Assembly (NCBI GenBank): GCA_020051695.1
Contig: JAGVQM010000032.1
Span: 1 to 59,371 of the forward strand
DNA from: Candidatus Zixiibacteriota bacterium
GTDB lineage: Bacteria > Zixibacteria > MSB-5A5 > WJJR01 > JAJRUJ01
Reading direction: 5' to 3'
DNA: 59,371 nucleotides
This document shows, piece by piece, positions 1 to 59,371 of the stretch; positions within the stretch are counted from its first letter, which is position 1, and each line of letters begins with the position of its first letter. The translations under genes and the position numbers were made by a program. The notes under the pieces are model-generated. The model had not been told where the DNA came from and searched no databases. It was given only the letters and a program-made list of their open reading frames with translations.

Positions 1-3
1 ACG

Positions 4-166
4 GGGCCAGTCATTGGTCGCTTGTCATGCGGAGAATGCCGCAGCGAACTGAATATTTTCGCTGATTGGGAACTGCCCGGTACGGGCACAACCAGAGGAT
101 GATCAAGCCTTGGCAGCCGGGTCTGATTTGCCAACGGAGCCCATTATGCCAGAAAAAATATGGCCC
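4..166 (+). ncRNA. Candidate structured leader RNA of the reverse transcriptase
   Basis: Seen directly: four consecutive hairpins precede the reverse transcriptase. Stems pair 28-32 with 39-43, 43-48 with 58-63, 74-79 with 83-88 (3-nt loop) and 110-115 with 129-134; the last three are perfect 6-bp stems. Bases 4-9 can also pair with 161-166, which would close a multibranch structure and cover the start codon at 160. A 6-bp long-range match of this kind is expected by chance, so only the run of local hairpins carries weight. Many non-mobile reverse transcriptases act on an adjacent structured RNA, so this could be the template or cofactor RNA, or a translation-control leader. The window begins here, so its 5' limit is unknown. 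Confidence 0.35.
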
Positions 167-1461
167 TAAAAACATACTACGAAAGGCTGCGGTCCATATC
201 CACGTTGCGAACCGCATGGCGGCATGTTTGCTCTAATGGGTCAACATCGAGGCGGAAGGAAACGCGTGATTCCATTAAGGACTTTTCGGAGAATGCCGAA
301 AATCATCTAAAGTGTATTCAAACCCATCTGCGCGAAAAACGCTTTAAATTTGCACCGGCCGAGGGCATACCTTTCGCCAAACCGGGGAAGAAAAAAAAAC
401 GCCCGGTTGTCCGATTTCCAGTGGAGAGCAGTATCGTCCAACGCTCATTGCTTGAAATCCTCATAAAACATCCTGATGTACATGAATATATATTCACTCC
501 GTCGAGTTTTGGGGGAATACCTAAGCGCGGCGTAAGCCATGCAATGAAGCTTGTGGTTTCATCGATTGCGAGCGGAGCTAAATACTATTTAAGATCGGAT
601 ATTGCTGGGTTCTTTACGAAGATACCGCGCGATACGGTCCATAGGAAATTCAGATCGTGGATTGGAGATAACGATTTTTTGGATTTGTTGAAAAAAGCAA
701 CTGAAACTGAACTTTCCAATATGGCCGAGTTGGGAGATTTTGCAAAGGAGTTTCCTCTGGACGATGTAGGAGTAGCCCAAGGATGCTGTCTGTCGCCATT
801 GATTGGCAATATACTCCTCTTTGACTTTGATCGGCAGATGAATGGGAGGAACATTACATGTGTACGATTTATGGATGATTTTCTTTTGTTGGGCTCTAAT
901 CGCAAGTCTGTCCTAAGAGCGTTTCATAGCGCGTGTCTTATGCTGAGTAAATATGGTTTGACTGCTTATGATCCCCGAGCGAACTCAGAAAAAGCAAAGG
1001 AGGGTGTTATATCCGGTGGGTTCGATTTTTTGGGATGCCAAGTAAAACCAGAATCTGTTCTGCCTGGGCGGAAAGCGTGCGAAAACTTGATTAAATCTGT
1101 TGATGAATGCATTAAAAATGGAAAAACCAATATGCAGTGGTGTGCTGGTGGCAAACCGAATGTTCGTTATGGCCTTATGCAGACACTCCTCGATTTGAAT
1201 CACATAATTCAGGGATGGTCCCATGCCTACAAGTTTTGTAATCCTGGTGCCGTTTTTTCTTCATTAGATAGAAAAGTCGATTCGAGGATAAACTCAATTT
1301 TGGATACTTACTACCGCCTAATCCGCAAATCAGGGAGTAGTGATCGGCGTCGTTTGCTTGGGATTCACCTAATTCAAGATACTCCCTTTGAACCTGTGTT
1401 ATTTCATCAGCACCATCCTCCGGGCGGCGGTGATTTCACCGGGGCGGCAGCGAAGTCTTGA
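160..1461 (+). CDS. Group II-like reverse transcriptase without intron
   Basis: RNA-directed DNA polymerase of 433 residues. RT motifs are in order: catalytic Asp in DIAGFF (D147), the AQGCCLSP box (207-213), FMDD in place of YADD (237-240) and FDFLG (288-292). The C-terminal part around residues 345-375 (LNHIIQGW, then SLDRKV) resembles the thumb/maturase X region of group II intron proteins. No HNH endonuclease follows, no intron domain V is visible before the next gene 31 bp away, and the retron VTG motif is absent. It is therefore probably a domesticated group II-like or unknown-group RT, perhaps a defence protein. Base composition is clearly AT-richer than the following gene, which suggests transfer. 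Start: ATG at 160; no strong ribosome binding site, although GGAG at 136-139 serves a 7-codon frame (146-169) that overlaps this start. Confidence 0.85.
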   Translation: MALKTYYERLRSISTLRTAWRHVCSNGSTSRRKETRDSIKDFSENAENHLKCIQTHLREKRFKFAPAEGIPFAKPGKKKKRPVVRFPVESSIVQRSLLEILIKHPDVHEYIFTPSSFGGIPKRGVSHAMKLVVSSIASGAKYYLRSDIAGFFTKIPRDTVHRKFRSWIGDNDFLDLLKKATETELSNMAELGDFAKEFPLDDVGVAQGCCLSPLIGNILLFDFDRQMNGRNITCVRFMDDFLLLGSNRKSVLRAFHSACLMLSKYGLTAYDPRANSEKAKEGVISGGFDFLGCQVKPESVLPGRKACENLIKSVDECIKNGKTNMQWCAGGKPNVRYGLMQTLLDLNHIIQGWSHAYKFCNPGAVFSSLDRKVDSRINSILDTYYRLIRKSGSSDRRRLLGIHLIQDTPFEPVLFHQHHPPGGGDFTGAAAKS

Positions 1462-1492
1462 CCGCAACGGCCACGAAGTTTATTGTGAATAA

Positions 1493-3028
1493 ATGGCTGG
1501 AGAAAAAAAGAACGTAGACGCCCCGGCGGTTTCGGCTTCTTTTTCGCCGAAACGCCATCAAGAAGAAAAAATCCTCCTGCTCGGTTTGTTGCTGCCCGTA
1601 TCGGTTTTCCTGATCCAGGTTGTCATCCTCTGGAATTTCAGCATCGACGATGTCGCGATCTCCTACCGTTATGCACAGCATCTGGCGCAGGGGGCGGGGC
1701 TGACCTGGAACCCCGGCCAACCGCCGGTAGAGGGATATTCCAATTTTCTTTGGGTGCTGCTGTTGGCCGCCGGGGCCACCATGGGGATCGATATTGAAAT
1801 TTCCTCCAAAATAATCGGCGTGCTGTTCGGCGTGTTGACGCTGGCCGCACTGTTTATGTTATCTCGACGATTAGGCGAGGGCCGGCGTTGGTGGTGGTTG
1901 CCGCCGCTGCTGGTCGCGGTGTGTCCGGTGTGGACATTATGGGCGGTCAGCGGTCTGGAACTGGCAATGGTCGGTTTTTGGCTGGTGCTGGCCGTTACCG
2001 GCATGACCTGCGCGCCGCGGCGACGGATGTGGATTTTATGCCTGGCGTCCTGCGGTCTGTGTTTGTCCCGCCCGGAGGGCGTGGTCATCGCCGCTGCCAT
2101 ACCACTTTTTGGTTTGTTTGTCGACCGGGCGTTTCCGCGACAACAGCGGCTGGTGATGTACGGTATTCCGCTTGTGGTGCTGGGGGTATGTCTGGCAGGA
2201 CTGCTGGTTTTTCGTTTGCAGTATTTTGGTTCTTTGCTGGCCAATACTGTATATGCGAAATTCTCCCTCGACATGCCGTCATCGGGCAAAGTCGGACACT
2301 GGGTCTTGTATGGGTTGCCGTTTTTTGCCTCATTCATTATTGCGCTATGGCGGCGTGCTCATTCATCGCGTTCGCTGATTTTACAGGTTTCCCTGCTGGT
2401 CATTCTCCTGCAGATGCTGCTGGTATTGCCGGTCTCGCCGGTGATGTTTGTCCAGCACCGTTACCTGGTCCCTTTTCTGCCCCTGCTGGTGCTGGCCGTG
2501 CCGGGGGCGCTGGAGCGGCTGGCGGCATACCGCAAGCTGCTTACCGCAGCCGCCACGGCGATTGTGCTGGTTTGGAGTTTGCAGCAGTGGCCGGCGGTGC
2601 GCGCAACGTACCAGGCCGAACGATTTTATTACCAGCGGCATCAGTGCGTGGTGGAGAAACTGGCCCAACTTCCGGGCCGCCCGACCATTGCCCTGTTGGA
2701 TGCCGGGCGCATTCCCCACTGGTCGGATTTGCCCGCGGTGGATGTCTGGGGTTTATGTGATGAGCGGATCGCGCGGGATGGCTTCTCGACACAAGCAATC
2801 TGGGACAGCCCGTATGGCATCCCGCAGGTGTACATCATGAGCAGTGATACAATTACCGGTGGAATTAATCCCCGGCTGGGTTTTGATGGAATCATCTCAC
2901 GGGATGTGATGTTCCAGAAAACCTATCGGCTTTGGGCTGTTTGCCCGGGGGACTACTATTACGGTTATGCCATCCTGCTTGACCGGGCCTGGGCGCGGCG
3001 CGAAGGAGTGGAATTTCATGCGCCGTAA
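1493..3028 (+). CDS. Polytopic membrane glycosyltransferase (GT-C type)
   Basis: Integral inner-membrane protein of 511 residues with about ten hydrophobic segments. After the first membrane segment it has an Asp-Asp pair (SIDDVAISYRYA) followed by LTWNPGQPPVEGYSNFLW, the periplasmic loop pattern of GT-C enzymes similar to mycobacterial AftB-like arabinofuranosyltransferases. These enzymes use polyprenyl-phosphate sugars and transfer to periplasmic acceptors; the two acidic residues are the expected catalytic/metal site. Sugar and acceptor cannot be told. The C-terminal 130 residues form a soluble periplasmic domain. It is one of three large GT-C-type proteins in the first 10.5 kb, hinting at a surface-glycan function. 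The ATG at 1493 lacks a clear ribosome binding site. Confidence 0.75.
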   Translation: MAGEKKNVDAPAVSASFSPKRHQEEKILLLGLLLPVSVFLIQVVILWNFSIDDVAISYRYAQHLAQGAGLTWNPGQPPVEGYSNFLWVLLLAAGATMGIDIEISSKIIGVLFGVLTLAALFMLSRRLGEGRRWWWLPPLLVAVCPVWTLWAVSGLELAMVGFWLVLAVTGMTCAPRRRMWILCLASCGLCLSRPEGVVIAAAIPLFGLFVDRAFPRQQRLVMYGIPLVVLGVCLAGLLVFRLQYFGSLLANTVYAKFSLDMPSSGKVGHWVLYGLPFFASFIIALWRRAHSSRSLILQVSLLVILLQMLLVLPVSPVMFVQHRYLVPFLPLLVLAVPGALERLAAYRKLLTAAATAIVLVWSLQQWPAVRATYQAERFYYQRHQCVVEKLAQLPGRPTIALLDAGRIPHWSDLPAVDVWGLCDERIARDGFSTQAIWDSPYGIPQVYIMSSDTITGGINPRLGFDGIISRDVMFQKTYRLWAVCPGDYYYGYAILLDRAWARREGVEFHAP

Positions 3029-3062
3029 CCCGTTGGGCGACGGCCCCGGCTATAGTTTTTTT

Positions 3063-3725
3063 TCACATTGCGGCATTGCCGCTTTCCGGCATACATGCCG
3101 CACGCAAGAGCAGGTTTTCCAGTGTCAGTGCCAGGCACGCCATGTATGGTTCGAGCAATCCCAATTCCCCGGCAGTCAACCGCCGGCCCTCGGGATGACC
3201 GGTCAGCAGCACCAAACCGAGGATCCGCGACCCGCGCACCAGCGGGAATACCACTTCACAATCCAGCCCGCGCAGGACCGCCCGCTGTTTTGAACGCGGG
3301 CCGAGTGTGCCGACCATTTCGGAAACGATCAGCGGGTTGCCCGCCTCCCGCGCCGCCGCGACCAGCGGGCTGTCCGCCGGAAAAGTCAAGTCATCGGGTT
3401 CGCCCGGTGTGAGGCCGTGGGAGGCGATTAATTCAAATCTGGTCCGGTTATGCAAGCGTAGCGCGCTGATGAGCACACCCGCCACGCCGCCCAAAGTCGC
3501 GATGGTGCGTGCCGCTTCCTCCAGCAGCATGCGCTCATCGGAAATGTGATGCAATCGTGTCAGTGCGGCGAGGATGTCGGCAAATACCTGTGTGTGCTGC
3601 TGGTGTTGGAGGCCGGATTGGCGGAATTTCTCGAAGCGGGAACGGATGCCATCGTGTAATTGATCCAGAACATCGGTGGCACGATTGTTGTGCCCGGGAC
3701 CCCGCTGCCGGGTGCGATCATTCAT
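3063..3725 (-). CDS. GAF domain protein
   Basis: Soluble 220-residue protein with one GAF-type sensor domain in roughly residues 60-205. It shows the usual pattern of a helix after the N-terminal linker, the ILSALRLHNRTRFELIASHGL strand region and a C-terminal LFPLVRG..LGLVLL core. No output domain is attached, so it probably senses a small ligand or acts by protein contact. The frame stays open for a further 115 codons upstream, but that extension overlaps ccmE and has shadow composition. ATG at 3725 is preceded by GTGAGG and AGCAGG and follows the ccmE stop by 10 bp, so it is probably the last gene of the ccm operon. A role in cytochrome maturation is not implied by the sequence. Confidence 0.8.
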   Translation of the reverse strand: MNDRTRQRGPGHNNRATDVLDQLHDGIRSRFEKFRQSGLQHQQHTQVFADILAALTRLHHISDERMLLEEAARTIATLGGVAGVLISALRLHNRTRFELIASHGLTPGEPDDLTFPADSPLVAAAREAGNPLIVSEMVGTLGPRSKQRAVLRGLDCEVVFPLVRGSRILGLVLLTGHPEGRRLTAGELGLLEPYMACLALTLENLLLRAACMPESGNAAM

Positions 3726-3735
3726 CCTGCTTACC

Positions 3736-4158
3736 TCACAGACTATCCTGCCCGGTGTGCATTTCGGCCTCGTGAGGGTTGGTCTCACCCTCCTGTTCGA
3801 GTCCCTGATATTTGGACGGGCATTTGACCAGCAGCCGTTCGGCTTGGAAATGTCCCTGCGCGTAGCGGCCGATGGCGACAACCGATTTGGCCTGTTCGAA
3901 GTTGCCGGGTACGGCGCCGGCAAAATGTACCAGCAGCCGGTCACCGTGCTCATCAGTGATCGGGAAACGCAGGATGCCGGCATCGGCGTCGTAGACCGCT
4001 TCGTCCTTGACGATCTCGCCGTAGACCTGGCAGTTTTTATCCAGTGTGCGCGCCTTGTCGAAATCGACATAGGCCGTCAGCGAATCCTCGAATGCGGTCA
4101 AAGCGGCGATGATACAGACCCCGATGATGATGCCACCGATAACCAGCCGTTTGTTCAT
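3736..4158 (-). CDS. ccmE: Cytochrome c haem chaperone CcmE, CxxxY type
   Basis: Periplasmic haem chaperone of System I cytochrome c maturation, 140 residues. It has an N-terminal signal anchor (residues 4-22), then the OB-fold with VYGEIVKDEAVYDADAG and FPITDEHGDRLLVHFAGAVPGNF. The classical haem-binding histidine is replaced: the motif reads C113-P-S-K-Y117, that is CxxxY rather than HxxxY. This variant is known from Desulfovibrio and archaea, where the cysteine binds haem. The start codon overlaps the ccmD stop (ATGA). Downstream partners CcmF and CcmH are not in this window. Confidence 0.93.
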   Translation of the reverse strand: MNKRLVIGGIIIGVCIIAALTAFEDSLTAYVDFDKARTLDKNCQVYGEIVKDEAVYDADAGILRFPITDEHGDRLLVHFAGAVPGNFEQAKSVVAIGRYAQGHFQAERLLVKCPSKYQGLEQEGETNPHEAEMHTGQDSL

Positions 4159-4262
4159 TTCTTTTCCAGTCGCCTGAGCGAACGGTCGATTTTCAATAAA
4201 TAGATGAACAACCCGATCCAGGTCAGTGACGTGACACCCAGCACAATGTAGTTTGAATGCAC
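4155..4262 (-). CDS. ccmD: Small membrane protein CcmD
   Basis: A 35-residue frame with a GTG start lies between ccmC and ccmE. Translation starts MHSNYIVLGVTSLTWIGLFI and ends in a basic tail with RSLRRLEKK. One transmembrane helix (about residues 5-24) with a charged cytoplasmic C-terminus, the position in the operon and the size all match CcmD, which connects CcmE release to the CcmABC complex. GAGGAG lies just upstream of the GTG and the stop overlaps the ccmE start. Such short genes are usually missed. Confidence 0.85.
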   Translation of the reverse strand: MHSNYIVLGVTSLTWIGLFIYLLKIDRSLRRLEKK

Positions 4263-4271
4263 TGCTGCTCC

Positions 4272-4919
4272 TCAGCTTTCCAGTTTTTCTGTGATACGCC
4301 CGGCACGGTCGGCCAGTTGGTGCAGCCAGAAATACAACAACAGGAAACTCAACAGCGATGCGCCGAAAGTCAGCCCGACCGGCAGTGTCATGGCGAACTC
4401 ACCCCCGCCGGAGACCAGTGAATTGTTGGGGTGCAGCGAGGGATACAGCCGCGGCAGCACAAAAAACAAAAGCGGCACCAGCACTCCGGCCAATAACAGA
4501 TACACCGCCGACAATCGCGCCCGGGTGTCCCGGAACGGCACCGCCTGGCGCAGGGCAAAGTAGGCCCCGTAAATCAGCAGCACCGCTAGGATTGAGGTTT
4601 GCCGGGGGTCCCAGTTCCAGAACATGCCCCAGGTAACCCGCGAGAAAATCGCCCCGGTGAAAGTGGCGATGATCGTGAAGGTCAGGCCGATTTCCGCCGC
4701 CACGGCTGCCTTGCGGTCGAAAGCCGGGTCACGGCGCTGCAGATAGCGTGCTCCGTAAACCGCTGAGAAAACAAAACCGACAAACCCGATCAGCGCCGCG
4801 GGAACATGAAAAAAGAAAATCCGTGAGGCCTCACCGATCTGGGCTTGCGGCGGGGGAAGGATGAACACCGCCACGCTCACCGCAGCCAACAGGGTTCCCG
4901 CCAGATATTTCCACCACAT
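4272..4919 (-). CDS. ccmC: Haem export/attachment protein CcmC
   Basis: Six-helix inner-membrane protein of 215 residues from the chosen start. It carries the tryptophan-rich signature WGMFWNWDPRQTS of the haem-handling protein family and histidines in periplasmic loops (FFFHVPAA and YPSLHPNNS), which are the expected axial haem ligands. CcmC attaches haem to CcmE in the periplasm. An ATG at 4943 in the same frame would overlap ccmB by 17 bp; ATG at 4919 (MWWKYLAG) fits the usual N-terminus and is preceded by GGGAG. Confidence 0.93.
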   Translation of the reverse strand: MWWKYLAGTLLAAVSVAVFILPPPQAQIGEASRIFFFHVPAALIGFVGFVFSAVYGARYLQRRDPAFDRKAAVAAEIGLTFTIIATFTGAIFSRVTWGMFWNWDPRQTSILAVLLIYGAYFALRQAVPFRDTRARLSAVYLLLAGVLVPLLFFVLPRLYPSLHPNNSLVSGGGEFAMTLPVGLTFGASLLSFLLLYFWLHQLADRAGRITEKLES

Positions 4920-4926
4920 GAGATTA

Positions 4927-5610
4927 TTACTCCCGCCAGACAAAGGGAAACAACAGCCAGCCGCCGGTCAACGCAATTCCGGCGTAGGCCGCCAGGATCC
5001 GCAATTCAGCCGTTCCCGGCGTCATCACGCCCGGCGTCAGACATTTCTCGGTGACCTGCACCAGCGGTACTAAAAGCGGGAGCAGCACCGGCAGCGACAA
5101 AACCGAAAACAGCGCTCCCCTGACACCCGCCACGGCAACGACCGAGGCGATTAATGTCGTCGAGGAGACCAACCCCGCACTGCCCAGGAAGATCACGGTA
5201 ACAAACAACCACCACTGATACACCTCAACATTGAGCAACACTAAAAACAAAGGGACTAAGAAAACCTCCAGCCCCAACAGCAGCAGAAGGTTAAACCCCC
5301 ATTTGCCGAAATACACTACGTCCTCGCTGGTGGCCAGTTGGAGGGTGACCGCGGTTTTTGTTTCGGCTTCCTTGATAAAGCTCTGGGCCAGACCGGACAA
5401 CGCGGAAAAGAACAGGATGACCCAGAACAGCACCGCCAGGTATGCTGCGGGTAATCCGCCGGCCCCCAGCGAAACGGAAACCGCGGCTAGCGTGGTCAGG
5501 GCAAAGAGAAACACCGCGCTCAGCGCATAGCGCGTGCGGAATTCCGCACGCAAATCCTTGGCCAGCAGCGCCAGGACTTTACTCGCCCATGACGATGTGC
5601 CGCTCGGCAA
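4927..5610 (-). CDS. ccmB: Haem exporter permease CcmB
   Basis: Membrane subunit of the CcmAB ABC transporter, 227 residues with six predicted membrane segments. Family features include the N-terminal LAKDLRAEFRTRYALS, the central GLAQSFIKEAE and the PLLVPLV segment near residue 180. CcmAB uses ATP to release haem-loaded CcmE from CcmC. The start overlaps the end of ccmA by 32 bp, so the two are probably translated together. Confidence 0.92.
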   Translation of the reverse strand: MPSGTSSWASKVLALLAKDLRAEFRTRYALSAVFLFALTTLAAVSVSLGAGGLPAAYLAVLFWVILFFSALSGLAQSFIKEAETKTAVTLQLATSEDVVYFGKWGFNLLLLLGLEVFLVPLFLVLLNVEVYQWWLFVTVIFLGSAGLVSSTTLIASVVAVAGVRGALFSVLSLPVLLPLLVPLVQVTEKCLTPGVMTPGTAELRILAAYAGIALTGGWLLFPFVWRE

Positions 5611-6232
5611 GCTCGGCCTCCTGCTTGTTGTTGGTCGCCAATATACAAATGCCCGCTGCCCGCTGCCGCTGGATTACCTCGTGAAAAATTGCCGCGCCGG
5701 AATCATCGAAATTCGCGGTCGGTTCATCAAGCAGCAACAACGGCGGGGCTTTGACCAGCACGGCGGCGTATTTCAACCGTTGTTTCATCCCCGAGGAAAA
5801 AGTGCTCAACAGGTCATGTTCCCGCCCGGCCAGTCCCACGTCGCCCAACAATGAGCGCAACTGGCCGCCGGTTTTGCCCCAGCCGCCGACGTCGTTCAAA
5901 AAGCGGATATTTTCCAGCGCGGTCAACTCGTCATATAACGCCAGATCAGGGGCCACCAGCCCGACGAGGGCATGCCAGTGGTTGCGCGGTACGGTTGTGC
6001 CATGGAAGTGATAGGTTATCGTACCGCGGTCGGGACGCAACAGCCCGCAGAGGATTTTCAGGAATGTCGTCTTCCCCGAACCGTTGGGGCCGACCACGGC
6101 CAGGCGGTCTCCCCGGCGCAGTACAAAAGAAATATCCGTACAAATCCGCCGCCGGCCGAAGGCCTTGGACACTCCTGATGCCGTCACGACAAAACCAATC
6201 CCGGAGGCGGTTGTGGAATCAGGTCCGGTCAT
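5579..6232 (-). CDS. ccmA: Haem exporter ATPase CcmA
   Basis: ABC-type ATPase of 217 residues. Walker A is GPNGSGKTT (48-56), the signature loop FSSGMKQR (145-152) and Walker B LLLLDEPT (165-172). It is first in the minus-strand order ccmA-B-C-D-E, which identifies it as CcmA rather than a general ABC ATPase. Energy from ATP drives release of holo-CcmE for haem delivery. The 112 bp to the divergent glycosyltransferase gene at 6345 must hold the ccm promoter. Confidence 0.92.
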   Translation of the reverse strand: MTGPDSTTASGIGFVVTASGVSKAFGRRRICTDISFVLRRGDRLAVVGPNGSGKTTFLKILCGLLRPDRGTITYHFHGTTVPRNHWHALVGLVAPDLALYDELTALENIRFLNDVGGWGKTGGQLRSLLGDVGLAGREHDLLSTFSSGMKQRLKYAAVLVKAPPLLLLDEPTANFDDSGAAIFHEVIQRQRAAGICILATNNKQEAELAERHIVMGE

Positions 6233-6344
6233 GATATGGAGTATAATATGGGCCGCCGGGAAGTGGTACGAGAAATGCTGGGAGCGGGAAGGTGCTGGTG
6301 CTTCTTGACTTGTCTTCCGTCTCCTCGGGACGTACCATATTTTT

Positions 6345-7985
6345 ATGAAAGCCGAAGGCCCGGTGAAAACAACACTGCGGACCAGATCTATTCTGGGCGT
6401 GATTGTCGCGGCGGCGGCAGTCGTTCGTTTCTGGGGTTTTCCTGGCTATTTTCCGCAATTCTGGGATGAGGCGAAATATATCTGTGAAGTCGAGAAGCTC
6501 ATTCCATACTTCAGCGTCAATGCCGGTGCATTTGCATTCCTTAAACTCGGGTATCAAGTGTTCGGACTACCGTCGTACGCGCCGATTGTCTGCGGGATTT
6601 TCGGGGTGTTGACTGTTGGGGGCTGCTATTTCGTGGGCACGCGGGTGTTCCCGGGCCAACGGCGTGGCGTTCACCTGGGATTGTTGATGGCGGCATTGGC
6701 CGCACTCATGCCATATCTGGTCCGCTATTCACACCACGCATTTCCGGAGGTCTTCGCTCTTTGTTTTTTTGTCTGGGCCCTGGTGTTTTATCTGGCGCGG
6801 CTGAACACCACCCCGCGGGCGGCAGTCGGAGCCCGACAGCAACGCCGGTGGAACAGTCTTGTTTCCGTTGCGCTGCTGGCCCTCGTGCCGGCCTGCTCGT
6901 TTAAATTTCTACTCCCCACCTTCATCTTATTTCTTACCCTGGAATTCTATCTTTGGCGGTTGCGCCGTCGTCATCTTTTCAAGAATGGACCGGCACGGGA
7001 TTTCGTCATCATGCTGGTTGCGGGGACTGCGTTTTTTGTCGTTATCCCGTTCATCCTGGCCCTGACCGCGGGATATGACGGTTGGTTCGAGCGGGCGCGG
7101 CTGCTTTCGGAAGCCCACTCTTCGATCGGGACCATGCGTCTGGCCGCCCATGTATTATATCCCATCCACCTGTTTCATTTTTGCGGAATTATTTTCACCG
7201 CATGCGCGCTGGCCGGGATCTGGATCATGTTTGCCGAACCACCGGGCCGCCGGGCAGCGCGGGTCACGACCCCAGCAGCCACGATCCTCTTCCTGCCGTT
7301 TGCGGTTTACCTGTTGTTTTTCGGTTTTCTGTCCCATCTGCAGGCGGCACGCGTGTACGTGTTGACTGTACCATTTTTGATTTTCACGGCGGCGGTCTTT
7401 TTACTTTGGCTCCGTGATGTGCGTCCGCGCATCGGCATCATGGCCATGAGCGCCGTATTGCTGCTCACTCTCTTTTCGTTTGTGAATATTTGCCGGGACC
7501 ACCTGAGTAAAACGACCGGCTTTGCCGAGGCGTGCCATGTCATTGCCCGACAAATACAGCAAGGACAGATTGTATATGCCGGTACGATGGCCCAGGTACT
7601 TTATGGTGTCTATCGTTCGCCCTACTGTCAGGCAACATACTTTCGCGCGGAACCGCCATCGCGATTGGGTAAAATTCCAACGGACCCGAGCAAGCCGCCA
7701 ATCGTGGTCATCGAGGATGGCGCCGATGCGGACTTCTGGTTGGCTGATCGTGACAAGTACGATCGTCCGGCAGACATGATGGAAATCCGCCTCATGCTGG
7801 CTGATTATCACCGGTTTGCCTCGGCGGGTGAACTAATTTTCGCCACGGAAGAGCATTTTACAAATTCGCCCAATTATTATCTGGAGGACATATATTCCTG
7901 GCAGTCTTTTCACGATCTGCAGACATTGCTGGCAAATTCGCGCGATTCGATATTTATCTATCAGCTTCAACCACCGGCGGAGTAG
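6345..7985 (+). CDS. ArnT/PMT-like glycosyltransferase (GT39-like), paralogue 1
   Basis: Inner-membrane protein of 546 residues with about eleven membrane helices and a soluble C-terminal domain of about 150 residues. The first periplasmic loop has FPQFWDEAKY, the Asp-Glu catalytic pattern of GT39/GT83 enzymes that transfer sugars from polyprenyl phosphate carriers. It is clearly paralogous to the product of 8761-10440: both have RLWG/RFWG-PxYFPQFWDEA near the N-terminus, ACSxKFLLPT in the middle, LFFGFxSHLQxARxYVLTxPF, and a C-terminal SPxYYLEDxYSxQS box. The acceptor is unknown. No strong ribosome binding site precedes the ATG at 6345. Confidence 0.78.
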   Translation: MKAEGPVKTTLRTRSILGVIVAAAAVVRFWGFPGYFPQFWDEAKYICEVEKLIPYFSVNAGAFAFLKLGYQVFGLPSYAPIVCGIFGVLTVGGCYFVGTRVFPGQRRGVHLGLLMAALAALMPYLVRYSHHAFPEVFALCFFVWALVFYLARLNTTPRAAVGARQQRRWNSLVSVALLALVPACSFKFLLPTFILFLTLEFYLWRLRRRHLFKNGPARDFVIMLVAGTAFFVVIPFILALTAGYDGWFERARLLSEAHSSIGTMRLAAHVLYPIHLFHFCGIIFTACALAGIWIMFAEPPGRRAARVTTPAATILFLPFAVYLLFFGFLSHLQAARVYVLTVPFLIFTAAVFLLWLRDVRPRIGIMAMSAVLLLTLFSFVNICRDHLSKTTGFAEACHVIARQIQQGQIVYAGTMAQVLYGVYRSPYCQATYFRAEPPSRLGKIPTDPSKPPIVVIEDGADADFWLADRDKYDRPADMMEIRLMLADYHRFASAGELIFATEEHFTNSPNYYLEDIYSWQSFHDLQTLLANSRDSIFIYQLQPPAE

Positions 7986-8154
7986 GATATCTTCTCTTTG
8001 ACCGGTTGAAGGCAAATTCAGCACCTGTCCAATCTATCTGTCTTCCCGTTTTTTGAATGCCGGCTCAAATGGCGAGCGTCGGGGAATAATCCTGGCGGAG
8101 ATCTTCGCGATCCCGCAGACCGGCTATTGTGCCGGAAATTGTCAGCAAAAGTGA

Positions 8155-8183
8155 TTGACAAACCCGAGGGGATTTTGTAATGG
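8155..8183 (+). promoter_or_regulatory. Sigma-70-type promoter of the small gene at 8280
   Basis: TTGACA at 8155-8160 and TAATGG at 8178-8183 are separated by exactly 17 bp. The predicted start near 8190 leaves a leader of about 90 nt before the gene at 8280. Confidence 0.55.
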
Positions 8184-8187
8184 TTGT

Positions 8188-8207
8188 CGGTGCCTGCCGG
8201 GGCACCG
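8188..8207 (+). promoter_or_regulatory. Leader hairpin before the small gene at 8280
   Basis: Perfect 7-bp stem (CGGTGCC at 8188-8194 with GGCACCG at 8201-8207) and a 6-nt loop, located at the expected transcript start. It may protect the mRNA 5' end or control translation. There is no T-run, so it is not a terminator. Confidence 0.35.
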
Positions 8208-8279
8208 GATTCGTCGCGGCGGGCCCAAGCTTTACAATTATAACAGTCTCAACCCTTTAGGTGAGGTGAGGGGCAGAGG

Positions 8280-8591
8280 ATGGACATATCATCACACGAT
8301 CGACGGCTGCCGTACCCGACCCGGCCGCTCAAAGTGTTTGGTGGAACAATCGAGGAATACATCATTCCGGAGCATAAAAAACAGGAGGTCCTCAACCAGC
8401 TCTACCTGTTCGACCCGGTGCCCGCGCTGGATGAGCAGCGCTTCGATTTACACGAGGGAAAGCTGTTTACGGTGTGCGAGTTCCGGGTGGTCCGGGAGGA
8501 CGGGAAGAATTTCTTGGTCAGTCCCTATTATCCGAACAGCGGTGGCTCAGTGATCGACTGGCTGCCGGCCGATTTTGAGGACGAAGACTAG
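8280..8591 (+). CDS. Small conserved-looking protein of unknown function
   Basis: 103-residue soluble acidic protein that I do not recognise. It has no signal peptide or membrane segment. The central part (residues 45-95) looks like a small beta-rich domain with FTVCEFRVVREDGKNFLVSP, ending in an acidic tail. GAGG about 8 bp before the ATG, a good promoter at 8155 and typical codon use support a real gene. It lies alone between two paralogous glycosyltransferases. Confidence 0.65.
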   Translation: MDISSHDRRLPYPTRPLKVFGGTIEEYIIPEHKKQEVLNQLYLFDPVPALDEQRFDLHEGKLFTVCEFRVVREDGKNFLVSPYYPNSGGSVIDWLPADFEDED

Positions 8592-8760
8592 TCCGGCGCG
8601 GAGTGTTGTCCCACTTCGTGCTGGTTTTATCTGCCGTGTGATGCCGATTTTTTGGGGTGCTCTGGATTAGGATCGCCGACCGCGTTTTTCGCGCCGGGGG
8701 GGGCGAGTCTGCGCCAGCTCCGGGCTTGTTTTCCGGTTGCCCCGATTGTATCATCACTGG

Positions 8761-10440
8761 ATGAAATCAACCCGGCCGACACAGCTGTCTGCCGTGCACA
8801 AGCTGTTGCTCGGCGCGATCCTGATTGCGGCCGCCGCAGTGCGCTTGTGGGGGCTGCCTTCGTATTTTCCACAATTCTGGGATGAGGCCTTGTATATCAG
8901 CGAGGCCGAGGGGATCATCTCGCTGTTCAGTGTTAATGTGGGGTCTTATGCGCTGCTCAAGCTGGGCCATCTGTTGATCGGCCGGCCGGTGTATCCCCAG
9001 GTCATCTGCTCGCTATTCGGAATCATGACTGTCTGGGGTTGCTACGTGCTTGGCCGTCGGATACTCCCGGAGCGGTCGGAGGGCATGCGTCTGGGTCTGC
9101 TCATGGCGGCGCAGGCGGCGCTGTTGCCGTATTTTGTGCGGTATTCGCGGCACGCCCTTGCGGACGGTTTCGCCTTGTGTTTTTTCGTATGGGCGTTGTG
9201 GTTGTATCTGGGAAAATCCGCCGGCCCCAAAGTAAAAAACACCGGGCAGCAAAAACGATATTTGTTGTTCGGGCTTGCCCCGGCCGCGACGCTGGCCGCA
9301 GTCCCGGCGTGTTCGTATAAATTTCTGCTGCCGACCGTGCTGGTGTTTTTCGCGCTGGAATTGTTCACCTGGCGTACCAGGGAAAAACAACACCGCGAAT
9401 TTCGTTCGCGGCAATCGCTGGCTATTTCGATTGTCGCAGGGATGATATCGTTTGCCGCAGTCCCCCTGGTGGCAGCGGCCATTTCCGGGTATACCGGCTG
9501 GCTGGACCGCGTGGTTGAACTGTCGGAATTTCATGCCTCGATGGAAACACTGACACCGGCTTTTCATTTTCTCCTGCCCGTCCACCTGTGGTATCTGGGC
9601 GGCCCGGTCTTCATCTGCTGTATCCTGGCGGGATTCTGCCTGCTTGCTTTCGGGAAAAAAATCCCGAAACTTCGGCTTTCTCCGGGCAAGGAAATCCTCG
9701 TCCCGGCCATCGGCTTTGCCGTGTACTTTTTATTTTTCGGCGGTTTTTCGCATCTGCAGTCGGCACGATTATATGTGCTTACCCTGCCGTTTTTAATCTG
9801 CGTTTCCGCACTGGCCGTGATCTGGCTTGGCAGACTAGTCCCCCGTCTCGGCCATTTCGTTTTCTGGTCTGTCGCAGCTCTGCTGGTTGTCTCATCCGGG
9901 TTTTTGACAGTGGATTACATATCCAGTTATTCCAGCCTCCAACCGGTATGTGATGCCCTGATGCAACGCCGGTCGAACGATGAGATGATTTACGCCAACG
10001 CCAAAACCCAGATGTTCTATGGCTGTTTTCATTCGCGATACAACAAAGGTGTCCCGGTCAAAGTCAAATCTTTCGTGTATACCGATCAATTGAAATTGGA
10101 AATGAATAATCCACCATTATCGGTGATCGAGGACGCCACGGACCTGGTCGCCACCGTTGCCTCACAGGACAAACGGTGGTTTGCCGTGCCGGTCGACTCC
10201 GTACGGGAACGGCTGCAGGATTATCGCGTGCTCGAACAATGTTCAGACTTGATTGTTGCCGCCCCCACCGGCTTTTATAAATCGCCGCATTATTATCTGG
10301 AAGACCTGTACTCTCCGCAGTCCCTGGCTTATATGCGCCAACTGCTGCCGCAGGTGCGCGATTCGGTCTATGTGTATGTGTTTAACCCGGACAAAGCCCG
10401 CGCCATGGGGGGCCGGCCGGACGCCCCGGTGATTGAGTGA
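8761..10440 (+). CDS. ArnT/PMT-like glycosyltransferase (GT39-like), paralogue 2
   Basis: 559-residue polytopic protein related to the product of 6345-7985 over its whole length. It has the FPQFWDEALYISEAEG loop with the catalytic-type Asp-Glu after the first helix, about eleven membrane segments, and a soluble C-terminal domain with SPHYYLEDLYSPQS. It probably moves a sugar or lipid-linked group to a periplasmic acceptor. The frame extends upstream to a TTG at 8737, but ATG at 8761 (MKSTRP, then a hydrophobic helix) matches the paralogue and is preferred. The pair may have arisen by tandem duplication with the 103-residue gene kept between. Confidence 0.78.
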   Translation: MKSTRPTQLSAVHKLLLGAILIAAAAVRLWGLPSYFPQFWDEALYISEAEGIISLFSVNVGSYALLKLGHLLIGRPVYPQVICSLFGIMTVWGCYVLGRRILPERSEGMRLGLLMAAQAALLPYFVRYSRHALADGFALCFFVWALWLYLGKSAGPKVKNTGQQKRYLLFGLAPAATLAAVPACSYKFLLPTVLVFFALELFTWRTREKQHREFRSRQSLAISIVAGMISFAAVPLVAAAISGYTGWLDRVVELSEFHASMETLTPAFHFLLPVHLWYLGGPVFICCILAGFCLLAFGKKIPKLRLSPGKEILVPAIGFAVYFLFFGGFSHLQSARLYVLTLPFLICVSALAVIWLGRLVPRLGHFVFWSVAALLVVSSGFLTVDYISSYSSLQPVCDALMQRRSNDEMIYANAKTQMFYGCFHSRYNKGVPVKVKSFVYTDQLKLEMNNPPLSVIEDATDLVATVASQDKRWFAVPVDSVRERLQDYRVLEQCSDLIVAAPTGFYKSPHYYLEDLYSPQSLAYMRQLLPQVRDSVYVYVFNPDKARAMGGRPDAPVIE

Positions 10441-10784
10441 TCGGACTCACACCTGGTGGAAACCTTGTACAATCCGGGGACACATGGGTAACACTTTTTC
10501 GCCGTCCTGTCGACGGGCGTTTCGTGAGGGTCAGTCCAAAGGGAGCTACCCCGCACGAAATGAATTATTCTGCTGGATTTCTCCTCGAACAAACCTGCCC
10601 GAAGGGCGGGCCACCCGGGCCGGAAACAAATATGTTGCACACAATCTCTCCGGAGATTACGTTGATCTCGATCAAATGATTGTATGATTGTGATATAGCG
10701 GGATTCGCCGGACAGATGAGGGAGCAAGGAGCCACTTGATGCCTTGAAGCCCGAAATAGATTTGCTCGATACGGAGGTATGGTC
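10441..10784. other. Intergenic stretch with repeat copy 1; possible mobile-element remnant
   Basis: No convincing gene is seen in these 344 bp; short frames have no family features. It holds the first copy of the 16-bp repeat (10484-10499), a small inverted repeat GCCCG-AAGGG-CGGGC near 10600, and the GGAGG at 10773-10777 that serves the next gene. The stretch could be the worn edge of an insertion element, but no transposase is present. Confidence 0.35.
10484..10499 (+). repeat. Direct repeat copy 1 (ATGGGTAACACTTTTT)
   Basis: The 16-bp word is identical to 11522-11537. Similarity continues on both sides (AATCCGGGGACAC before, CGC after, against AAACCGGGCAT and ACGC), so the related unit is about 30 bp. 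Confidence 0.6.
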
Positions 10785-11498
10785 GTGAGACTGTCAATTT
10801 TTATAGTCGCACTGATATTGACATGCGTCGCTCAAGGTAATGCCCAGATAGTTGACCCTGGTCTTGAAAAGGGCCAATTAGAGATTGGCTATGCACGAAA
10901 GGTGTATCGGTCCGATTTCGGAGGGGACGCTGATCAATACCTTCATTGGACTCGCCCTTCAGTATTTATGAAATACGGCGCGACAACGTGGTTTACCTTG
11001 ACCGGAGAGATTTATATGTTCCAGGCCGGCCCCACGGATCAGTTCCCTGATCAGGAGTATCTGCATTTGACGACCGGCTTTGGTGGAATTGTGAAGTTGT
11101 ACGAGTCGGGGAAGTATCGTTTTGTTGTTTTGCTTCACTATAATCGGAATTTTCATTTTGATACCAAATTGTCAGGTTATCACAAAGATGAACAATTATT
11201 TATGGTGGCGAGTTCAATGTGCAGGGACGTTTCCATCGTTGATCAGGATGTCAATATATGGATTGGTCCGGTGTTTGAAAAATTTGTACTTCGTGATTAT
11301 GAGGCCCGGCCAAACTGCAGGTTTCCGCCTTTGGATGGTGAATGTGGGTGCCCCTGCATCGGAGTCCGCAAATCAAAGCAGGATCTCAGCCTGCTCATTG
11401 GGATTGAATCGTTGTTTCACCGGCACATCCGGCCAAATGTCCATGTGTTGTTGGCCAAATATGCGCAGCCGCGAATTGCAATTGGGTATATGTTTTGA
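10785..11498 (+). CDS. Exported, probably outer-membrane, protein
   Basis: 237-residue protein with a clean signal peptide (MRLSIFIVALILTCV, cleavage probably after GNA or QGN). The rest is rich in alternating aromatic and polar residues and Gly with short hydrophobic strands, and it ends ...RIAIGYMF with a C-terminal Phe. That is typical of outer-membrane beta-barrels. A Cys-rich patch (CRFPPLDGECGCPCIG) near residues 180-195 is unusual for a barrel. I chose GTG at 10785 because GGAGG (10773-10777) lies 7 bp before it; ATG at 10779 would be too close. Base composition is AT-richer than its neighbours and it is framed by the 16-bp direct repeats, suggesting acquired DNA. No named family is recognised. 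Confidence 0.6.
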   Translation: MRLSIFIVALILTCVAQGNAQIVDPGLEKGQLEIGYARKVYRSDFGGDADQYLHWTRPSVFMKYGATTWFTLTGEIYMFQAGPTDQFPDQEYLHLTTGFGGIVKLYESGKYRFVVLLHYNRNFHFDTKLSGYHKDEQLFMVASSMCRDVSIVDQDVNIWIGPVFEKFVLRDYEARPNCRFPPLDGECGCPCIGVRKSKQDLSLLIGIESLFHRHIRPNVHVLLAKYAQPRIAIGYMF

Positions 11499-11521
11499 TT
11501 TTGTTGGTATAAACCGGGCAT

Positions 11522-11537
11522 ATGGGTAACACTTTTT
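11522..11537 (+). repeat. Direct repeat copy 2 (ATGGGTAACACTTTTT)
   Basis: Second identical 16-bp copy, same orientation as 10484-10499, 24 bp after the stop codon of the exported-protein gene. The two copies frame a unit of about 1.04 kb. Confidence 0.6.
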
Positions 11538-11607
11538 ACGCACTCGCAAGAGAATATGTTCATCCCCAATAATTTGACACTCCCCCGCCCCACCCCCCAG
11601 AAACCAA

Positions 11608-11637
11608 TTGACCCGGCAAGCTAAAGTGACGTATACT
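11608..11637 (+). promoter_or_regulatory. Promoter of the aconitase gene
   Basis: TTGACC (11608-11613) and TATACT (11632-11637) with an 18-bp spacer. The predicted start near 11644 gives a leader of about 54 nt. Confidence 0.55.
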
Positions 11638-11697
11638 TTTAGTTTGGTGTAAAAGTCCGCGATGGCGGGCAGGAATCAGCTTAGCAGGAAGGGTATC

Positions 11698-13626
11698 ATG
11701 GGAAAGAATATTGCTCAAAAAATCATTGCGGCGCATAAAGTTGGCGGCGAGATGACCCCCGGCGCGGCGGTCGCCCTGAAAATCGACCAAACCCTCACCC
11801 AGGATGCCACGGGTACCATGGCTTACCTCCAGTTCGAGGCCATGGGCCTCGAACGAGTCAAGACCGAACGATCCGTCTCCTATGTCGACCACAACATGCT
11901 GCAAGCCGGGTTTGAAAACGCCGACGATCACCGCTATCTACAATCGGTGGCCGCCAAATACGGCGTGTATTTCTCGCGGCCGGGGAACGGCATTTGCCAT
12001 CAGGTGCATCTCGAACGTTTCGGCGTCCCCGGCAAAACGCTGCTCGGCTCCGATTCCCACACCCCGACCAACGGCGGGATCGGCATGCTGGCCATGGGCG
12101 CGGGCGGGCTGGATGTTGCGGTAGCCATGGGCGGCGGACCGTTCCATATCACGATGCCCAAAATCCTCAAGGTGCACCTCGAGGGCAAGCTGCAGCCGTG
12201 GGTTACCGGCAAGGATATTATCCTGGAAGTCCTGCGGCGTTTGTCGGTCAAAGGCGGCGTGGGCAAGATTATCGAGTACGGCGGCCCCGGCGTGGCCACG
12301 CTCACCGTCCCCGAACGCGCCACGGTGACCAACATGGGCGCTGAGTTGGGCGCGACAACTTCGATTTTTCCCTCGGATGACAAGACCCGCGAGTACATGA
12401 AACTGCAAAAACGCGAGAAGGATTGGGTCGAACTCAAGGCCGACCCCGATGCGACCTACGACGAGGAAATCATCATTGATCTTAACACGCTCGAACCGCT
12501 GATCGCCATGCCGCATTCGCCGGACAACGTGGTCAAAGTGCGCGAGGTCGCCGGGACCAAAGTTGATCAGGTGTGTGTCGGGTCTTGCACTAATTCATCG
12601 TTATATGACCTCACCGTAACTGCGGCGATCCTCAAGGGCAAAAGCGTGAATCCGGGGCTGAGCATGACGGTCACCCCGGGATCGAAGCAGGTCTTCGCCG
12701 CGATTTCCGCCTCCGGCGCGCTGACCGATATCATCCTCTCCGGGGCGCGGATCATCGAATCGGCCTGCGGGCCGTGTATTGGCATGGGCCAGGCGCCGTC
12801 ATCGGGTGCGGTGTCGGTGCGGTCGTTCAACCGCAACTTCATCGGCCGCTCGGGCACAAAAGACGCCAAGGTCTATTTGGCCTCGCCGGAGACCTGCGCG
12901 GCGTGCGCGATCACCGGTGTCATCACCGACCCGCGCGACCTGGGCGCGATGCCGAAAGTGGTCCTCCCGACTGAAATAAAAATCGACGATGCCGGGATTC
13001 TCCCGCCGGCCAAAGATCCCGCAAAGGTCGAGATCATTCGCGGGCCGAATATCCAACCGCTGCCCCAGCAAAAACCGCTGGGCGCGACGGTGTTTGGTGA
13101 TATCCTGCTGAAAACCGGTGATAATATTACCACCGATCATATCATGCCCGCCGGTGCGCAAATTTTACCGTTGCGTTCGAATATCCCGGCGATTTCCAAG
13201 TTTGTCTTTTATCGGATGGACCCCAACTTTGCCGATAACGCGCTGGCCAAGGGCGGCGGGATCGTAGTCGGCGGCGAAAACTACGGCCAGGGTTCCTCAC
13301 GTGAACATGCTGCGCTGGCGCCGATGTATCTGGGGGTTAAGGCGGTCATTTCAAAAAGTTTTGCCCGGATTCACCGCGACAACCTGATCAATTTCGGCAT
13401 CCTGCCGCTGACGTTCAAAAACCCGGATGATCTGGACAAGATCGACGCCAATCAGCGGCTGGTGCTGGAGAATGTGATCGACCACCTGAAAGCCGGGAAA
13501 GACCTGACGGTCAAAAACGAAACCACGGGCAAGACGTTCGAGGTCACCTATAATTTCACTCCTCGGCAAAAAGAAATCCTGTTTGCGGGCGGGTTGCTCA
13601 ATTATACCAAAGCCGGCAGCAAATGA
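11698..13626 (+). CDS. Aconitate hydratase
   Basis: Interconverts citrate and isocitrate through cis-aconitate in the TCA cycle; cytoplasmic [4Fe-4S] enzyme. The 642-residue length and order of domains match the shorter bacterial/mitochondrial-like aconitase group rather than the ~890-residue AcnA. Cluster ligands are C297 in VGSCTNSS and C357/C360 in CGPCIGMG. Substrate-site segments SDSHTPTNGG, ITTDHIMPAG and NYGQGSSREHAAL are present, with the swivel domain at the C-terminus. The frame continues 12 codons upstream, but ATG at 11698 follows AGGAAGG and is the usual start. Confidence 0.95.
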   Translation: MGKNIAQKIIAAHKVGGEMTPGAAVALKIDQTLTQDATGTMAYLQFEAMGLERVKTERSVSYVDHNMLQAGFENADDHRYLQSVAAKYGVYFSRPGNGICHQVHLERFGVPGKTLLGSDSHTPTNGGIGMLAMGAGGLDVAVAMGGGPFHITMPKILKVHLEGKLQPWVTGKDIILEVLRRLSVKGGVGKIIEYGGPGVATLTVPERATVTNMGAELGATTSIFPSDDKTREYMKLQKREKDWVELKADPDATYDEEIIIDLNTLEPLIAMPHSPDNVVKVREVAGTKVDQVCVGSCTNSSLYDLTVTAAILKGKSVNPGLSMTVTPGSKQVFAAISASGALTDIILSGARIIESACGPCIGMGQAPSSGAVSVRSFNRNFIGRSGTKDAKVYLASPETCAACAITGVITDPRDLGAMPKVVLPTEIKIDDAGILPPAKDPAKVEIIRGPNIQPLPQQKPLGATVFGDILLKTGDNITTDHIMPAGAQILPLRSNIPAISKFVFYRMDPNFADNALAKGGGIVVGGENYGQGSSREHAALAPMYLGVKAVISKSFARIHRDNLINFGILPLTFKNPDDLDKIDANQRLVLENVIDHLKAGKDLTVKNETTGKTFEVTYNFTPRQKEILFAGGLLNYTKAGSK

Positions 13627-13652
13627 TCAGGCGGTGATCATCCGGGACGGAC

Positions 13653-14771
13653 ATGGGAACTATGGTTGATGTATCGAGCTTGAAAAAGACCCCGTTTCAT
13701 CGGCGGCATCTGGCCGCCGGGGCAAAGATGGTGCCTTTTGCCGGGTATCATATGCCCGTGCAATATCCTGCGGGGATTATTGCCGAACACCTGGCCGTGC
13801 GTAAATCGGTCGGGGTATTCGATTTGTCGCACATGGGGGAATTCGAGGTCCGTGGCCCCGGCGCGCTCGCCTGGCTGCAACGCATGACCACCAATGATGT
13901 TTCGGTGCTGGAAGATTATAAGATCCAGTACAGCATCCTATGCTATGATCATGGCGGCATCGTCGATGATTTGCTGGTCTATAAACTGCCCGACCGGTAT
14001 TTCCTGGTGGTCAATGGCGCAAATATCAAAAAGGATTTTGACTGGCTGTATGCGCACCTGACCAAAGATGTCACACTGACCGATATTTCCGACGAAACGG
14101 GTCTGCTCGCCATTCAAGGACCCCACGCCCAGCAGGTGATGGCGCAGTTGACCGATTATGACCTGGACGGCATGGGGTATTACTGGTGCGCCAAAGCCGA
14201 GATTTGCGGTCGGCGAATGCTGTTTTCCCGGACGGGGTATACCGGCGAGGACGGTTTCGAAATTTATTGTGCGCCACATGACGCCGATGAATTATGGGAG
14301 CGGACACTGCAGGCGGGCGCATCGTCGTCCATGGCCCTGGTCGGGCTGGGGGCGCGCGATTCCCTCCGGCTGGAAATGAAATACGCCCTATACGGCAACG
14401 ATATCGACCAGACCACCAATCCGATCGAGGCCGGTCTGGGTTGGGTAGTCAAACCCGACAAGGGCGAGTTCATCGGCCGGGATCCCATTGTGAGGATGAA
14501 AACCGAGAAACCTGGTCGCCGGCTGGTTTGTTTCGAGATGCAACAACAAGCCATTCCGCGCAAAGGATACAAGCTCATGAAGGACGGCGTGGAAGCCGGG
14601 GTGGTGACGTCCGGTATCCATTCGCCGTCTCTGGAACAGGGCATCGGTCTGGCCTATGTCCGTCAGGGGCACGACCGCGTCGGAACGGAATTGTCCCTTG
14701 ATGTTCGCGGGCGGCAACTGGCCTGCGAGATTGTCAAGCCACCATTCTACAAACACGGGACGCACCGTTGA
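13653..14771 (+). CDS. gcvT: Glycine cleavage T protein (aminomethyltransferase)
   Basis: 372-residue tetrahydrofolate-dependent aminomethyltransferase. It has [17 protein letters not shown] and the [17 protein letters not shown] segment close to the N-terminus, [10 protein letters not shown] in the middle, and the C-terminal barrel with [25 protein letters not shown]. It releases ammonia from the H-protein-bound aminomethyl group and forms methylene-tetrahydrofolate. GcvH and GcvP are not nearby. It follows aconitase by 26 bp and may be cotranscribed with it. Confidence 0.94.
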
Positions 14772-14795
14772 CGGCAGACCGCGTCCCCGGCGCCG

Positions 14796-15533
14796 ATGAT
14801 CGTTGAGGTCTACTTTACCCCGTACGAGTTCGCCCCGGATGCGGTGGCGGGCAAGACGGTGGCGGTAATTGATATTTTGCGGGCTTCAACAGTCAGCGCC
14901 GTGGCGCTCAGCAATAAGGCCAAAGAAATCTATCCCGCCGGTTCACTGGAACACGCGGAGCGATTGGCCGACCGCCTCGCCGACAGGAAACCTCTGTTAT
15001 GCGGCGAGCGGGAAGGCAGGATTGTGCCGGGGTATGATCTTGGCAATTCGCCTCTGGAATACACGCCCGAAAAAATCGGCGGTCGCACATTAATCCATTG
15101 TTCAACTAACGGCACCGTGGCGATGACCGCCACCGGACAGGCGGCCCATCGCCTGATGGCCGGTCTGGTCAATACACGGGCGGTGGTCGAGGAGATGGCG
15201 CGGTACGGGCTGGATGTCGCGCTGGTCTGCGGCGGCAAAGATGGCGCATTTGCCTTGGAGGATGCGTTCGGCGCCGGACGAATTATTGCGCTATTGGCCG
15301 AATATTTTCCCGAAGTCCTGCTGGGCAACGACCACGCGGGTACTGCCGAGTATATTTATGAAAAAAACCGGGATGATCCGCTGACATTGGTCCGGGACTG
15401 TCCGCACGGCCGGTATCTGGCCGATTTGGGTTTTCACGAGGACTTGGAAATCTGCGCGCAACTTGATACGATACCGGTTGTTCCGCGAATGGCGGGCGAA
15501 GCGCTGGTCGGCGCGAAAGACCCGGCCGATTGA
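14796..15533 (+). CDS. comB: 2-phosphosulfolactate phosphatase family protein (ComB)
   Basis: 245-residue Mg-dependent phosphatase of the ComB family. Family marks are VIDILRASTV near residue 30, CGEREGRIVPGYDLGNSPLEY (residues 69-89) and HCSTNGTVA. In methanogens ComB takes part in coenzyme M synthesis; in bacteria the family is common and its substrate is often unknown. No other coenzyme M gene is nearby, so the true substrate is open. It lies 24 bp after gcvT. Confidence 0.88.
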   Translation: MIVEVYFTPYEFAPDAVAGKTVAVIDILRASTVSAVALSNKAKEIYPAGSLEHAERLADRLADRKPLLCGEREGRIVPGYDLGNSPLEYTPEKIGGRTLIHCSTNGTVAMTATGQAAHRLMAGLVNTRAVVEEMARYGLDVALVCGGKDGAFALEDAFGAGRIIALLAEYFPEVLLGNDHAGTAEYIYEKNRDDPLTLVRDCPHGRYLADLGFHEDLEICAQLDTIPVVPRMAGEALVGAKDPAD

Positions 15534-15554
15534 CAGCGCCAAAGTGGAAAGAAC

Positions 15555-15583
15555 TTGCCAATCGCCCGATATTCTTATACAAT
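15555..15583 (+). promoter_or_regulatory. Promoter of tRNA-Ser
   Basis: TTGCCA (15555-15560) and TACAAT (15578-15583) with a 17-bp spacer, ending 20 bp before the mature tRNA 5' end. Confidence 0.5.
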
Positions 15584-15603
15584 GTGCAAGCGAAATTCGC
15601 GCC

Positions 15604-15690
15604 GGAGAGGTGGCCGAGTGGCCGAAGGCAGCTGCCTGCTAAGCAGTTAACGGGGAAACTCGTTCCAGGGTTCGAATCCCTGCCTCTCCG
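15604..15690 (+). tRNA. tRNA-Ser (anticodon GCU)
   Basis: 87-nt class II tRNA. The acceptor stem pairs GGAGAGG (15604-15610) with CCTCTCC (15683-15689), with discriminator G15690. The anticodon stem GCTGC/GCAGT holds the loop CTGCTAA with anticodon GCT. A long variable arm (AACG...CGTT) and TTCGAAT T-loop are present. CCA is not encoded. Confidence 0.95.
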
Positions 15691-15989
15691 CTGTGTCTGC
15701 AAAATGGAGTATACCATACATGGTGTGTGCTCCGCATGCATCGAATAGATGCGGACGGACGACCCAATCGAAACCCGCCGCGGCGGGAGAATCCAGTGGT
15801 TGCAGCACAATGGCTGGTATGCCCGCTTTCGCGGACATATATAAAAGAAGATGTTTTGGGATACCTCTTCGGTGGGTTCCCAGCTCCGGCTTCCCGCCAC
15901 GATACTCCGGCCCGGCCGCGTTTTTTGTTGCCCTCCTTCGCAGAATTAGTTTCATTACCGACGGCCGGCAAGGTTACGGAGGCGCGGTG

Positions 15990-16337
15990 ATGCCGATTTG
16001 TCCGATTTGCAAATACGATTACACCAACGGCGAAACTGAATGTATCGATTGCGGGGTGGCGTTGATCGACGAGCTGCCCGCCGAACCGGCAATCGACCTG
16101 GACGACCCTGATGCCCGGTTCACGCCTTTCCGCAACTACCCCAGCCGCCTGCACGCCGAGATCGTTCGCGAGGCGCTGGCCAATGAAGGCATTCCCGCGC
16201 TGATCAAATCCGATGAGGCCTTCGGCTTTGCCGAGATCGGGACATCCGCCTCGGCCGGTGTAACCCTCTGGGTCGCCGAGGATTCGCACGACCTCGCCAC
16301 CCAGGTCGCCGACCGGATTTTCGACCAGAACCTGTAA
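15990..16337 (+). CDS. Zinc-ribbon DUF2007-type protein
   Basis: 115-residue protein starting MPICPICKYDYTNGETECID, which gives two CxxC pairs forming a zinc ribbon. The remainder resembles DUF2007 (putative signal-transducing domain): YPSRLHAEIVREALANEGIPALI, then a beta strand with VTLWVAEDSHDLA. The frame is open for 99 codons upstream, but that part runs into the region after the tRNA and looks non-coding. ATG at 15990 has TACGGAGG about 8 bp before it. The function of the family is unknown. Confidence 0.82.
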   Translation: MPICPICKYDYTNGETECIDCGVALIDELPAEPAIDLDDPDARFTPFRNYPSRLHAEIVREALANEGIPALIKSDEAFGFAEIGTSASAGVTLWVAEDSHDLATQVADRIFDQNL

Positions 16338-16452
16338 GTTTTACCTGTGTTGCACACGGTTTACCGGCAACACGAAATTTTTCTTGTGGTTTGGTTTCAC
16401 TTTTGACGGCCGATCTTGTATTCTGGAGTTGGAGCCGGTGGTGGAAAATCTG

Positions 16453-17121
16453 ATGATGTGGATCTGGTATACACTTGCAGGCGCGGTTGCGATGGCGATC
16501 ATCCTGTTGCTGACACCGATCAAACTCCAGGTCACCTGGGCGCCGGAAAAACGCCAGATGGTAATTCGGTATCTTGGTTTTGGCCACACGACTGATTTTG
16601 CGGCCGGGGAAAAGCGGGTTGACTGGCTGGGATTACGCCTATCCCGCGGGAGTATCAAATCCGACGCCGACAAAAAACCCCGCAAAACCAAAATTGCAGA
16701 CCGGATCAAAGCCGAACAATCGAAAGTCAAATCGTCGCGCGCGATACGGTTTGGCGTTTTGTTCGAGCACCGCCGGACCATCGGCCGCGCGGTAACCAGG
16801 GCTTTTGTCGGAGTAGTGCGCATCCTGATGAGTCCCGAGGTGCGGCTGCTGCGGCTGGACATTGCCGCCGGCACCGGGAACCCGGCGGTGACCGGGATGT
16901 ATTACGGCTGGTACCATGCACTACGACCGGCCTGGGCTGCCGAACGAGTAGTGGTCAACTGGCGGCCGGTGTTCGACCGGGCGCATTTTTCGGCCAGTTT
17001 TGACGGCCGGGTCCGGCTGCGGCCGTGGCGGCCGGTGTGCCGCACACTGCGGCTGGTGCACGAACTGCCGAAATGGGGACTGTATCGGCTGTATAAGGAT
17101 CTGAAAAACAAGGAGGTCTGA
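16453..17121 (+). CDS. DUF2953-like membrane protein
   Basis: About 222 residues: one N-terminal membrane helix (WIWYTLAGAVAMAIILLLTP), then strands typical of DUF2953 (LQVTWAPEKRQMVIRYLG), a basic linker with KKPRKTKIADR, and a C-terminal part with GTGNPAVTGMYYGW. The matching Firmicutes protein is YtfI, whose gene is next to ytfJ/gerW as here. The start is uncertain: two GTG codons at 16438/16441 and ATG at 16453 or 16456 are possible; the frame is open to 16384. The stop codon abuts the next gene start, so the two are translationally coupled. Confidence 0.7.
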   Translation: MMWIWYTLAGAVAMAIILLLTPIKLQVTWAPEKRQMVIRYLGFGHTTDFAAGEKRVDWLGLRLSRGSIKSDADKKPRKTKIADRIKAEQSKVKSSRAIRFGVLFEHRRTIGRAVTRAFVGVVRILMSPEVRLLRLDIAAGTGNPAVTGMYYGWYHALRPAWAAERVVVNWRPVFDRAHFSASFDGRVRLRPWRPVCRTLRLVHELPKWGLYRLYKDLKNKEV

Positions 17122-17505
17122 ATGGGCAGCAATATTGTGGACATGCTCTCGGCGATCGTCGGCGAAATCAAATCCATCGCTAAATCCGAAACCATCATCG
17201 GCGAACCGGTGACCCTGGGCGATAAGACTGTCGTGCCGATTGTCAAAATCACCGCGGGCTTCGGCGCGGGCGGCGGTGAGGGCTCGGAAGGCGACAAACG
17301 GTCCGGCTTCGGTGGCGGCGGCGGCGGCGGGGTCTCCATCGAACCGGCGGCGTTTCTGGTCATCGACGGCGAAAAAGTATCGCTGTTACCGGCCAAATCA
17401 CAGAGGTTCGAAAAGGTCTTTGAGGCCATACCCGATATCCTGGAAAAAATCCAGAAGCTGATGCCCCGGAGCAAAAAGGACGAGGGCGGCAAGCAGGGCA
17501 ACTGA
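17122..17505 (+). CDS. GerW/YtfJ family protein
   Basis: 127-residue cytoplasmic protein of the GerW family. It has the hallmark series IVGEIKSIAKSETIIGEPV, GDKTVVPIVKITAGFGAGGGEG, a Gly-rich stretch, and GGGVSIEPAAFLVIDG. In Bacillus, YtfJ (GerW) is a sporulation-related protein, but the family is widespread in non-spore-formers and its role there is unknown. It starts directly after the DUF2953 stop and has AAGGAGG immediately before it. Confidence 0.9.
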   Translation: MGSNIVDMLSAIVGEIKSIAKSETIIGEPVTLGDKTVVPIVKITAGFGAGGGEGSEGDKRSGFGGGGGGGVSIEPAAFLVIDGEKVSLLPAKSQRFEKVFEAIPDILEKIQKLMPRSKKDEGGKQGN

Positions 17506-17602
17506 CGGATGATCCCGCCTCGGCCTCGTGCGCGCCCGGCGGATGGCTGCGTGTGATATCGAAATTGTCCCTGGCGTGGCGTAATCGGCGAGAGAGCGCC
17601 CA

Positions 17603-18190
17603 TTACTTCACGGACGGGCCCGGCCCCCGCATGTTTTTCCGCATTTCATCCCTGGCCGTCCGGTACAGCGCCAGTTGATCGGCGGTGAGGACCCCGGCCA
17701 ATTGGGTGTCGGTCTGTTCATTGATCTTTTGCATCGCCTCGCGCATTCCCTCGGGGCCGCCGGCCTTGCCCATTAATGTGGCCCGCAGTTCATCACGTTG
17801 TTCCTGCGCGGCGGCGAGGATTTTTTGGACTTCCACTGTCTGGGTTTCGGTAAGCTGCAATTGTGCCAGCAGTTCAGCCATGTAATCACCCGGTCGGCGG
17901 CGGCGCGGAGTGTTCAGCGTTTCGGCATATTTCGCCCGCTGGGCTTCGGTTAAGACCGCCTCGATTTGTTTGTCGATATCCTGTTGCCGCAAATCCGGTT
18001 TGGTCCCCAAGCCGTTATGGCCTTGATTTTCGAATATCTCGCGAATCTGGGCCGCCTGCTCCGTGGTGAGGTCCAGTTGCTTTTGCAATCGGGTGATCTG
18101 CCGGTCCACTCGCGTGGAATCCTGGGCCGACCGGACGTCCGTCGAAAAAGCCAACACCAGCAGGGCCGCGCCGATAATCATTGCTTTCAT
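17603..18190 (-). CDS. Spy/CpxP-like LTXXQ periplasmic protein
   Basis: 195-residue exported protein with a signal peptide (MKAMIIGAALLVLAFSTDVRSA). The mature part is all-helical and has repeated LTxxQ-type motifs: LDLTTEQAAQIREIF, VLTEAQRAKY, LQLTETQTVEVQKIL and VLTADQLALY. Spy and CpxP are envelope-stress chaperones or regulators with the same motif; this protein is longer and its exact role is not set. ATG at 18190 has GGAG 8 bp upstream. It diverges from the ABC/RND operon and might answer to the same envelope stress. Confidence 0.78.
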   Translation of the reverse strand: MKAMIIGAALLVLAFSTDVRSAQDSTRVDRQITRLQKQLDLTTEQAAQIREIFENQGHNGLGTKPDLRQQDIDKQIEAVLTEAQRAKYAETLNTPRRRRPGDYMAELLAQLQLTETQTVEVQKILAAAQEQRDELRATLMGKAGGPEGMREAMQKINEQTDTQLAGVLTADQLALYRTARDEMRKNMRGPGPSVK

Positions 18191-18491
18191 GGAGTATCTC
18201 CGCTGTTTGGATCCCAGTCTTGTCTGACCATCCCTTCCTGCAATTAGATTATACTCGGCAAATGTTGCAAAAGTATGGCAGATTCCGGAGAAATGGTGGC
18301 CGGCCGGTATCTTGACCTGAGCGAATGAAACAATCAAAAACCGTGACCGTCTTAGAAAGGGAAACCCGGCGGGCGGGGAATTATGATTGAAAAATGGAAG
18401 ATTTAGTCTATCTATAGCTGAGGCAGGCCGAGTCGTTCAATGGTCCCGGTGTCCCGGCAGAAAGCCGGATCAGCATATCGGAAAGTGAAAC
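18191..18491. other. Divergent promoter region between LTXXQ gene and ABC/RND operon
   Basis: 301 bp without a gene. A perfect minus-strand TATAAT (18253 to 18248) lies 58 bp before the LTXXQ start, with only a poor -35. The 18380-18420 part is AT-rich (ATTATGATTGAAAAATGG) and probably holds the promoter of the export operon, but I cannot fix a -35/-10 pair. Confidence 0.35.
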
Positions 18492-19403
18492 GTGCAGATT
18501 ACCGTCAGACAACTGAACAAACGCTATCCCGGTGGAAAATACGCCCTGCGGGACATCGATTTGGAGATCGGGGGCGGGATGTTCGGGCTGTTGGGGCCTA
18601 ACGGCGCCGGTAAGACGACGCTGATGCGCATCCTGGTCACGTTGCTGAAACCCAGTTCGGGGGAAGTCCTGGTCAACGGGATGGACCTGCAAAAATACCG
18701 CAGGGAAATCCGCAAGCTGGTGGGTTACCTGCCGCAGGATTTCACCACGTTTTCCAAGCTGGCCGTGTGGGAATTTCTGGATTATGTCGCCGCCCTAAGC
18801 GGCGTGCGGGAAAAAGACATCCGGCGGGACAAAGTCGATCGGCTGCTGGAGGACGTCGGGCTGTTCGATGTCCGTGACCGCCGGGCCGGCAAACTTTCCG
18901 GCGGCATGAAACGCCGGCTGGGCATCGCCCAGACCCTGATCGGCGACCCGCGGATTATGGTTGTCGATGAACCGACGGTCGGTCTTGACCCCGAGGAACG
19001 GCTGCGCTTCAGGAACCTGGTGGCCGATTTGTCGCGGCAGGACATTATTATTATTCTTTCCACTCACATTGTCGGCGACATTTCCTCCACCTGCAGCAAT
19101 GTCGCGTTGCTGAATGCGGGGAAAATTGTCTTTAATGGATCGCCGGATGAACTGGTCGCCGCCGCGGCCGGACACGTCTGGACGATCTCGGCCTTAGACC
19201 ACGAACTGGACCAGTTGCGGGAACGGTATCCGGTGATTTCTTCGGTGCCGATGGAACACGGCTACCAATTGCGGGTGGTGGCCGAACAGGTAACAGGCCG
19301 CGCCGCCGATCCCGCCGATCCCAACCTGGAAGACGCGTACATTTGTTTTATGCAATCGCTCGGGTACGGCGCGGACGTGGATGCGGGGAACGGCGGCTGG
19401 TAA
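18492..19403 (+). CDS. ABC transporter ATP-binding protein
   Basis: 303-residue ABC-2-type ATPase. Walker A GPNGAGKTT is at 35-43, Q-loop in GYLPQDF near 82, signature LSGGM at 135-139, Walker B IMVVDE at 155-160 and the switch His at 192. A C-terminal extension of about 90 residues follows the nucleotide-binding domain. It is paralogous to the ABC part of the 1585-residue protein in the same operon: both read GMFGLxGPNGAGKTTLMR and GYLPQxF at the same places. GTG start; first gene of the operon. Its partner is the permease encoded 13 bp downstream. Confidence 0.9.
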   Translation: MQITVRQLNKRYPGGKYALRDIDLEIGGGMFGLLGPNGAGKTTLMRILVTLLKPSSGEVLVNGMDLQKYRREIRKLVGYLPQDFTTFSKLAVWEFLDYVAALSGVREKDIRRDKVDRLLEDVGLFDVRDRRAGKLSGGMKRRLGIAQTLIGDPRIMVVDEPTVGLDPEERLRFRNLVADLSRQDIIIILSTHIVGDISSTCSNVALLNAGKIVFNGSPDELVAAAAGHVWTISALDHELDQLRERYPVISSVPMEHGYQLRVVAEQVTGRAADPADPNLEDAYICFMQSLGYGADVDAGNGGW

Positions 19404-19416
19404 CCATGGCAGGCAG

Positions 19417-22400
19417 ATGTTGAACCTGTACACGATCTGGACCATCGCCCGCTATGAGGCGAAACTATTGTTTCGCTCATGGGCTTTCAGAATCTTCTCT
19501 TTACTGGGTCTGACCGTCCTGACTGTTATGGACATCGGTGTCGGCACCACTATCGGCCACGCACCGTACTACCTGCATGCATTGTCGGGTTCACTCCCGC
19601 TGATGAACCTCAAACTGCTGAATATCTACCAGGGGATTATTGCCGCTTTCTTAGCCACTGAATTCATTAAGCGCGACCGCCGGCACGACACCAGCCAGGT
19701 GGTGTTTGCCCGGCCGTTTTCCAATGTGGAATACCTGCTGGGCAAAGTGGCGGGGATTCTGACGGTGTTTGCCGCGCTTAACCTGGCGACGCTGCTGGTC
19801 GCCCTGTTTTTTCACGCGTTTTTCTCTTCCTCGGTCTTCACCTGGAAACCATATGTGGTATACGTGATGACCATCAGTGTTCCGACGCTGGTTTTTATGA
19901 TGGGGACCTCTTTCTTACTGGTTTCGCTGCTGCGCAGCCAGGCCGTGGTTTTTGTGCTCATGCTGGGATATTCCCTGCTGGTGCTAATCCTGCTGGGGCC
20001 GTACCTGTTCAACGTTTTCGACAGTTATGCGTTCCATCAGCCGCTGGTCCTCTCGGATATCAGCGGGCTGGGGAATACCGGGGACCTGCTGCTGCTGCGC
20101 GGGGCATACCTGCTTATCGGCATCGGTTTCATGGCCGTGACGGTCTTGCTGTCCCCGCGGCTGCGCCAATCGCCGGTGACCGGCATTGCCTCGGCCATAG
20201 CGGCCCTCATCTTTCTCGGTTCGGCGGCGGCGATGGGCACCGGTTATCTGCGGGGCAAATTTGCCGAGCAGGATTATCGCCGGCAATTGCAGGCCTTGTG
20301 CGCCGCAGTGCGCGGTACCCCGGCAGTCACCGTGGATACCTGCGACATAAGTTTGCAGCACAGCGGGGATCAACTCTCGGCAAGCGTACGCCTCACGGCG
20401 GTAAACAAGACTGCCGCCGCGCTCGATTCCCTGCTGTTTACGCTGAATCCCGGCTTAACCGTCAGTGAGATAACCGACAAGACCGGCGGGCTTTCATTCC
20501 GGCGGGACCAACACCTGCTCTGGTTGAAACCGGACCTGCCGCTGGCGCCGCAGGACACCCTGCGGTTTTCGATGACGTATTCCGGCACACTCCATGAGTC
20601 CTATTGCTACCTGGACGTCGACCGGGAACGGCACGATGTACCCTATCGCGTATGGCTGTACAGCATTCCCAAGCGCTATGCCTTTGTCCAGCCGGGTTAT
20701 CTGCATCTGACGCCCGAAGTCGGCTGGTATCCGCTGGCCGGGCTGCCACCCGGCGCGGCGTTTCCCTCGGCCGCGCCGTATACGTACACCGCCTATACGC
20801 TGGAAGTCAACGTACCTAACGGACAAACCGCGATTACACAAGGTGCGCCGGACAGCGCAAAACACGAAGACGGCGTCCGGCGTTTTCAGCCGGAACATCG
20901 GTTGCCGGGACTATCATTGACGGTCGGCACGTATGATCTGCGGCGCCTGAATGTGGACAGCGTGGAGTATTTGTTGTACACCCTGCCGGGACATGATGGT
21001 TTCCTGCCGTTTTTTGACCAGGTCATCGACACCCTGCCCCGGATAATCCGTGAGACAAAAAACGAATACGAGATCGCGCTGGGGCTGGAATACCCCTACC
21101 CCCGGTTGTCGCTGGTGGAAGTCCCCATTCAGTTCTACAGCTATCGGCGGTTGTGGACGGTGGCGCAGGAGACAGTGCAGCCGCAGATTGTCTATCTTCC
21201 CGAGCTGGGCATGATTTGCGCCGGTACGGATTTTCCACGGATGAAACGGATGGGCACGCGGCGCCAGGAACGCGCCAACCAGGCCGAATCACCAGCCGAA
21301 ATTCAAGCCGGGTATTTTGTGGCGTTCGTCAAGACGGACCTGTTGGGTATGCAAGCCGATCGTTGGAGCATCCGGGGCGAGGCCAATATCGAACCGCGCT
21401 ACGAACTTCTGCCCAATTACCTGTCCTATACGACCCACATCTCCTCCGACCGCTGGCCGGTGCTGAATTACGCGCTTGAATCATACTTTCAAACGCGGGT
21501 CATTCCACCGCCGGAGGGTGACCGCTGGCTGCGCTGGCGGGGTTTGAATGAACGAGAAAAAGCCAATCAAGCCCTGCGTCATCAGCCCCTGGCCGAACTT
21601 TTGGGAACGGCGGCGGTGGACACGGATATTCGCAGCGCCGCGCTGGCGGCCAAAGGCCAGTATCTGTTGTCGTACCTGGAAGCGAACGTCGGGGCTGCGC
21701 AATTCGGCCGACAGATCACCGAATTTCTGGACCGGCGGCGTTTCCATGATATCGCCGACAGTGAATTCATTGATTTTGCCGAGTCACTCACTGAATACGC
21801 TCCTGCGGCATTGATCGATGCCTGGTACAACGATACACTGCTGCCGGGATATCTCATCGATAATATCGAAAGTTATGACGTCATTGATGATGAGTACACG
21901 CGCACCCAGTTGAAATTTAACCTCACGAATCCGACCGCGGTGGCCGGGGTCATTAAAATCGACATCCGCTATCGCCGCCCGGAGACGAATTTCGGACCGC
22001 GGGGAATGGGCGGGCAAAACCAGAGCGATTATACGCAACTGGTCCTCGGCCCGGCCGAATCAATGCTGGAACTTGGCCTGGTGCTCGATCAGCCCCCGGC
22101 CGAAATGACCATCGAAACCTTCGCCTCGCGGAATATCCCCTCGGTAGTCAATATCCCGTTCCGGGAACAAAAACTCCGGCGCTACGAGATACCGTTTGAG
22201 GGCACGCGCGTGACACCGCTTGCGGAAACGACCGCCAAACTCACCAATGAATACCTCGTGGACAATGAAGACGCCGGGTTCGCGGTGCTGTCCGCCACGA
22301 GGGAAAACTGGTTTCGCCGGACACTGTTGAACCTGTTCAATAGCGCCGGCCGGGACGACCGGTATCAGGATGTCCATTTCTGGGACCCGCCGAATAACTG

Positions 22401-22845
22401 GGTGTTGACGACCAACCAGGATTTTTATGGCGCCTTTGTGCACTCCGGGTATTGCAAGCAGACCGGGGACGGCCAAAGCAGGGTCGCCTGGACCGCCGAG
22501 CTGGATGATGCGGGTGATTACGATATTTATTATTATTTCGAAGGCGCATTTGAGGGACCGCGCTGGTTCCGCCAGCAGCGGGGCGGAACCGATAATGACG
22601 GGCAGAAGAATTTTCTGGTGTATCATGATGACGGTGTGGAAGAGCTGCCGTTTGATCTCAACGGTGCAGAACAGGGCTGGAATTATCTGGGTACCTACCG
22701 CCTAGCCGGGGGTAAAAACCGGATCGAACTCAGTGATAAAGACGAGACCGATTTTGTTACCGCCGATGCAGTCAAGTGGGTGAGACGGCAGGCCGTCCGG
22801 CCGCATGGCGGGGACGAGTTCATTAACAGAGGACAAACCAGGTGA
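19417..22845 (+). CDS. ABC-2 permease fused to M1-peptidase-like and golvesin-type domains
   Basis: 1142-residue inner-membrane protein. Residues 1-290 are an ABC-2-type permease with about six or seven helices (FIKRDRRHDTSQVVFARPFSNVEYLLGK is typical). Residues of roughly 300-830 form a large extracytoplasmic part resembling the M1 aminopeptidase fold (YPYPRLSLVEVPIQFYSY...), but I find no HEXXH zinc site, so it is probably not a peptidase. The last 150 residues (about 990-1130) match the golvesin/xanthan-lyase-like binding domain: DDAGDYDIYYYFEGAF, WNYLGTYRLAGG, IELSDKDE, ADAVKWV. The M1-like part may gate or chaperone the exported substrate and the golvesin part may bind glycan. Start ATG 19417 (MLNLYTIW); the next gene begins in its stop codon (GTGA). 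Confidence 0.82.
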   Translation: MLNLYTIWTIARYEAKLLFRSWAFRIFSLLGLTVLTVMDIGVGTTIGHAPYYLHALSGSLPLMNLKLLNIYQGIIAAFLATEFIKRDRRHDTSQVVFARPFSNVEYLLGKVAGILTVFAALNLATLLVALFFHAFFSSSVFTWKPYVVYVMTISVPTLVFMMGTSFLLVSLLRSQAVVFVLMLGYSLLVLILLGPYLFNVFDSYAFHQPLVLSDISGLGNTGDLLLLRGAYLLIGIGFMAVTVLLSPRLRQSPVTGIASAIAALIFLGSAAAMGTGYLRGKFAEQDYRRQLQALCAAVRGTPAVTVDTCDISLQHSGDQLSASVRLTAVNKTAAALDSLLFTLNPGLTVSEITDKTGGLSFRRDQHLLWLKPDLPLAPQDTLRFSMTYSGTLHESYCYLDVDRERHDVPYRVWLYSIPKRYAFVQPGYLHLTPEVGWYPLAGLPPGAAFPSAAPYTYTAYTLEVNVPNGQTAITQGAPDSAKHEDGVRRFQPEHRLPGLSLTVGTYDLRRLNVDSVEYLLYTLPGHDGFLPFFDQVIDTLPRIIRETKNEYEIALGLEYPYPRLSLVEVPIQFYSYRRLWTVAQETVQPQIVYLPELGMICAGTDFPRMKRMGTRRQERANQAESPAEIQAGYFVAFVKTDLLGMQADRWSIRGEANIEPRYELLPNYLSYTTHISSDRWPVLNYALESYFQTRVIPPPEGDRWLRWRGLNEREKANQALRHQPLAELLGTAAVDTDIRSAALAAKGQYLLSYLEANVGAAQFGRQITEFLDRRRFHDIADSEFIDFAESLTEYAPAALIDAWYNDTLLPGYLIDNIESYDVIDDEYTRTQLKFNLTNPTAVAGVIKIDIRYRRPETNFGPRGMGGQNQSDYTQLVLGPAESMLELGLVLDQPPAEMTIETFASRNIPSVVNIPFREQKLRRYEIPFEGTRVTPLAETTAKLTNEYLVDNEDAGFAVLSATRENWFRRTLLNLFNSAGRDDRYQDVHFWDPPNNWVLTTNQDFYGAFVHSGYCKQTGDGQSRVAWTAELDDAGDYDIYYYFEGAFEGPRWFRQQRGGTDNDGQKNFLVYHDDGVEELPFDLNGAEQGWNYLGTYRLAGGKNRIELSDKDETDFVTADAVKWVRRQAVRPHGGDEFINRGQTR

Positions 22846-24314
22846 GAAAAACTCTCATACGGCATATCGCGGGATTCTCGGCTGTCGTCGTGCTCCTGTC
22901 GGCCGGTGCCGCGGCGCCGCTTGCCGCGGAACAACTGACCCTGGAACGGGCGCTGGCCATTGCCTTCGCGCAAAGCCCGACCATGCAAAACGCCGCGCTG
23001 AGTCTGGAAATCAGCGAACGCAACCTGAAAGCACAGCAGGCCTCGCTTAAATCGCAGTTTAACCTGACGATCACCCCGTACGAATACTCCAAAAATCGCG
23101 TCTTCAACGAACTCGTCTCCCAATATAACAACCAGGAACAGACCAGCTCCTCGGCGCAGTTTTCGATCACGCAGCCGATCAAGTGGACCGACGGCACGCT
23201 GAGCGTTGTCGAAAGCGTCGACTGGCGCGAGGCCTCGAGTTCGTTCACCGGGTCGGTCAAGGAAGCCACGTACAATAATTCGCTGTTTTTGCGGTTCAAC
23301 CAGCCGCTGTTCACCTATAACCGGACGATGATGGCGCTCAAAGAACTGCGCCTGGCGCTGGAAAACGCCCAGCTCAACTTTGCGATCCAGAAACTGCAGA
23401 TCGAAAGCCGGGTCACGCAGCAGTTCCTCGATCTGTATTACTCGCAGCGCAGCGTCGAGATCACCCGCGAGGAATACGCCAACGCCACGGAAAGTTATCA
23501 GATCATCGAAAGTAAGGTGGACGCCGGCATCTCGGCACAGGAAGAATTGTTCCAGGCCGACCTGACCCAGGCCAACAGCCGGGCAGCGCTGGAAAACAGC
23601 CAGAACCAGTTCGCCAATGCGCTGGATAATTTCAAGATCCTGCTGGGTGTGCCGCTTGATGCCGAATTCGATGTCGTCGCCGATGTGCAGAAAATGCTGG
23701 TCGATGTCGATTTGAACCTGGCCCTCGAACACGGGCTGCGGCATCGCATGGAACTGCGCCAGCAGGATATCGCCATCGAAAGCGCGCTGAACGATCTGGT
23801 CCGCACCGGTGCGCAAAATGAATTCAAGGGGTCGGTCGACCTGACCTACGGCCTGACCGGGACGAACGAGGAGTTCAGCGAGGTGTATCGGTCGCCGACA
23901 CGGAACCAGTCGGTGGCCCTCAATTTCACCATCCCGTTATTCGACTGGGGCGAGAAAAAGCACCGCCTGGCGGCCAGTGCAGCCCAGGTGGAAAGTCAAC
24001 GGCTGTCGGCGACCGAACAGGAAAAGCAGATTGTCTATGAAATCCGGCAGGCGTTCCGCAGTTTGCAAAACCAGAGGACCCAGATCGAGATCGCCGAGAA
24101 AAATGTAACCAATGCCCGGCTCACGTACGACATCAACCTCGAACGGTATAAAAACGGCGATTTGTCATCCAAAGATATCAGCTTTTACCAGACACAGTTG
24201 TCGCGGGAACAGCTCAATGAAGTGGCGGCGCTGATTAATTACCAGGTGGCGCTGCTGGACTTAAAAATTCGCACACTCTGGGACTTCGCCAGACAGCAAT
24301 CAGTCCTGGAATAA
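22842..24314 (+). CDS. TolC-type outer-membrane efflux protein
   Basis: 490-residue outer-membrane channel with a signal peptide (VVVLLSAGAAAPLAA). It shows the two repeated helical halves of the TolC/OEP family: LTLERALAIAFAQSPTMQNA at the mature N-terminus and a second long coiled region around residues 370-450 with NVTNARLTYDINLERYKNGD. It would be the exit duct for the pumps in this operon. GTG start overlaps the previous stop by 4 bp and has GAGG upstream. Confidence 0.9.
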   Translation: MRKTLIRHIAGFSAVVVLLSAGAAAPLAAEQLTLERALAIAFAQSPTMQNAALSLEISERNLKAQQASLKSQFNLTITPYEYSKNRVFNELVSQYNNQEQTSSSAQFSITQPIKWTDGTLSVVESVDWREASSSFTGSVKEATYNNSLFLRFNQPLFTYNRTMMALKELRLALENAQLNFAIQKLQIESRVTQQFLDLYYSQRSVEITREEYANATESYQIIESKVDAGISAQEELFQADLTQANSRAALENSQNQFANALDNFKILLGVPLDAEFDVVADVQKMLVDVDLNLALEHGLRHRMELRQQDIAIESALNDLVRTGAQNEFKGSVDLTYGLTGTNEEFSEVYRSPTRNQSVALNFTIPLFDWGEKKHRLAASAAQVESQRLSATEQEKQIVYEIRQAFRSLQNQRTQIEIAEKNVTNARLTYDINLERYKNGDLSSKDISFYQTQLSREQLNEVAALINYQVALLDLKIRTLWDFARQQSVLE

Positions 24315-24329
24315 ACGCGGGAGATACGT

Positions 24330-25388
24330 GTGAAACGCAGACTGCTCCTAAGTATAATTTGCCTGGCCGCCCTGCCGCTTTTCGGCTGCGAGGATGAAGG
24401 CCCGAATATCGATCTTGAGTCCTCCATCCCGGTGCGGGTCGAACCGGTCACCCTGAAACCGATTGAGGAATACGCCCTGGCCACCGGCACTGTCGTCGCC
24501 GCGCACGAAGCCACACTCGCCGCGCAGCAATCGGGTTACTATGCCGTGCAGAAAAATCCCCGGACCGGCGCGCCGTTTGCCATGGGTGACCGGGTACTGC
24601 CGGGCGAAACAATTGTCCTGTTGCGCAATCCCGAGTTCGAAAACCAGGTGACTATCGATTCGAAAAAACTGAACTTTGAAATATCCGAGCGCGAATTCGA
24701 AAAACAAAAAAACCTGTACGAAAAAGGCGGGATCACACTCCGCGAACTGACCGACGCCGAGCGGACGTTCATCGACGCCCGCTACAGCTACGACAACGCC
24801 AAACTGCAACTGGCCAAACTGCGGGCGATCGCGCCGTTTGACGGGACCATTGTTGACCTGCCGTATTACAGCCCCAACCAACTGGTCGAGGCAGGGTCGC
24901 TGCTGGTAAAGGTGATGGACTATTCGCAGCTGCACGCCGATGTCACCCTGCCCGGCAGGGAAATGGGCCGTGTCGCGCGCGGCCAGCGCGCGCTGGTCAG
25001 CGGATATAGCGATGAAATAGATACACTAGTCGGTGAGGTGACCCAGGTGTCCCCGGCGCTGGACCCCGACAGCAGGATGTTCAAACTCTCGCTGGCCATC
25101 GCCAACGACAGTCTGCGGTTCAAGCCGGGGATGTTCGTCAAAGTCCATATCGTCGTGGAACAGAAAGACTCGGCGCTGGTCATTCCCAAAAACGTCATTC
25201 TCGACCGCCGGGGGGCCAAGACGGTTTTCGTTGTCGACAAAGGCATCGCGGTGGAACGCCGGTTGGAGACCGGGCTGGCCAACCGGCTGGAGATCGAAGT
25301 GCTCAGCGGCTTGAAAGAAGATGATCGCCTCGTGGTCGAGGGATTCGAGACTTTGCGCAACCTTTCCAAGGTGAAAATTACCAAATAA
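24330..25388 (+). CDS. Lipoprotein membrane-fusion (adaptor) protein
   Basis: 352-residue RND-type periplasmic adaptor. The N-terminus has a lipobox with Cys20 (LPLFGC), so it is anchored in the inner membrane by lipid. A lipoyl-like half motif, a short helical hairpin (FEISEREFEKQKNLYEKGGIT) and a second lipoyl half (LRAIAPFDGTIVDLPYYSPNQLVEAGSLLVKVMD) follow in order, then beta-barrel and membrane-proximal domains. It links the inner-membrane pumps to the TolC protein encoded just before. GTG start. Confidence 0.9.
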   Translation: MKRRLLLSIICLAALPLFGCEDEGPNIDLESSIPVRVEPVTLKPIEEYALATGTVVAAHEATLAAQQSGYYAVQKNPRTGAPFAMGDRVLPGETIVLLRNPEFENQVTIDSKKLNFEISEREFEKQKNLYEKGGITLRELTDAERTFIDARYSYDNAKLQLAKLRAIAPFDGTIVDLPYYSPNQLVEAGSLLVKVMDYSQLHADVTLPGREMGRVARGQRALVSGYSDEIDTLVGEVTQVSPALDPDSRMFKLSLAIANDSLRFKPGMFVKVHIVVEQKDSALVIPKNVILDRRGAKTVFVVDKGIAVERRLETGLANRLEIEVLSGLKEDDRLVVEGFETLRNLSKVKITK

Positions 25389-25409
25389 CCGGTGTCCGGC
25401 CGATAAATT

Positions 25410-28400
25410 ATGTATACACTCGCGCGTTTTTCGGTTCGCTATCCCACGACCGTGCTGATGCTGGTCCTGGCGATCATCCTCATAGGTTATATTTCCTTCC
25501 AACGACTGAGTGTCGACCTCCTGCCCGATTTGAATAGTCCGCGGTTGTTTGTCGAGATCAAAGCCGGTGAACGACCACCCGAGGAGATGGAACAGCAATT
25601 CGTCACCCAACTGGAGGCCGTGGCTTCGCGGGGGCGAATGGTCGAAAACGTTTCATCGATTTCCCGCGTCGGCCGCGCGCTGATCACCGTCGAGTATTCG
25701 TGGGATGCCGACATGGACGAGGCCTATCTCGATTTGCAGAAGTCCATCGCCGATTTTTCACAAAACAGCGACGCCGATGAGATCACCGTCTCGCAGCACG
25801 ATCCCAACGCGGTGCCGATTGTTGTGGCGCTGTTCTCCCATGCCGAAATCAATGATCTCGATAAACTGCGCCGGACCGCCGAAAACGTCATCCGCAACGA
25901 TTTGATCCGCCTGCCCGGGATTGCGGCAGTGGAAGTCATTGGCGCGCAGCGGCGGGAGCTGGAAGTCAACACTGATGCCTACACGCTCGAGGCGTACGGG
26001 CTGACCATTGACCAGCTGGCGGGGGTTATCCAGAATTCGAACCGCAATATGTCGGGTGGGTCGATCGTGGAGATGGGCCGCCGGTATGTGATCCGGGGGA
26101 TCGGCGAGCTGACCTCGGTGGATGATTTGAATGATCTCATCGTCGCTTACACTCAACCCGCGGCCGGCTCGAGCGGCCGCTCGCCGATTTATCTGCGGGA
26201 AGTGGCTCGGGTCGAATACATGCTTAGCGAACCCGAAAATATTGTCCGGATCAACGGCGAACCCTGCCTGGCGCTGGAGATCTATAAAGAAGCGCGAGTC
26301 AATACTATCGATGCCGCGGCCGCGGCGCGGGAGGAACTGGTCGATCTCGAACAGGCCCTGCCGGGATATACACTGCAGGTGATCCAGGACCAGTCGCGGT
26401 TTGTCGAGGCGGCGGTGACCGAAGTCGAACAGACCGGGATCATCGGGATTATCCTGGCCGTTTTGATATTATATGTCTTTCTGCGGCGCATCGGTGTAAC
26501 CGCGGTGATCAGCATTGCCATTCCGATCTCGATCATTACGACGTTTAACCTGATGTACTTTAATGATCTGTCGTTGAATATCATGACGCTCGGCGGGCTG
26601 GCGCTGGGCGCGGGAATGCTGGTGGATAACGCCATCGTGGTTATGGAAAATATTTTCCGCCATCTCGAACAGGGCGTGCCGCTTACCGAAGCCGCGGTGC
26701 GCGGCGCCGGTGAGGTCGGCGGTGCCATCACCAGTTCGACGTTGACGACCATTGTCGTTTTCCTGCCCATCGTCTATTTGCATGGCGCGGCCGGGGAGTT
26801 ATTCCGGGATCAGGCCTGGACCGTGACTTTTTCGCTGATGGCGTCGTTGGTTGTGGCCCTGGCCGTTGTTCCAATGTTAAGTTCCCGATTATTGAAAAAC
26901 TTGCCGACGCAAATGCCGACCGCGGCAATCAGATTTCCCTGGTATGGCCGTTTGCTGACGGCGATTCTGCACAGGCGAAAACGTGTGGTACTGACTGGAG
27001 CGGCGCTGGTGATCGTGACCGCCCTGCTGGTGCCGCTGGTCGGCAGTGAATTTATGCCGAGCGCCGATGAAGGCGAGTTGTATATCCACTTGTTGCTGCC
27101 CGAGGGCACCAGTCTGGAGCGGACTGCGGGGACCGTCCGCAATCTCGAGGCCGCAATCGCTCAGCGGTTCGGCGGCAGGATTACACACATCTATTCGCGC
27201 ATCGGCCCGGCTAGTACCTCGACGGGGGAACAAGACGCCCTGACCGATGAGAACAGCGCAGTAATTCAACTGGTGCTTAACCGCGACACTGATGTAAAAC
27301 TCGCGGAGATTGTCGCGGGACTGAATTATGAGCTTGCCGCTCTGCCCGATATCGATACGCGGCTGGTCATGCAGCAAACCGCGCTGCAGACCGCGCTGGG
27401 CACCACCTCCGCTCCGCTGGTGGTAGAAATCAAAGGCGAGGACCTGGACGTCCTGGCCGGACTCGCCGAGCAGGTCGCCGAGCGGATACAGACACTGCCG
27501 GAATTAATGAATGTCGAGACCAGCTTCCAGGAAGGACGGCCGGAGATCAATGTGGAGATCGATCGGGTCGTCGCCGCGCAATTTTCACTGACTGCCGCGG
27601 ATATCGGTTCCCAATTGAGTGATGTCCTGGCCGGCCGCGATGCCGGACAAATCCTCAATCAGGGTGAATATTCAAACATCAAACTCCGGCGGCCGGAGGT
27701 TGCCCTGAGTGAGCTGGAGGGGCTCCTGCTGGAATCATCCTCGGGCCGCCGCGTGCGGCTGGACGAAGTGGCCCGGCTGCTCCCCGCCGTTTCACCGCGG
27801 GAGGTGTTGCGCAATAACCAGAACCGGGTGGCCACAGTGACCGCCAACCTTGCCGGAGACGAGCCGTTCGACAAAACGGTGCGCGTCGTGCGACAGGCCA
27901 TCGGAACGATCCCCCTCCCACCGGAATACTCATTCGCGGTCACCGGCCAGGAAAAACTGCGACGGGAGGCCTTCGGCAATCTCGGATTCGCCATGCTGCT
28001 GGCTATTGTCCTGGTGTATATGGTGATGGCCGCACAATTTGAATCATTATTACACCCATTTGTCATTCTGCTGACGATCCCCATGGCGGGGGCGGGAGCG
28101 GTGCTCCTGCTTTTGGTGTCGGGTCTGACCTTTAATATTATGTCGATTATCGGCATTATTCTGCTGGCCGGCATTGCGGTGAACAATGCGATTATTCTAG
28201 TCGATCGGATTAACCAGAACCGCCGGGAAGGCCAGGACCTTGATCAGGCCATTGCCAACGCCGGGCAAATGCGTATCCGCCCGATTCTCATGACCAGCCT
28301 CACCACGATTCTGGCGTTGCTGCCGCTGACCATCGGCCTCGGCGAAGGCGCATCATTGCGGGCGCCAATGGCTGTCGCCGTCATCGGAGGGTTGTGTAGC

Positions 28401-28487
28401 TCCACATTATTAACCCTGGTGGTAATTCCTGCGGCATATCGTCTAATGGCAGGCAAGGTTCCACTCGACACGGCCGCGCCCCGGTAA
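25410..28487 (+). CDS. RND efflux transporter permease (HAE-like)
   Basis: 1025-residue proton-driven inner-membrane pump with the normal RND plan: TM1, a large periplasmic loop, TM2-7, a second loop and TM8-12. TM4 carries LVDNAIVVMEN, in which the second Asp of AcrB is Asn, as in many HAE-type pumps outside Enterobacteria. The C-terminal half has NAIILVDRINQNRREG and MRIRPILMTSLTTILALLPL. Substrate unknown. It sits 6 bp before a second RND gene that is fused to an ABC ATPase; the two RND chains may form hetero-oligomers, as MdtB and MdtC do. Confidence 0.92.
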   Translation: MYTLARFSVRYPTTVLMLVLAIILIGYISFQRLSVDLLPDLNSPRLFVEIKAGERPPEEMEQQFVTQLEAVASRGRMVENVSSISRVGRALITVEYSWDADMDEAYLDLQKSIADFSQNSDADEITVSQHDPNAVPIVVALFSHAEINDLDKLRRTAENVIRNDLIRLPGIAAVEVIGAQRRELEVNTDAYTLEAYGLTIDQLAGVIQNSNRNMSGGSIVEMGRRYVIRGIGELTSVDDLNDLIVAYTQPAAGSSGRSPIYLREVARVEYMLSEPENIVRINGEPCLALEIYKEARVNTIDAAAAAREELVDLEQALPGYTLQVIQDQSRFVEAAVTEVEQTGIIGIILAVLILYVFLRRIGVTAVISIAIPISIITTFNLMYFNDLSLNIMTLGGLALGAGMLVDNAIVVMENIFRHLEQGVPLTEAAVRGAGEVGGAITSSTLTTIVVFLPIVYLHGAAGELFRDQAWTVTFSLMASLVVALAVVPMLSSRLLKNLPTQMPTAAIRFPWYGRLLTAILHRRKRVVLTGAALVIVTALLVPLVGSEFMPSADEGELYIHLLLPEGTSLERTAGTVRNLEAAIAQRFGGRITHIYSRIGPASTSTGEQDALTDENSAVIQLVLNRDTDVKLAEIVAGLNYELAALPDIDTRLVMQQTALQTALGTTSAPLVVEIKGEDLDVLAGLAEQVAERIQTLPELMNVETSFQEGRPEINVEIDRVVAAQFSLTAADIGSQLSDVLAGRDAGQILNQGEYSNIKLRRPEVALSELEGLLLESSSGRRVRLDEVARLLPAVSPREVLRNNQNRVATVTANLAGDEPFDKTVRVVRQAIGTIPLPPEYSFAVTGQEKLRREAFGNLGFAMLLAIVLVYMVMAAQFESLLHPFVILLTIPMAGAGAVLLLLVSGLTFNIMSIIGIILLAGIAVNNAIILVDRINQNRREGQDLDQAIANAGQMRIRPILMTSLTTILALLPLTIGLGEGASLRAPMAVAVIGGLCSSTLLTLVVIPAAYRLMAGKVPLDTAAPR

Positions 28488-28493
28488 AGACCC

Positions 28494-31400
28494 ATGATCA
28501 GTTTTATCATCCGTCGACCTGTGCTCGTTTCCATGATCACGGTCGGATTATGCCTGCTGGGTGTCGTGTCGTATACCCGCCTGCCGGTCGAACTCATTCC
28601 CTACGCCGAATTGCCGATGCTGATTGTCCAGGTTGTCGGCGCCCGCGATGCGGATCCTGCATACATCGAGCAGCAGGGCGTCGTGCCCATCGAAAGCGCC
28701 ATCGCCGGATTAGAGGGCATCGAACGCATCGAATCGTACGTCGATCGGCGGCGGACGATGATTTTTGTGTATTACAACCCAGACACCGACTTGAAGTTTG
28801 CCTATTTGAAATTGCAGCAATGTGTGGCCACGGCGCGCGCGGCCCTGGGCGAAGGTTTCTTTGCCATGGTCTGGAAAATCGACACCGAACAGCTCGCCAA
28901 TCAATTCATGACCTTGCAGGCACGCGGGGAGGGCGACCTGGACCAGATCCGGGAAGTCCTCGACCGCAAAGTTATCCCCGCACTGGAGGCCATTGACGGC
29001 ATCGCCAACGTGGAGGTCTATGGCGGCCGCCGGCGGTCGGTCGAAGTTGTGTTGAACGAGGAAGCCCTGCAGGCCTGCAATCTCACCCCAGCCCAGGTGG
29101 CCGCAAAATTGTCCCAGGGCAGCAATGCGCGACAGTATCTCGGTCAGGTCATTGACGGGCCGAGGGAATACTACGTTAATCTAGTCGCCGAGTACTTTTC
29201 GGTCGCTCAACTTGAGGAGACTATCGTAAAAGATGAAGGTCCGATCCTGCTTAAGCACGTGGCGACAATCGTCGACGGGGGCGCAGAGGAGGAATCAATT
29301 GCCCGAATCAACGGGCTGGAATCAATCACGATCTCGCTGATCCGCGATCAGCAAATCAACCTGCTGAGTTTGTCGCACCAGACCCGCGATGTCATCGAAC
29401 GGTTGAACGAGCAGATTGCCGGAGACGGGCTGGCGCTGGTTATTCAGGATGACAGCGCCGAAGTCATTGAAAATAATATCGATATTATCAAAAGCCTGGC
29501 GCTGGTCGGCGGGATCCTGGCCATCGTGGTCCTCTGGATTTTTCTGCGCAACCTCTCCCTGGTCCTGATCGTAGCCATGGCTATCCCGATCTCGGTGCTG
29601 ATTGCCCTGAACTTTTTCTATGCCGCGGAAGTCAGCATCAACACGCTGACGCTCGTCGGCCTCGCGATCGCCATCGGAATGCTGCTGGACAACAGCGTTG
29701 TCGTGCTGGAAAACATTCACCGGCTGCTGGGACGGGGCAAAAGTGTCCACGAGGCGGTAGTCACCGGCACCGGCGAGGTCGGTCGGGCGATCGTTGCGGC
29801 GACCCTGACCACGGTCTGCGTGTTTGCGCCGTTTGTGTTCTCCGATAACTTCCTGGTCCAGACCCTCGGCCGCCATATCGGCGTGTCGATTATATCGACG
29901 CTGCTGGTATCGCTGGCTGTCGCGTTTATTTTGATTCCGGTCAGCGCGAACTACGTCCTGTCACGCCGCCCCGATTCATCGATTGCAAGCATCAGCGCCT
30001 TGTCGCGCAATAACCGGCTGCTGCAGATTTACACGTTACTGCTGAAATCCTGTCTGCGTTTTCCGGCGCGCACCGTGATTATCGGCCTGACGGTATTTTT
30101 TCTCAGTGTCATTATCTGTCTGGCGGTCAGCATTAATGTCCCCGAGGAAGTCGAACTGAACCGTTTCAACCTCTACGCCACGATGCCGTCCGGGACCACA
30201 CTGGAATCAGCCGACGAACAGGTCCGCGAGATGGACAACCGGCTGGAGGAAATCGCCGAAGTCGCCGAGCGGCTGGCCAACATCTCTGAAGACGATGTCA
30301 CCCTGACTTTCACACTGGCGGATGATTACGAGGACCTTGCCGGTCGCGACCTCGGCACGATCAAAACAGATATCTACGACAAGCTGAGTACGGCGTTTCC
30401 CCGTGTCGATTTTTCCTATGATGAGCCGGCAGCCAATGTGCGGTATCGCGGCGGCGGTGGCGGCGGAATGGGCGGCGGAGTCGGACGCGCGTTCGGACGG
30501 TTATTGGGAATCGGGACCAGCGAAGAACGCGTCATCGTCCGCGGGCAGGACCTCAACATCCTGCGCGCCATCGCCGACGACATCAAGTTCAACATTGATC
30601 AACTGCAGACCGTCAGCCGGTCGAGTCTGAATGTCAGCGAAAGCCAGCCGGGGATCGACCTGGTTTTCGACAAGGCCGCCTTAAGCCATTTTAATGTTAC
30701 CACCCAGGCGATCACCGCCGAACTCTCCTCGTTTCAGGATGAATTTTCATCCGGCGTGACCATGAAACAGGGTGCGGAGGAAATCGAGGTCATCCTCAAA
30801 AGCGACAACTCGGCTGACCGCACCGCCGACGACCTGCGGGAGCTTGTCGTCCCCACCGCCGCCGGCGGGACGATGCCGCTGCTGCAGCTGGCCCGGATGG
30901 TCTACACCGACGGGTACTCGAGCATCTATCGGGAAAATCAGGAAAAACAGGTGGAAGTTATCTTCAGTTTCGGCGCGGACGTCACCGAATCATCGCAATT
31001 GCTGGCCGGCGCCCGCGTACAGATTGAACAGATTGTCGACGGCATCGCCCCGCCCCCCGGCGTCGCCATCGAGATCGCCTACGATGAGACCGACCTGTCG
31101 GACTTTTATTTTCTGATTTTTGCGGCCGTCATTTTAATCTACATGATCCTGGCCTCGGTCTTTGAATCGCTGATCACCCCGCTGGCGATGATGTTTACCA
31201 TCCCGCTGGCCACGGTCGGTGCCTTTCTCGGATTGATCCTCACCGGCAACTCGGTGTTGAATGCCAATGTGCTGGTCGGGTTTTTGATCCTGCTGGGCGT
31301 GGTCGTCAACAACGGCATCATTCTTATCGATTATTCACGGCTGCTCCGCCGGCGGAATTTCCGTCCCGCGCGCGCGCTGATTACCGCGGGCCAGGCCCGT

Positions 31401-33251
31401 GTCCGGCCGATTCTGATCACGGCGATCACCACGGTGCTGGGCATGCTGCCGCTGGCCATGGGCAAAGTCGAATACGTGGCCCGGATCGGCGCGCCGTTTG
31501 CAATTACCGTCATCGGCGGTCTGATCGCCGGCACATTGTTTACCCTGATCGTCGTGCCCACGGTCTCGTTCGGCATCGGGAACACGCTGGCCTGGTGGTA
31601 CAAGCTTGACTGGAAAACTAAAATTGTGCAGTTTGGCGCGCTGGCGGGCGGCTTCTGGTTGATCTACGAAAACATCGATTCCCTGCTCTGGCGGGGCGCC
31701 AATGCTACAGCGCTGGTCCTGGCTGTCCCGGCGCTGACCTATTTCATCCAGGTCAGTCTGCGGCGCAGCAGCGCCACGGTAATCCCGGCGGGTGAGCCGA
31801 TTACCATCACCGTCCGCAACGTCGTCAAGATATATGACGACTATTCACGGTTTGTGCGCGAATGGCGCAAGGGCGAACGGCAGCATGCCCGCCGGTTGCG
31901 CAACGGAATCGTCAAAAAACACCTCGGGCCAATCCACCAACTTTGGCAATTGCCGTTATATATATTTCATTTCTACTATACGTTCATATATGTCAGCGGC
32001 GGTTTCTGGGTGTTCGTATTCTCCGTTGGTTTTTATCTGTACACCCTGCATTTAGCGCGGCCGTTGCTACTGCCCCCGGAAAAGGCGGCGGGAGCGGAGC
32101 GGCACCGGCGGTTGCGCGCAGCCGCCTTTCGCGTGATCTATTGGGGCGGCCCACTGGCCATCCTTGTCTGGTACCAACTCCAATGGGACAACCCGATACT
32201 GGTGGCCGCCATCGGAGCAACCTGGTATCTGGCCGTTGCCACGTACAATACATCGCAAAGACTGTACCGTGATAAGGTGGATATCAACCGCATCACCGGC
32301 CGGTTCAAACGAGTCAGAAAGACATTTTATCGTCTGGTAAAAATCACCCCGCTGATCGGGAAAAAGAAAGTGCCGTTTCGCGCACTCCACGGGGTTTCGA
32401 TGGAAATCGAAAGTGGGATGTTTGGGCTGGTCGGGCCTAATGGCGCGGGCAAGACGACACTGATGCGGGTGATCTGCGGCATCCTGCGGCAAAGCCAGGG
32501 GACGGTGCGGTTCAATGACATCGACCTGGACCGGCAGCGGGAAGAATTACAATCGCTCATCGGGTACCTGCCGCAGGAATTCGGCACCTACGATAACATG
32601 AGCGCGTTCCGCTTCCTCGATTACCAGGCCATCCTGAAGGGTATGTGGGATCCGGAACAGCGCCGGGACGCAGTCGAGCGGGCAATTGCCGGGGTACATC
32701 TCGGTGAAAACCGGGACATCAGGATTAAGGCCTTTTCCGGCGGGATGAAACAGCGCGTCGGCATCGCGCAAACGCTGTTGCATTTGCCCCGCGTACTGGT
32801 CGTCGATGAACCGACTGCCGGGCTGGATCCGCGGGAGCGTATCCGCTTCCGCAACCTGCTTTCCGGTCTGGCCCGGGAACGCATTGTGATCTTTTCCACG
32901 CATATCATTGAGGATGTTTCCTCCTCCTGCAACCGGCTGGCCGTACTCGACGACGGGAAAGTCAAGTTCCTCGGTTCACCGCGGGAGATGGTTGATGCCA
33001 CGCGCGGGTGCGTCTGGCAGGCGAAAATCGATGAGGAAAACTTTGGCAATTTCCGGAAGACCGGCTGGGTCGTGCACCATATGTGGGACGGCGGCCGGAT
33101 CCGGGTACGCGTCCTTGCGGCGAACAAACCGCTGCCGGAGGCGATTGCCGTCACTCCGACACTTGAGGATTCATATATGTGGCTGCTGGGGCGGGAAAAA
33201 CGACCCGGGGCAGACAAAGGACCGGACCATGTCGACATTCCACAACACTGA
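28494..33251 (+). CDS. RND permease fused to an ABC ATPase domain
   Basis: A single open frame of 1585 residues. Residues 1 to about 1040 are a complete RND pump: TM4 motif LLDNSVVVLEN with D399, C-terminal NNGIILIDYSRLLRRR and RVRPILITAITTVLGMLPLAMG. Residues about 1040-1095 add two more hydrophobic segments. An ABC ATPase then begins with a first strand (ITITVRNVVKIY, about 1102-1113), is interrupted by about 180 residues with four hydrophobic segments (YIFHFYYTFIYV, FWVFVFSVGFYLYTL and two later), and resumes at KKVPFRALHGVSMEIESGMF. Walker A GPNGAGKTT starts at 1314, signature FSGGMKQR near 1414, Walker B VLVVDEPT near 1434, His of STHII near 1465. All ATPase motifs look intact. The ABC part is a paralogue of the first gene of the operon. 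The end overlaps the next permease gene by 23 bp. Confidence 0.9.
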   Translation: MISFIIRRPVLVSMITVGLCLLGVVSYTRLPVELIPYAELPMLIVQVVGARDADPAYIEQQGVVPIESAIAGLEGIERIESYVDRRRTMIFVYYNPDTDLKFAYLKLQQCVATARAALGEGFFAMVWKIDTEQLANQFMTLQARGEGDLDQIREVLDRKVIPALEAIDGIANVEVYGGRRRSVEVVLNEEALQACNLTPAQVAAKLSQGSNARQYLGQVIDGPREYYVNLVAEYFSVAQLEETIVKDEGPILLKHVATIVDGGAEEESIARINGLESITISLIRDQQINLLSLSHQTRDVIERLNEQIAGDGLALVIQDDSAEVIENNIDIIKSLALVGGILAIVVLWIFLRNLSLVLIVAMAIPISVLIALNFFYAAEVSINTLTLVGLAIAIGMLLDNSVVVLENIHRLLGRGKSVHEAVVTGTGEVGRAIVAATLTTVCVFAPFVFSDNFLVQTLGRHIGVSIISTLLVSLAVAFILIPVSANYVLSRRPDSSIASISALSRNNRLLQIYTLLLKSCLRFPARTVIIGLTVFFLSVIICLAVSINVPEEVELNRFNLYATMPSGTTLESADEQVREMDNRLEEIAEVAERLANISEDDVTLTFTLADDYEDLAGRDLGTIKTDIYDKLSTAFPRVDFSYDEPAANVRYRGGGGGGMGGGVGRAFGRLLGIGTSEERVIVRGQDLNILRAIADDIKFNIDQLQTVSRSSLNVSESQPGIDLVFDKAALSHFNVTTQAITAELSSFQDEFSSGVTMKQGAEEIEVILKSDNSADRTADDLRELVVPTAAGGTMPLLQLARMVYTDGYSSIYRENQEKQVEVIFSFGADVTESSQLLAGARVQIEQIVDGIAPPPGVAIEIAYDETDLSDFYFLIFAAVILIYMILASVFESLITPLAMMFTIPLATVGAFLGLILTGNSVLNANVLVGFLILLGVVVNNGIILIDYSRLLRRRNFRPARALITAGQARVRPILITAITTVLGMLPLAMGKVEYVARIGAPFAITVIGGLIAGTLFTLIVVPTVSFGIGNTLAWWYKLDWKTKIVQFGALAGGFWLIYENIDSLLWRGANATALVLAVPALTYFIQVSLRRSSATVIPAGEPITITVRNVVKIYDDYSRFVREWRKGERQHARRLRNGIVKKHLGPIHQLWQLPLYIFHFYYTFIYVSGGFWVFVFSVGFYLYTLHLARPLLLPPEKAAGAERHRRLRAAAFRVIYWGGPLAILVWYQLQWDNPILVAAIGATWYLAVATYNTSQRLYRDKVDINRITGRFKRVRKTFYRLVKITPLIGKKKVPFRALHGVSMEIESGMFGLVGPNGAGKTTLMRVICGILRQSQGTVRFNDIDLDRQREELQSLIGYLPQEFGTYDNMSAFRFLDYQAILKGMWDPEQRRDAVERAIAGVHLGENRDIRIKAFSGGMKQRVGIAQTLLHLPRVLVVDEPTAGLDPRERIRFRNLLSGLARERIVIFSTHIIEDVSSSCNRLAVLDDGKVKFLGSPREMVDATRGCVWQAKIDEENFGNFRKTGWVVHHMWDGGRIRVRVLAANKPLPEAIAVTPTLEDSYMWLLGREKRPGADKGPDHVDIPQH

Positions 33252-33951
33252 AAAGAATATCCGCACGCTGTCGGCTTTCATCCGGTATAACGCCGCCAAT
33301 ATTTTCGCGGGACGATTTATCTATTTTCTGGTTTTTGCTGTTGCCTTGTTTCTCACGATTGTCGTGATCAACACTTTTGAGGAAGACACACCACCGACCG
33401 CTGAGGGAATATTTTATTTTTTGCTGACCCCGGGGGTCCTGCTGGTGTTTTACCCCTCAGCGTATGTCATTCAAAGCGACGCCGACGCGCGGATGATCGA
33501 GACCCTGTTTGGTATCCCCGATTACCGCTACAAAGTCTGGCTGGCCCGCAACCTGACCCAATACCTTGTGGTCGCCGCCCTGCTGGTGCTGCTGGCGCTG
33601 TTCTGCCGGGCGGCACTGGCCGATTTTGGGGTCGGTGCGATGGTGTTTCACCTGATGTTCCCCATTGTGTTTCTGGGGAGTCTGGGCTTTATGACTTCGA
33701 CAATCACGCGCAGCGGCAACGGCACTGCGGCGGTGATGGTTGTGCTGGTCATGTTCTTCTGGATTGCCGCCGAACCGCTGCACGGCAGTAGGTGGAACCT
33801 GTTTCACAATCCCTTTGCCCGGGTGGACCAGTATGAGGTCGTACTCTGGGCCGAAACCACCTTGTACAACAGGATATATATCCTGCTCGGCTCGGCGGTA
33901 GCCATGATGTTCGGTTTGTTGCGCCTGCAACACCGCGAAAAATTCATTTAA
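33229..33951 (+). CDS. ABC-2-type permease
   Basis: 240-residue protein with six membrane helices (for example FLVFAVALFLTIVVINTF, FYFLLTPGVLLVFYPSAYVI and YLVVAALLVLLALF) and the ABC-2 coupling-type sequence SDADARMIETLFGIPDYRYKVWLAR. The real start is ATG 33229 (MSTFHNTEKN) with AAAGGA upstream, inside the end of the RND-ABC gene; the frame continues upstream but there is only the shadow of that gene. It is the obvious membrane partner for the fused ABC domain. Last gene of the operon. Confidence 0.8.
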   Translation: MSTFHNTEKNIRTLSAFIRYNAANIFAGRFIYFLVFAVALFLTIVVINTFEEDTPPTAEGIFYFLLTPGVLLVFYPSAYVIQSDADARMIETLFGIPDYRYKVWLARNLTQYLVVAALLVLLALFCRAALADFGVGAMVFHLMFPIVFLGSLGFMTSTITRSGNGTAAVMVVLVMFFWIAAEPLHGSRWNLFHNPFARVDQYEVVLWAETTLYNRIYILLGSAVAMMFGLLRLQHREKFI

Positions 33952-34008
33952 ATTCGGTTCGAACTCCGTCGACTGGAACAATCCGGAAATCTGAGCCGTT
34001 CGGTTTTC

Positions 34009-35067
34009 CTAGCCCCGCGCCTGGCTGCCGTCGGCCTTGATCGTCCAGTGCTTCCCGCTGTTGAGCAGGTCATGCAGCGTTCCCCGGCCTTTCCGCGCGA
34101 TGGCATCGTTAATCTGCTCGCTTAACATCCCGCTGTAGGTCGGTTTAATCACATACCGAAACACGCCGACCGATACCGGGTAATCCGGATAGGTCAGTCG
34201 CGACAGCGAATACGCCAGTCCGGGATCGTCCAGTGTTTCATCGTGGACCAGGAGTCTTTCCCGGTCGGCATTGGTCTTAACCTCGATTTTCTTAAGGGTC
34301 GGGCAATCCAGCGTCAGCCCCTTATCGTTGTTGGCGCCGAAAACCATCGGCTTGCCGTGTTCGAGGTAGAGCATCCGGTCGGCACGAACGTCCTTACCCG
34401 CAAAATGCACGAATGCGCCGTCGTTGAAGATATTGCAATTTTGCAGTATCTCGACAAACGAAGAACCCCGATGAGCGGCGGCACGCTTGAGGATCTCCGC
34501 CAGATGTTTTGGTTCGTTGGCCAGTGTCCGCGCCACAAATGTCGCCTCCGAAGACAGGGCAAACGATACCGGGTCGATGGGGTGCTCGATGGTCCCGTAG
34601 GGACTGGACTTGGTGATCTTGCCGAGTTCCGAAGTCGGCGAGGCCTGTCCCTTGGTCAAGCCATAGATGCGGTTGTTGAACAGGAGGATGGTGATATCCA
34701 TGTTGCGGCGCAGGGCATGCATCAGATGGTTGCCGCCGATGCTCAGACCGTCACCGTCGCCGGTTACCACCCACACCGACAGGTCCGGCCGCGCACAGCG
34801 CAAGCCGGTGGCTACCGCGGGTGCCCGGCCATGGATCGTGTGAAAACCGTAGGTGTTCATGTAATAGGGAAAACGGCTCGAACACCCGATGCCGGAGAAA
34901 AACACAATCTTCTCCCGGGGGATGCCCAGCTCGGGCATAATTTTCTGCATCTGCGCCAGGATACTGTAGTCGCCACACCCCGGACACCACCTCACTTCCT
35001 GGTCCGACATGAAATCTTTTTTGGTCGGTTCAGGGGGGGCTTGCAGTGCTTGGTTTAAATCGGCCAT
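34009..35067 (-). CDS. korB: 2-oxoacid:ferredoxin oxidoreductase, beta subunit
   Basis: 352-residue thiamine-diphosphate subunit. It has the N-terminal RWCPGCGDYS motif, GRAPAVATGL, and the TPP/Mg binding stretch from GDGDGLSIGGNH to NNRIYGLTKGQASPTS. The enzyme oxidises 2-oxoglutarate (or a related 2-oxoacid) to its CoA ester, with reduction of ferredoxin. It lies 7 bp after korA, with GAGGTGA before the ATG. Substrate choice between 2-oxoglutarate and others is inferred from family likeness; aconitase elsewhere in the window fits an oxidative or reductive TCA role. Confidence 0.92.
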   Translation of the reverse strand: MADLNQALQAPPEPTKKDFMSDQEVRWCPGCGDYSILAQMQKIMPELGIPREKIVFFSGIGCSSRFPYYMNTYGFHTIHGRAPAVATGLRCARPDLSVWVVTGDGDGLSIGGNHLMHALRRNMDITILLFNNRIYGLTKGQASPTSELGKITKSSPYGTIEHPIDPVSFALSSEATFVARTLANEPKHLAEILKRAAAHRGSSFVEILQNCNIFNDGAFVHFAGKDVRADRMLYLEHGKPMVFGANNDKGLTLDCPTLKKIEVKTNADRERLLVHDETLDDPGLAYSLSRLTYPDYPVSVGVFRYVIKPTYSGMLSEQINDAIARKGRGTLHDLLNSGKHWTIKADGSQARG

Positions 35068-35074
35068 GCCGCTA

Positions 35075-36925
<1,851 letters not shown>

Positions 36926-36987
36926 ACATTCCCCTGCTATCTCTGCTTTATGTTTCTTGCTCACTACGTTCCCCGATAAGAAAGGGA

Positions 36988-37452
36988 TCAGCTGCCGATG
37001 ATCGGCTTTTCCCCCACCTGCAGTCCGATGATCCGGCGATGATCCGAACAATGTGCCTCCGCAATATCCGCAAACATTGCCCGCCCCAGGATTTCGCGAA
37101 TATTATCGTTTACACTCTTAAACAACAAGTGCATTTGACACCCCGGCGTGCGGCCGCACAGGGACGGTTCAGTCAGGCAATCATTGATCGCCATCGGGCC
37201 GTCGAGGCCCTCCATCACCTCCAGCACGCTCAATTCGTGGGGTGCCCGGCGCAGGATATACCCGCCCTTGGCCCCCAATTTCGATTTGATGAATCCCAGT
37301 CGGCACAATTCCTTCAGGACTTTGGCCATAAATTCGCGCGGGATGTTTTCGGCCGCAGATACTTCCGCGATCGAACAGGGACCGTTTTCTGTCCGGGCCG
37401 CCAGGTATGTGATTGCCCGGAGAGCGTAATCGGTTCGGCGACTTAGTTTCAC
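36988..37452 (-). CDS. Rrf2-family transcriptional regulator
   Basis: 154-residue winged-helix regulator starting MKLSRRTDYALRAITYLA. The wing contains KLGAKGGYILRRAP. Three cysteines C92, C99 and C105 (CX6CX5C) sit where IscR/NsrR bind an Fe-S cluster, so it probably senses Fe-S supply, oxygen or NO. It is 62 bp upstream of korA on the same strand and probably controls that Fe-S-rich pathway and itself. A perfect tandem 9-bp repeat lies just before its start. Confidence 0.88.
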   Translation of the reverse strand: MKLSRRTDYALRAITYLAARTENGPCSIAEVSAAENIPREFMAKVLKELCRLGFIKSKLGAKGGYILRRAPHELSVLEVMEGLDGPMAINDCLTEPSLCGRTPGCQMHLLFKSVNDNIREILGRAMFADIAEAHCSDHRRIIGLQVGEKPIIGS

Positions 37453-37462
37453 AGTTTCACCT

Positions 37463-37480
37463 ACTTTATGGACTTTATGG
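37463..37480. repeat. Tandem 9-bp repeat (ACTTTATGG x2) before the Rrf2 gene
   Basis: Two head-to-tail perfect copies at 37463-37471 and 37472-37480, followed by AC. They lie 11-28 bp upstream of the Rrf2 start codon, in the leader or promoter, and might be an operator; direct rather than inverted symmetry makes this uncertain. Confidence 0.35.
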
Positions 37481-37555
37481 ACCGTCTATTCCTTTTTATA
37501 TGGTTTATACGTCACCGAAAATACTTGTTTGTTTTTTTTTCGCTTCGCCATAAAA

Positions 37556-38347
37556 CTATGTCAGGGAATATCCTCCGTCCACGATAATCGTCTGTCCGGT
37601 AATCCATTCTGCGGCGTCAGAACACAAAAACAAGATCACTCCCGCAAGTTGCTCGGGGGTGCCTACATTATTAAAAAGCGTACGGCGGATCACTTCCTGC
37701 ACCAGGTCGTCGTGATTGGGCATCGATTTAAGGGCATCGGTATCAATAAATCCGCCGCAGACAGCATTAACATTAATCCGTCTGCCGGCAAACTCCACGG
37801 CCAGATAGCGGGTCAACGTTTCAATCGCCGCTTTTGAGACCCCGATGGCAGCGTATCCCGGGATGAAACGCTGTGATCCAAGGGAGGTCAGGGCCACGAT
37901 TTTGCCGCCGTCCGGCATGATCTTTTCCGCGCGCTGAGCGCAATACAAAAAGGCCTGGGCATTGGTCTGCAGCGCCAGGTCCCAAGCCTTGTCATCCAGA
38001 TCTCGGACAGCGGCGAATGATCCCAACGCAGCGTTGGAGATAAAAAAATCCAGCACCGGGTAATCGGCCGCAATTTTATCGAAGAGCTTTTCCTGAAATT
38101 CGCGGTTGCCGATGTTGCCACGGATGGCTTGCCCGGCGCCGCCCAACGCCGTGATCCGGTCCAGCGTTTGTTTCGCCGCGTCCCGGCTGCGCAGGTAATT
38201 GACCACGACCGTGCACCCCTGCCGGGCCAGCGCCAAAGCGGTTGCGCGCCCAATACCTTTGGTGCCGCCGGTAATCAGGGCGGTCTTACCCGCGAACACC
38301 AGATTGCGCCCGGTATTTCTATTTCTTTCGTCGCCAGAGTTGCTCAT
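37556..38347 (-). CDS. fabL: FabL-type enoyl-ACP reductase (SDR)
   Basis: 263-residue short-chain dehydrogenase. The cofactor motif is TGGTKGIGRATALALARQG; the active site has TSLGS and a tyrosine in YAAIGVSK (YxxxxxxK). SLGSQRF...GYAAIGVSKAAIETLTRYLAVE, NVNAVCGGFIDTDALKSMPNHDDL and GQTIIVDGGYSL match Bacillus FabL closely from memory, more than they match FabG. It would reduce enoyl-ACP in fatty acid synthesis with NADPH. The start was placed at ATG 38347, which has CAGGAG 9 bp upstream; an in-frame ATG at 38398 is possible. Confidence 0.75.
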   Translation of the reverse strand: MSNSGDERNRNTGRNLVFAGKTALITGGTKGIGRATALALARQGCTVVVNYLRSRDAAKQTLDRITALGGAGQAIRGNIGNREFQEKLFDKIAADYPVLDFFISNAALGSFAAVRDLDDKAWDLALQTNAQAFLYCAQRAEKIMPDGGKIVALTSLGSQRFIPGYAAIGVSKAAIETLTRYLAVEFAGRRINVNAVCGGFIDTDALKSMPNHDDLVQEVIRRTLFNNVGTPEQLAGVILFLCSDAAEWITGQTIIVDGGYSLT

Positions 38348-38452
38348 CTCGATTGACTCCTGTTTCACTTCGTCTGATGGAAAAAGTATACGGTTCAATG
38401 GCGCATGGTGCCATGCGATTTCGGCACTTGAGAAAACTGTGGGGAAGGCAAT

Positions 38453-38481
38453 AAAAAAAGGCGGAGGGAATTCCCTCCGCC
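38453..38481 (-). terminator. Rho-independent terminator after the lipoprotein gene
   Basis: The perfect 22-bp palindrome GGCGGAGGGAATTCCCTCCGCC (38460-38481) is followed on the minus strand by seven T. It lies 43 bp past the stop of the lipoprotein gene. Confidence 0.9.
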
Positions 38482-38523
38482 ACGATCGACTCTATCCTCG
38501 TCGTACGTACAGCCGAATGAAAA

Positions 38524-39360
38524 TTACCGGTCTGCCCAATCGTCGGTGATGTCGTTTTCGCCTTTAATATTCTGGCCATCGGTGCCGGGATCGCGGTCGT
38601 CGGTGTCGTCCTCGCCGACCGTGGGGATCATCGCCATCTGGATCAGGACAAACCGGGTCTGTCCTTCGGCCAGCGCCAAAGGCGGCAGATTGTCACCCGG
38701 CGCTCCGGCGTTGCCGTATCGGCCATAATAATCACCGTTGGAAATCAGGTCGTCGCCGTCGATATCCTGCCAGGCCTCAAGATAATATGTTCCGGGGATC
38801 ACGTTCTCGGCAACGAAGGTCACGCGCGGCCCGGCGCCGGTCGTGGAAATATAACGCACCAGCTGATCGTTCGAGACATCGGTCGCGCCCGCCCGGAGGA
38901 TCACGCGGGCGCCGGCCAGATTATCGGTTGAGCCGCCCGGGGCAAACAACGTTCCGGTGAGTGTCGTCAATGGCGCAAATACCGTCAATGTCACCCAGGC
39001 CTCGGTTGTCTGCCGGCCGTCGGAAATCGCCACGGTAATGATATATTTCCCGGGCTCTGTCGGAGCGACCCACGTTGCGGCCTGGCCGCTGCCGTCGATC
39101 GATCCGCCGTTCGGGGTAAAGGTATAGGTCAAATCATCCTGTTCGGCGTCGCTGGCATTAACGGTGATCTGTGATGTTCCGCCGCGGATGACCACGTTCG
39201 GCGAGGCGGTCACCGAGGTAACCACCGGGGCAGTGTTGGTCGATGCAGCGATATCAGTGGTCGATGAATTGTTAGAACACCCCCAGCCCCCGATCATCAG
39301 GAACGGGAGGACAAACGGCATGGCCCATCGTGCGCATCGTCCGCGAGTCGGTCCTGGCAT
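38524..39360 (-). CDS. Lipoprotein with Ig-like/PKD-like domains
   Basis: 278-residue exported lipoprotein. The signal peptide ends in GGWGC with Cys28 as lipidation site. An Ig/PKD-like domain follows (APVVTSVTASPNVVIRGGTSQITVNASDAEQDDLTYTFT, ending VAISDGRQTTEAWVTLTV), then a second beta-rich domain resembling a carboxypeptidase-regulatory-like fold (GTLFAPGGSTDNLAGARVILRAG... GTYYLEAWQDIDGD). The tail is strongly acidic with an Asp-rich calcium-like stretch. AGGAGG precedes the ATG. It probably sits on the cell surface or in the periplasm; no function assigned. Confidence 0.8.
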   Translation of the reverse strand: MPGPTRGRCARWAMPFVLPFLMIGGWGCSNNSSTTDIAASTNTAPVVTSVTASPNVVIRGGTSQITVNASDAEQDDLTYTFTPNGGSIDGSGQAATWVAPTEPGKYIITVAISDGRQTTEAWVTLTVFAPLTTLTGTLFAPGGSTDNLAGARVILRAGATDVSNDQLVRYISTTGAGPRVTFVAENVIPGTYYLEAWQDIDGDDLISNGDYYGRYGNAGAPGDNLPPLALAEGQTRFVLIQMAMIPTVGEDDTDDRDPGTDGQNIKGENDITDDWADR

Positions 39361-39673
39361 GTTTCCTCCTCAACAAGTGCGGGTCTGCCGCCGGATGACC
39401 GCGGCCCCCGATTTATTTTTGGCATACTCCATTGTCCGTCCGGCAAACCGTGAAAGGTCCGGCCCTAAAATGATATATCGGATATCGCCCCAATGTCGAT
39501 TAGCCCCATCGGCAAATTTCCCCATACGGCGGAATTGTCCGCGCCGGCCCCCACCGGAGTACAGCGTGACCAGGCCGGAGGACCGCCCCGGATTTGACCT
39601 TGCCTCTGTCCCCGTCATGCCGTTGATTTCAGCCGAGGTTGACCATGGCCATCGGGCAGTGGAGAAAGCACTC
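39361..39673. other. Divergent intergenic region, lipoprotein / yigZ
   Basis: 313 bp without a credible gene; the open frame continuing upstream of yigZ has antisense-like composition. The AGGAGG of the lipoprotein lies at its left edge and GGAG of yigZ at its right edge. Promoters for both genes must be here, but no clear hexamer pair stands out. Confidence 0.35.
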
Positions 39674-40321
39674 ATGAGCACCGGCATCACGGAAAATGAC
39701 CCGGATATCTACTTGACGCTGGCCCGCCCGTACGAAGCGACCCTGACCGTTAAGGCGTCGCGTTTCATCGCCCGTGTCGCCCCGGCCTCGAGTGTGGAAC
39801 GCGCCGAGCACTTCATCAATACTGTCCGCCGGGAATATCATGATGCCGGCCACCACTGTTTTGCTTTTCGCCTGGGTTACGCCACCACACAGATTGAACG
39901 GTTCTCGGATGCCGGCGAACCCTCGGGCACGGCGGGGCGGCCGATCCTGGAGGTGATCCAGGCCAAAAAAGTCTGGGATGTCACGGCGGTGGTGACGCGC
40001 TGGTTCGGCGGGGTAAAACTGGGTACGGGCGGCCTTAAACGCGCCTATGCCGAAACCGCCGCCGCCGCGCTGGACGAAACCACCCTGATTTCCCGGCTGG
40101 TGATCTCGGCGTACGATCTGCGCTTTGATCACGAACTGACCGGCGTGGTCTACCGGGTGATCAACGAATTCAAGGCCCTGATCCCCTCGACGGATTTCGG
40201 CAAACGGATCCGCATGGGCGTGACGGTCAAACGATCTAAAGGCCCGGCATTCTGCGCGCGGTTGATCGATGCGGGGCGCGGAGCGATTGATATCCGGCAC
40301 GTCGGCGAGGGGGTCCGATGA
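39674..40321 (+). CDS. yigZ: YigZ/IMPACT family protein
   Basis: 215-residue cytoplasmic protein. The IMPACT N-terminal domain carries the series VKASRFIARV, EYHDAGHHCFAFRLG, ERFSDAGEPSGTAGRPIL and VTRWFGGVKLGTGGLKRAY; a UPF0029-type C-terminal domain follows. Related eukaryotic proteins regulate translation through GCN1/GCN2, but the bacterial role is unknown. ATG 39674 has GGAG about 9 bp before it; the frame stays open 170 codons upstream without family features. The stop overlaps the next start (ATGA). Confidence 0.9.
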   Translation: MSTGITENDPDIYLTLARPYEATLTVKASRFIARVAPASSVERAEHFINTVRREYHDAGHHCFAFRLGYATTQIERFSDAGEPSGTAGRPILEVIQAKKVWDVTAVVTRWFGGVKLGTGGLKRAYAETAAAALDETTLISRLVISAYDLRFDHELTGVVYRVINEFKALIPSTDFGKRIRMGVTVKRSKGPAFCARLIDAGRGAIDIRHVGEGVR

Positions 40322-40935
40322 TCTGTTCGGCAGTTATAGATGTCCTGACCGGTATTGATATCACCCTGCTCCGGTTTTTCAACACGACCCTGGCCAATCC
40401 TGTCTTCGACCTGGTGATGCCGGTAATTACCAACATCGATTTCTGGCGTTATCCGGTGTTGCTGGCCCTGCTGGGTATTGCGGTGTTCGGCGGGCGGTAT
40501 GGGCTGATGAGTGTGCTGGTCGCAATCATCCTGTTGACCATTACCGACCAGTTGTCGTCACACTTGATCAAGGAACTGGTCGGCAGAATCCGACCCTGCC
40601 ACGACGTCCCCGATCTTCGGGTCCTCACCGGCTGTGGCAATTCCAAGTCTTTTCCCTCATCCCACGCGACGAACACCATGGCCGCGGCAATATTTTTCGG
40701 CCTGCGCTACCGCCGCATCCTCATCATGTTGTTGGGAGTTTCGCTAATGGTCTCCTATTCGCGCATATATATAGGGATCCATTACCCATTTGATGTCCTG
40801 GCCGGGTGGGCGCTGGGCCTGGCTTGTGCCCTGATGGTTCTCAGACTATTCAACCAACTCCGTAAGCGGCGGCCCCAGTTGGACAATACCCACCGCTGGA
40901 ACTGGATGGCAAAAACATCCCGGCGAACCGGATAA
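40318..40935 (+). CDS. PAP2-family membrane phosphatase
   Basis: 205-residue inner-membrane phosphatase with five or six helices. All three PAP2 motifs are present: KELVGRIRP, FPSSHA and SRIYIGIHYPFDV. Enzymes of this type remove phosphate from undecaprenyl pyrophosphate or phosphatidylglycerol phosphate. Its start overlaps yigZ by 4 bp. Confidence 0.88.
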   Translation: MICSAVIDVLTGIDITLLRFFNTTLANPVFDLVMPVITNIDFWRYPVLLALLGIAVFGGRYGLMSVLVAIILLTITDQLSSHLIKELVGRIRPCHDVPDLRVLTGCGNSKSFPSSHATNTMAAAIFFGLRYRRILIMLLGVSLMVSYSRIYIGIHYPFDVLAGWALGLACALMVLRLFNQLRKRRPQLDNTHRWNWMAKTSRRTG

Positions 40936-41102
40936 CATCCGGCCCAGCAGCAGGTTCCAAGCATCCGCTGCCGCGCGGCCCACACGATCGGGTGCCACCG
41001 CATAGGCCGGCCGATTTCGTGCTTGCAAATTCGGACGACGAAACGTATATTAAAACACTGTTTAAATACAGATTTATTGTCGAACGAAAAACCAAATCCG
41101 GC

Positions 41103-41537
41103 ATGATGAACAGAATCAGGACAACGCGGCCGCTGCAGTTGCTGATGTTGGTGGCCGGTTTTCTGGTCTGTTCAGGATATTCGGGCGTTATGGGAATCTG
41201 CCTGGATTGTGACTTTGGGTCTCATTTTGCCCCGATGGATGCGGGTTGTTATCACTGCGCCGATTCGGGCAATCCCGGTGATGGACCTGCAACCGGCGGC
41301 GCCGGATACCATAATCACTGCACCAAGCTGGGTGTACCGTCCGATTTCCTGATTGGCGGGCAACCACGCTCGTCGGGGAAAGATGATACCGCGCCGCAGG
41401 TGCGCTGTCTTTTGCCCGATTCACGAAGCTCGGAGTCGATAAGACTCACAAATCAGTTGCCGCATTTCATAACGTATCCGGAATGTTTCTCAAGCCGGCG
41501 TTTGGCTGCACTAGCAACAATCGTCCTAATCTGCTGA
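41103..41537 (+). CDS. Exported Cys/His-rich protein heading the metal-efflux operon
   Basis: 144-residue protein with a signal peptide (LQLLMLVAGFLVCSGYSGV). The mature part begins ICLDCDFGSHFAPMDAGCYHCADSG and continues with GAGYHNHC, giving a dense run of Cys, His and Met residues suited to binding soft metals. Position, 96 bp before a CzcC-like gene on the same strand, resembles the small secreted DUF2946-like proteins in many czc/cus operons, but similarity to that family is not certain. It may scavenge or sense periplasmic Cu, Ag or Zn. The start was chosen at the MM pair (41103); the longer frame has no support. Confidence 0.6.
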   Translation: MMNRIRTTRPLQLLMLVAGFLVCSGYSGVMGICLDCDFGSHFAPMDAGCYHCADSGNPGDGPATGGAGYHNHCTKLGVPSDFLIGGQPRSSGKDDTAPQVRCLLPDSRSSESIRLTNQLPHFITYPECFSSRRLAALATIVLIC

Positions 41538-41633
41538 TTACTCCCAGTTCAAGACAAATCAGTTCACGGTAGTATTTAGCGGCGGCCCGTTGCGCCGCTG
41601 CCTGTCACATCTGTATTTCATGGGGATGTACGT

Positions 41634-42959
41634 ATGCGACGATTTATTCGTTACCGGCCGGCCGGTATTGTGATGCTTTGGTTTATCCTGGCCGGTCCGC
41701 CCGATTCACGCGGCGAGCCACAGCCGGCCCAGTGGGCCGATCCGTTTCCAACGGTGGATGTTCTGCCGCCCGGGCCCCCGGCATCATTGACGTTCCGCGA
41801 TGTCGCGCTGCTCATTGCTCAGGGAAACGCGTCACTCCAGGCCGGCGGACTGGCCGCAGGGGCCGCAAATCATGAAACCGCACAGGCCGGGAAATGGCCC
41901 AATCCGGAACTGGAACTTGAAGCCGAAAACCTCGGCGGTGATCTGGACGGACTCCGACAGGCCGAAATCAGTCTCCTGCTGTCACAGGAATTTGATATCT
42001 GGGGCAAACGCCGCGCGCACAAAGCGGTCATCAGCCGAGCCGGGGCAACCCAGGAGTATTCCCGGCGGCTGGAGCGTTACCGGATTTATGCGCAGGCGCA
42101 GTATCTGTTCCTCGACCTGATCAGCGCCCAGCAGACAAAACAACTCGCGCAACGGGATGAACAATTGGCCGCCGAAATCGTCCAGGCCGCCCAGGCGCGG
42201 CTTGACAAAGGCGCGGGACTTCGCTCGGAGTCGTGCCTGGCCGAAACCGAACTCGAGCGCTCGCGAATGGCTCTGGCTGCCATGGAAACCGAACTGGATG
42301 AAGCGCGGGAACATCTTTCCGCGTTATGGGGTAACCCTCGCCGGGATTTCCAGTGTAGTACAGACACAACGACGATGACAATCCCCGATGCCGGAGTATT
42401 ACTTAGCCTGGTCGAGGAGAGCAAGGACGTCCTGCTCTCCCGCTTGCATGCGCAGAGTGTCGGGGCACTTCTCGATTTGGAACGTGTCAACTGGCGGCCC
42501 AACCCGGCCGTCAAAGGTGGTTATCGCCATTCGGAAGCGGATCAGGCCGGCAGTTTCATCGTTGGTCTGTCGTTTCCCCTCCCGGTCCTAGACGGCAACG
42601 GGCATGGCCGGCAGGCGTTGCGCATACGGCAACAGGCGGCGATACTTGAGGAAGAACAGGCAAAGCGTGAGGCGGCAGTTTTTGTCCGAACTTCATGCAA
42701 TAAAATCAATCAACTCCGAACCGGCCTCGCCACGCTGGACCAGACAATCATCCCCAAGTCCGAGGCCGCTTACCAGGCACTGGCCGAAGCCTATCACAAC
42801 GGCAAAATCCCGATCACCGAATTATTGGACAGCCGGAGAACTATCATCGAATTGCAAACGCAGCGGATCGATCTGGTTCGGACCGTGCGTACCCGCATCA
42901 TCGGGTTGGAGGAATTCCTCGGCATCAAGCTGACGGACTTTCACACAGAAGGAAAATAG
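41634..42959 (+). CDS. Outer-membrane metal efflux protein (CzcC-like)
   Basis: 441-residue TolC-family channel with signal peptide. The mature part begins LTFRDVALLIAQGNASLQAGGLAAG and has PNPELELEAENLGG typical of CzcC/CusC; the second half ends in AEAYHNGKIPITELLDSRRTIIELQTQ. It forms the outer-membrane exit for the CusA-like pump encoded downstream. The adaptor gene starts 2 bp after its stop. Confidence 0.88.
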   Translation: MRRFIRYRPAGIVMLWFILAGPPDSRGEPQPAQWADPFPTVDVLPPGPPASLTFRDVALLIAQGNASLQAGGLAAGAANHETAQAGKWPNPELELEAENLGGDLDGLRQAEISLLLSQEFDIWGKRRAHKAVISRAGATQEYSRRLERYRIYAQAQYLFLDLISAQQTKQLAQRDEQLAAEIVQAAQARLDKGAGLRSESCLAETELERSRMALAAMETELDEAREHLSALWGNPRRDFQCSTDTTTMTIPDAGVLLSLVEESKDVLLSRLHAQSVGALLDLERVNWRPNPAVKGGYRHSEADQAGSFIVGLSFPLPVLDGNGHGRQALRIRQQAAILEEEQAKREAAVFVRTSCNKINQLRTGLATLDQTIIPKSEAAYQALAEAYHNGKIPITELLDSRRTIIELQTQRIDLVRTVRTRIIGLEEFLGIKLTDFHTEGK

Positions 42960-42961
42960 CC

Positions 42962-44038
42962 ATGTTAGCACAGCAAAAAGGTCTCACCGCATTTTGGGGC
43001 TGCTGCGCCGCCGCGTTGTTGCTGGCCGCCGTCAGCCTGACCGCTGCCGTGGCGGAGGTCGAGCGGGAAAACACGACGACCACCACGCACATCGATTCGG
43101 GCCACCGTCAATCCGATACGCCTGGTCATGTCGAAAACGATCATTCGGCAAACGACATCCTTGATGAAAATGAGGAAGATGATGACCATGACGGACATGA
43201 AGACGAAGGTATCATCGAGATTACCCCGGCGGCCGTCGAGATGGCCGGCATCACGCTGGCCACAGCAGACCGGGGACGAATCAGCCAGGCCATCAACCTG
43301 CCGGGTGAAGTCGGGTTCGACGAAGACCGGCTGGTCCACATCACGCCCCGCTTCGGCGGGATTGCCCGAGAGACCCGGTTCCGTGTTGGTGATTATGTCA
43401 ATGCCGGTGACACCGTCGCAATTGTCGAAAGTAACGAGAGTTTGAATACCTATGCCATTACCGCGCTCATCTCCGGCCGGATCATTGATCGTCATGTCAC
43501 CCTTGGTGAATTCATTTCCGAGGAACACTGCATCTACACCATCGCCGATCTGTCTGACGTCTGGGTAAACCTTGCCGTGTATCCGCGTGATGCCGACCGT
43601 GTGAAACCCGGGCAACAGGTCGTCATCAGGGCGATCGGGTCGGAACACACGGCGGAAGGGATGATCCAGTACGTGACCCCGATCCTGAACGTTACGACGC
43701 GAAGCATCACCGCCCGCGTGGTGCTGCCCAATCCCGACGACACCTGGCGTCCCGGCACTTTCGTCCAGGCCCGGGTGACCACCGGGTCGGGAGAGGAAGG
43801 ACTGCTCGTCGATAACCACGCCATCCAGATGCTGGACGATGAGAACATCGTCTTTGTCTCTGACGGGCCGGGGCGCTATCGGCCGGTCGCAGTAACCGTC
43901 GGGGAACGTGATGACCGTTTCACTGAAATCCTGTCCGGGCTGGAGGAGGGGACAAAACATGTCGTCTCCGGGGCCTTTGAGCTGAAAGCTAAAATTGTCA
44001 CCAGTTCCCTGGGTGGTCACGCCGGGCACGGCCACTAA
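42962..44038 (+). CDS. Metal efflux adaptor protein (CzcB/CusB-like)
   Basis: 358-residue periplasmic membrane-fusion protein. After the N-terminal anchor comes a His/Asp/Glu-rich segment (HRQSDTPGHVENDHSAND to EDDDHDGHEDEG) and the C-terminus ends GGHAGHGH; both are probable metal-binding ends. The core has the short-hairpin CzcB fold: AGITLATADRGRISQAINLPGEV and YVNAGDTVAIVESNE, then ALISGRIIDRHVTLGEF. It bridges pump and channel and may deliver metal. AAGGA precedes the ATG. Confidence 0.9.
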   Translation: MLAQQKGLTAFWGCCAAALLLAAVSLTAAVAEVERENTTTTTHIDSGHRQSDTPGHVENDHSANDILDENEEDDDHDGHEDEGIIEITPAAVEMAGITLATADRGRISQAINLPGEVGFDEDRLVHITPRFGGIARETRFRVGDYVNAGDTVAIVESNESLNTYAITALISGRIIDRHVTLGEFISEEHCIYTIADLSDVWVNLAVYPRDADRVKPGQQVVIRAIGSEHTAEGMIQYVTPILNVTTRSITARVVLPNPDDTWRPGTFVQARVTTGSGEEGLLVDNHAIQMLDDENIVFVSDGPGRYRPVAVTVGERDDRFTEILSGLEEGTKHVVSGAFELKAKIVTSSLGGHAGHGH

Positions 44039-44051
44039 AAGGAGACGATAC

Positions 44052-47000
44052 ATGAATCGATTCATCCACTATGCGATACAAAACAGATTGCTGGTTGTCG
44101 TCGTCCTAATCGGCGTGATCGCGGCGGGGATCGTGCAGTACCGAAATCTCCCCACTGATGCGTTTCCCGATATTTCACCGGTGATGGTGCCGGTTTTCGC
44201 CGAAGCCCACGGCATGGCGCCGGAGGAGATCGAACGTCTGATCACCTTCCCCATCGAATCGGCGATGAACGGCCTGCCCGGCGTAAAATCGATCAAATCG
44301 ACATCGGCCTTCGGCATGGCCGTGGTCTACGTGTATTTCGCCGACGATGTTGATATTTATTTTGCCCGACAGATCGTCGCCGAGCGACTGACCTCTGCGG
44401 CTGCTGAGCTGCCGGAATTGCACGAACAACCCGGACTCGGACCGATCTCTACCGGACTGGGCGAAGTGTTGATGTACTACCTGCAGGCCGACAGTACGGT
44501 TAACACCGGAGGCAAACCGCTCGACACCTATCTCCGCGAGATCAACGACTGGGTTATCAAATACCAGCTACAGACTGTACCCGGCGTCACTGAAATCCTC
44601 TCGATGGGTGGCCACGTTCTGCAATATCAGCTCAAACTTGATCCATACGCCTTGAATACCTTCGGGTTGACCCTCGAGGATGTGGTAAACGCGGTTGCGG
44701 ACAATAACCGAAACGCCGGCGGGCAGTTTCTGATCCTGGGGTCGGAAGAATACCTGGTCCGTGGCGTCGGATTGCTCGAAACATTGGCCGACGTGCGGAA
44801 CCTGCAGTTGAAAGTCGTCAACGGCACACCGGTATGTGTCGGTGATGTGGCCGAAGTCGACTTTGGCCGGGAAATTCGCCGCGGAGTGGTCACGCGTAAC
44901 GGCGCCGAGGAAGTTGTCGCCGGTATCGTGATGAAACTCTACGGCGAGAATACCTCGGAGGTCATCAGCCGCCTGGAAGCCAAATTCCCGGAAGTCCAGG
45001 CCTCGCTGCCGTCCGGCGTGCACCTAGTACCCTATTACAACCAGAGTGCGCTGGTTGAAAACGCGGTCGAGACGGTGAGCGACGCGCTCTGGCAGGGTGC
45101 CATCCTGGTCATCCTGGTGCTGGTGCTTTTTCTGGGCAATGTTCGCAGTGCCTTCATCGTTAGTCTTGCTCTTCCGGTATGCGCACTGGTGGCAGTTATT
45201 TGTATGGGCGTTGCCGGGATGTCCGCCAATCTTATGTCATTGGGCGGGATTGCCATCGCCATCGGCATGCTTAGTGACGCATCCATTGTCGTCGTCGAAA
45301 ACATCCACAGGCATTTGGTGGACGTCAAATACAAAAACAGCAGCAAAACGGAAATAATCGTCATGGCCTGCCGCGAAGTCGTGCGTCCCCTCACCTTTTC
45401 GGTTATTATAATCGTCATTGTGTTTCTGCCGCTTTTTACCCTGGAGGGCGTCGAGGGGAAGATGTTCTCGCCGATGGCCTTCACCATCACCTTTGCCCTA
45501 CTGGGTTCGCTGTTGGCTGCGCTGGTGTTCTCGCCGGTTCTATCGTCGTTTCTCCTGAAAAAGGAGGAGCGTGAGAAATTTACCTTTATCGACACATTGA
45601 AACGGTTCTACCAGATCCTTCTGCGATGGGTTTTTCGTCACCGGATTGTCGTACTGATCATCACGCTGATCGCGTTCGCCGGTTCTTTGGCGGTTGTTCC
45701 CTTTCTTGGAACGGAATTCATCCCCACACTTGAAGAAGGTGTCATTCAAGTCAATGTCACCATGGCCCCCTCGATCTCGCTCGAGAAAGCGACCGAAACA
45801 ATCATGAAACTCGAGCGGATCATCAAAGAATTCGGCGAGGTCGACCAGACCATCGCCAAGATCGGCCGCCCCGAGGCGGGTAGCCATCCACATCCGGTCA
45901 ACTCGGCGCATATCCAACTGCTGCTCCGGCCGCCGGAGGAGTGGCCGAACTCCGGTTCCAAAGCGGAACTCGTCGAGGCGTTGAACGAAAAATTGTCGCA
46001 GTACCCCGGAGTGCAGCTTAATTTTTCCCAGCCGATTCAGAATATGTTTGATGAGTTGCTTTCGGGCGTAAAAACACAATTGGCGATCAAGTTATACGGG
46101 GATGATCTGACCGTCCTCCGCACAAAATCCGAGGAGATCAAAGAGGCGATCGAAACCGTGCCGGGGCTGGTCGATTTGTCATCCGAACAAAGCTACGGGC
46201 AACCGCAGGTGCAGATCAAGGTCGACCGGGACGCCTGCGCTCGGTATGGGGTGAATGTCTCCGATATTCTGGAGCTTGTGGAATTGGCGATCGGTGGCGA
46301 GGTCATCGATCAGATCTTCCTTAACACACGGCGGTTCGGGATCCACGTGCGTTTCCATGAACAATACCGCAATGACCCTGAGGCAATCAAGAACCTTCTG
46401 GTCCATACCTCGAGCGGCATGTTGCTGCCGTTGTCACAAGTGGCGCGGGTCGAGACTCTGGTCGGTCCCATTCAAATCAATCGGGAAAAAAACCAGCGCC
46501 GCTGGGTTATCTCCGCCAATGTCCGCGGCCGGGACATGGGCGGGGTAGTCGGTGATATTCAACGAATCGTCAAAAACGACGTTAAACTTCCCCCCGGTTA
46601 CTATCTCGAATACGGCGGCCAGTTTGAAAATCAGCAACGGGCAATGAAGAGACTGGGGATCATTGTTCCGGCAACCCTGGGTTTGATTTTCCTGCTGCTG
46701 TACTTGTCGCTTAATTCACTGCGTTACGCCTCACTCATTTTCATCAACGTCCCTCTGGCCTTGATCGGAGGAATATTCGGCCTGTTTGTAAGCCGGGAGT
46801 ACCTGTCCGTTCCGGCTTCCGTGGGGTTTATCGCCCTCTTCGGCATTGCGGTGTTGAATGGACTCGTCCTGGTGTCCTACATTAATCAATTGCGCAGGGA
46901 TGGCATGGCTGCTACCGAAGCGGTTACCCAGGCTTGTCTGTTGCGGCTCCGACCGGTGTTGCTGACCGCGCTTGCCACTATTCTGGGATTGGTGCCGTTA

Positions 47001-47153
47001 ATGCTGTCCCGAGGTATGGGCTCGGAAGTCCAACGCCCACTGGCTGTCGTCGTGGTTTTTGGCCTGCTGTCGTCGACTTTTCTTACGCTGGTACTGATTC
47101 CAGCGTTGTACGAGTGGTTTGCGCCGGGCGACAAAGCCATGTGCAGGGAATAG
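44052..47153 (+). CDS. Heavy-metal efflux RND pump (CusA/CzcA-like)
   Basis: 1033-residue HME-RND pump starting MNRFIHYAIQNRLLVVVVLIG. The first loop has AFPDISPVMVPVFAEAHGMAPEEIERLITFPIE, typical of the HME branch. TM4 reads GGIAIAIGMLSDASIVVVENIHRH, which resembles CusA (GGIAIAIGAMVDAA) more than CzcA, hinting at Cu/Ag, but the specificity cannot be fixed without checking the Met pairs. AAGGAG is 7 bp before ATG 44052; the upstream frame is shadow of the adaptor gene. Confidence 0.9.
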   Translation: MNRFIHYAIQNRLLVVVVLIGVIAAGIVQYRNLPTDAFPDISPVMVPVFAEAHGMAPEEIERLITFPIESAMNGLPGVKSIKSTSAFGMAVVYVYFADDVDIYFARQIVAERLTSAAAELPELHEQPGLGPISTGLGEVLMYYLQADSTVNTGGKPLDTYLREINDWVIKYQLQTVPGVTEILSMGGHVLQYQLKLDPYALNTFGLTLEDVVNAVADNNRNAGGQFLILGSEEYLVRGVGLLETLADVRNLQLKVVNGTPVCVGDVAEVDFGREIRRGVVTRNGAEEVVAGIVMKLYGENTSEVISRLEAKFPEVQASLPSGVHLVPYYNQSALVENAVETVSDALWQGAILVILVLVLFLGNVRSAFIVSLALPVCALVAVICMGVAGMSANLMSLGGIAIAIGMLSDASIVVVENIHRHLVDVKYKNSSKTEIIVMACREVVRPLTFSVIIIVIVFLPLFTLEGVEGKMFSPMAFTITFALLGSLLAALVFSPVLSSFLLKKEEREKFTFIDTLKRFYQILLRWVFRHRIVVLIITLIAFAGSLAVVPFLGTEFIPTLEEGVIQVNVTMAPSISLEKATETIMKLERIIKEFGEVDQTIAKIGRPEAGSHPHPVNSAHIQLLLRPPEEWPNSGSKAELVEALNEKLSQYPGVQLNFSQPIQNMFDELLSGVKTQLAIKLYGDDLTVLRTKSEEIKEAIETVPGLVDLSSEQSYGQPQVQIKVDRDACARYGVNVSDILELVELAIGGEVIDQIFLNTRRFGIHVRFHEQYRNDPEAIKNLLVHTSSGMLLPLSQVARVETLVGPIQINREKNQRRWVISANVRGRDMGGVVGDIQRIVKNDVKLPPGYYLEYGGQFENQQRAMKRLGIIVPATLGLIFLLLYLSLNSLRYASLIFINVPLALIGGIFGLFVSREYLSVPASVGFIALFGIAVLNGLVLVSYINQLRRDGMAATEAVTQACLLRLRPVLLTALATILGLVPLMLSRGMGSEVQRPLAVVVVFGLLSSTFLTLVLIPALYEWFAPGDKAMCRE

Positions 47154-47198
47154 CCGGCGACAATTGGCTGGTTCGGCGAACGGCTTCCGTCCCCGGCA

Positions 47199-48764
47199 TC
47201 AGGCCGCACCGGCTTGAGGAGTCGCGCACGAGGAACACGCCGTCTGTGCCGACAAGAGATACGCATTGGGATCGTGACACAGTGCGCCGTCGGGCACCCA
47301 TTCCCAAAACTCGCCGAGGTCCCGGCGGATTTTCTCCACGAAGTATTCGGGGATCCGCGTTGTTTCTTGCTCAAAGAAACCCCGGAGAGGCCGGTCGGTA
47401 TTCAACCGCCGCCGGATCTCGGAGAAATATCGTACCCGGCCAAAGCGTTCTGAGGAAAGCCCGCGGACAATATTCAACCACCGCGGAATCGTTTCGCCGT
47501 TTGCCAGAAACCGGCGGAACAGCAGCCGGGGCGAATACGAGTACCTCGTGACATCGATGAGATGATCATAAAATTCGGGCCACGAATAGTTTTTCGGCTT
47601 GATGTTCATCTGGATGTTGCTGAGAAAGTGAAACGGAAACGGCAGCACACGATGTGCCCGCTGGAATTCCAGGTTTAGTGGGGCCGCTTGGCCGAACGCC
47701 GAAAGCATGGAATAGGCCGGAAACGCCCCCGGACTAAGGTCCAGGAACCGCTTGGTGAGTTCGAATGGCGCCGATCCTTCATCGCCGTCGAGTCCGAAGA
47801 TATGATTGGTTTGCACGTACGGGATATGCCGGAGAATCATGTTGACATGATCGGAGACCTTCTCGACCTTGTCCATCCCGGTCGTGTTTCCCGTTTTGGA
47901 TTTTTTGGAGAGCTCAAACCACGATTCGATACCCGGGAGCAAAGCCTTGAAGCCATTGTGCTTAAGCCGTTTTACCCGGGACTCCGAAAGCAGTGACAGG
48001 GTCGATTCGGCGATAAAGTCGATCCGACCGGGAGGAACTGCTTCTTCGATCGCATCCATGCAATGGTCAAAACGTACCCCGAAGTTCGGGTCGTGCCAGG
48101 CCACCCGGGGACGCTTCAACCTGCCCAGCAGAAAACGAAGATCCTCCTTCATCGCCTCTGTGTCCAACTGCTGGTAGGGTATAGACGAGTCAATGCAAAA
48201 ATCACAAGTATACGGACAGCCCAAGCTGCTCAACAGCGGCACTATTTTAACAAAGGGCGCCTTTTCCAGGGTCTGTTCGATGAATTTCCAGCGTTTGCGC
48301 ACACCGGGCAATTCGACGGGATGGTGTTCGGCCGAGAGGTGCAACCCAACAGGCCGATGTGGGGTACAATCCCGCAGCACTTCGTGGACCAGCGCTTTGT
48401 CGGTGAATCCCAGCACGTAATCAAAATACTTCTGCGCATCATCCGGATAGCAACGGGCATGGGGCCCGCCCAGGACGGTGATTGCACCGCGCGCGCGGAA
48501 CAGATTACTCAGGGCATACGACAACAAAGCTGCTTCCGTAAAGGAACTGATAAACACGACATCGACCCCGGCCGGCAAATTTTCGATAAGGTTCTCCCGG
48601 CCGGTATAGGTGACCAGCGTGACCTCATGCCCCTGTTCTTCGCACCACGTGGCCACGACCTGCGGCATGATACTGACGAAGTTCGCCCCCATGACCCGCA
48701 TCCACATCGTCCGCGTCGGGGCCTTGGCAATGAGATCGATAATGCCGATGTTCAGTTTGCGCAT
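47199..48764 (-). CDS. B12-binding-domain radical SAM protein
   Basis: 521 residues. Residues 1-130 look like a cobalamin-binding Rossmann domain (GANFVSIMPQVVATWCEEQGHEVTLVTYTG, then VLGGPHARCYPDDAQKYFDYVLGF). The radical SAM core follows with the cluster motif C183-x3-C187-x2-C190 (LGCPYTCDFC). A C-terminal domain of about 150 residues ends with a CSSC pair that might bind another metal. Such enzymes methylate or rearrange unactivated carbons, often in lipid, hopanoid or natural-product pathways. No pathway partner lies nearby. GAGG precedes the ATG. Confidence 0.88.
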   Translation of the reverse strand: MRKLNIGIIDLIAKAPTRTMWMRVMGANFVSIMPQVVATWCEEQGHEVTLVTYTGRENLIENLPAGVDVVFISSFTEAALLSYALSNLFRARGAITVLGGPHARCYPDDAQKYFDYVLGFTDKALVHEVLRDCTPHRPVGLHLSAEHHPVELPGVRKRWKFIEQTLEKAPFVKIVPLLSSLGCPYTCDFCIDSSIPYQQLDTEAMKEDLRFLLGRLKRPRVAWHDPNFGVRFDHCMDAIEEAVPPGRIDFIAESTLSLLSESRVKRLKHNGFKALLPGIESWFELSKKSKTGNTTGMDKVEKVSDHVNMILRHIPYVQTNHIFGLDGDEGSAPFELTKRFLDLSPGAFPAYSMLSAFGQAAPLNLEFQRAHRVLPFPFHFLSNIQMNIKPKNYSWPEFYDHLIDVTRYSYSPRLLFRRFLANGETIPRWLNIVRGLSSERFGRVRYFSEIRRRLNTDRPLRGFFEQETTRIPEYFVEKIRRDLGEFWEWVPDGALCHDPNAYLLSAQTACSSCATPQAGAA

Positions 48765-48978
48765 GGGACCTCGGTTTCATAACCTCGAAAAATCCACAAC
48801 GACCACACCGCAACCGGAGAATTCCTCTCCAGCCGGCAGGTAACAACTGTCCTCCCCCATTAATAACACTAAGGGAGAACATTGTCACCCACTTATTATT
48901 GAGCGTACGTAATTCCAACCGGGTTCTCCGTCGGTCGGAAGATTGAAAAGAGGACTAGTCCCTAGGATTGAGGCACCG

Positions 48979-49665
48979 TTATTTCGCCCTGGAATTGTGG
49001 TTGGGTGATTTCCGGACCATTCCCTCGGTCAGGGCAAAGCTGGCCAGCTCTAAGCGGGTATGCAGCGCGAGTTTATCCAGGATATTATGAACGTGGCTTT
49101 TGACTGTATGAATGGCAATATTGAGTTCACCGGCGATCCCCTTGTTGCTCATGCCCCGCGAAATGAGGTTGACGACCTCGTGTTCGCGTTTGGTCAGCTT
49201 AACCGCTTTCATCAAATGGTCCGCCTTGCCCGTCTGGACCGCGTACTCCACAATGTGGGAGAACAGCGATCCGGCCAGCGGCGGCGGCAGGACTTTCTTC
49301 CCTTTGGCCACCGACCGGATGGTGTGTAGAAAATCATCGATGGTGGCATCCTTGAGGATGAAACCGGCAACACCCGCCTTGACGAATTCGACGACTTCGG
49401 CTTGTACTGGAATGAGGTCCATCACCACGATCTCGGCCTTGGGATATTCCTGTTTGATCAGTTCCGCCACGCGCAGGCTGTTCTGGCTCCGCAACCCCAG
49501 ATCAAGCAGGACGACGTTCGGCTTGATTTTCCGCGCCTTTTCCAGAGCATCGCCGTTGCCCGTTGCCGCCACGACTCGGATATCCGGCTGCTCGTTCAGC
49601 ATGGCCGTAATACCCTCGCGCAACAGGCGATTATCTTCGATTAACAGCACCCGGATCTTCAGCAC
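48979..49665 (-). CDS. NarL/LuxR-type response regulator with altered receiver
   Basis: 228 residues from the GTG start at 49665, chosen because GGAGG lies 8 bp before it; a second in-frame GTG is at 49683. The receiver has the acidic pair E10-D11, phospho-acceptor D55 and K105. The switch Ser/Thr usually at the end of beta-4 seems to be replaced (IVVMDLIP, D83), so signalling may be unusual. The C-terminal HTH is canonical: LTKREHEVVNLISRGMSNKGIAGELNIAIHTVKSHVHNILDKL. No sensor kinase is adjacent. Confidence 0.88.
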   Translation of the reverse strand: MLKIRVLLIEDNRLLREGITAMLNEQPDIRVVAATGNGDALEKARKIKPNVVLLDLGLRSQNSLRVAELIKQEYPKAEIVVMDLIPVQAEVVEFVKAGVAGFILKDATIDDFLHTIRSVAKGKKVLPPPLAGSLFSHIVEYAVQTGKADHLMKAVKLTKREHEVVNLISRGMSNKGIAGELNIAIHTVKSHVHNILDKLALHTRLELASFALTEGMVRKSPNHNSRAK

Positions 49666-49794
49666 GAACAACGCCTCCGTCACAAAATCGTCAATCGCAA
49701 ACTTAAAAATATCGCCGATATTTCGTCAAGAAAAAATATCTTCCAAGTCTGGAACCGTTTATATGGCAAGCACTTCCACCGATTCTTAGATGAC

Positions 49795-50154
49795 TTGCGG
49801 GAGATACTAAAAGAACGCAAGAATGAAGCAGCACTGAAGCTACTTGATTCGACCAATCTTGAATTGCATGAGGCAACGAATCATTTTGGTGATGAATTCC
49901 ATGTTCTTCTTTCTCGTCTACCATTCCCTGAATACGAAAAATGGCGAACAAGAAGCGATTTGGATTCGTTGCGTTTAGCCGCCCGGGATATTGCTGACAC
50001 CGCATTAGAAATGGAATACTACATCCGGTTCATACTCATTGATTTTGAATTGAAAGCCGGAGACAATTGGGATTTTTTCATTTGCTGTGCCAGTGAATCC
50101 TCAGTCGAGTCTTGTTTTGTGGAATCTTGCTGGTCGGCAACCCCGCTTAAGTAG
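49795..50154 (+). pseudogene. Possible 5'-truncated gene remnant
   Basis: The frame gives a natural-looking helical protein (FLDDLREILKERKNEAALKLLDSTNLELHEATNHFGDEFHVLLSRLPFPEYEKW) but has no ATG. It is open back to at least 49681, where it runs into the regulator gene's 5' end. TTG at 49795 has no ribosome binding site. The last 45 codons overlap a plausible minus-strand gene (50019-50249). AT-rich composition unlike the surroundings suggests an acquired, decaying gene. Family not recognised. Confidence 0.35.
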
Positions 50155-50249
50155 ACGCTGCCGATCAGAAAGATCGAAATCAAACTAACCGCAAGCAGCA
50201 TAGGCAGTTGTCGCCATTTGCCATTGTGTTTGGTTCGTGTACGTTGCAT
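50019..50249 (-). CDS. Small membrane-anchored protein (tentative)
   Basis: 76 residues: a basic N-terminus (MQRTRTKHNGKWRQ), one hydrophobic helix (LPMLLAVSLISIFLIGSVYL), then a polar tail rich in Ser, Asp and Gln. This is the layout of a small anchored envelope protein. AAGGG lies 5 bp before the ATG. It overlaps the 3' part of the plus-strand remnant, so only one of the two can be right over 50019-50154. Confidence 0.4.
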   Translation of the reverse strand: MQRTRTKHNGKWRQLPMLLAVSLISIFLIGSVYLSGVADQQDSTKQDSTEDSLAQQMKKSQLSPAFNSKSMSMNRM

Positions 50250-50438
50250 GGCATCCCTTCGATGGTTTATGCGTTAAATCTGATTATCTTCGAATTTCAA
50301 AATCCCGTTGTGATTCCGCGGTCGCCAAAATCCCACGACCATCATCTAACCAGCACGATGCAAATCTACTGTCAATAACAATATCATTCGACATATGAAA
50401 ATATTCCCGGATTCTTGCGGCGCAGATCTGGCTTCAAT

Positions 50439-50462
50439 CAATCCCAAACAAATTTGGGATTG
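50439..50462. repeat. 10-bp inverted repeat hairpin
   Basis: CAATCCCAAA (50439-50448) and TTTGGGATTG (50453-50462) are perfect inverted copies with a CAAA loop. No T-run follows on either strand, so it is not a standard terminator. Confidence 0.6.
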
Positions 50463-50901
50463 CCACCCGGCCATTGACCAAGTCTTGTTCAGATGATCCC
50501 GCCTCCTTTTTCGCATTTTTTCCTTCTCTCCAGGGCATATTCCACCCCGGATTGTTACGCGGCTTTTCGATGTCTCGCGGAGACGCGGAAATGTGTCGCT
50601 CTCTCCGGTGTTACTGCGCTTTCTTATTTCGGCCCGCCTCAATACGCCGGCCCGACCGTCAAGCCATACCCGTTGCATCCATCCTTCAGTTAAAGCAAAA
50701 AGTATAACCCCGGCCCCGTAACCTGTTAAGAGTAAATCCCAAGTATTTTCAGTGCATGCCGATTATTTGCTGTCCAACTGCCGGTTATAACCCGTCTTAC
50801 CTGACAAATCACGACAAAACTCGCACGGTACCCGCTGATATCTGACTCAACAACAGGAAATTCTATTCCGTGATAATCGGGCAGCCGGAACATGTAATGA
50901 T

Positions 50902-50936
50902 AAAAAAACGGGCTGCCCGTGGATCGGACAGCCCGT
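50902..50936 (-). terminator. Rho-independent terminator after the CsgG/FlgO-like gene
   Basis: Read on the minus strand: ACGGGCTG (50936-50929) pairs with CAGCCCGT (50915-50908), and a run of T (50908-50902) follows. It lies 21 bp beyond the stop codon. Confidence 0.88.
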
Positions 50937-50957
50937 GTCATCCATATAAGGCCGTAC

Positions 50958-51953
50958 TTATTTGGTCATGGCCAGCGCCGACAAGCGGTCGATTGCCGGA
51001 TAATAAGTCGAATCGGCGGCGAGGGCCTTTTGATATTCTTCGCGCGCCTCGGCATATTTACGTTCGTCCTCATACAACACCCCGCGTGAATAGGCCAGCG
51101 CGGCCTGCGTCGATTCGGAAACATTGCCGTGCAACACCTTTTTCTCTTCCTCAGATACCGCAACTTTCAGCCACCCGGCGACCGTCTCGGCGGTTTGGGC
51201 CACCATGCTCATCAACTCTTTTGTTTTGCCTTTGATCGTGGTGCTTTCGAGTATTTCACCGGTCTCGGTTTTGACCAGTTTGGGGACAATCCACATTTCG
51301 TCTTTGCTCACCTGCATGAACGAACCCATCACAAACGCATGCACCCCGAGTAGCTTGCCCACGCGCACGGCGGTTTGATCATCGAAGTACTCGCTTTGCT
51401 GGACCTGGATTTCATCCAGCAGCATTTGCACGCGCTCGCGGTCGACGACTTTGAGCTTGCTGAGGTTTTTTAAATCGGAGATCAGGATATCGGCCATGCC
51501 GAATTGCATGGGGTTCCACTGGTCGTGATCGACCGTCGAATTGTTGCGAAAGTCGACTACGGCGACATGTTTGATGCCCGGGTCCTCTTTCACGCACAGG
51601 GAATCTTTGGCGACGGAATACCACAGTTCCATGAATCGGCGGTGGTATTTCTGGGAGTTGATATCGAGGCAGGGATAATTCTCCCGCAGGCGGCCCAGCC
51701 ACATCGCCGCCTCAGTCTGGTTTTCGCGGGCATAAAAGCAGCGGGCCAGCAGCAGGTACGCCCGCTGCGCCTGGGCCGGATCGAGCTCCTCGGCCTCGAT
51801 GGTACTGATCAGCAATTCAATGGCTGAAACGAAATCGGCTTCATTATAGAGTTTTTGGGCCTGGTCCAGACTTTCGCCAACACCGGCCGACAACATTGTC
51901 GCCGAGGCCGACAGTAATCCGACGATCACCAGCGACAAGATTACCTTGCGCAT
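50958..51953 (-). CDS. Exported CsgG/FlgO-like protein with TPR motifs
   Basis: 331 residues with a signal peptide (MRKVILSLVIVGLLSASATMLSA). Residues 25-110 are TPR-like helices (AQKLYNEADFVSAIELLI). A CsgG/FlgO-type domain follows: HVAVVDFRNNSTVDHDQWNPMQFGMADILISDLKNLSKLKVVDRERVQMLLDEIQVQQ, then LLGVHAFVMGSF. A last TPR (SRGVLYEDERKYAEAREEYQKAL) ends the protein. It probably assembles at or near the outer membrane. No curli or flagellar genes are nearby; the neighbouring cluster is T6SS. GGAGGG precedes the ATG. Confidence 0.83.
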   Translation of the reverse strand: MRKVILSLVIVGLLSASATMLSAGVGESLDQAQKLYNEADFVSAIELLISTIEAEELDPAQAQRAYLLLARCFYARENQTEAAMWLGRLRENYPCLDINSQKYHRRFMELWYSVAKDSLCVKEDPGIKHVAVVDFRNNSTVDHDQWNPMQFGMADILISDLKNLSKLKVVDRERVQMLLDEIQVQQSEYFDDQTAVRVGKLLGVHAFVMGSFMQVSKDEMWIVPKLVKTETGEILESTTIKGKTKELMSMVAQTAETVAGWLKVAVSEEEKKVLHGNVSESTQAALAYSRGVLYEDERKYAEAREEYQKALAADSTYYPAIDRLSALAMTK

Positions 51954-52160
51954 ATTACCCTCCTCCGCTTTCGCGCGGTCATAATTAACTGATTATAATA
52001 CGTCCGGCACTCCGACGCGCAACAACCAAATTCCTGATTTTATCAAACTACGATTCGGGCAAGGCGACGTATTTTAGATTGTGGAGTTGGCGTTTCCGAT
52101 TATCTTTCGCCGAAAGCGGCTGTAAGATAATAGCCGATGGTCGTTTGACAGGGATGGTCT

Positions 52161-54365
52161 ATGGCAGCAGCGAGTGAAACACAATCACCGTCAGCCACGC
52201 CTTCCACGATGGTGTTCGGTATGACCGCGGGCGCCGGACGCCTGCAACTGCTTCCACGAGAGGAAATCACCACCGCTCCACCCCCGAAAACCGATCATCC
52301 CTTCATAATCCTCGATGATGCGGGGATTTTTTCGCGGGTCCTGGCTGCGCGAGCATTGACTGACGCCGGGAAATTGATTTCCGTCGCGGTTAAGCAACAA
52401 AAAGATACAATTGCCGCGCCCCCGCCGGGGTTCGGCCGCAGTTATACCAACGCCGACTCGCGCGCGGCTTTTCTGGCCGAGGCCGAATGTCTGGAAAAGC
52501 TCGGTGAAACGGGAGAAGGGATTGTCCTGCCCCCGGCCGGGATGGCCTACCAATCGCAGGCGCCCGGGAAATATCTGATTGCTTCGTTGCCGATAACATT
52601 TTGCCGGAAAATTTCCACATTTTTTCACCCGCCCTGCCCCCTGTGCGGGGCCTTGCTGCAGGATTGCCGCGATGAATTGCTGCTGGGGGAGCAGGGTCTG
52701 CCGCTGTATGCCTCCAGCGCGCAGCGGTTATTGTATTGCGCGAAGTGTGGCGGGGTACAGGACGGTTTGCGGACTTTTTATGCCGCTGCTGCCGGGCCGG
52801 CGTTGCGTTCACGGGCGGAGCAGCGGCTGCGGCTGGGCCCGCAACTCTATCGCGATTTCCAGCACCTGGTCAATAAAGCCCCCACTGATCGGGAGACGGG
52901 AGTAAGCGACGCCCCGGGTATCGCGCAGTTTCCCTGCATGAATTGTGTTCATCGCCCGGCCTGCTATCCCCGGCGGTCGGATGAAACCCAGCCGATCCCC
53001 GCCGAACAACAGTTGTACCCGGTGGCATATCATGAATTCCTGGCCCTCGTCCGCGAATACTGCGAGATGGATTTCGGACAACTGTATCGTTATCTGGGTG
53101 GGCAGGAGCGCTCGCGGGTGATGGCTCGTCCGGCCCGGACCGGCGACAAATATGCCGGTACACGGGAACATCCGGACGGCTGGTATTTTTTCGGCAACGC
53201 TCCGCACGAACGCTCCGCGCTGGAAATTCTCTGGCTTAAGCTGGCGGCGTTCGAACAACTTTGTGAGGGAGTGTGGCGGGTTTATGAGTCCTGCGGCCGG
53301 CCACACCTTGATTTGCATCCTCAAAGTGTACTGGCCGTGCCGGGCAGGTCCTCACGGTGGTCGTTTCGTGTCGGGCTGGCCAATCCTGCGGCCGCTGTTC
53401 CGGCACGCACCGGTCCGGAGACCGATGAAAAATATCGGCAGTTTCTCCCTCGGGCGAATTTCCAACACCTGTTTACTTCGCCGCTGATTCGCCGTCCACC
53501 GTACGGCCACGATGAATACGCCAATCTGACCATTCGGCGGATCGAGTCGCAGGGCGCCGGCGTGATCCTCGACGTTCATCTGGCCTCGGAGGTGATCCGT
53601 GTTTTTCAATTGACGACTGATGATTTGTTGCGGATCACGTTGAATGCCCCATTGGATAAGGCCGACGGTCTGGTTGTATGGGCTGTGGAAGCCAAACCCG
53701 AACGCGGCGGCTATCGGCTGCGCGGGGAGGCATCTCGACTGCGGCCCGATGTACTTCAGGCATTGGCGGCGCACCAAGAGCATACACTCTGGGATTGCCG
53801 CGTGAATATTTGCCGCAACTATAACGTGCGTTGTGACTTGTATAGTCTGGGGATGATGTTATGGGCCCTGTTGCTGGTCAACGATCGGCAGGATGAGGCC
53901 GAAGTTTGCCGAAAAGTGGAGGAAATCCGAACCGAACTCACCGACGGGGCTGGTGCAACCGACCAAGCCACTCCCTCAGCCGTAGCGAAAACACGTTTTA
54001 ATGCGATTTTGGCCGAAAATCAGGCCGTTTTTGGTCCGGAGTCGGTGTTTTTCCGTGGGGAAGATCGCCAAAGCGGCAAGCACGATATTCCGGCGGAATT
54101 ATGGCTTGCTTGTCAAAAATTGGGGCTTGAGCTCATTGCCGATGCCCCGGATTATTCGGCGGCCGGGAACGCAAAAAATGGTGGTGCACAAGCGATAAAA
54201 AAAGTCCTTGACCGATTAAAAGACTTGAATTTATGGGCTGGAGGCCGATTATTTGCAAGGGGCGCATTCGAACGCGAAGTATTGGCGGCGATGGCCCGGG
54301 ATAGACAGGACGTTGCCGGCGGTGTGTCAAAAAATACATCGTCGAGGAGAGAATTGGAGTCTTGA
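52161..54365 (+). CDS. Divergent protein-kinase-like protein with zinc-ribbon insert (T6SS locus)
   Basis: 734 residues, no membrane segment. I read a split kinase fold: VAVKQQ with K78 (beta-3 lysine), FLAEAECLEKL with E107/E109 (helix C), then an insert of about 220 residues. The insert has three Cys clusters: C159/C162 (CPLC), C193/C196 (CAKC) and C259/C262/C268 (CMNC...C). The C-lobe follows with HLDLHPQSVL (382-391, in place of HRDLKPxN), RVG at 403-405 where DFG is expected, and RCDLYSLGMMLWALL (557-571), the DxWSxG-like helix F start. Loss of the DFG Asp suggests a pseudokinase. PpkA-type kinases control T6SS firing elsewhere, so a regulatory role is likely. It is translationally coupled to the next gene (TTGA overlap). 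Confidence 0.6.
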   Translation: MAAASETQSPSATPSTMVFGMTAGAGRLQLLPREEITTAPPPKTDHPFIILDDAGIFSRVLAARALTDAGKLISVAVKQQKDTIAAPPPGFGRSYTNADSRAAFLAEAECLEKLGETGEGIVLPPAGMAYQSQAPGKYLIASLPITFCRKISTFFHPPCPLCGALLQDCRDELLLGEQGLPLYASSAQRLLYCAKCGGVQDGLRTFYAAAAGPALRSRAEQRLRLGPQLYRDFQHLVNKAPTDRETGVSDAPGIAQFPCMNCVHRPACYPRRSDETQPIPAEQQLYPVAYHEFLALVREYCEMDFGQLYRYLGGQERSRVMARPARTGDKYAGTREHPDGWYFFGNAPHERSALEILWLKLAAFEQLCEGVWRVYESCGRPHLDLHPQSVLAVPGRSSRWSFRVGLANPAAAVPARTGPETDEKYRQFLPRANFQHLFTSPLIRRPPYGHDEYANLTIRRIESQGAGVILDVHLASEVIRVFQLTTDDLLRITLNAPLDKADGLVVWAVEAKPERGGYRLRGEASRLRPDVLQALAAHQEHTLWDCRVNICRNYNVRCDLYSLGMMLWALLLVNDRQDEAEVCRKVEEIRTELTDGAGATDQATPSAVAKTRFNAILAENQAVFGPESVFFRGEDRQSGKHDIPAELWLACQKLGLELIADAPDYSAAGNAKNGGAQAIKKVLDRLKDLNLWAGGRLFARGAFEREVLAAMARDRQDVAGGVSKNTSSRRELES

Positions 54366-55369
54366 CCAACCAGCAGGGACAAAGCCCGCAAGCTGATCCG
54401 CCGGTGGTTCATTCGCCGGATGAATTTCTCGCGCGGCTGGAACAGGCATTTTTCGCCAACGCCGACCGGCCGGCAACCACGCGCCGAGCGGCGCTGGCCG
54501 GAGTTATCTCTAATCTGACAGCCGAGTTAAACCCGGAAGAGGCCGGAGTTTTAATCGAGACCGTTAGACAGCGTCTGGCCCGGCCAACCGTGGCCGCGCC
54601 TGCTGAAAACGCGGCGCCTCCCGAAGAATTGGAACGACTCAACGCCGAAAAGCAGGCGCTCGAATCCCGGATTGCCGAGCTGGAGACCGCCACGGCGATC
54701 CAGACTGCGGCATACGATTCCCTGGTCGAATTATCCGCCCATTTCCTGGGCAGCGACACGAAATTCGATAAACCGGAACAAATCGACGTGTTTTGCAATC
54801 GGATCAAAGATTCTTTTCACATCCTGTTGTCCGCGTTTAAAAGCCTGCTGCGGGGGCGCAAGCGGTTCCAGATGGAATATGCGATTTATTTCGGCTGGGA
54901 CAAATCAATGGACGGCACCCGCGTGATCCGGGCGGGAGAAGATGCCGATGTGGGGCGCAAATTTTTCGAATGGCGTACGGTCGATACGGCCGAGGCCTCT
55001 TCCGCCGAAATCGCGCGGGCACTGGATGAACTGAAGTATCACGAACTGGCGCTGTTGTCGGGATATAAAAAATGCGTCAAAGAGGGCACGCTCAATGTTC
55101 TTCAGCCGCTGTCCCCCGAGCAGTTGCGGCAGGACCTGGCTCAGGAAAACGTGTCGTGGGGACCGCTGAAGATCCCGTTTCGGCTGGCGCCGTTCAAGAA
55201 CGCTGTGCTGTACCGTGAATTCTGCCGCCGCTACCGGGAATTAACCGCCGAGGACGAGCGCTTTTTTGAAGACAAATTCCGGAATACTTTCCGGAACGCA
55301 TATAAAGAAGTGATGAACCTCAAAATTCGGGCGCAGCAAAAGGAAAAAAACGAGTCACGTGAGGAATAA
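54362..55369 (+). CDS. T6SS TagH/VasC-like protein lacking the FHA domain
   Basis: 335 residues. A coiled coil lies at about 87-115 (ELERLNAEKQALESRIAELE). The C-terminal half resembles the conserved C-terminal domain of T6SS FHA proteins (TagH/VasC): ARALDELKYHELALLSGYKKCVKEG, LSPEQL, then YREFCRRYRELTAEDERFFEDKFRNTFRNAYKEVM. The N-terminal FHA phosphopeptide-binding domain is missing. TTG start overlapping the previous stop. It may work with the kinase-like protein encoded just upstream. Confidence 0.6.
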   Translation: MTNQQGQSPQADPPVVHSPDEFLARLEQAFFANADRPATTRRAALAGVISNLTAELNPEEAGVLIETVRQRLARPTVAAPAENAAPPEELERLNAEKQALESRIAELETATAIQTAAYDSLVELSAHFLGSDTKFDKPEQIDVFCNRIKDSFHILLSAFKSLLRGRKRFQMEYAIYFGWDKSMDGTRVIRAGEDADVGRKFFEWRTVDTAEASSAEIARALDELKYHELALLSGYKKCVKEGTLNVLQPLSPEQLRQDLAQENVSWGPLKIPFRLAPFKNAVLYREFCRRYRELTAEDERFFEDKFRNTFRNAYKEVMNLKIRAQQKEKNESREE

Positions 55370-55396
55370 CTTCGCGGGACCGGATCGGGAACGGGC

Positions 55397-55918
55397 ATGA
55401 ATAAAATTCTCAATCGCGCGGGACGAGTAGTACTGTTGTTTGCTGTTGTGCTGTTGGTGTTGGCCGGGTGTTCGTTATTTCGCGGGGGCGAGCCCAAGGA
55501 ACGCACCATCCAGTTAACCTTTGATCCATCTCCGCAATTGAACTGGGACGGCAGTGAGTCGAAGACCCTGCAGGTTGCCGTCTTTATCCTGAAAGATACC
55601 GGCCGCTTTGCCGGCGGGCAGGTCGCCGCGTTTTTTGATCCCGATTATGACCGCGATTACTCCGAGCGGTTTGCCGCGGATGTCGTGAAAAGCTGGACGT
55701 TCACTGTCCGGCCCGGCCAGAGCGAGACACAAATCCTGAGCTATACCCTGGGGCAGGCCGAAGCGGAACGTCTGTATCTGGGCATCATCGGTGACTTTTT
55801 CCAGCCGGCGGACAACGGGCGGGAACGGTCATTCTATACGCTGAAAAACACGTCCCAGCAGCAGATCACCGCGGTGTTCGGCAAAGACCTGATTGAGTCG
55901 GTGGCGGGCAATCGGTAA
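55397..55918 (+). CDS. tssJ: T6SS outer-membrane lipoprotein TssJ
   Basis: 173-residue lipoprotein with lipobox VLAGC (Cys25). The mature part is beta-rich and follows the TssJ pattern: IQLTFDPSPQLNWDGSESKTLQVAVFILKD, then AAFFDPDYDRDYSERFAADVV, and a C-terminal TAVFGKDLIE strand. TssJ anchors the T6SS membrane complex (with TssL and TssM) at the outer membrane. Position before tssK-tssL-tssM is the standard order. Confidence 0.87.
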   Translation: MNKILNRAGRVVLLFAVVLLVLAGCSLFRGGEPKERTIQLTFDPSPQLNWDGSESKTLQVAVFILKDTGRFAGGQVAAFFDPDYDRDYSERFAADVVKSWTFTVRPGQSETQILSYTLGQAEAERLYLGIIGDFFQPADNGRERSFYTLKNTSQQQITAVFGKDLIESVAGNR

Positions 55919-56023
55919 TGACGGGAACAAGTTGACGCGCACCGGATGAAACAAAACTGAAGTGTGGGAACGCCCGGCCCGGCCGCGCCGCCCACCGGAT
56001 CGACCGACGGAGAAAAATCAAAG

Positions 56024-57379
56024 ATGGCCCAATATTATCAAGTCCTGTGGAGCGAGGGGTTGTTCATCACCCAGCACCATTTCCAGCAGCGCGACCGGTA
56101 TGTTGACAAAGACGTGGCCTTCCGTGTCCACTCGGCGGCGCCGTTTTCGTATGGTGTTTCGCACCTGAGCATTGACGCCGATGCGATCGCCAACAAGATG
56201 TTTACGCTGCAGGAATTCGACGGGACACTTCCGGACGGCACAACGGTCCGTATTCCCAAGGTCGACGAGCCGCCGCCGACCCGTTCGCTGGAAGCGGCCT
56301 TCGCGCCCACCGAATCGGTGCTGGGGGTGTATCTGGGGCTGCCGGTAGAACGGCCGGGCTTGCCGGCGGTGCGCATGGGTGGTGAAGGCCGGGCCGTGCA
56401 GACCCGTTTTGTCCGCGAATTCGCCACGATTCCCGATATGATCAACGGCGAAGGCGAACGGGAAATCGCTTATGCCCGCAAAGAACTCTGTCTGCTTTTT
56501 TCCACGGATAACCTTAACGAATACGATTGCCTGAAAATCGCTGAAGTGGTGCGCAACGCTGAGGGGATCATGGAACTAAAACGGACATTCGTCCCTACGG
56601 CCACAGCAATCGGGGCATCGCCATACCTGAAAAACTGGGTCAAGGGGCTGCTGGAGGTCTGTTCGGCCAAGAGTGACGCCCTGGCCGAAAAAGTCCGCCA
56701 GCGTACGCCGCAGATGGCCGATTTCACCGGTTCGGACATGCCGAATTTCCTGCTGTTGCACACCATTAACAGCGCCATCCCCACGCTGGCCCATTTCTAT
56801 CGGCATCCCCAGTCTCATCCGGCCGCGGTCTTCGGGGCCATGGCCTGGCTGGCCGGCGCGTTATGCACATTCTCGAATGAAGCCCGGGCGCATGACTTGC
56901 CGGTGTACAACCATGACAACCTTGGGGGGTGCTTCACCGAACTGGAACGGCGGCTCCGCGTGCTGCTGGAGATGGTCGTCCAGGCCCGGTATGTGAAAAT
57001 CCCGCTGACGCAGAAGCAGCCGACCTTGTATGAGGGCACGATCGCCAACCCGGAATTGCTGGAACACGGGGAGTTTTATCTGGGGCTCTCCGCCGACGTC
57101 GCGGAGAACAAACTGATCACGGAATTTCCGCTGCATGGAAAAATCATTTCGCCGGACAAAATCGAGTTGTTGATGCAGAAAAACCTGCCGGGGGTCGGTG
57201 TCGTGTATGTTGCGCACCCGCCGGCGGCGTTGCCGGTGAAGGCGGGGATGGTGTATTTCCATCTGGAAAACAGGGGTGACCGCTGGAATTTCATCTGTCA
57301 GGCCAATGCGATATCGATCTACGGACCGCCGGCGAATTTCCCCGGTCTGGCGGTCGAATTGCTGGTTATTGAGGGCTGA
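56024..57379 (+). CDS. tssK: T6SS baseplate protein TssK
   Basis: 451-residue cytoplasmic baseplate subunit. It begins MAQYYQVLWSEGLFITQHHF, followed by QQRDRYVDKDVAF; VLWxEGLFxxPQHFQ is the family hallmark. The middle has AEVVRNAEGIMELKRTFVPTA and the C-terminal receptor-binding part VYVAHPPAALPVKAGMVYFHLENRGDRW. TssK links the baseplate to the TssJLM complex. ATG 56024 was taken; upstream frame has no family similarity. Confidence 0.93.
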   Translation: MAQYYQVLWSEGLFITQHHFQQRDRYVDKDVAFRVHSAAPFSYGVSHLSIDADAIANKMFTLQEFDGTLPDGTTVRIPKVDEPPPTRSLEAAFAPTESVLGVYLGLPVERPGLPAVRMGGEGRAVQTRFVREFATIPDMINGEGEREIAYARKELCLLFSTDNLNEYDCLKIAEVVRNAEGIMELKRTFVPTATAIGASPYLKNWVKGLLEVCSAKSDALAEKVRQRTPQMADFTGSDMPNFLLLHTINSAIPTLAHFYRHPQSHPAAVFGAMAWLAGALCTFSNEARAHDLPVYNHDNLGGCFTELERRLRVLLEMVVQARYVKIPLTQKQPTLYEGTIANPELLEHGEFYLGLSADVAENKLITEFPLHGKIISPDKIELLMQKNLPGVGVVYVAHPPAALPVKAGMVYFHLENRGDRWNFICQANAISIYGPPANFPGLAVELLVIEG

Positions 57380-57419
57380 TCACGAGGAATTATCACGCAC
57401 GCCCACATGGGAGAAGCAC

Positions 57420-58094
57420 GTGGCTGATCATCAGACCCCGACAAAACGTGACTCGCTGAGCAGCGCATGTTCGCGCGCGTTCTCGGTGATTCTGGCGCTC
57501 GGCGGCGGGCAGGACCTGGGTGCAGTGCAGTCGGTACGCGCGCGCCTGAGCTCCACACTGGGGAGTATCGAGGCGGCGGGTCCCGGCGACGGTTATACTG
57601 CCGAGGACCTGCGGACGGCGCGCTATGCGCTGACTGCCTTTGCCGACGAGACAATTGCGCGTACCAGTTGGCCGGGGCGCGCCGAATGGATGCAAAGTCC
57701 GCTGTCGTTGACGGAATTCAACGACAACAACGCGGGTGACGGTTTTTTTGCACAACTAACGACGATCCGCCGGCAGGCCGAGGCCAAACCGGAATTGCTG
57801 GAAGTATATTACACCTGCCTGGCACTGGGTTTTGAGGGCAAATATGCGCTGGCTGATCCGCGCGAACGCCTGGCGCTGATCAAAGAAATCGGCCGCGACC
57901 TGGAACACCTCCGGCCCGGCGCCGCGGAGTTGTCACCACGCTGGCAGCCACCGGAAAAACTCAACGAGATGGTCGGGGGCGGGCTGCCGCTGGGGGTCAT
58001 CACGGCGATTGCCGCAGGACTGGCGTGTATTGCGTTCATCGCGTTGAATTTTTTATTGAATGGGGAAGCCAATCGGTTGATCTCGCAGTTCTAA
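57420..58094 (+). CDS. tssL: T6SS membrane-complex protein TssL (DotU type)
   Basis: 224-residue inner-membrane protein: a cytoplasmic helical domain (residues 1-185, with TAFADETIARTSWPGRAEW, then FFAQLTTIRRQAE and YYTCLALGFEGKY) and one C-terminal helix (VITAIAAGLACIAFIALNFLL). No peptidoglycan-binding OmpA domain is attached, so another protein may supply it. GTG 57420 was chosen, with GGGAG before it. Confidence 0.9.
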   Translation: MADHQTPTKRDSLSSACSRAFSVILALGGGQDLGAVQSVRARLSSTLGSIEAAGPGDGYTAEDLRTARYALTAFADETIARTSWPGRAEWMQSPLSLTEFNDNNAGDGFFAQLTTIRRQAEAKPELLEVYYTCLALGFEGKYALADPRERLALIKEIGRDLEHLRPGAAELSPRWQPPEKLNEMVGGGLPLGVITAIAAGLACIAFIALNFLLNGEANRLISQF

Positions 58095-58113
58095 TATCCG
58101 GGCGACGACAATT

Positions 58114-59371
58114 ATGACCACACTTGTATTGAAATTGCTGAAATCAAAATTCGCCGCGGCCGGCGCGGTGTTGATTATTGCCCTGATTATTGTGTTGATG
58201 GGCCCGCGGATCGGCCTGGTCTCCCCCTACAATTATCTGGCGGCCGGTTTGGTCCTGCTGGTCTGGCTGGTCTGGCTGGGTTACCAGAAAATGCAGGCGC
58301 GGAAAAACGCCTCGGCGCTGGAGGGTTTTTTACACCAGCAGGCCGACAATCAGCTGCTGAGCGCCCGGCCCGATGTCAAAGATGAAATCGCGGCGCTGAA
58401 AGAAAAGCTGGAACGCGCGGTCCGCACGCTCAAACAATCGAAACTGGCCAAAGGCCGCCGCGGCTCGGAGGCCCTGTATGTCTTGCCGTGGTTCATGATT
58501 ATCGGGCCGTCCGCCTGCGGCAAGTCCACCGCCATCCGTGAATCGGGCCTGAGTTTTCCGCCGGTGGACCCCGATGCCGAGCATCCGGGGGCGATCAAAG
58601 GTCTGGGCGGCACGCGCAATTGTGACTGGTGGTTTACCAACGAGGGGATCATCCTCGATACCGCCGGGCGGTATACGATCCCGGTCGATGCCGCCGAGGA
58701 CCGGGAAGAGTGGACGTCGTTTCTGGCGCTTTTGAAAAAGTTCCGCAAGAAAAGTCCGATCAACGGGCTGCTGGTGATGGTGTCGATTGATGAGCTGTTG
58801 CAGCAAAGCGAAGACGGCCTGGAAGCCCATGCTCGGAATATTCGTATCCGCATCGATGAACTGATCAATAAACTGGAAATCATCTTCCCGGTCTACCTGG
58901 TGTTCACCAAGTGCGACCTGGTCTCGGGTTTTGTGGAATTTTTCGGTGATTTCAAAAAGCGTGAACGGGAGCAGGTGTGGGGTTATACCTGCACCTACGA
59001 TCCCGAGCGCGCGACCCCGGCCCAGGAGGAATTCGCGCGCGAGACTACTTCCCTGCTGGCCACCCTCAAGACCCGCCGCCTCGACCGGTTACACGCGGAG
59101 ATGCGTCCCGGCAGCGAGAAAAAAGTGTATCTGTTCCCGCTGGAATTCGATGCCGCGCGGCGCAAATTGCATAATTTTGTCGAGACATTATTCCAGCCGA
59201 ACCCGTTCCAGCAGAACCCGGCCCTGCGCGGCGTGTATTTCACCAGCGGCACGCAGGAGGGCACGCCGATCGGCCAGGTGATGGAGAGTATGGCCCGGGA
59301 ATTCGAAATCCCCCGGGAAATCGCCGAGATCGTGCAGGACGTGCCGGAGAAAAAGGCTTATTTTATCAAGG
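58114..59371 (+). CDS. tssM: T6SS membrane-complex protein TssM (IcmF), 3' end outside window
   Basis: First 419 codons of TssM. Two N-terminal helices (residues 11-30 and 41-57) precede a cytoplasmic domain with an intact Walker A, GPSACGKST (131-139, K137), LDTAGRY as a Walker-B/G3-like motif and FTKCDL as a G4-like motif. About 750 further residues are expected in a usual TssM. Start is ATG 58114, 19 bp after tssL. The gene runs off the end of the window. Confidence 0.92.
   Translation, partial: MTTLVLKLLKSKFAAAGAVLIIALIIVLMGPRIGLVSPYNYLAAGLVLLVWLVWLGYQKMQARKNASALEGFLHQQADNQLLSARPDVKDEIAALKEKLERAVRTLKQSKLAKGRRGSEALYVLPWFMIIGPSACGKSTAIRESGLSFPPVDPDAEHPGAIKGLGGTRNCDWWFTNEGIILDTAGRYTIPVDAAEDREEWTSFLALLKKFRKKSPINGLLVMVSIDELLQQSEDGLEAHARNIRIRIDELINKLEIIFPVYLVFTKCDLVSGFVEFFGDFKKREREQVWGYTCTYDPERATPAQEEFARETTSLLATLKTRRLDRLHAEMRPGSEKKVYLFPLEFDAARRKLHNFVETLFQPNPFQQNPALRGVYFTSGTQEGTPIGQVMESMAREFEIPREIAEIVQDVPEKKAYFIK

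Follow-up and report, generated by a model that had tools for sequence, protein, structure and literature searches.

A single gene in the DNA analysed here (the window: 59,371 nucleotides of contig JAGVQM010000032.1, from a Candidatus Zixiibacteriota bacterium) encodes a full-length AcrB-type RND transporter and a complete ABC ATPase as one polypeptide, and the ATPase domain is itself split by a membrane module. We consider it probable, from the sequences of this gene, its neighbours and its homologues, that their products form a single exporter spanning the envelope, with a covalent tie between a heterodimeric ABC-2 transporter and a hetero-oligomeric RND/adaptor/TolC conduit.

The fusion gene occupies positions 28494..33251 of the forward strand as a single open frame of 1585 codons, giving one protein of 1585 aa. 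Each of the remaining five frames across this interval is interrupted by 22-88 stops, with no open stretch longer than 212 codons. From the N to the C terminus, the protein consists of an AcrB-type RND transporter (RND2, residues 1-1026), two extra transmembrane (TM) helices and a complete ABC ATPase (NBD2), laid out as follows:

28494..31571, + strand: RND2 part of the fusion, residues 1-1026 (Pfam; relay positions D399, N400, N939, R969, T976)
31605..31772, + strand: two additional TM helices after RND TM12, residues ~1038-1093 (hydropathy; model)
31797..31835, + strand: NBD2 first strand and A-loop tyrosine, PITITVRNVVKIY, residues 1102-1114 (alignment with homologues and stand-alone NBD1; predicted strand 1105-1114)
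31836..32375, + strand: insertion in NBD2, residues 1115-1294 (gap length, model helices, hydropathy)
32376..33251, + strand: rest of NBD2, residues 1295-1585 (Pfam, motifs, Foldseek)
32433-32459, 32733-32759, 32793-32828 and 32892-32915, + strand: NBD2 Walker A, signature, Walker B and switch motif, in that order

The RND part matches Pfam ACR_tran in two stretches (E 2e-158), and its residues 4-1024 match NF033617 with a score under the cut-off of that family; the ATPase part matches ABC_tran at residues 1298-1442 (E 2.8e-28). Within the RND part, the TM4 motif GMLLDNSVVV lies at residues 395-404 and the TM10 motif GVVVNNGIIL at 935-944. The ATPase carries Walker A (GPNGAGKTT, 1314-1322), signature (FSGGMKQRV, 1414-1422), Walker B (VLVVDEPTAGLD, 1434-1445) and the switch His (FSTH, 1467-1470). 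Third-position GC stays between 0.64 and 0.76 over RND, junction, insertion and NBD, and is thus gene-like throughout. The initial annotation of this DNA had described an uninterrupted 1585-codon frame joining an RND pump to an ABC ATPase, which the frame, the Pfam matches and the fused homologues bear out, and the four ATPase motifs that it reported as intact are all present in the fused NBD. Its mention of full RND motifs holds for the RND domain and fails for the proton relay, where two of the three AcrB relay residues are replaced.

The fusion recurs well beyond the window. Within the same phylum, 11 of 132 genomes contain it whole or as a fragment, and relatives occur in more than 40 genomes outside this phylum, amounting to dozens of species in more than one phylum. 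A search with the joined region, as the initial annotation had proposed, thus found fused relatives inside and outside the phylum, and the fusion is conserved in related genomes, where that annotation had allowed that it might be missing. The 386 relatives of genome G275 include 34 with the insert-bearing form and 2 with a short form that lacks the membrane insertion, and the short form is also found in 8 of the 290 genomes around G274. A contig scan with a single-sequence query, which reaches close relatives only, gave a fused relative in the MAG JANXXP010000086.1 ('Bacteroidetes bacterium'). In all homologues having the NBD, the ATPase motifs are intact. It is hardly credible, given this recurrence, that an assembly error or a chance read-through has joined two genes: independent genomes, among them G069 and G404 with a single contig each, carry intact fusions of ~1565-1590 aa, which rules out an artefact. 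The one observation in its favour is a fusion in the MAG G185 (L028, 4995-9733) that is split into two overlapping frames within the membrane insertion, whether through an error in sequencing or because the gene is naturally split.

The two halves of the protein have not been found apart. In the phylum search no unfused RND2 orthologue was detected, all sequences at at least 59% identity being fused or ending at a contig edge, and the next matches below these are ordinary RNDs at 27-31%. An unfused insert-bearing NBD2 was likewise not found, as shorter frames stop at contig edges. A 475-aa frame in G001 was considered as a stand-alone insert-bearing ATPase and rejected; it starts at a contig edge, and its RND part ends another contig. 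The plasmid collection gave no match to the fusion. These results bear on a reading in which two transporters merely share an operon and the fusion just equalises their amounts. Although both halves have recognisable stand-alone relatives, this reading is quite improbable given the lack of unfused orthologues of either kind in our searches, and simple co-expression leaves the membrane module that splits the NBD unexplained.

ABC NBDs typically, though not by definition, have the A-loop strand immediately ahead of the Walker A sheet. NBD2 lacks this usual direct spacing and has four predicted TM helices in between, so that 199 residues separate the A-loop Tyr from Walker A, compared with 22 in the stand-alone NBD1 of the same operon and 61 in the short variant of G274. 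The insertion comprises 180 residues (1115-1294), with its predicted membrane helices at ~1146-1258. The strand opening NBD2, ITITVRNVVKIY, ends at Tyr1114 and is the usual start for an ABC NBD; in the alignment, it is present in all homologues covering that stretch, for example as VFIKISNLTKIYDD and FTIRIKNLTKIYGA. Hydropathy averaged over 14 homologues supports both the two helices after TM12 and the insertion helices. The structure was modelled as a monomer fragment of the fusion. A first version (residues 1001-1585, 10 sequences) reached a pLDDT of 68, with predicted helices at 40-60 and 64-93 in model numbering, and was replaced by a deeper AlphaFold2 version (16 sequences, mean pLDDT 82) in which residues 1105-1114 are predicted to form a ten-residue strand, followed by four long helices and the NBD core. 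Since this strand needs a partner and the NBD is the only other beta-structure in the fragment, it most likely belongs to the NBD sheet. Foldseek matches of the NBD2 model are ABC NBDs (4yer, NosF, LptB and the ABCA family). They cover the NBD core only and give no residue ranges, as Foldseek cannot align across such a large insertion; the insertion is therefore placed by the sequence alignment and by the strand prediction rather than by superposition. The four-helix module has no sequence match in Pfam or the PDB. The helix count of 12+2+4 places the NBD in the cytoplasm, as required. To our knowledge, no ABC NBD with a transmembrane insertion at this place has been described.

The fusion is part of a seven-part set on the forward strand, in the order NBD1, TMD1 (ABC-2 permease 1), TolC, adaptor, RND1, RND2:NBD2 and TMD2 (permease 2). 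The genes around the fusion are:

18492..19403, + strand: NBD1, stand-alone ABC ATPase, 303 aa, GTG start (Pfam ABC_tran E 2.4e-31)
19381..22845, + strand: TMD1, ABC-2 type permease (ABC2_membrane_2 E 1.1e-6, above the Pfam cut-off; Golvesin_C E 4.4e-11)
22842..24314, + strand: TolC-type outer-membrane channel (Pfam OEP E 8.6e-47)
24330..25388, + strand: periplasmic adaptor (membrane fusion protein) of RND type (TIGR01730 RND_mfp E 4.6e-52, above cut-off)
25410..28487, + strand: RND1, separate AcrB-type subunit, 1025 aa (ACR_tran E 2.8e-225; relay D, N, N, R, T)
33229..33951, + strand: TMD2, small membrane protein, 240 aa, probable ABC-2 permease (conserved next gene; 23 nt overlap with the fusion)

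NBD1 is a paralogue of the fused NBD2 (~46% identical) with intact Walker A, signature, Walker B and His, and its nearest relatives are NBD1 genes in operons of this type. TMD1 has a large, weakly M1-peptidase-like extracytoplasmic part and a C-terminal golvesin-type domain. Its homologues give a weak Peptidase_M1 match (E 0.00034-0.0024), and the HEXXH zinc site is absent in all eight of those examined. Because the homologues align from residue 13, the true start of TMD1 may be at 19417. TMD2 lies in a frame given as 32908-33951 in the mechanical ORF list and has an ATG at 33229, in agreement with the permease gene that the initial annotation had seen overlapping the 3′ end of the fusion. TMD2 homologues match ABC2_membrane_2 under the cut-off in 6 of 10 cases (best E 0.0015), a profile comparison of TMD2 with the permease of the second variant gave an E of 0.0057 and a probability of 6%, and a profile comparison with TMD1 gave no match. 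We weakly assign TMD2, on this sequence evidence, as a probable ABC-2 permease. Among the operon proteins, there was no match to FtsX or MacB_PCD, and ABC2_membrane matches were found instead. The initial annotation lacked the membrane module in the NBD, the partner RND, the second NBD, the second permease and the seven-part set. Upstream of the operon, a divergent gene (17603-18337, - strand) has a weak match, below cut-off, to LTXXQ/Spy-type periplasmic chaperones (E 0.0015), which could hint at a link to envelope stress.

The window shares the complete set in this order with G069, G070, G108, G110, G275, G320 and G512, the position of NBD1 in G069, G070 and G110 coming from a search separate from that for the remaining operon genes. 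The second, short variant (G274, G474) has the order adaptor-NBD1-TMD2-RND1-TMD1-RND2:NBD2-TolC. As it keeps all seven parts in a reshuffled arrangement, the set is conserved and not just the order. The operons of G404, G390 and G437 are without a TolC gene, which weighs against the exporter model proposed below, and in operons of this type at loci L072, L073 and L076 no TolC gene separates TMD1 from the adaptor. In G446 (L075, 3201-9479 and 13564-19899), the fusion and TMD1 frames are N-terminally extended by ~540 and ~1000 residues; an RND1 gene is not listed between adaptor and fusion at this locus, and the MAG is listed at 10% contamination.

In the NBD tree, the fused NBD2 of both variants forms one clade (support 99/97), and a separate origin for the NBD2 of the second variant, with the insert-bearing NBD2 held together with NBD1, is rejected (AU p 0.0125). 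In the RND tree, which was built by a quick method with SH-aLRT support only, RND1, RND2 and RND1+RND2 each fall on one side of a branch, with support of 99, 100 and 99. Taken together, the trees indicate that RND1 and RND2 are close paralogues and that a single origin of the fusion is most likely. Across 19 loci, the pairwise distances for RND1, RND2 and NBD2 correlate (r 0.90-0.97), which shows joint inheritance of the sequences and is not proof of contact.

In AcrB, the relay triad is D407, D408 and K940, with R971 and T978 associated (PMC8277102). In both RND1 and RND2 of the window, the triad is reduced to D407, with Asn at the positions of D408 and K940. Across RND1 and RND2 sequences, the equivalents of D407, R971 and T978 are invariant (38/38), K940 is replaced by Asn in 37 and by Ser in the other, and Asn or Ser takes the place of D408 in all but one. 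An intermediate relay state is seen in RND1 of a distant relative (L006, 1745-4885), which keeps D-D in TM4 and has Ser for K940. L032 and L033, which are ordinary RND pumps encoded by the same genome, keep D-D-K. Other RND proteins of the class (L062, L066, L067) are also without K940; its loss alone is therefore no proof of ATP drive, being suggestive and not unique. The window also contains a further, separate RND gene (43995-47153, + strand) that has D, A and L at the relay positions and is 28% identical to RND1. With a single Asp left of the triad in RND1 and in RND2, proton drive cannot be taken for granted, and the earlier proposal that ATP hydrolysis and proton-driven transport are joined in one machine is not established. 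By contrast with the relay, the motifs of the operon ATPases make their use of ATP well supported.

A possible reading, though short of an even chance, is an ATP-driven RND machine that has given up the standard proton relay and in which the fused, membrane-anchored, split ABC ATPase would power the conformational cycle. The RND half may instead run on protons through D399 alone while the ABC half uses ATP, with both working in turn on a single substrate. This alternative differs from the favoured model in energy only, shares its architecture and is a real possibility, if short of an even chance. It gains from the Asp, Arg and Thr kept in all 38 sequences and from the precedent of SecA, whose ATP-driven translocation is aided by the proton-driven RND protein SecDF (PMC8277102), but it has to accommodate the loss of the K940 equivalent in 38/38 sequences and of the D408 equivalent in all but one, both residues belonging to the AcrB triad (PMC8277102). 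The RND subunits could also have ceased to pump and act as a static conduit or scaffold in the periplasm, docking the adaptor and TolC onto the ABC exporter, which would fit the partial loss of relay residues, the intact ATPase and the adaptor and TolC genes of the operon. We judge this unlikely, as the invariance of the remaining Asp, Arg and Thr in 38 sequences and the full-length RND domain (ACR_tran) in both RND1 and RND2 suggest that conformational cycling still matters.

In the exporter that we favour, the fusion protein would be the linking subunit. NBD2, carried on RND2, would pair with the stand-alone NBD1 and drive the ABC-2 transporter that TMD1 and TMD2 would form as a heterodimer, and RND2 would join RND1 in a hetero-oligomeric RND assembly, perhaps of two RND1 to one RND2, as in MdtB2C, a precedent for a 2:1 hetero-oligomer (PMC4338810). 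This stoichiometry is favoured because three NBDs on an RND trimer would pair unevenly, whereas in a 2:1 assembly a lone NBD2 would pair with one NBD1, giving a single ABC transporter. The ABC part may lift the substrate across or out of the inner membrane, with RND, adaptor and TolC taking it through the outer membrane. The four-helix module of NBD2 would fix the ATPase to the membrane beside the RND helices and is likely to act as a mechanical link. We infer complex formation, coupling, stoichiometry, direction of transport and ATP as the source of much or all of the energy. We would guess, from the large extracytoplasmic part of TMD1, that the substrate is bulky and either an envelope lipid or peptide-like.

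Tripartite exporters are classed as ABC, RND or MFS according to their inner-membrane motor. The exporter proposed here would be both ABC and RND by covalent fusion, in many species and more than one phylum. If ATP does drive the RND cycle, the exporter would be categorically new, adding a further way to energise a tripartite exporter and an ATPase domain with its own transmembrane insertion. It offers a natural system for testing whether ATP can drive, gate or assist an RND cycle, and for learning how an ABC ATPase tolerates a membrane module between A-loop and Walker A. It also illustrates that the automatic label 'efflux RND permease' can hide a composite machine.

The initial annotation knew of no described transporter of this kind, and we found no description of an RND-ABC fusion in the open-access literature searched. 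Each part belongs to a known family, and their combination matches no system in the open-access papers searched. MdtABC-TolC of E. coli resembles this operon in pairing two RND paralogues with a single adaptor and a TolC channel, and among PDB sequences MdtB matches RND2 best; however, that system is without an ABC ATPase or ABC permease, and MdtB keeps D-D and K. AcrAB-TolC shares the RND domain and the adaptor, RND and TolC layout, but is a homotrimer with a complete proton triad and no ATPase. MacAB-TolC likewise couples an ABC ATPase to an adaptor and TolC, with the NBD joined to a membrane protein, but the MacB NBD is N-terminal on its own permease (PMC8277102) and there is no RND, while the operon here has ABC-2-like permeases. 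Among ABC-2 systems (DrrAB, GldA, NosDFY), the resemblance extends to adjoining ABC-2 permease genes and a NosF-like fold, with NBD1 and NBD2 scoring best against DrrA and GldA models, but NBD2 here has a membrane insertion and an RND fusion. In SecA with SecDF, an ATPase shares its export path with a protein of the RND superfamily (PMC8277102), but the two are separate proteins, the ATPase is unrelated, and there is no adaptor or TolC.

Follow-up and report, generated by a model that had tools for sequence, protein, structure and literature searches.

What might a kinase-like protein that has apparently lost its catalytic residues do in a type VI secretion system (T6SS) operon? Most of what is known about T6SS control through threonine phosphorylation comes from PpkA and Fha in Proteobacteria. 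In published accounts, PpkA phosphorylates Fha or TssL, and Fha binds phosphothreonine, leading to assembly (PMC3953482, PMC12607579). The DNA analyzed here, referred to as the window, is a stretch of 59,371 nucleotides (contig JAGVQM010000032.1) from a Candidatus Zixiibacteriota bacterium. A reading made from the sequence alone had proposed that one gene near its end encodes a T6SS-linked pseudokinase regulator with a zinc-ribbon insert, different from PpkA.

The gene and its T6SS operon

The gene is a single uninterrupted open reading frame with an ATG start, and it is followed by a series of T6SS genes.

52161..54365, forward strand: T6SS accessory gene for a pseudokinase-like protein of 734 aa, a long form lacking the C-terminal tail (open reading frame and kinase comparisons)
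54362..55369, forward strand: TagH-like gene, T6SS_FHA_C domain without FHA, 335 aa (PF20232, E 2e-9)
55397..55918, forward strand: tssJ (PF12790, TIGR03352)
55964..57379, forward strand: tssK (PF05936, E 3e-123)
57276..58094, forward strand: tssL (PF09850, E 1.3e-48); the first start of its reading frame overlaps tssK
58115..59371, forward strand: tssM, 5' part (profile match 2e-141 and comparison with relatives)

The genes run from the pseudokinase-like gene through the TagH-like gene, tssJ, tssK, and tssL to tssM, inside which the contig ends; at the first junction, the start of the TagH-like gene overlaps the stop of the pseudokinase gene by 4 bases. Both the T6SS linkage and the adjoining FHA-less TagH-like protein claimed by the sequence-only reading were borne out, as TssJ, TssK, and TssL were identified by Pfam, TssM was identified through relatives, and the downstream neighbor matched PF20232 and no FHA domain in Pfam. 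This neighbor carries the C-terminal domain of Fha/TagH proteins (TIGR03354, PF20232) but, in contrast to those proteins, lacks the FHA domain, which is found on separate proteins in some relatives. The remainder of the cluster, including the continuation of tssM, is apparently found on another contig of this genome, C38. That contig starts with a TssM-like reading frame followed, as judged by eye, by further T6SS-like reading frames; it holds TssC (Pfam), and others of its reading frames resemble TagF, TssA, TssB, TssE to TssH, and VgrG by eye.

Searches of the window protein against Pfam (E ≤ 1 and E ≤ 10) and NCBIfam gave no credible match, and a phmmer search against PDB sequences gave nothing at E ≤ 1. 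PADLOC and PHROGs (E ≤ 0.1) returned no match for three proteins, the window protein included, and no relative of the window protein was found on viral contigs.

Upstream, a gene for a CsgG/TPR protein (50958-51953, reverse strand; PF03783, E 6e-11) is divergent from the pseudokinase gene, and a CsgG/TPR gene is also divergent beside the pseudokinase gene in a zixibacterial relative (L002:1749-2741); it is possible that this protein is a conserved partner or an envelope-linked neighbor of the pseudokinase. Farther upstream (42962-47153), an RND-type efflux membrane-fusion protein and transporter were recognized by eye only.

Kinase homology and the state of the catalytic residues

The kinase relationship was assessed by profile-profile alignment (hhalign) of 30 kinase domains from related genomes against five long-form members of the family described below. 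The alignment divides the window protein as follows.

52278..52601, forward strand: kinase N-lobe remnant, approximately residues 40-147 (N-lobe columns against kinases)
52392-52394, forward strand: codon of the beta-3 Lys78, VAVK (kinase alignment)
52479-52481, forward strand: codon of the helix-C Glu107 (kinase alignment)
52602..53207, forward strand: Cys-rich insert, residues 148-349, approximately 200 aa (30-row alignment)
53211..53501, forward strand: first part of the kinase C-lobe, with helix E, catalytic loop, DFG equivalent, and APE-like motif (alignment)
53304-53333, forward strand: catalytic loop HLDLHPQSVL, residues 382-391 (kinase alignment)
53382-53390, forward strand: DFG-equivalent NPA, Asn408-Pro409-Ala410 (kinase alignment)
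53475-53483, forward strand: APE-like TSP (kinase alignment)
53502..53801, forward strand: second insert, residues 448-547, approximately 100 aa, predicted to be beta-rich (alignment and DSSP of the model)
53802..54308, forward strand: second part of the kinase C-lobe, from helix F (kinase alignment)
53835-53852, forward strand: DLYSLG, residues 559-564 (kinase register)

With the inserts removed at borders chosen by eye, the core aligned with the 30 kinases over 182 columns at a probability of 98.1% and a score of 101.5, against scores of 23.4 or less for 59 column shuffles, 16.0 for the reversed profile, and 23.4 or less for nine decoys (eight T6SS, FHA, and PP2C families plus PilZ). With the inserts left in, the match fell to 49% and the catalytic loop alone was aligned. 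Each lobe aligned with kinases when taken separately (N-lobe columns, 91.8%, score of 45.8; both parts of the C-lobe, 96.6%, score of 72.1), as did the two zixibacterial members without the others (96.1%, score of 68.7). The short forms that occur in Desulfobacterota relatives showed no similarity signal to kinases when compared alone (0.39%), and the kinase ancestry of these forms therefore rests on their homology to the long forms.

Searches of known structures pointed in the same direction with less force. A two-sequence profile gave four matches to PDB sequences at E ≤ 10, all of them protein kinases (E 0.44 to 0.87) and all located at the DLYSLG helix. The full-length AlphaFold (AF2) model, built from 11 sequences, was weak (mean pLDDT of 51.5, pTM of 0.45). 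Foldseek placed no kinase among the 50 matches listed for it and nothing at E ≤ 0.001; its matches (E 8e-3 or worse) were for the most part helicase and flavoreductase barrels and were set aside. A second look at this low-confidence model with VIA-align gave, among the 50 matches listed, kinases throughout (FERONIA, IRAK4, LIMK1, RIPK2, and others), with Z scores of 12.0 to 13.1 over 163 to 188 residues at 3.1 to 4.2 Å. Because Foldseek itself listed no kinase, the VIA-align result taken alone is moderate evidence for a kinase fold.

The comparisons favor the kinase assignment of the sequence-only reading: the profile alignment is significant once the inserts are removed, well above its controls, and the VIA-align structure comparison, from a weak model, gave kinases and not the non-kinase fold that would have refuted the reading. 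The two lobes, the beta-3 Lys, the helix-C Glu, the catalytic loop, and the helix F motif are all recognizable, and we regard the homology of the window protein to protein kinases, as judged from these alignments, as significant.

The state of the active site is another matter. VAVK (Lys78), the helix-C Glu107, HLDLHPQSVL, and DLYSLG were correctly picked out from the sequence and fall in kinase register. The loss of DFG was also correctly called, but its position was misplaced: the triplet that aligns with DFG is Asn408-Pro409-Ala410, with Asn408 in place of the Asp, and the RVG proposed earlier (residues 403-405) lies in the preceding strand. Set against an active Ser/Thr kinase of the PpkA type, the window protein keeps Lys78, Glu107, and the HLD Asp384 but has Ser389 for the catalytic Asn and Asn408-Pro-Ala for DFG. 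The catalytic Asn and the DFG Asp are replaced in both zixibacterial members, which have Asp384 and Asn408 in common; in the second of these, Lys78 is kept by pairwise alignment and is displaced by one column in the alignment of 30 rows. Of the five long forms, three have the HRD Asp and one (L100) has the catalytic Asn, whereas DFG occurs in none of them; L101 does not keep the Lys and the helix-C Glu, and L100 and L102 have Asn at the position of Asp384. Nothing of the catalytic loop or of the activation segment remains in the short forms. The Pfam kinase models (PF00069 and PF07714) gave no match at E ≤ 1 for the window protein and none for L100, L101, L102, or L051. With these residues replaced in the long forms and the catalytic segments absent from the Desulfobacterota relatives, the family can do without catalysis, and the window protein is very probably a pseudokinase, as the sequence-only reading had proposed in setting it apart from PpkA.

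The window protein shares with PpkA/Stk1 its kinase fold and its position in a T6SS cluster, but it differs in lacking DFG and the catalytic Asn, in carrying two large inserts, and in giving no Pfam Pkinase match. It resembles pseudokinases generally in retaining a kinase fold with lost catalytic residues; it is set apart from them by the Cys-rich domain between the lobes and the beta insert in the activation segment, and we know of no pseudokinase with this combination.

The first insert was described from the sequence as a zinc ribbon of about 220 residues between the lobes. A Cys-rich insert is indeed found there; it is smaller (approximately 200 residues), and the predicted structure of the insert gave no PDB match that would identify it as a zinc ribbon. 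Eight of its cysteines (148, 159, 162, 193, 196, 259, 262, and 268) are invariant in all 30 rows of the family alignment, in which L045/L046/L048/L049, L085/L087, and L093/L094 are near copies and not independent. Glu355, just past the insert, is likewise present in 30 of 30 rows, and a ninth cysteine, C169, in 28. This conservation far exceeds that of any kinase motif in the family; it was partly selected for in L044 to L053, which came from a genome scan with two Cys- or N-lobe-type peptides; a search with the entire profile supplied the remaining rows. An AF2 model of residues 140-350 alone had a mean pLDDT of 66, with values of approximately 80 to 90 around the first Cys clusters. The cysteine pattern is most naturally read as two Cys4 metal sites.

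The second insert, which the sequence-only reading did not mention, lies between the APE-like TSP motif and DLYSLG and is present in four of the five long-form members, being absent in L100. A resemblance to PilZ suggested by eye was not borne out by comparison with the PilZ profile and its RxxxR and [D/N]xSxxG motifs, as the hhalign match (1.4%, score of 15.6 against a shuffle maximum of 15.0) was out of register.

A family of T6SS loci and its C-terminal motif tail

The window protein is the founding member of an undescribed T6SS protein family. A survey of the literature on T6SS pseudokinases, FHA and PpkA, zinc ribbon kinases, Desulfobacterota, and Zixibacteria, which took in few of the subscription papers, found no description of it. 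The scan of the genome collection found 10 loci, consisting of a zixibacterial relative (706 aa, 42% identity, all eight cysteines kept) and nine loci from organisms assigned to Deltaproteobacteria or to groups of Desulfobacterota. A profile search of a 395-genome Desulfobacterota-like sample then placed the family in 27 genomes, 26 of which are among the 44 that encode TssK (Fisher P = 8e-28); a search around the phylum of another member covered largely the same sample and gave the same total. The gene lies immediately upstream of a gene with the TagH C-terminal domain (TagH-C) in 30 of 31 loci, and the sole exception is cut by a contig end, its other half also having TagH-C next. In uncut loci, the next genes after TagH-C are those for TssJ and TssK. 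The family is thus encoded in T6SS clusters and co-occurs with T6SS core genes. The 30-row alignment comprises the 31 profile hits without L103 (tail only) and an L044 fragment, plus a joined protein from G124.

The survey of T6SS loci in the window's own phylum that the sequence-only reading had suggested gave a sparser picture. The gene is present in 2 of 132 genomes, and most of the TssK-bearing Zixibacteria lack it: TssK was found in 31 of the 132, in 12 of these at E below 1e-30, and 2 of these 12 carry the gene. A tree of 38 TssK proteins puts the T6SS of the window among those of other Zixibacteria, which are without the gene, and far from the gene-bearing Desulfobacterota group. It follows that other Zixibacteria lost the gene or that it moved separately from the rest of the T6SS.

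Most members of the family carry a C-terminal tail with repeated copies of a threonine motif whose best form is LEETVILSP. One to nine copies occur in 27 of 30 rows, for a total of 116 against 3.1 expected and a maximum of 10 in 200 shuffles. For a stricter form of the motif, defined after inspection of the 116 instances, the density per 1,000 aa is 17.0 for tails; the bodies give 0.06, and six other T6SS families give 0 to 0.18. Of the 116 motifs, 94 have a hydrophobic residue at position -3 and 114 have L, I, V, or M at position +3, positions +1 to +3 being partly imposed by the search pattern. The three rows with no tail motif are the window protein, its one zixibacterial relative, and L099. 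At the other extreme, five genomes (G184, G250, G279, G354, and G376) encode tail-only proteins of 128 to 164 aa with three motifs each, and at L103 the tail-only gene lies upstream of TagH-C within the T6SS cluster. The tail-only loci are L075/L103 (G184), L076 (G354), L078 (G279), L079 (G376), and L080 (G250). Two further loci, L097 (8684-10222) and L098 (8388-10037, reverse strand), keep the Cys region and the tail and have lost most of the kinase C-lobe.

The tail motif has the pattern of a known FHA ligand. A bacterial FHA domain was crystallized with the ligand LEKpTSIV (PMC6733907), and the phosphopeptide tail of Bdellovibrio DgcB and the tails of the relatives share a hydrophobic residue at -3, Glu at -2, and hydrophobic residues at +2 and +3 around the Thr. 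The arrangement differs from that of DgcB: the motif is on a different protein, with one to nine copies per row in 27 of the 30, and the window protein has none. A literature search for the motif ETVIL together with FHA found nothing. The match suggests that the relatives' tails could serve as FHA phosphopeptide ligands. In contrast to Fha/TagH proteins, then, it is the pseudokinase tail of the relatives that bears the FHA-type phospho-motifs.

Genes for the other parts of such a switch occur near some loci. Around the 31 loci, many with short flanks and partly checked with Pfam, Ser/Thr kinase genes are present at at least 6, FHA genes at at least 4, and PP2C genes at at least 3; unlike the situation with PpkA/Stk1, the active-type kinases are encoded separately, near 6 of the 31. 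Profile searches of the last 14 kb of the window (45 to 59 kb) found no Ser/Thr kinase, FHA, or PP2C gene, and the first 20 kb of C38 (read by motif for kinases and by eye for the others) likewise showed no gene for a kinase, a phosphatase, or an FHA protein. The FHA matches of the window genome lie on other contigs (C24, C25, and C41). A two-FHA protein is also encoded at locus L051 (8932-9900). Both zixibacterial genomes have a gene for a two-FHA protein close to a Ser/Thr kinase gene (C24 at approximately 15.1 to 15.8 kb, L176:10083-10811, reverse strand, in the window genome; C40, L177, in G124), and these proteins are weakly similar (2e-10 to 1e-13) to two-FHA proteins at Desulfobacterota T6SS loci; the zixibacterial protein could be a distant reader. 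At locus L101, an FHA-GAF-histidine-kinase protein (5687-7420, reverse strand) is encoded beside a PP2C gene and divergently from the long-form pseudokinase; here, within a T6SS locus, the FHA domain is part of a sensor kinase.

A possible scaffold and its alternatives

We propose, with about an even chance of being right, that the window protein is a catalytically dead kinase acting with TagH-C as a cytoplasmic T6SS scaffold, and that the tails of its relatives add phospho-control. The putative metal-binding insert with its eight invariant cysteines would hold the two kinase lobes apart, and the scaffold would act with the FHA-less TagH-C encoded directly downstream, which would be the link to the machine and which the scaffold would help to bring in or retain the baseplate and membrane complex (TssK, TssL, and TssM). 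In most relatives, the flexible C-terminal array of threonine motifs would be phosphorylated by a true Ser/Thr kinase and the phosphorylated motifs bound by separate FHA proteins, so that phosphorylation would control assembly. The data show the open reading frame, its kinase relationship and lost catalytic residues, the invariant cysteines, the gene order and T6SS co-occurrence, and the tail arrays that relatives have and the window protein lacks; metal binding (read from the cysteines), the partnership with TagH-C, tail phosphorylation, FHA binding, and the scaffold role are inferred, and regulation of the T6SS by this pseudokinase family is suggested by gene order and co-occurrence. Several observations count against the proposal: the weak full-length model with no kinase among its listed Foldseek matches, the fall of the kinase match when the inserts are left in, the missing kinase signal of the short forms taken alone, the small number of loci with kinase, FHA, or PP2C genes nearby (many flanks being short), and the lack of the gene in T6SS clusters of related Zixibacteria.

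Several other roles for the protein were weighed. The retention of Lys78, Glu107, and Asp384 in the window protein, with Asn408 at the place of the DFG Asp and with Asp384 and Asn408 present in both zixibacterial members, might mean that the zixibacterial form binds ATP or has a weak, noncanonical kinase activity on a T6SS protein without DFG. Such residual activity seems quite improbable given that the catalytic Asn and the DFG Asp are replaced in these same two proteins, that L101 lacks the Lys and the helix-C Glu, that Asn takes the place of Asp384 in L100 and L102, and that the short forms have no catalytic loop. It is also conceivable, though on balance unlikely, that the protein works through its insert, which would sense metal or redox state (zinc or Fe-S) and gate the T6SS, the kinase body being an inert carrier. 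The cysteines do persist in every row while the kinase motifs decay, and L097 and L098 retain the Cys region and the tail after losing most of the C-lobe; yet five genomes have the tail alone without any Cys region, and two Cys4 sites would serve equally well as structural zinc.

The patchy occurrence of the gene, in 26 of the 44 TssK-bearing genomes and in 2 of the 12 strong-TssK genomes of the window's phylum, is what might be expected of an effector-specific adaptor or a secreted T6SS cargo. That the protein is one of these, and not a core accessory protein, is very unlikely, as the adjoining TagH-C and the TssJ and TssK genes next to it in uncut loci indicate that the gene belongs to the structural operon. 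The degenerate catalytic residues could also be those of a decaying gene without function, a reading that is barely credible for an intact 734-aa reading frame with a 706-aa relative at 42% identity that keeps all eight cysteines, and with conserved place and spacing.

The TagH-C scaffold remains our preferred reading. With no tail on the protein and no kinase, phosphatase, or FHA gene in the cluster as read, the scaffold in the window lineage is probably not under phospho-control. The window protein would be a platform without an array, and its function would therefore lie in the body, most likely as the TagH-C scaffold. For the family as a whole, a broader proposal can be made more tentatively, as somewhat less than an even bet: that the T6SS phospho-switch has been rewired, with the tasks of PpkA and Fha split differently. 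A dead kinase with a double-Cys4 module would carry the phosphothreonine docking array, the FHA domain would sit on a separate reader, and TagH-C would go without FHA; parts would then have been shed to give the tail-only form, the form without the C-lobe, and the tail-less, phosphorylation-independent form of the window.

The family adds an unannotated accessory protein to 26 of the 44 TssK-bearing genomes of the 395-genome sample and offers a test case for a kinase fold turning into a scaffold, in which naturally occurring losses (of all but the tail, of the C-lobe, or of the tail) separate the body from the phospho-array. Through that array, the relatives of the window protein probably wire the T6SS injection machine to protein phosphorylation.
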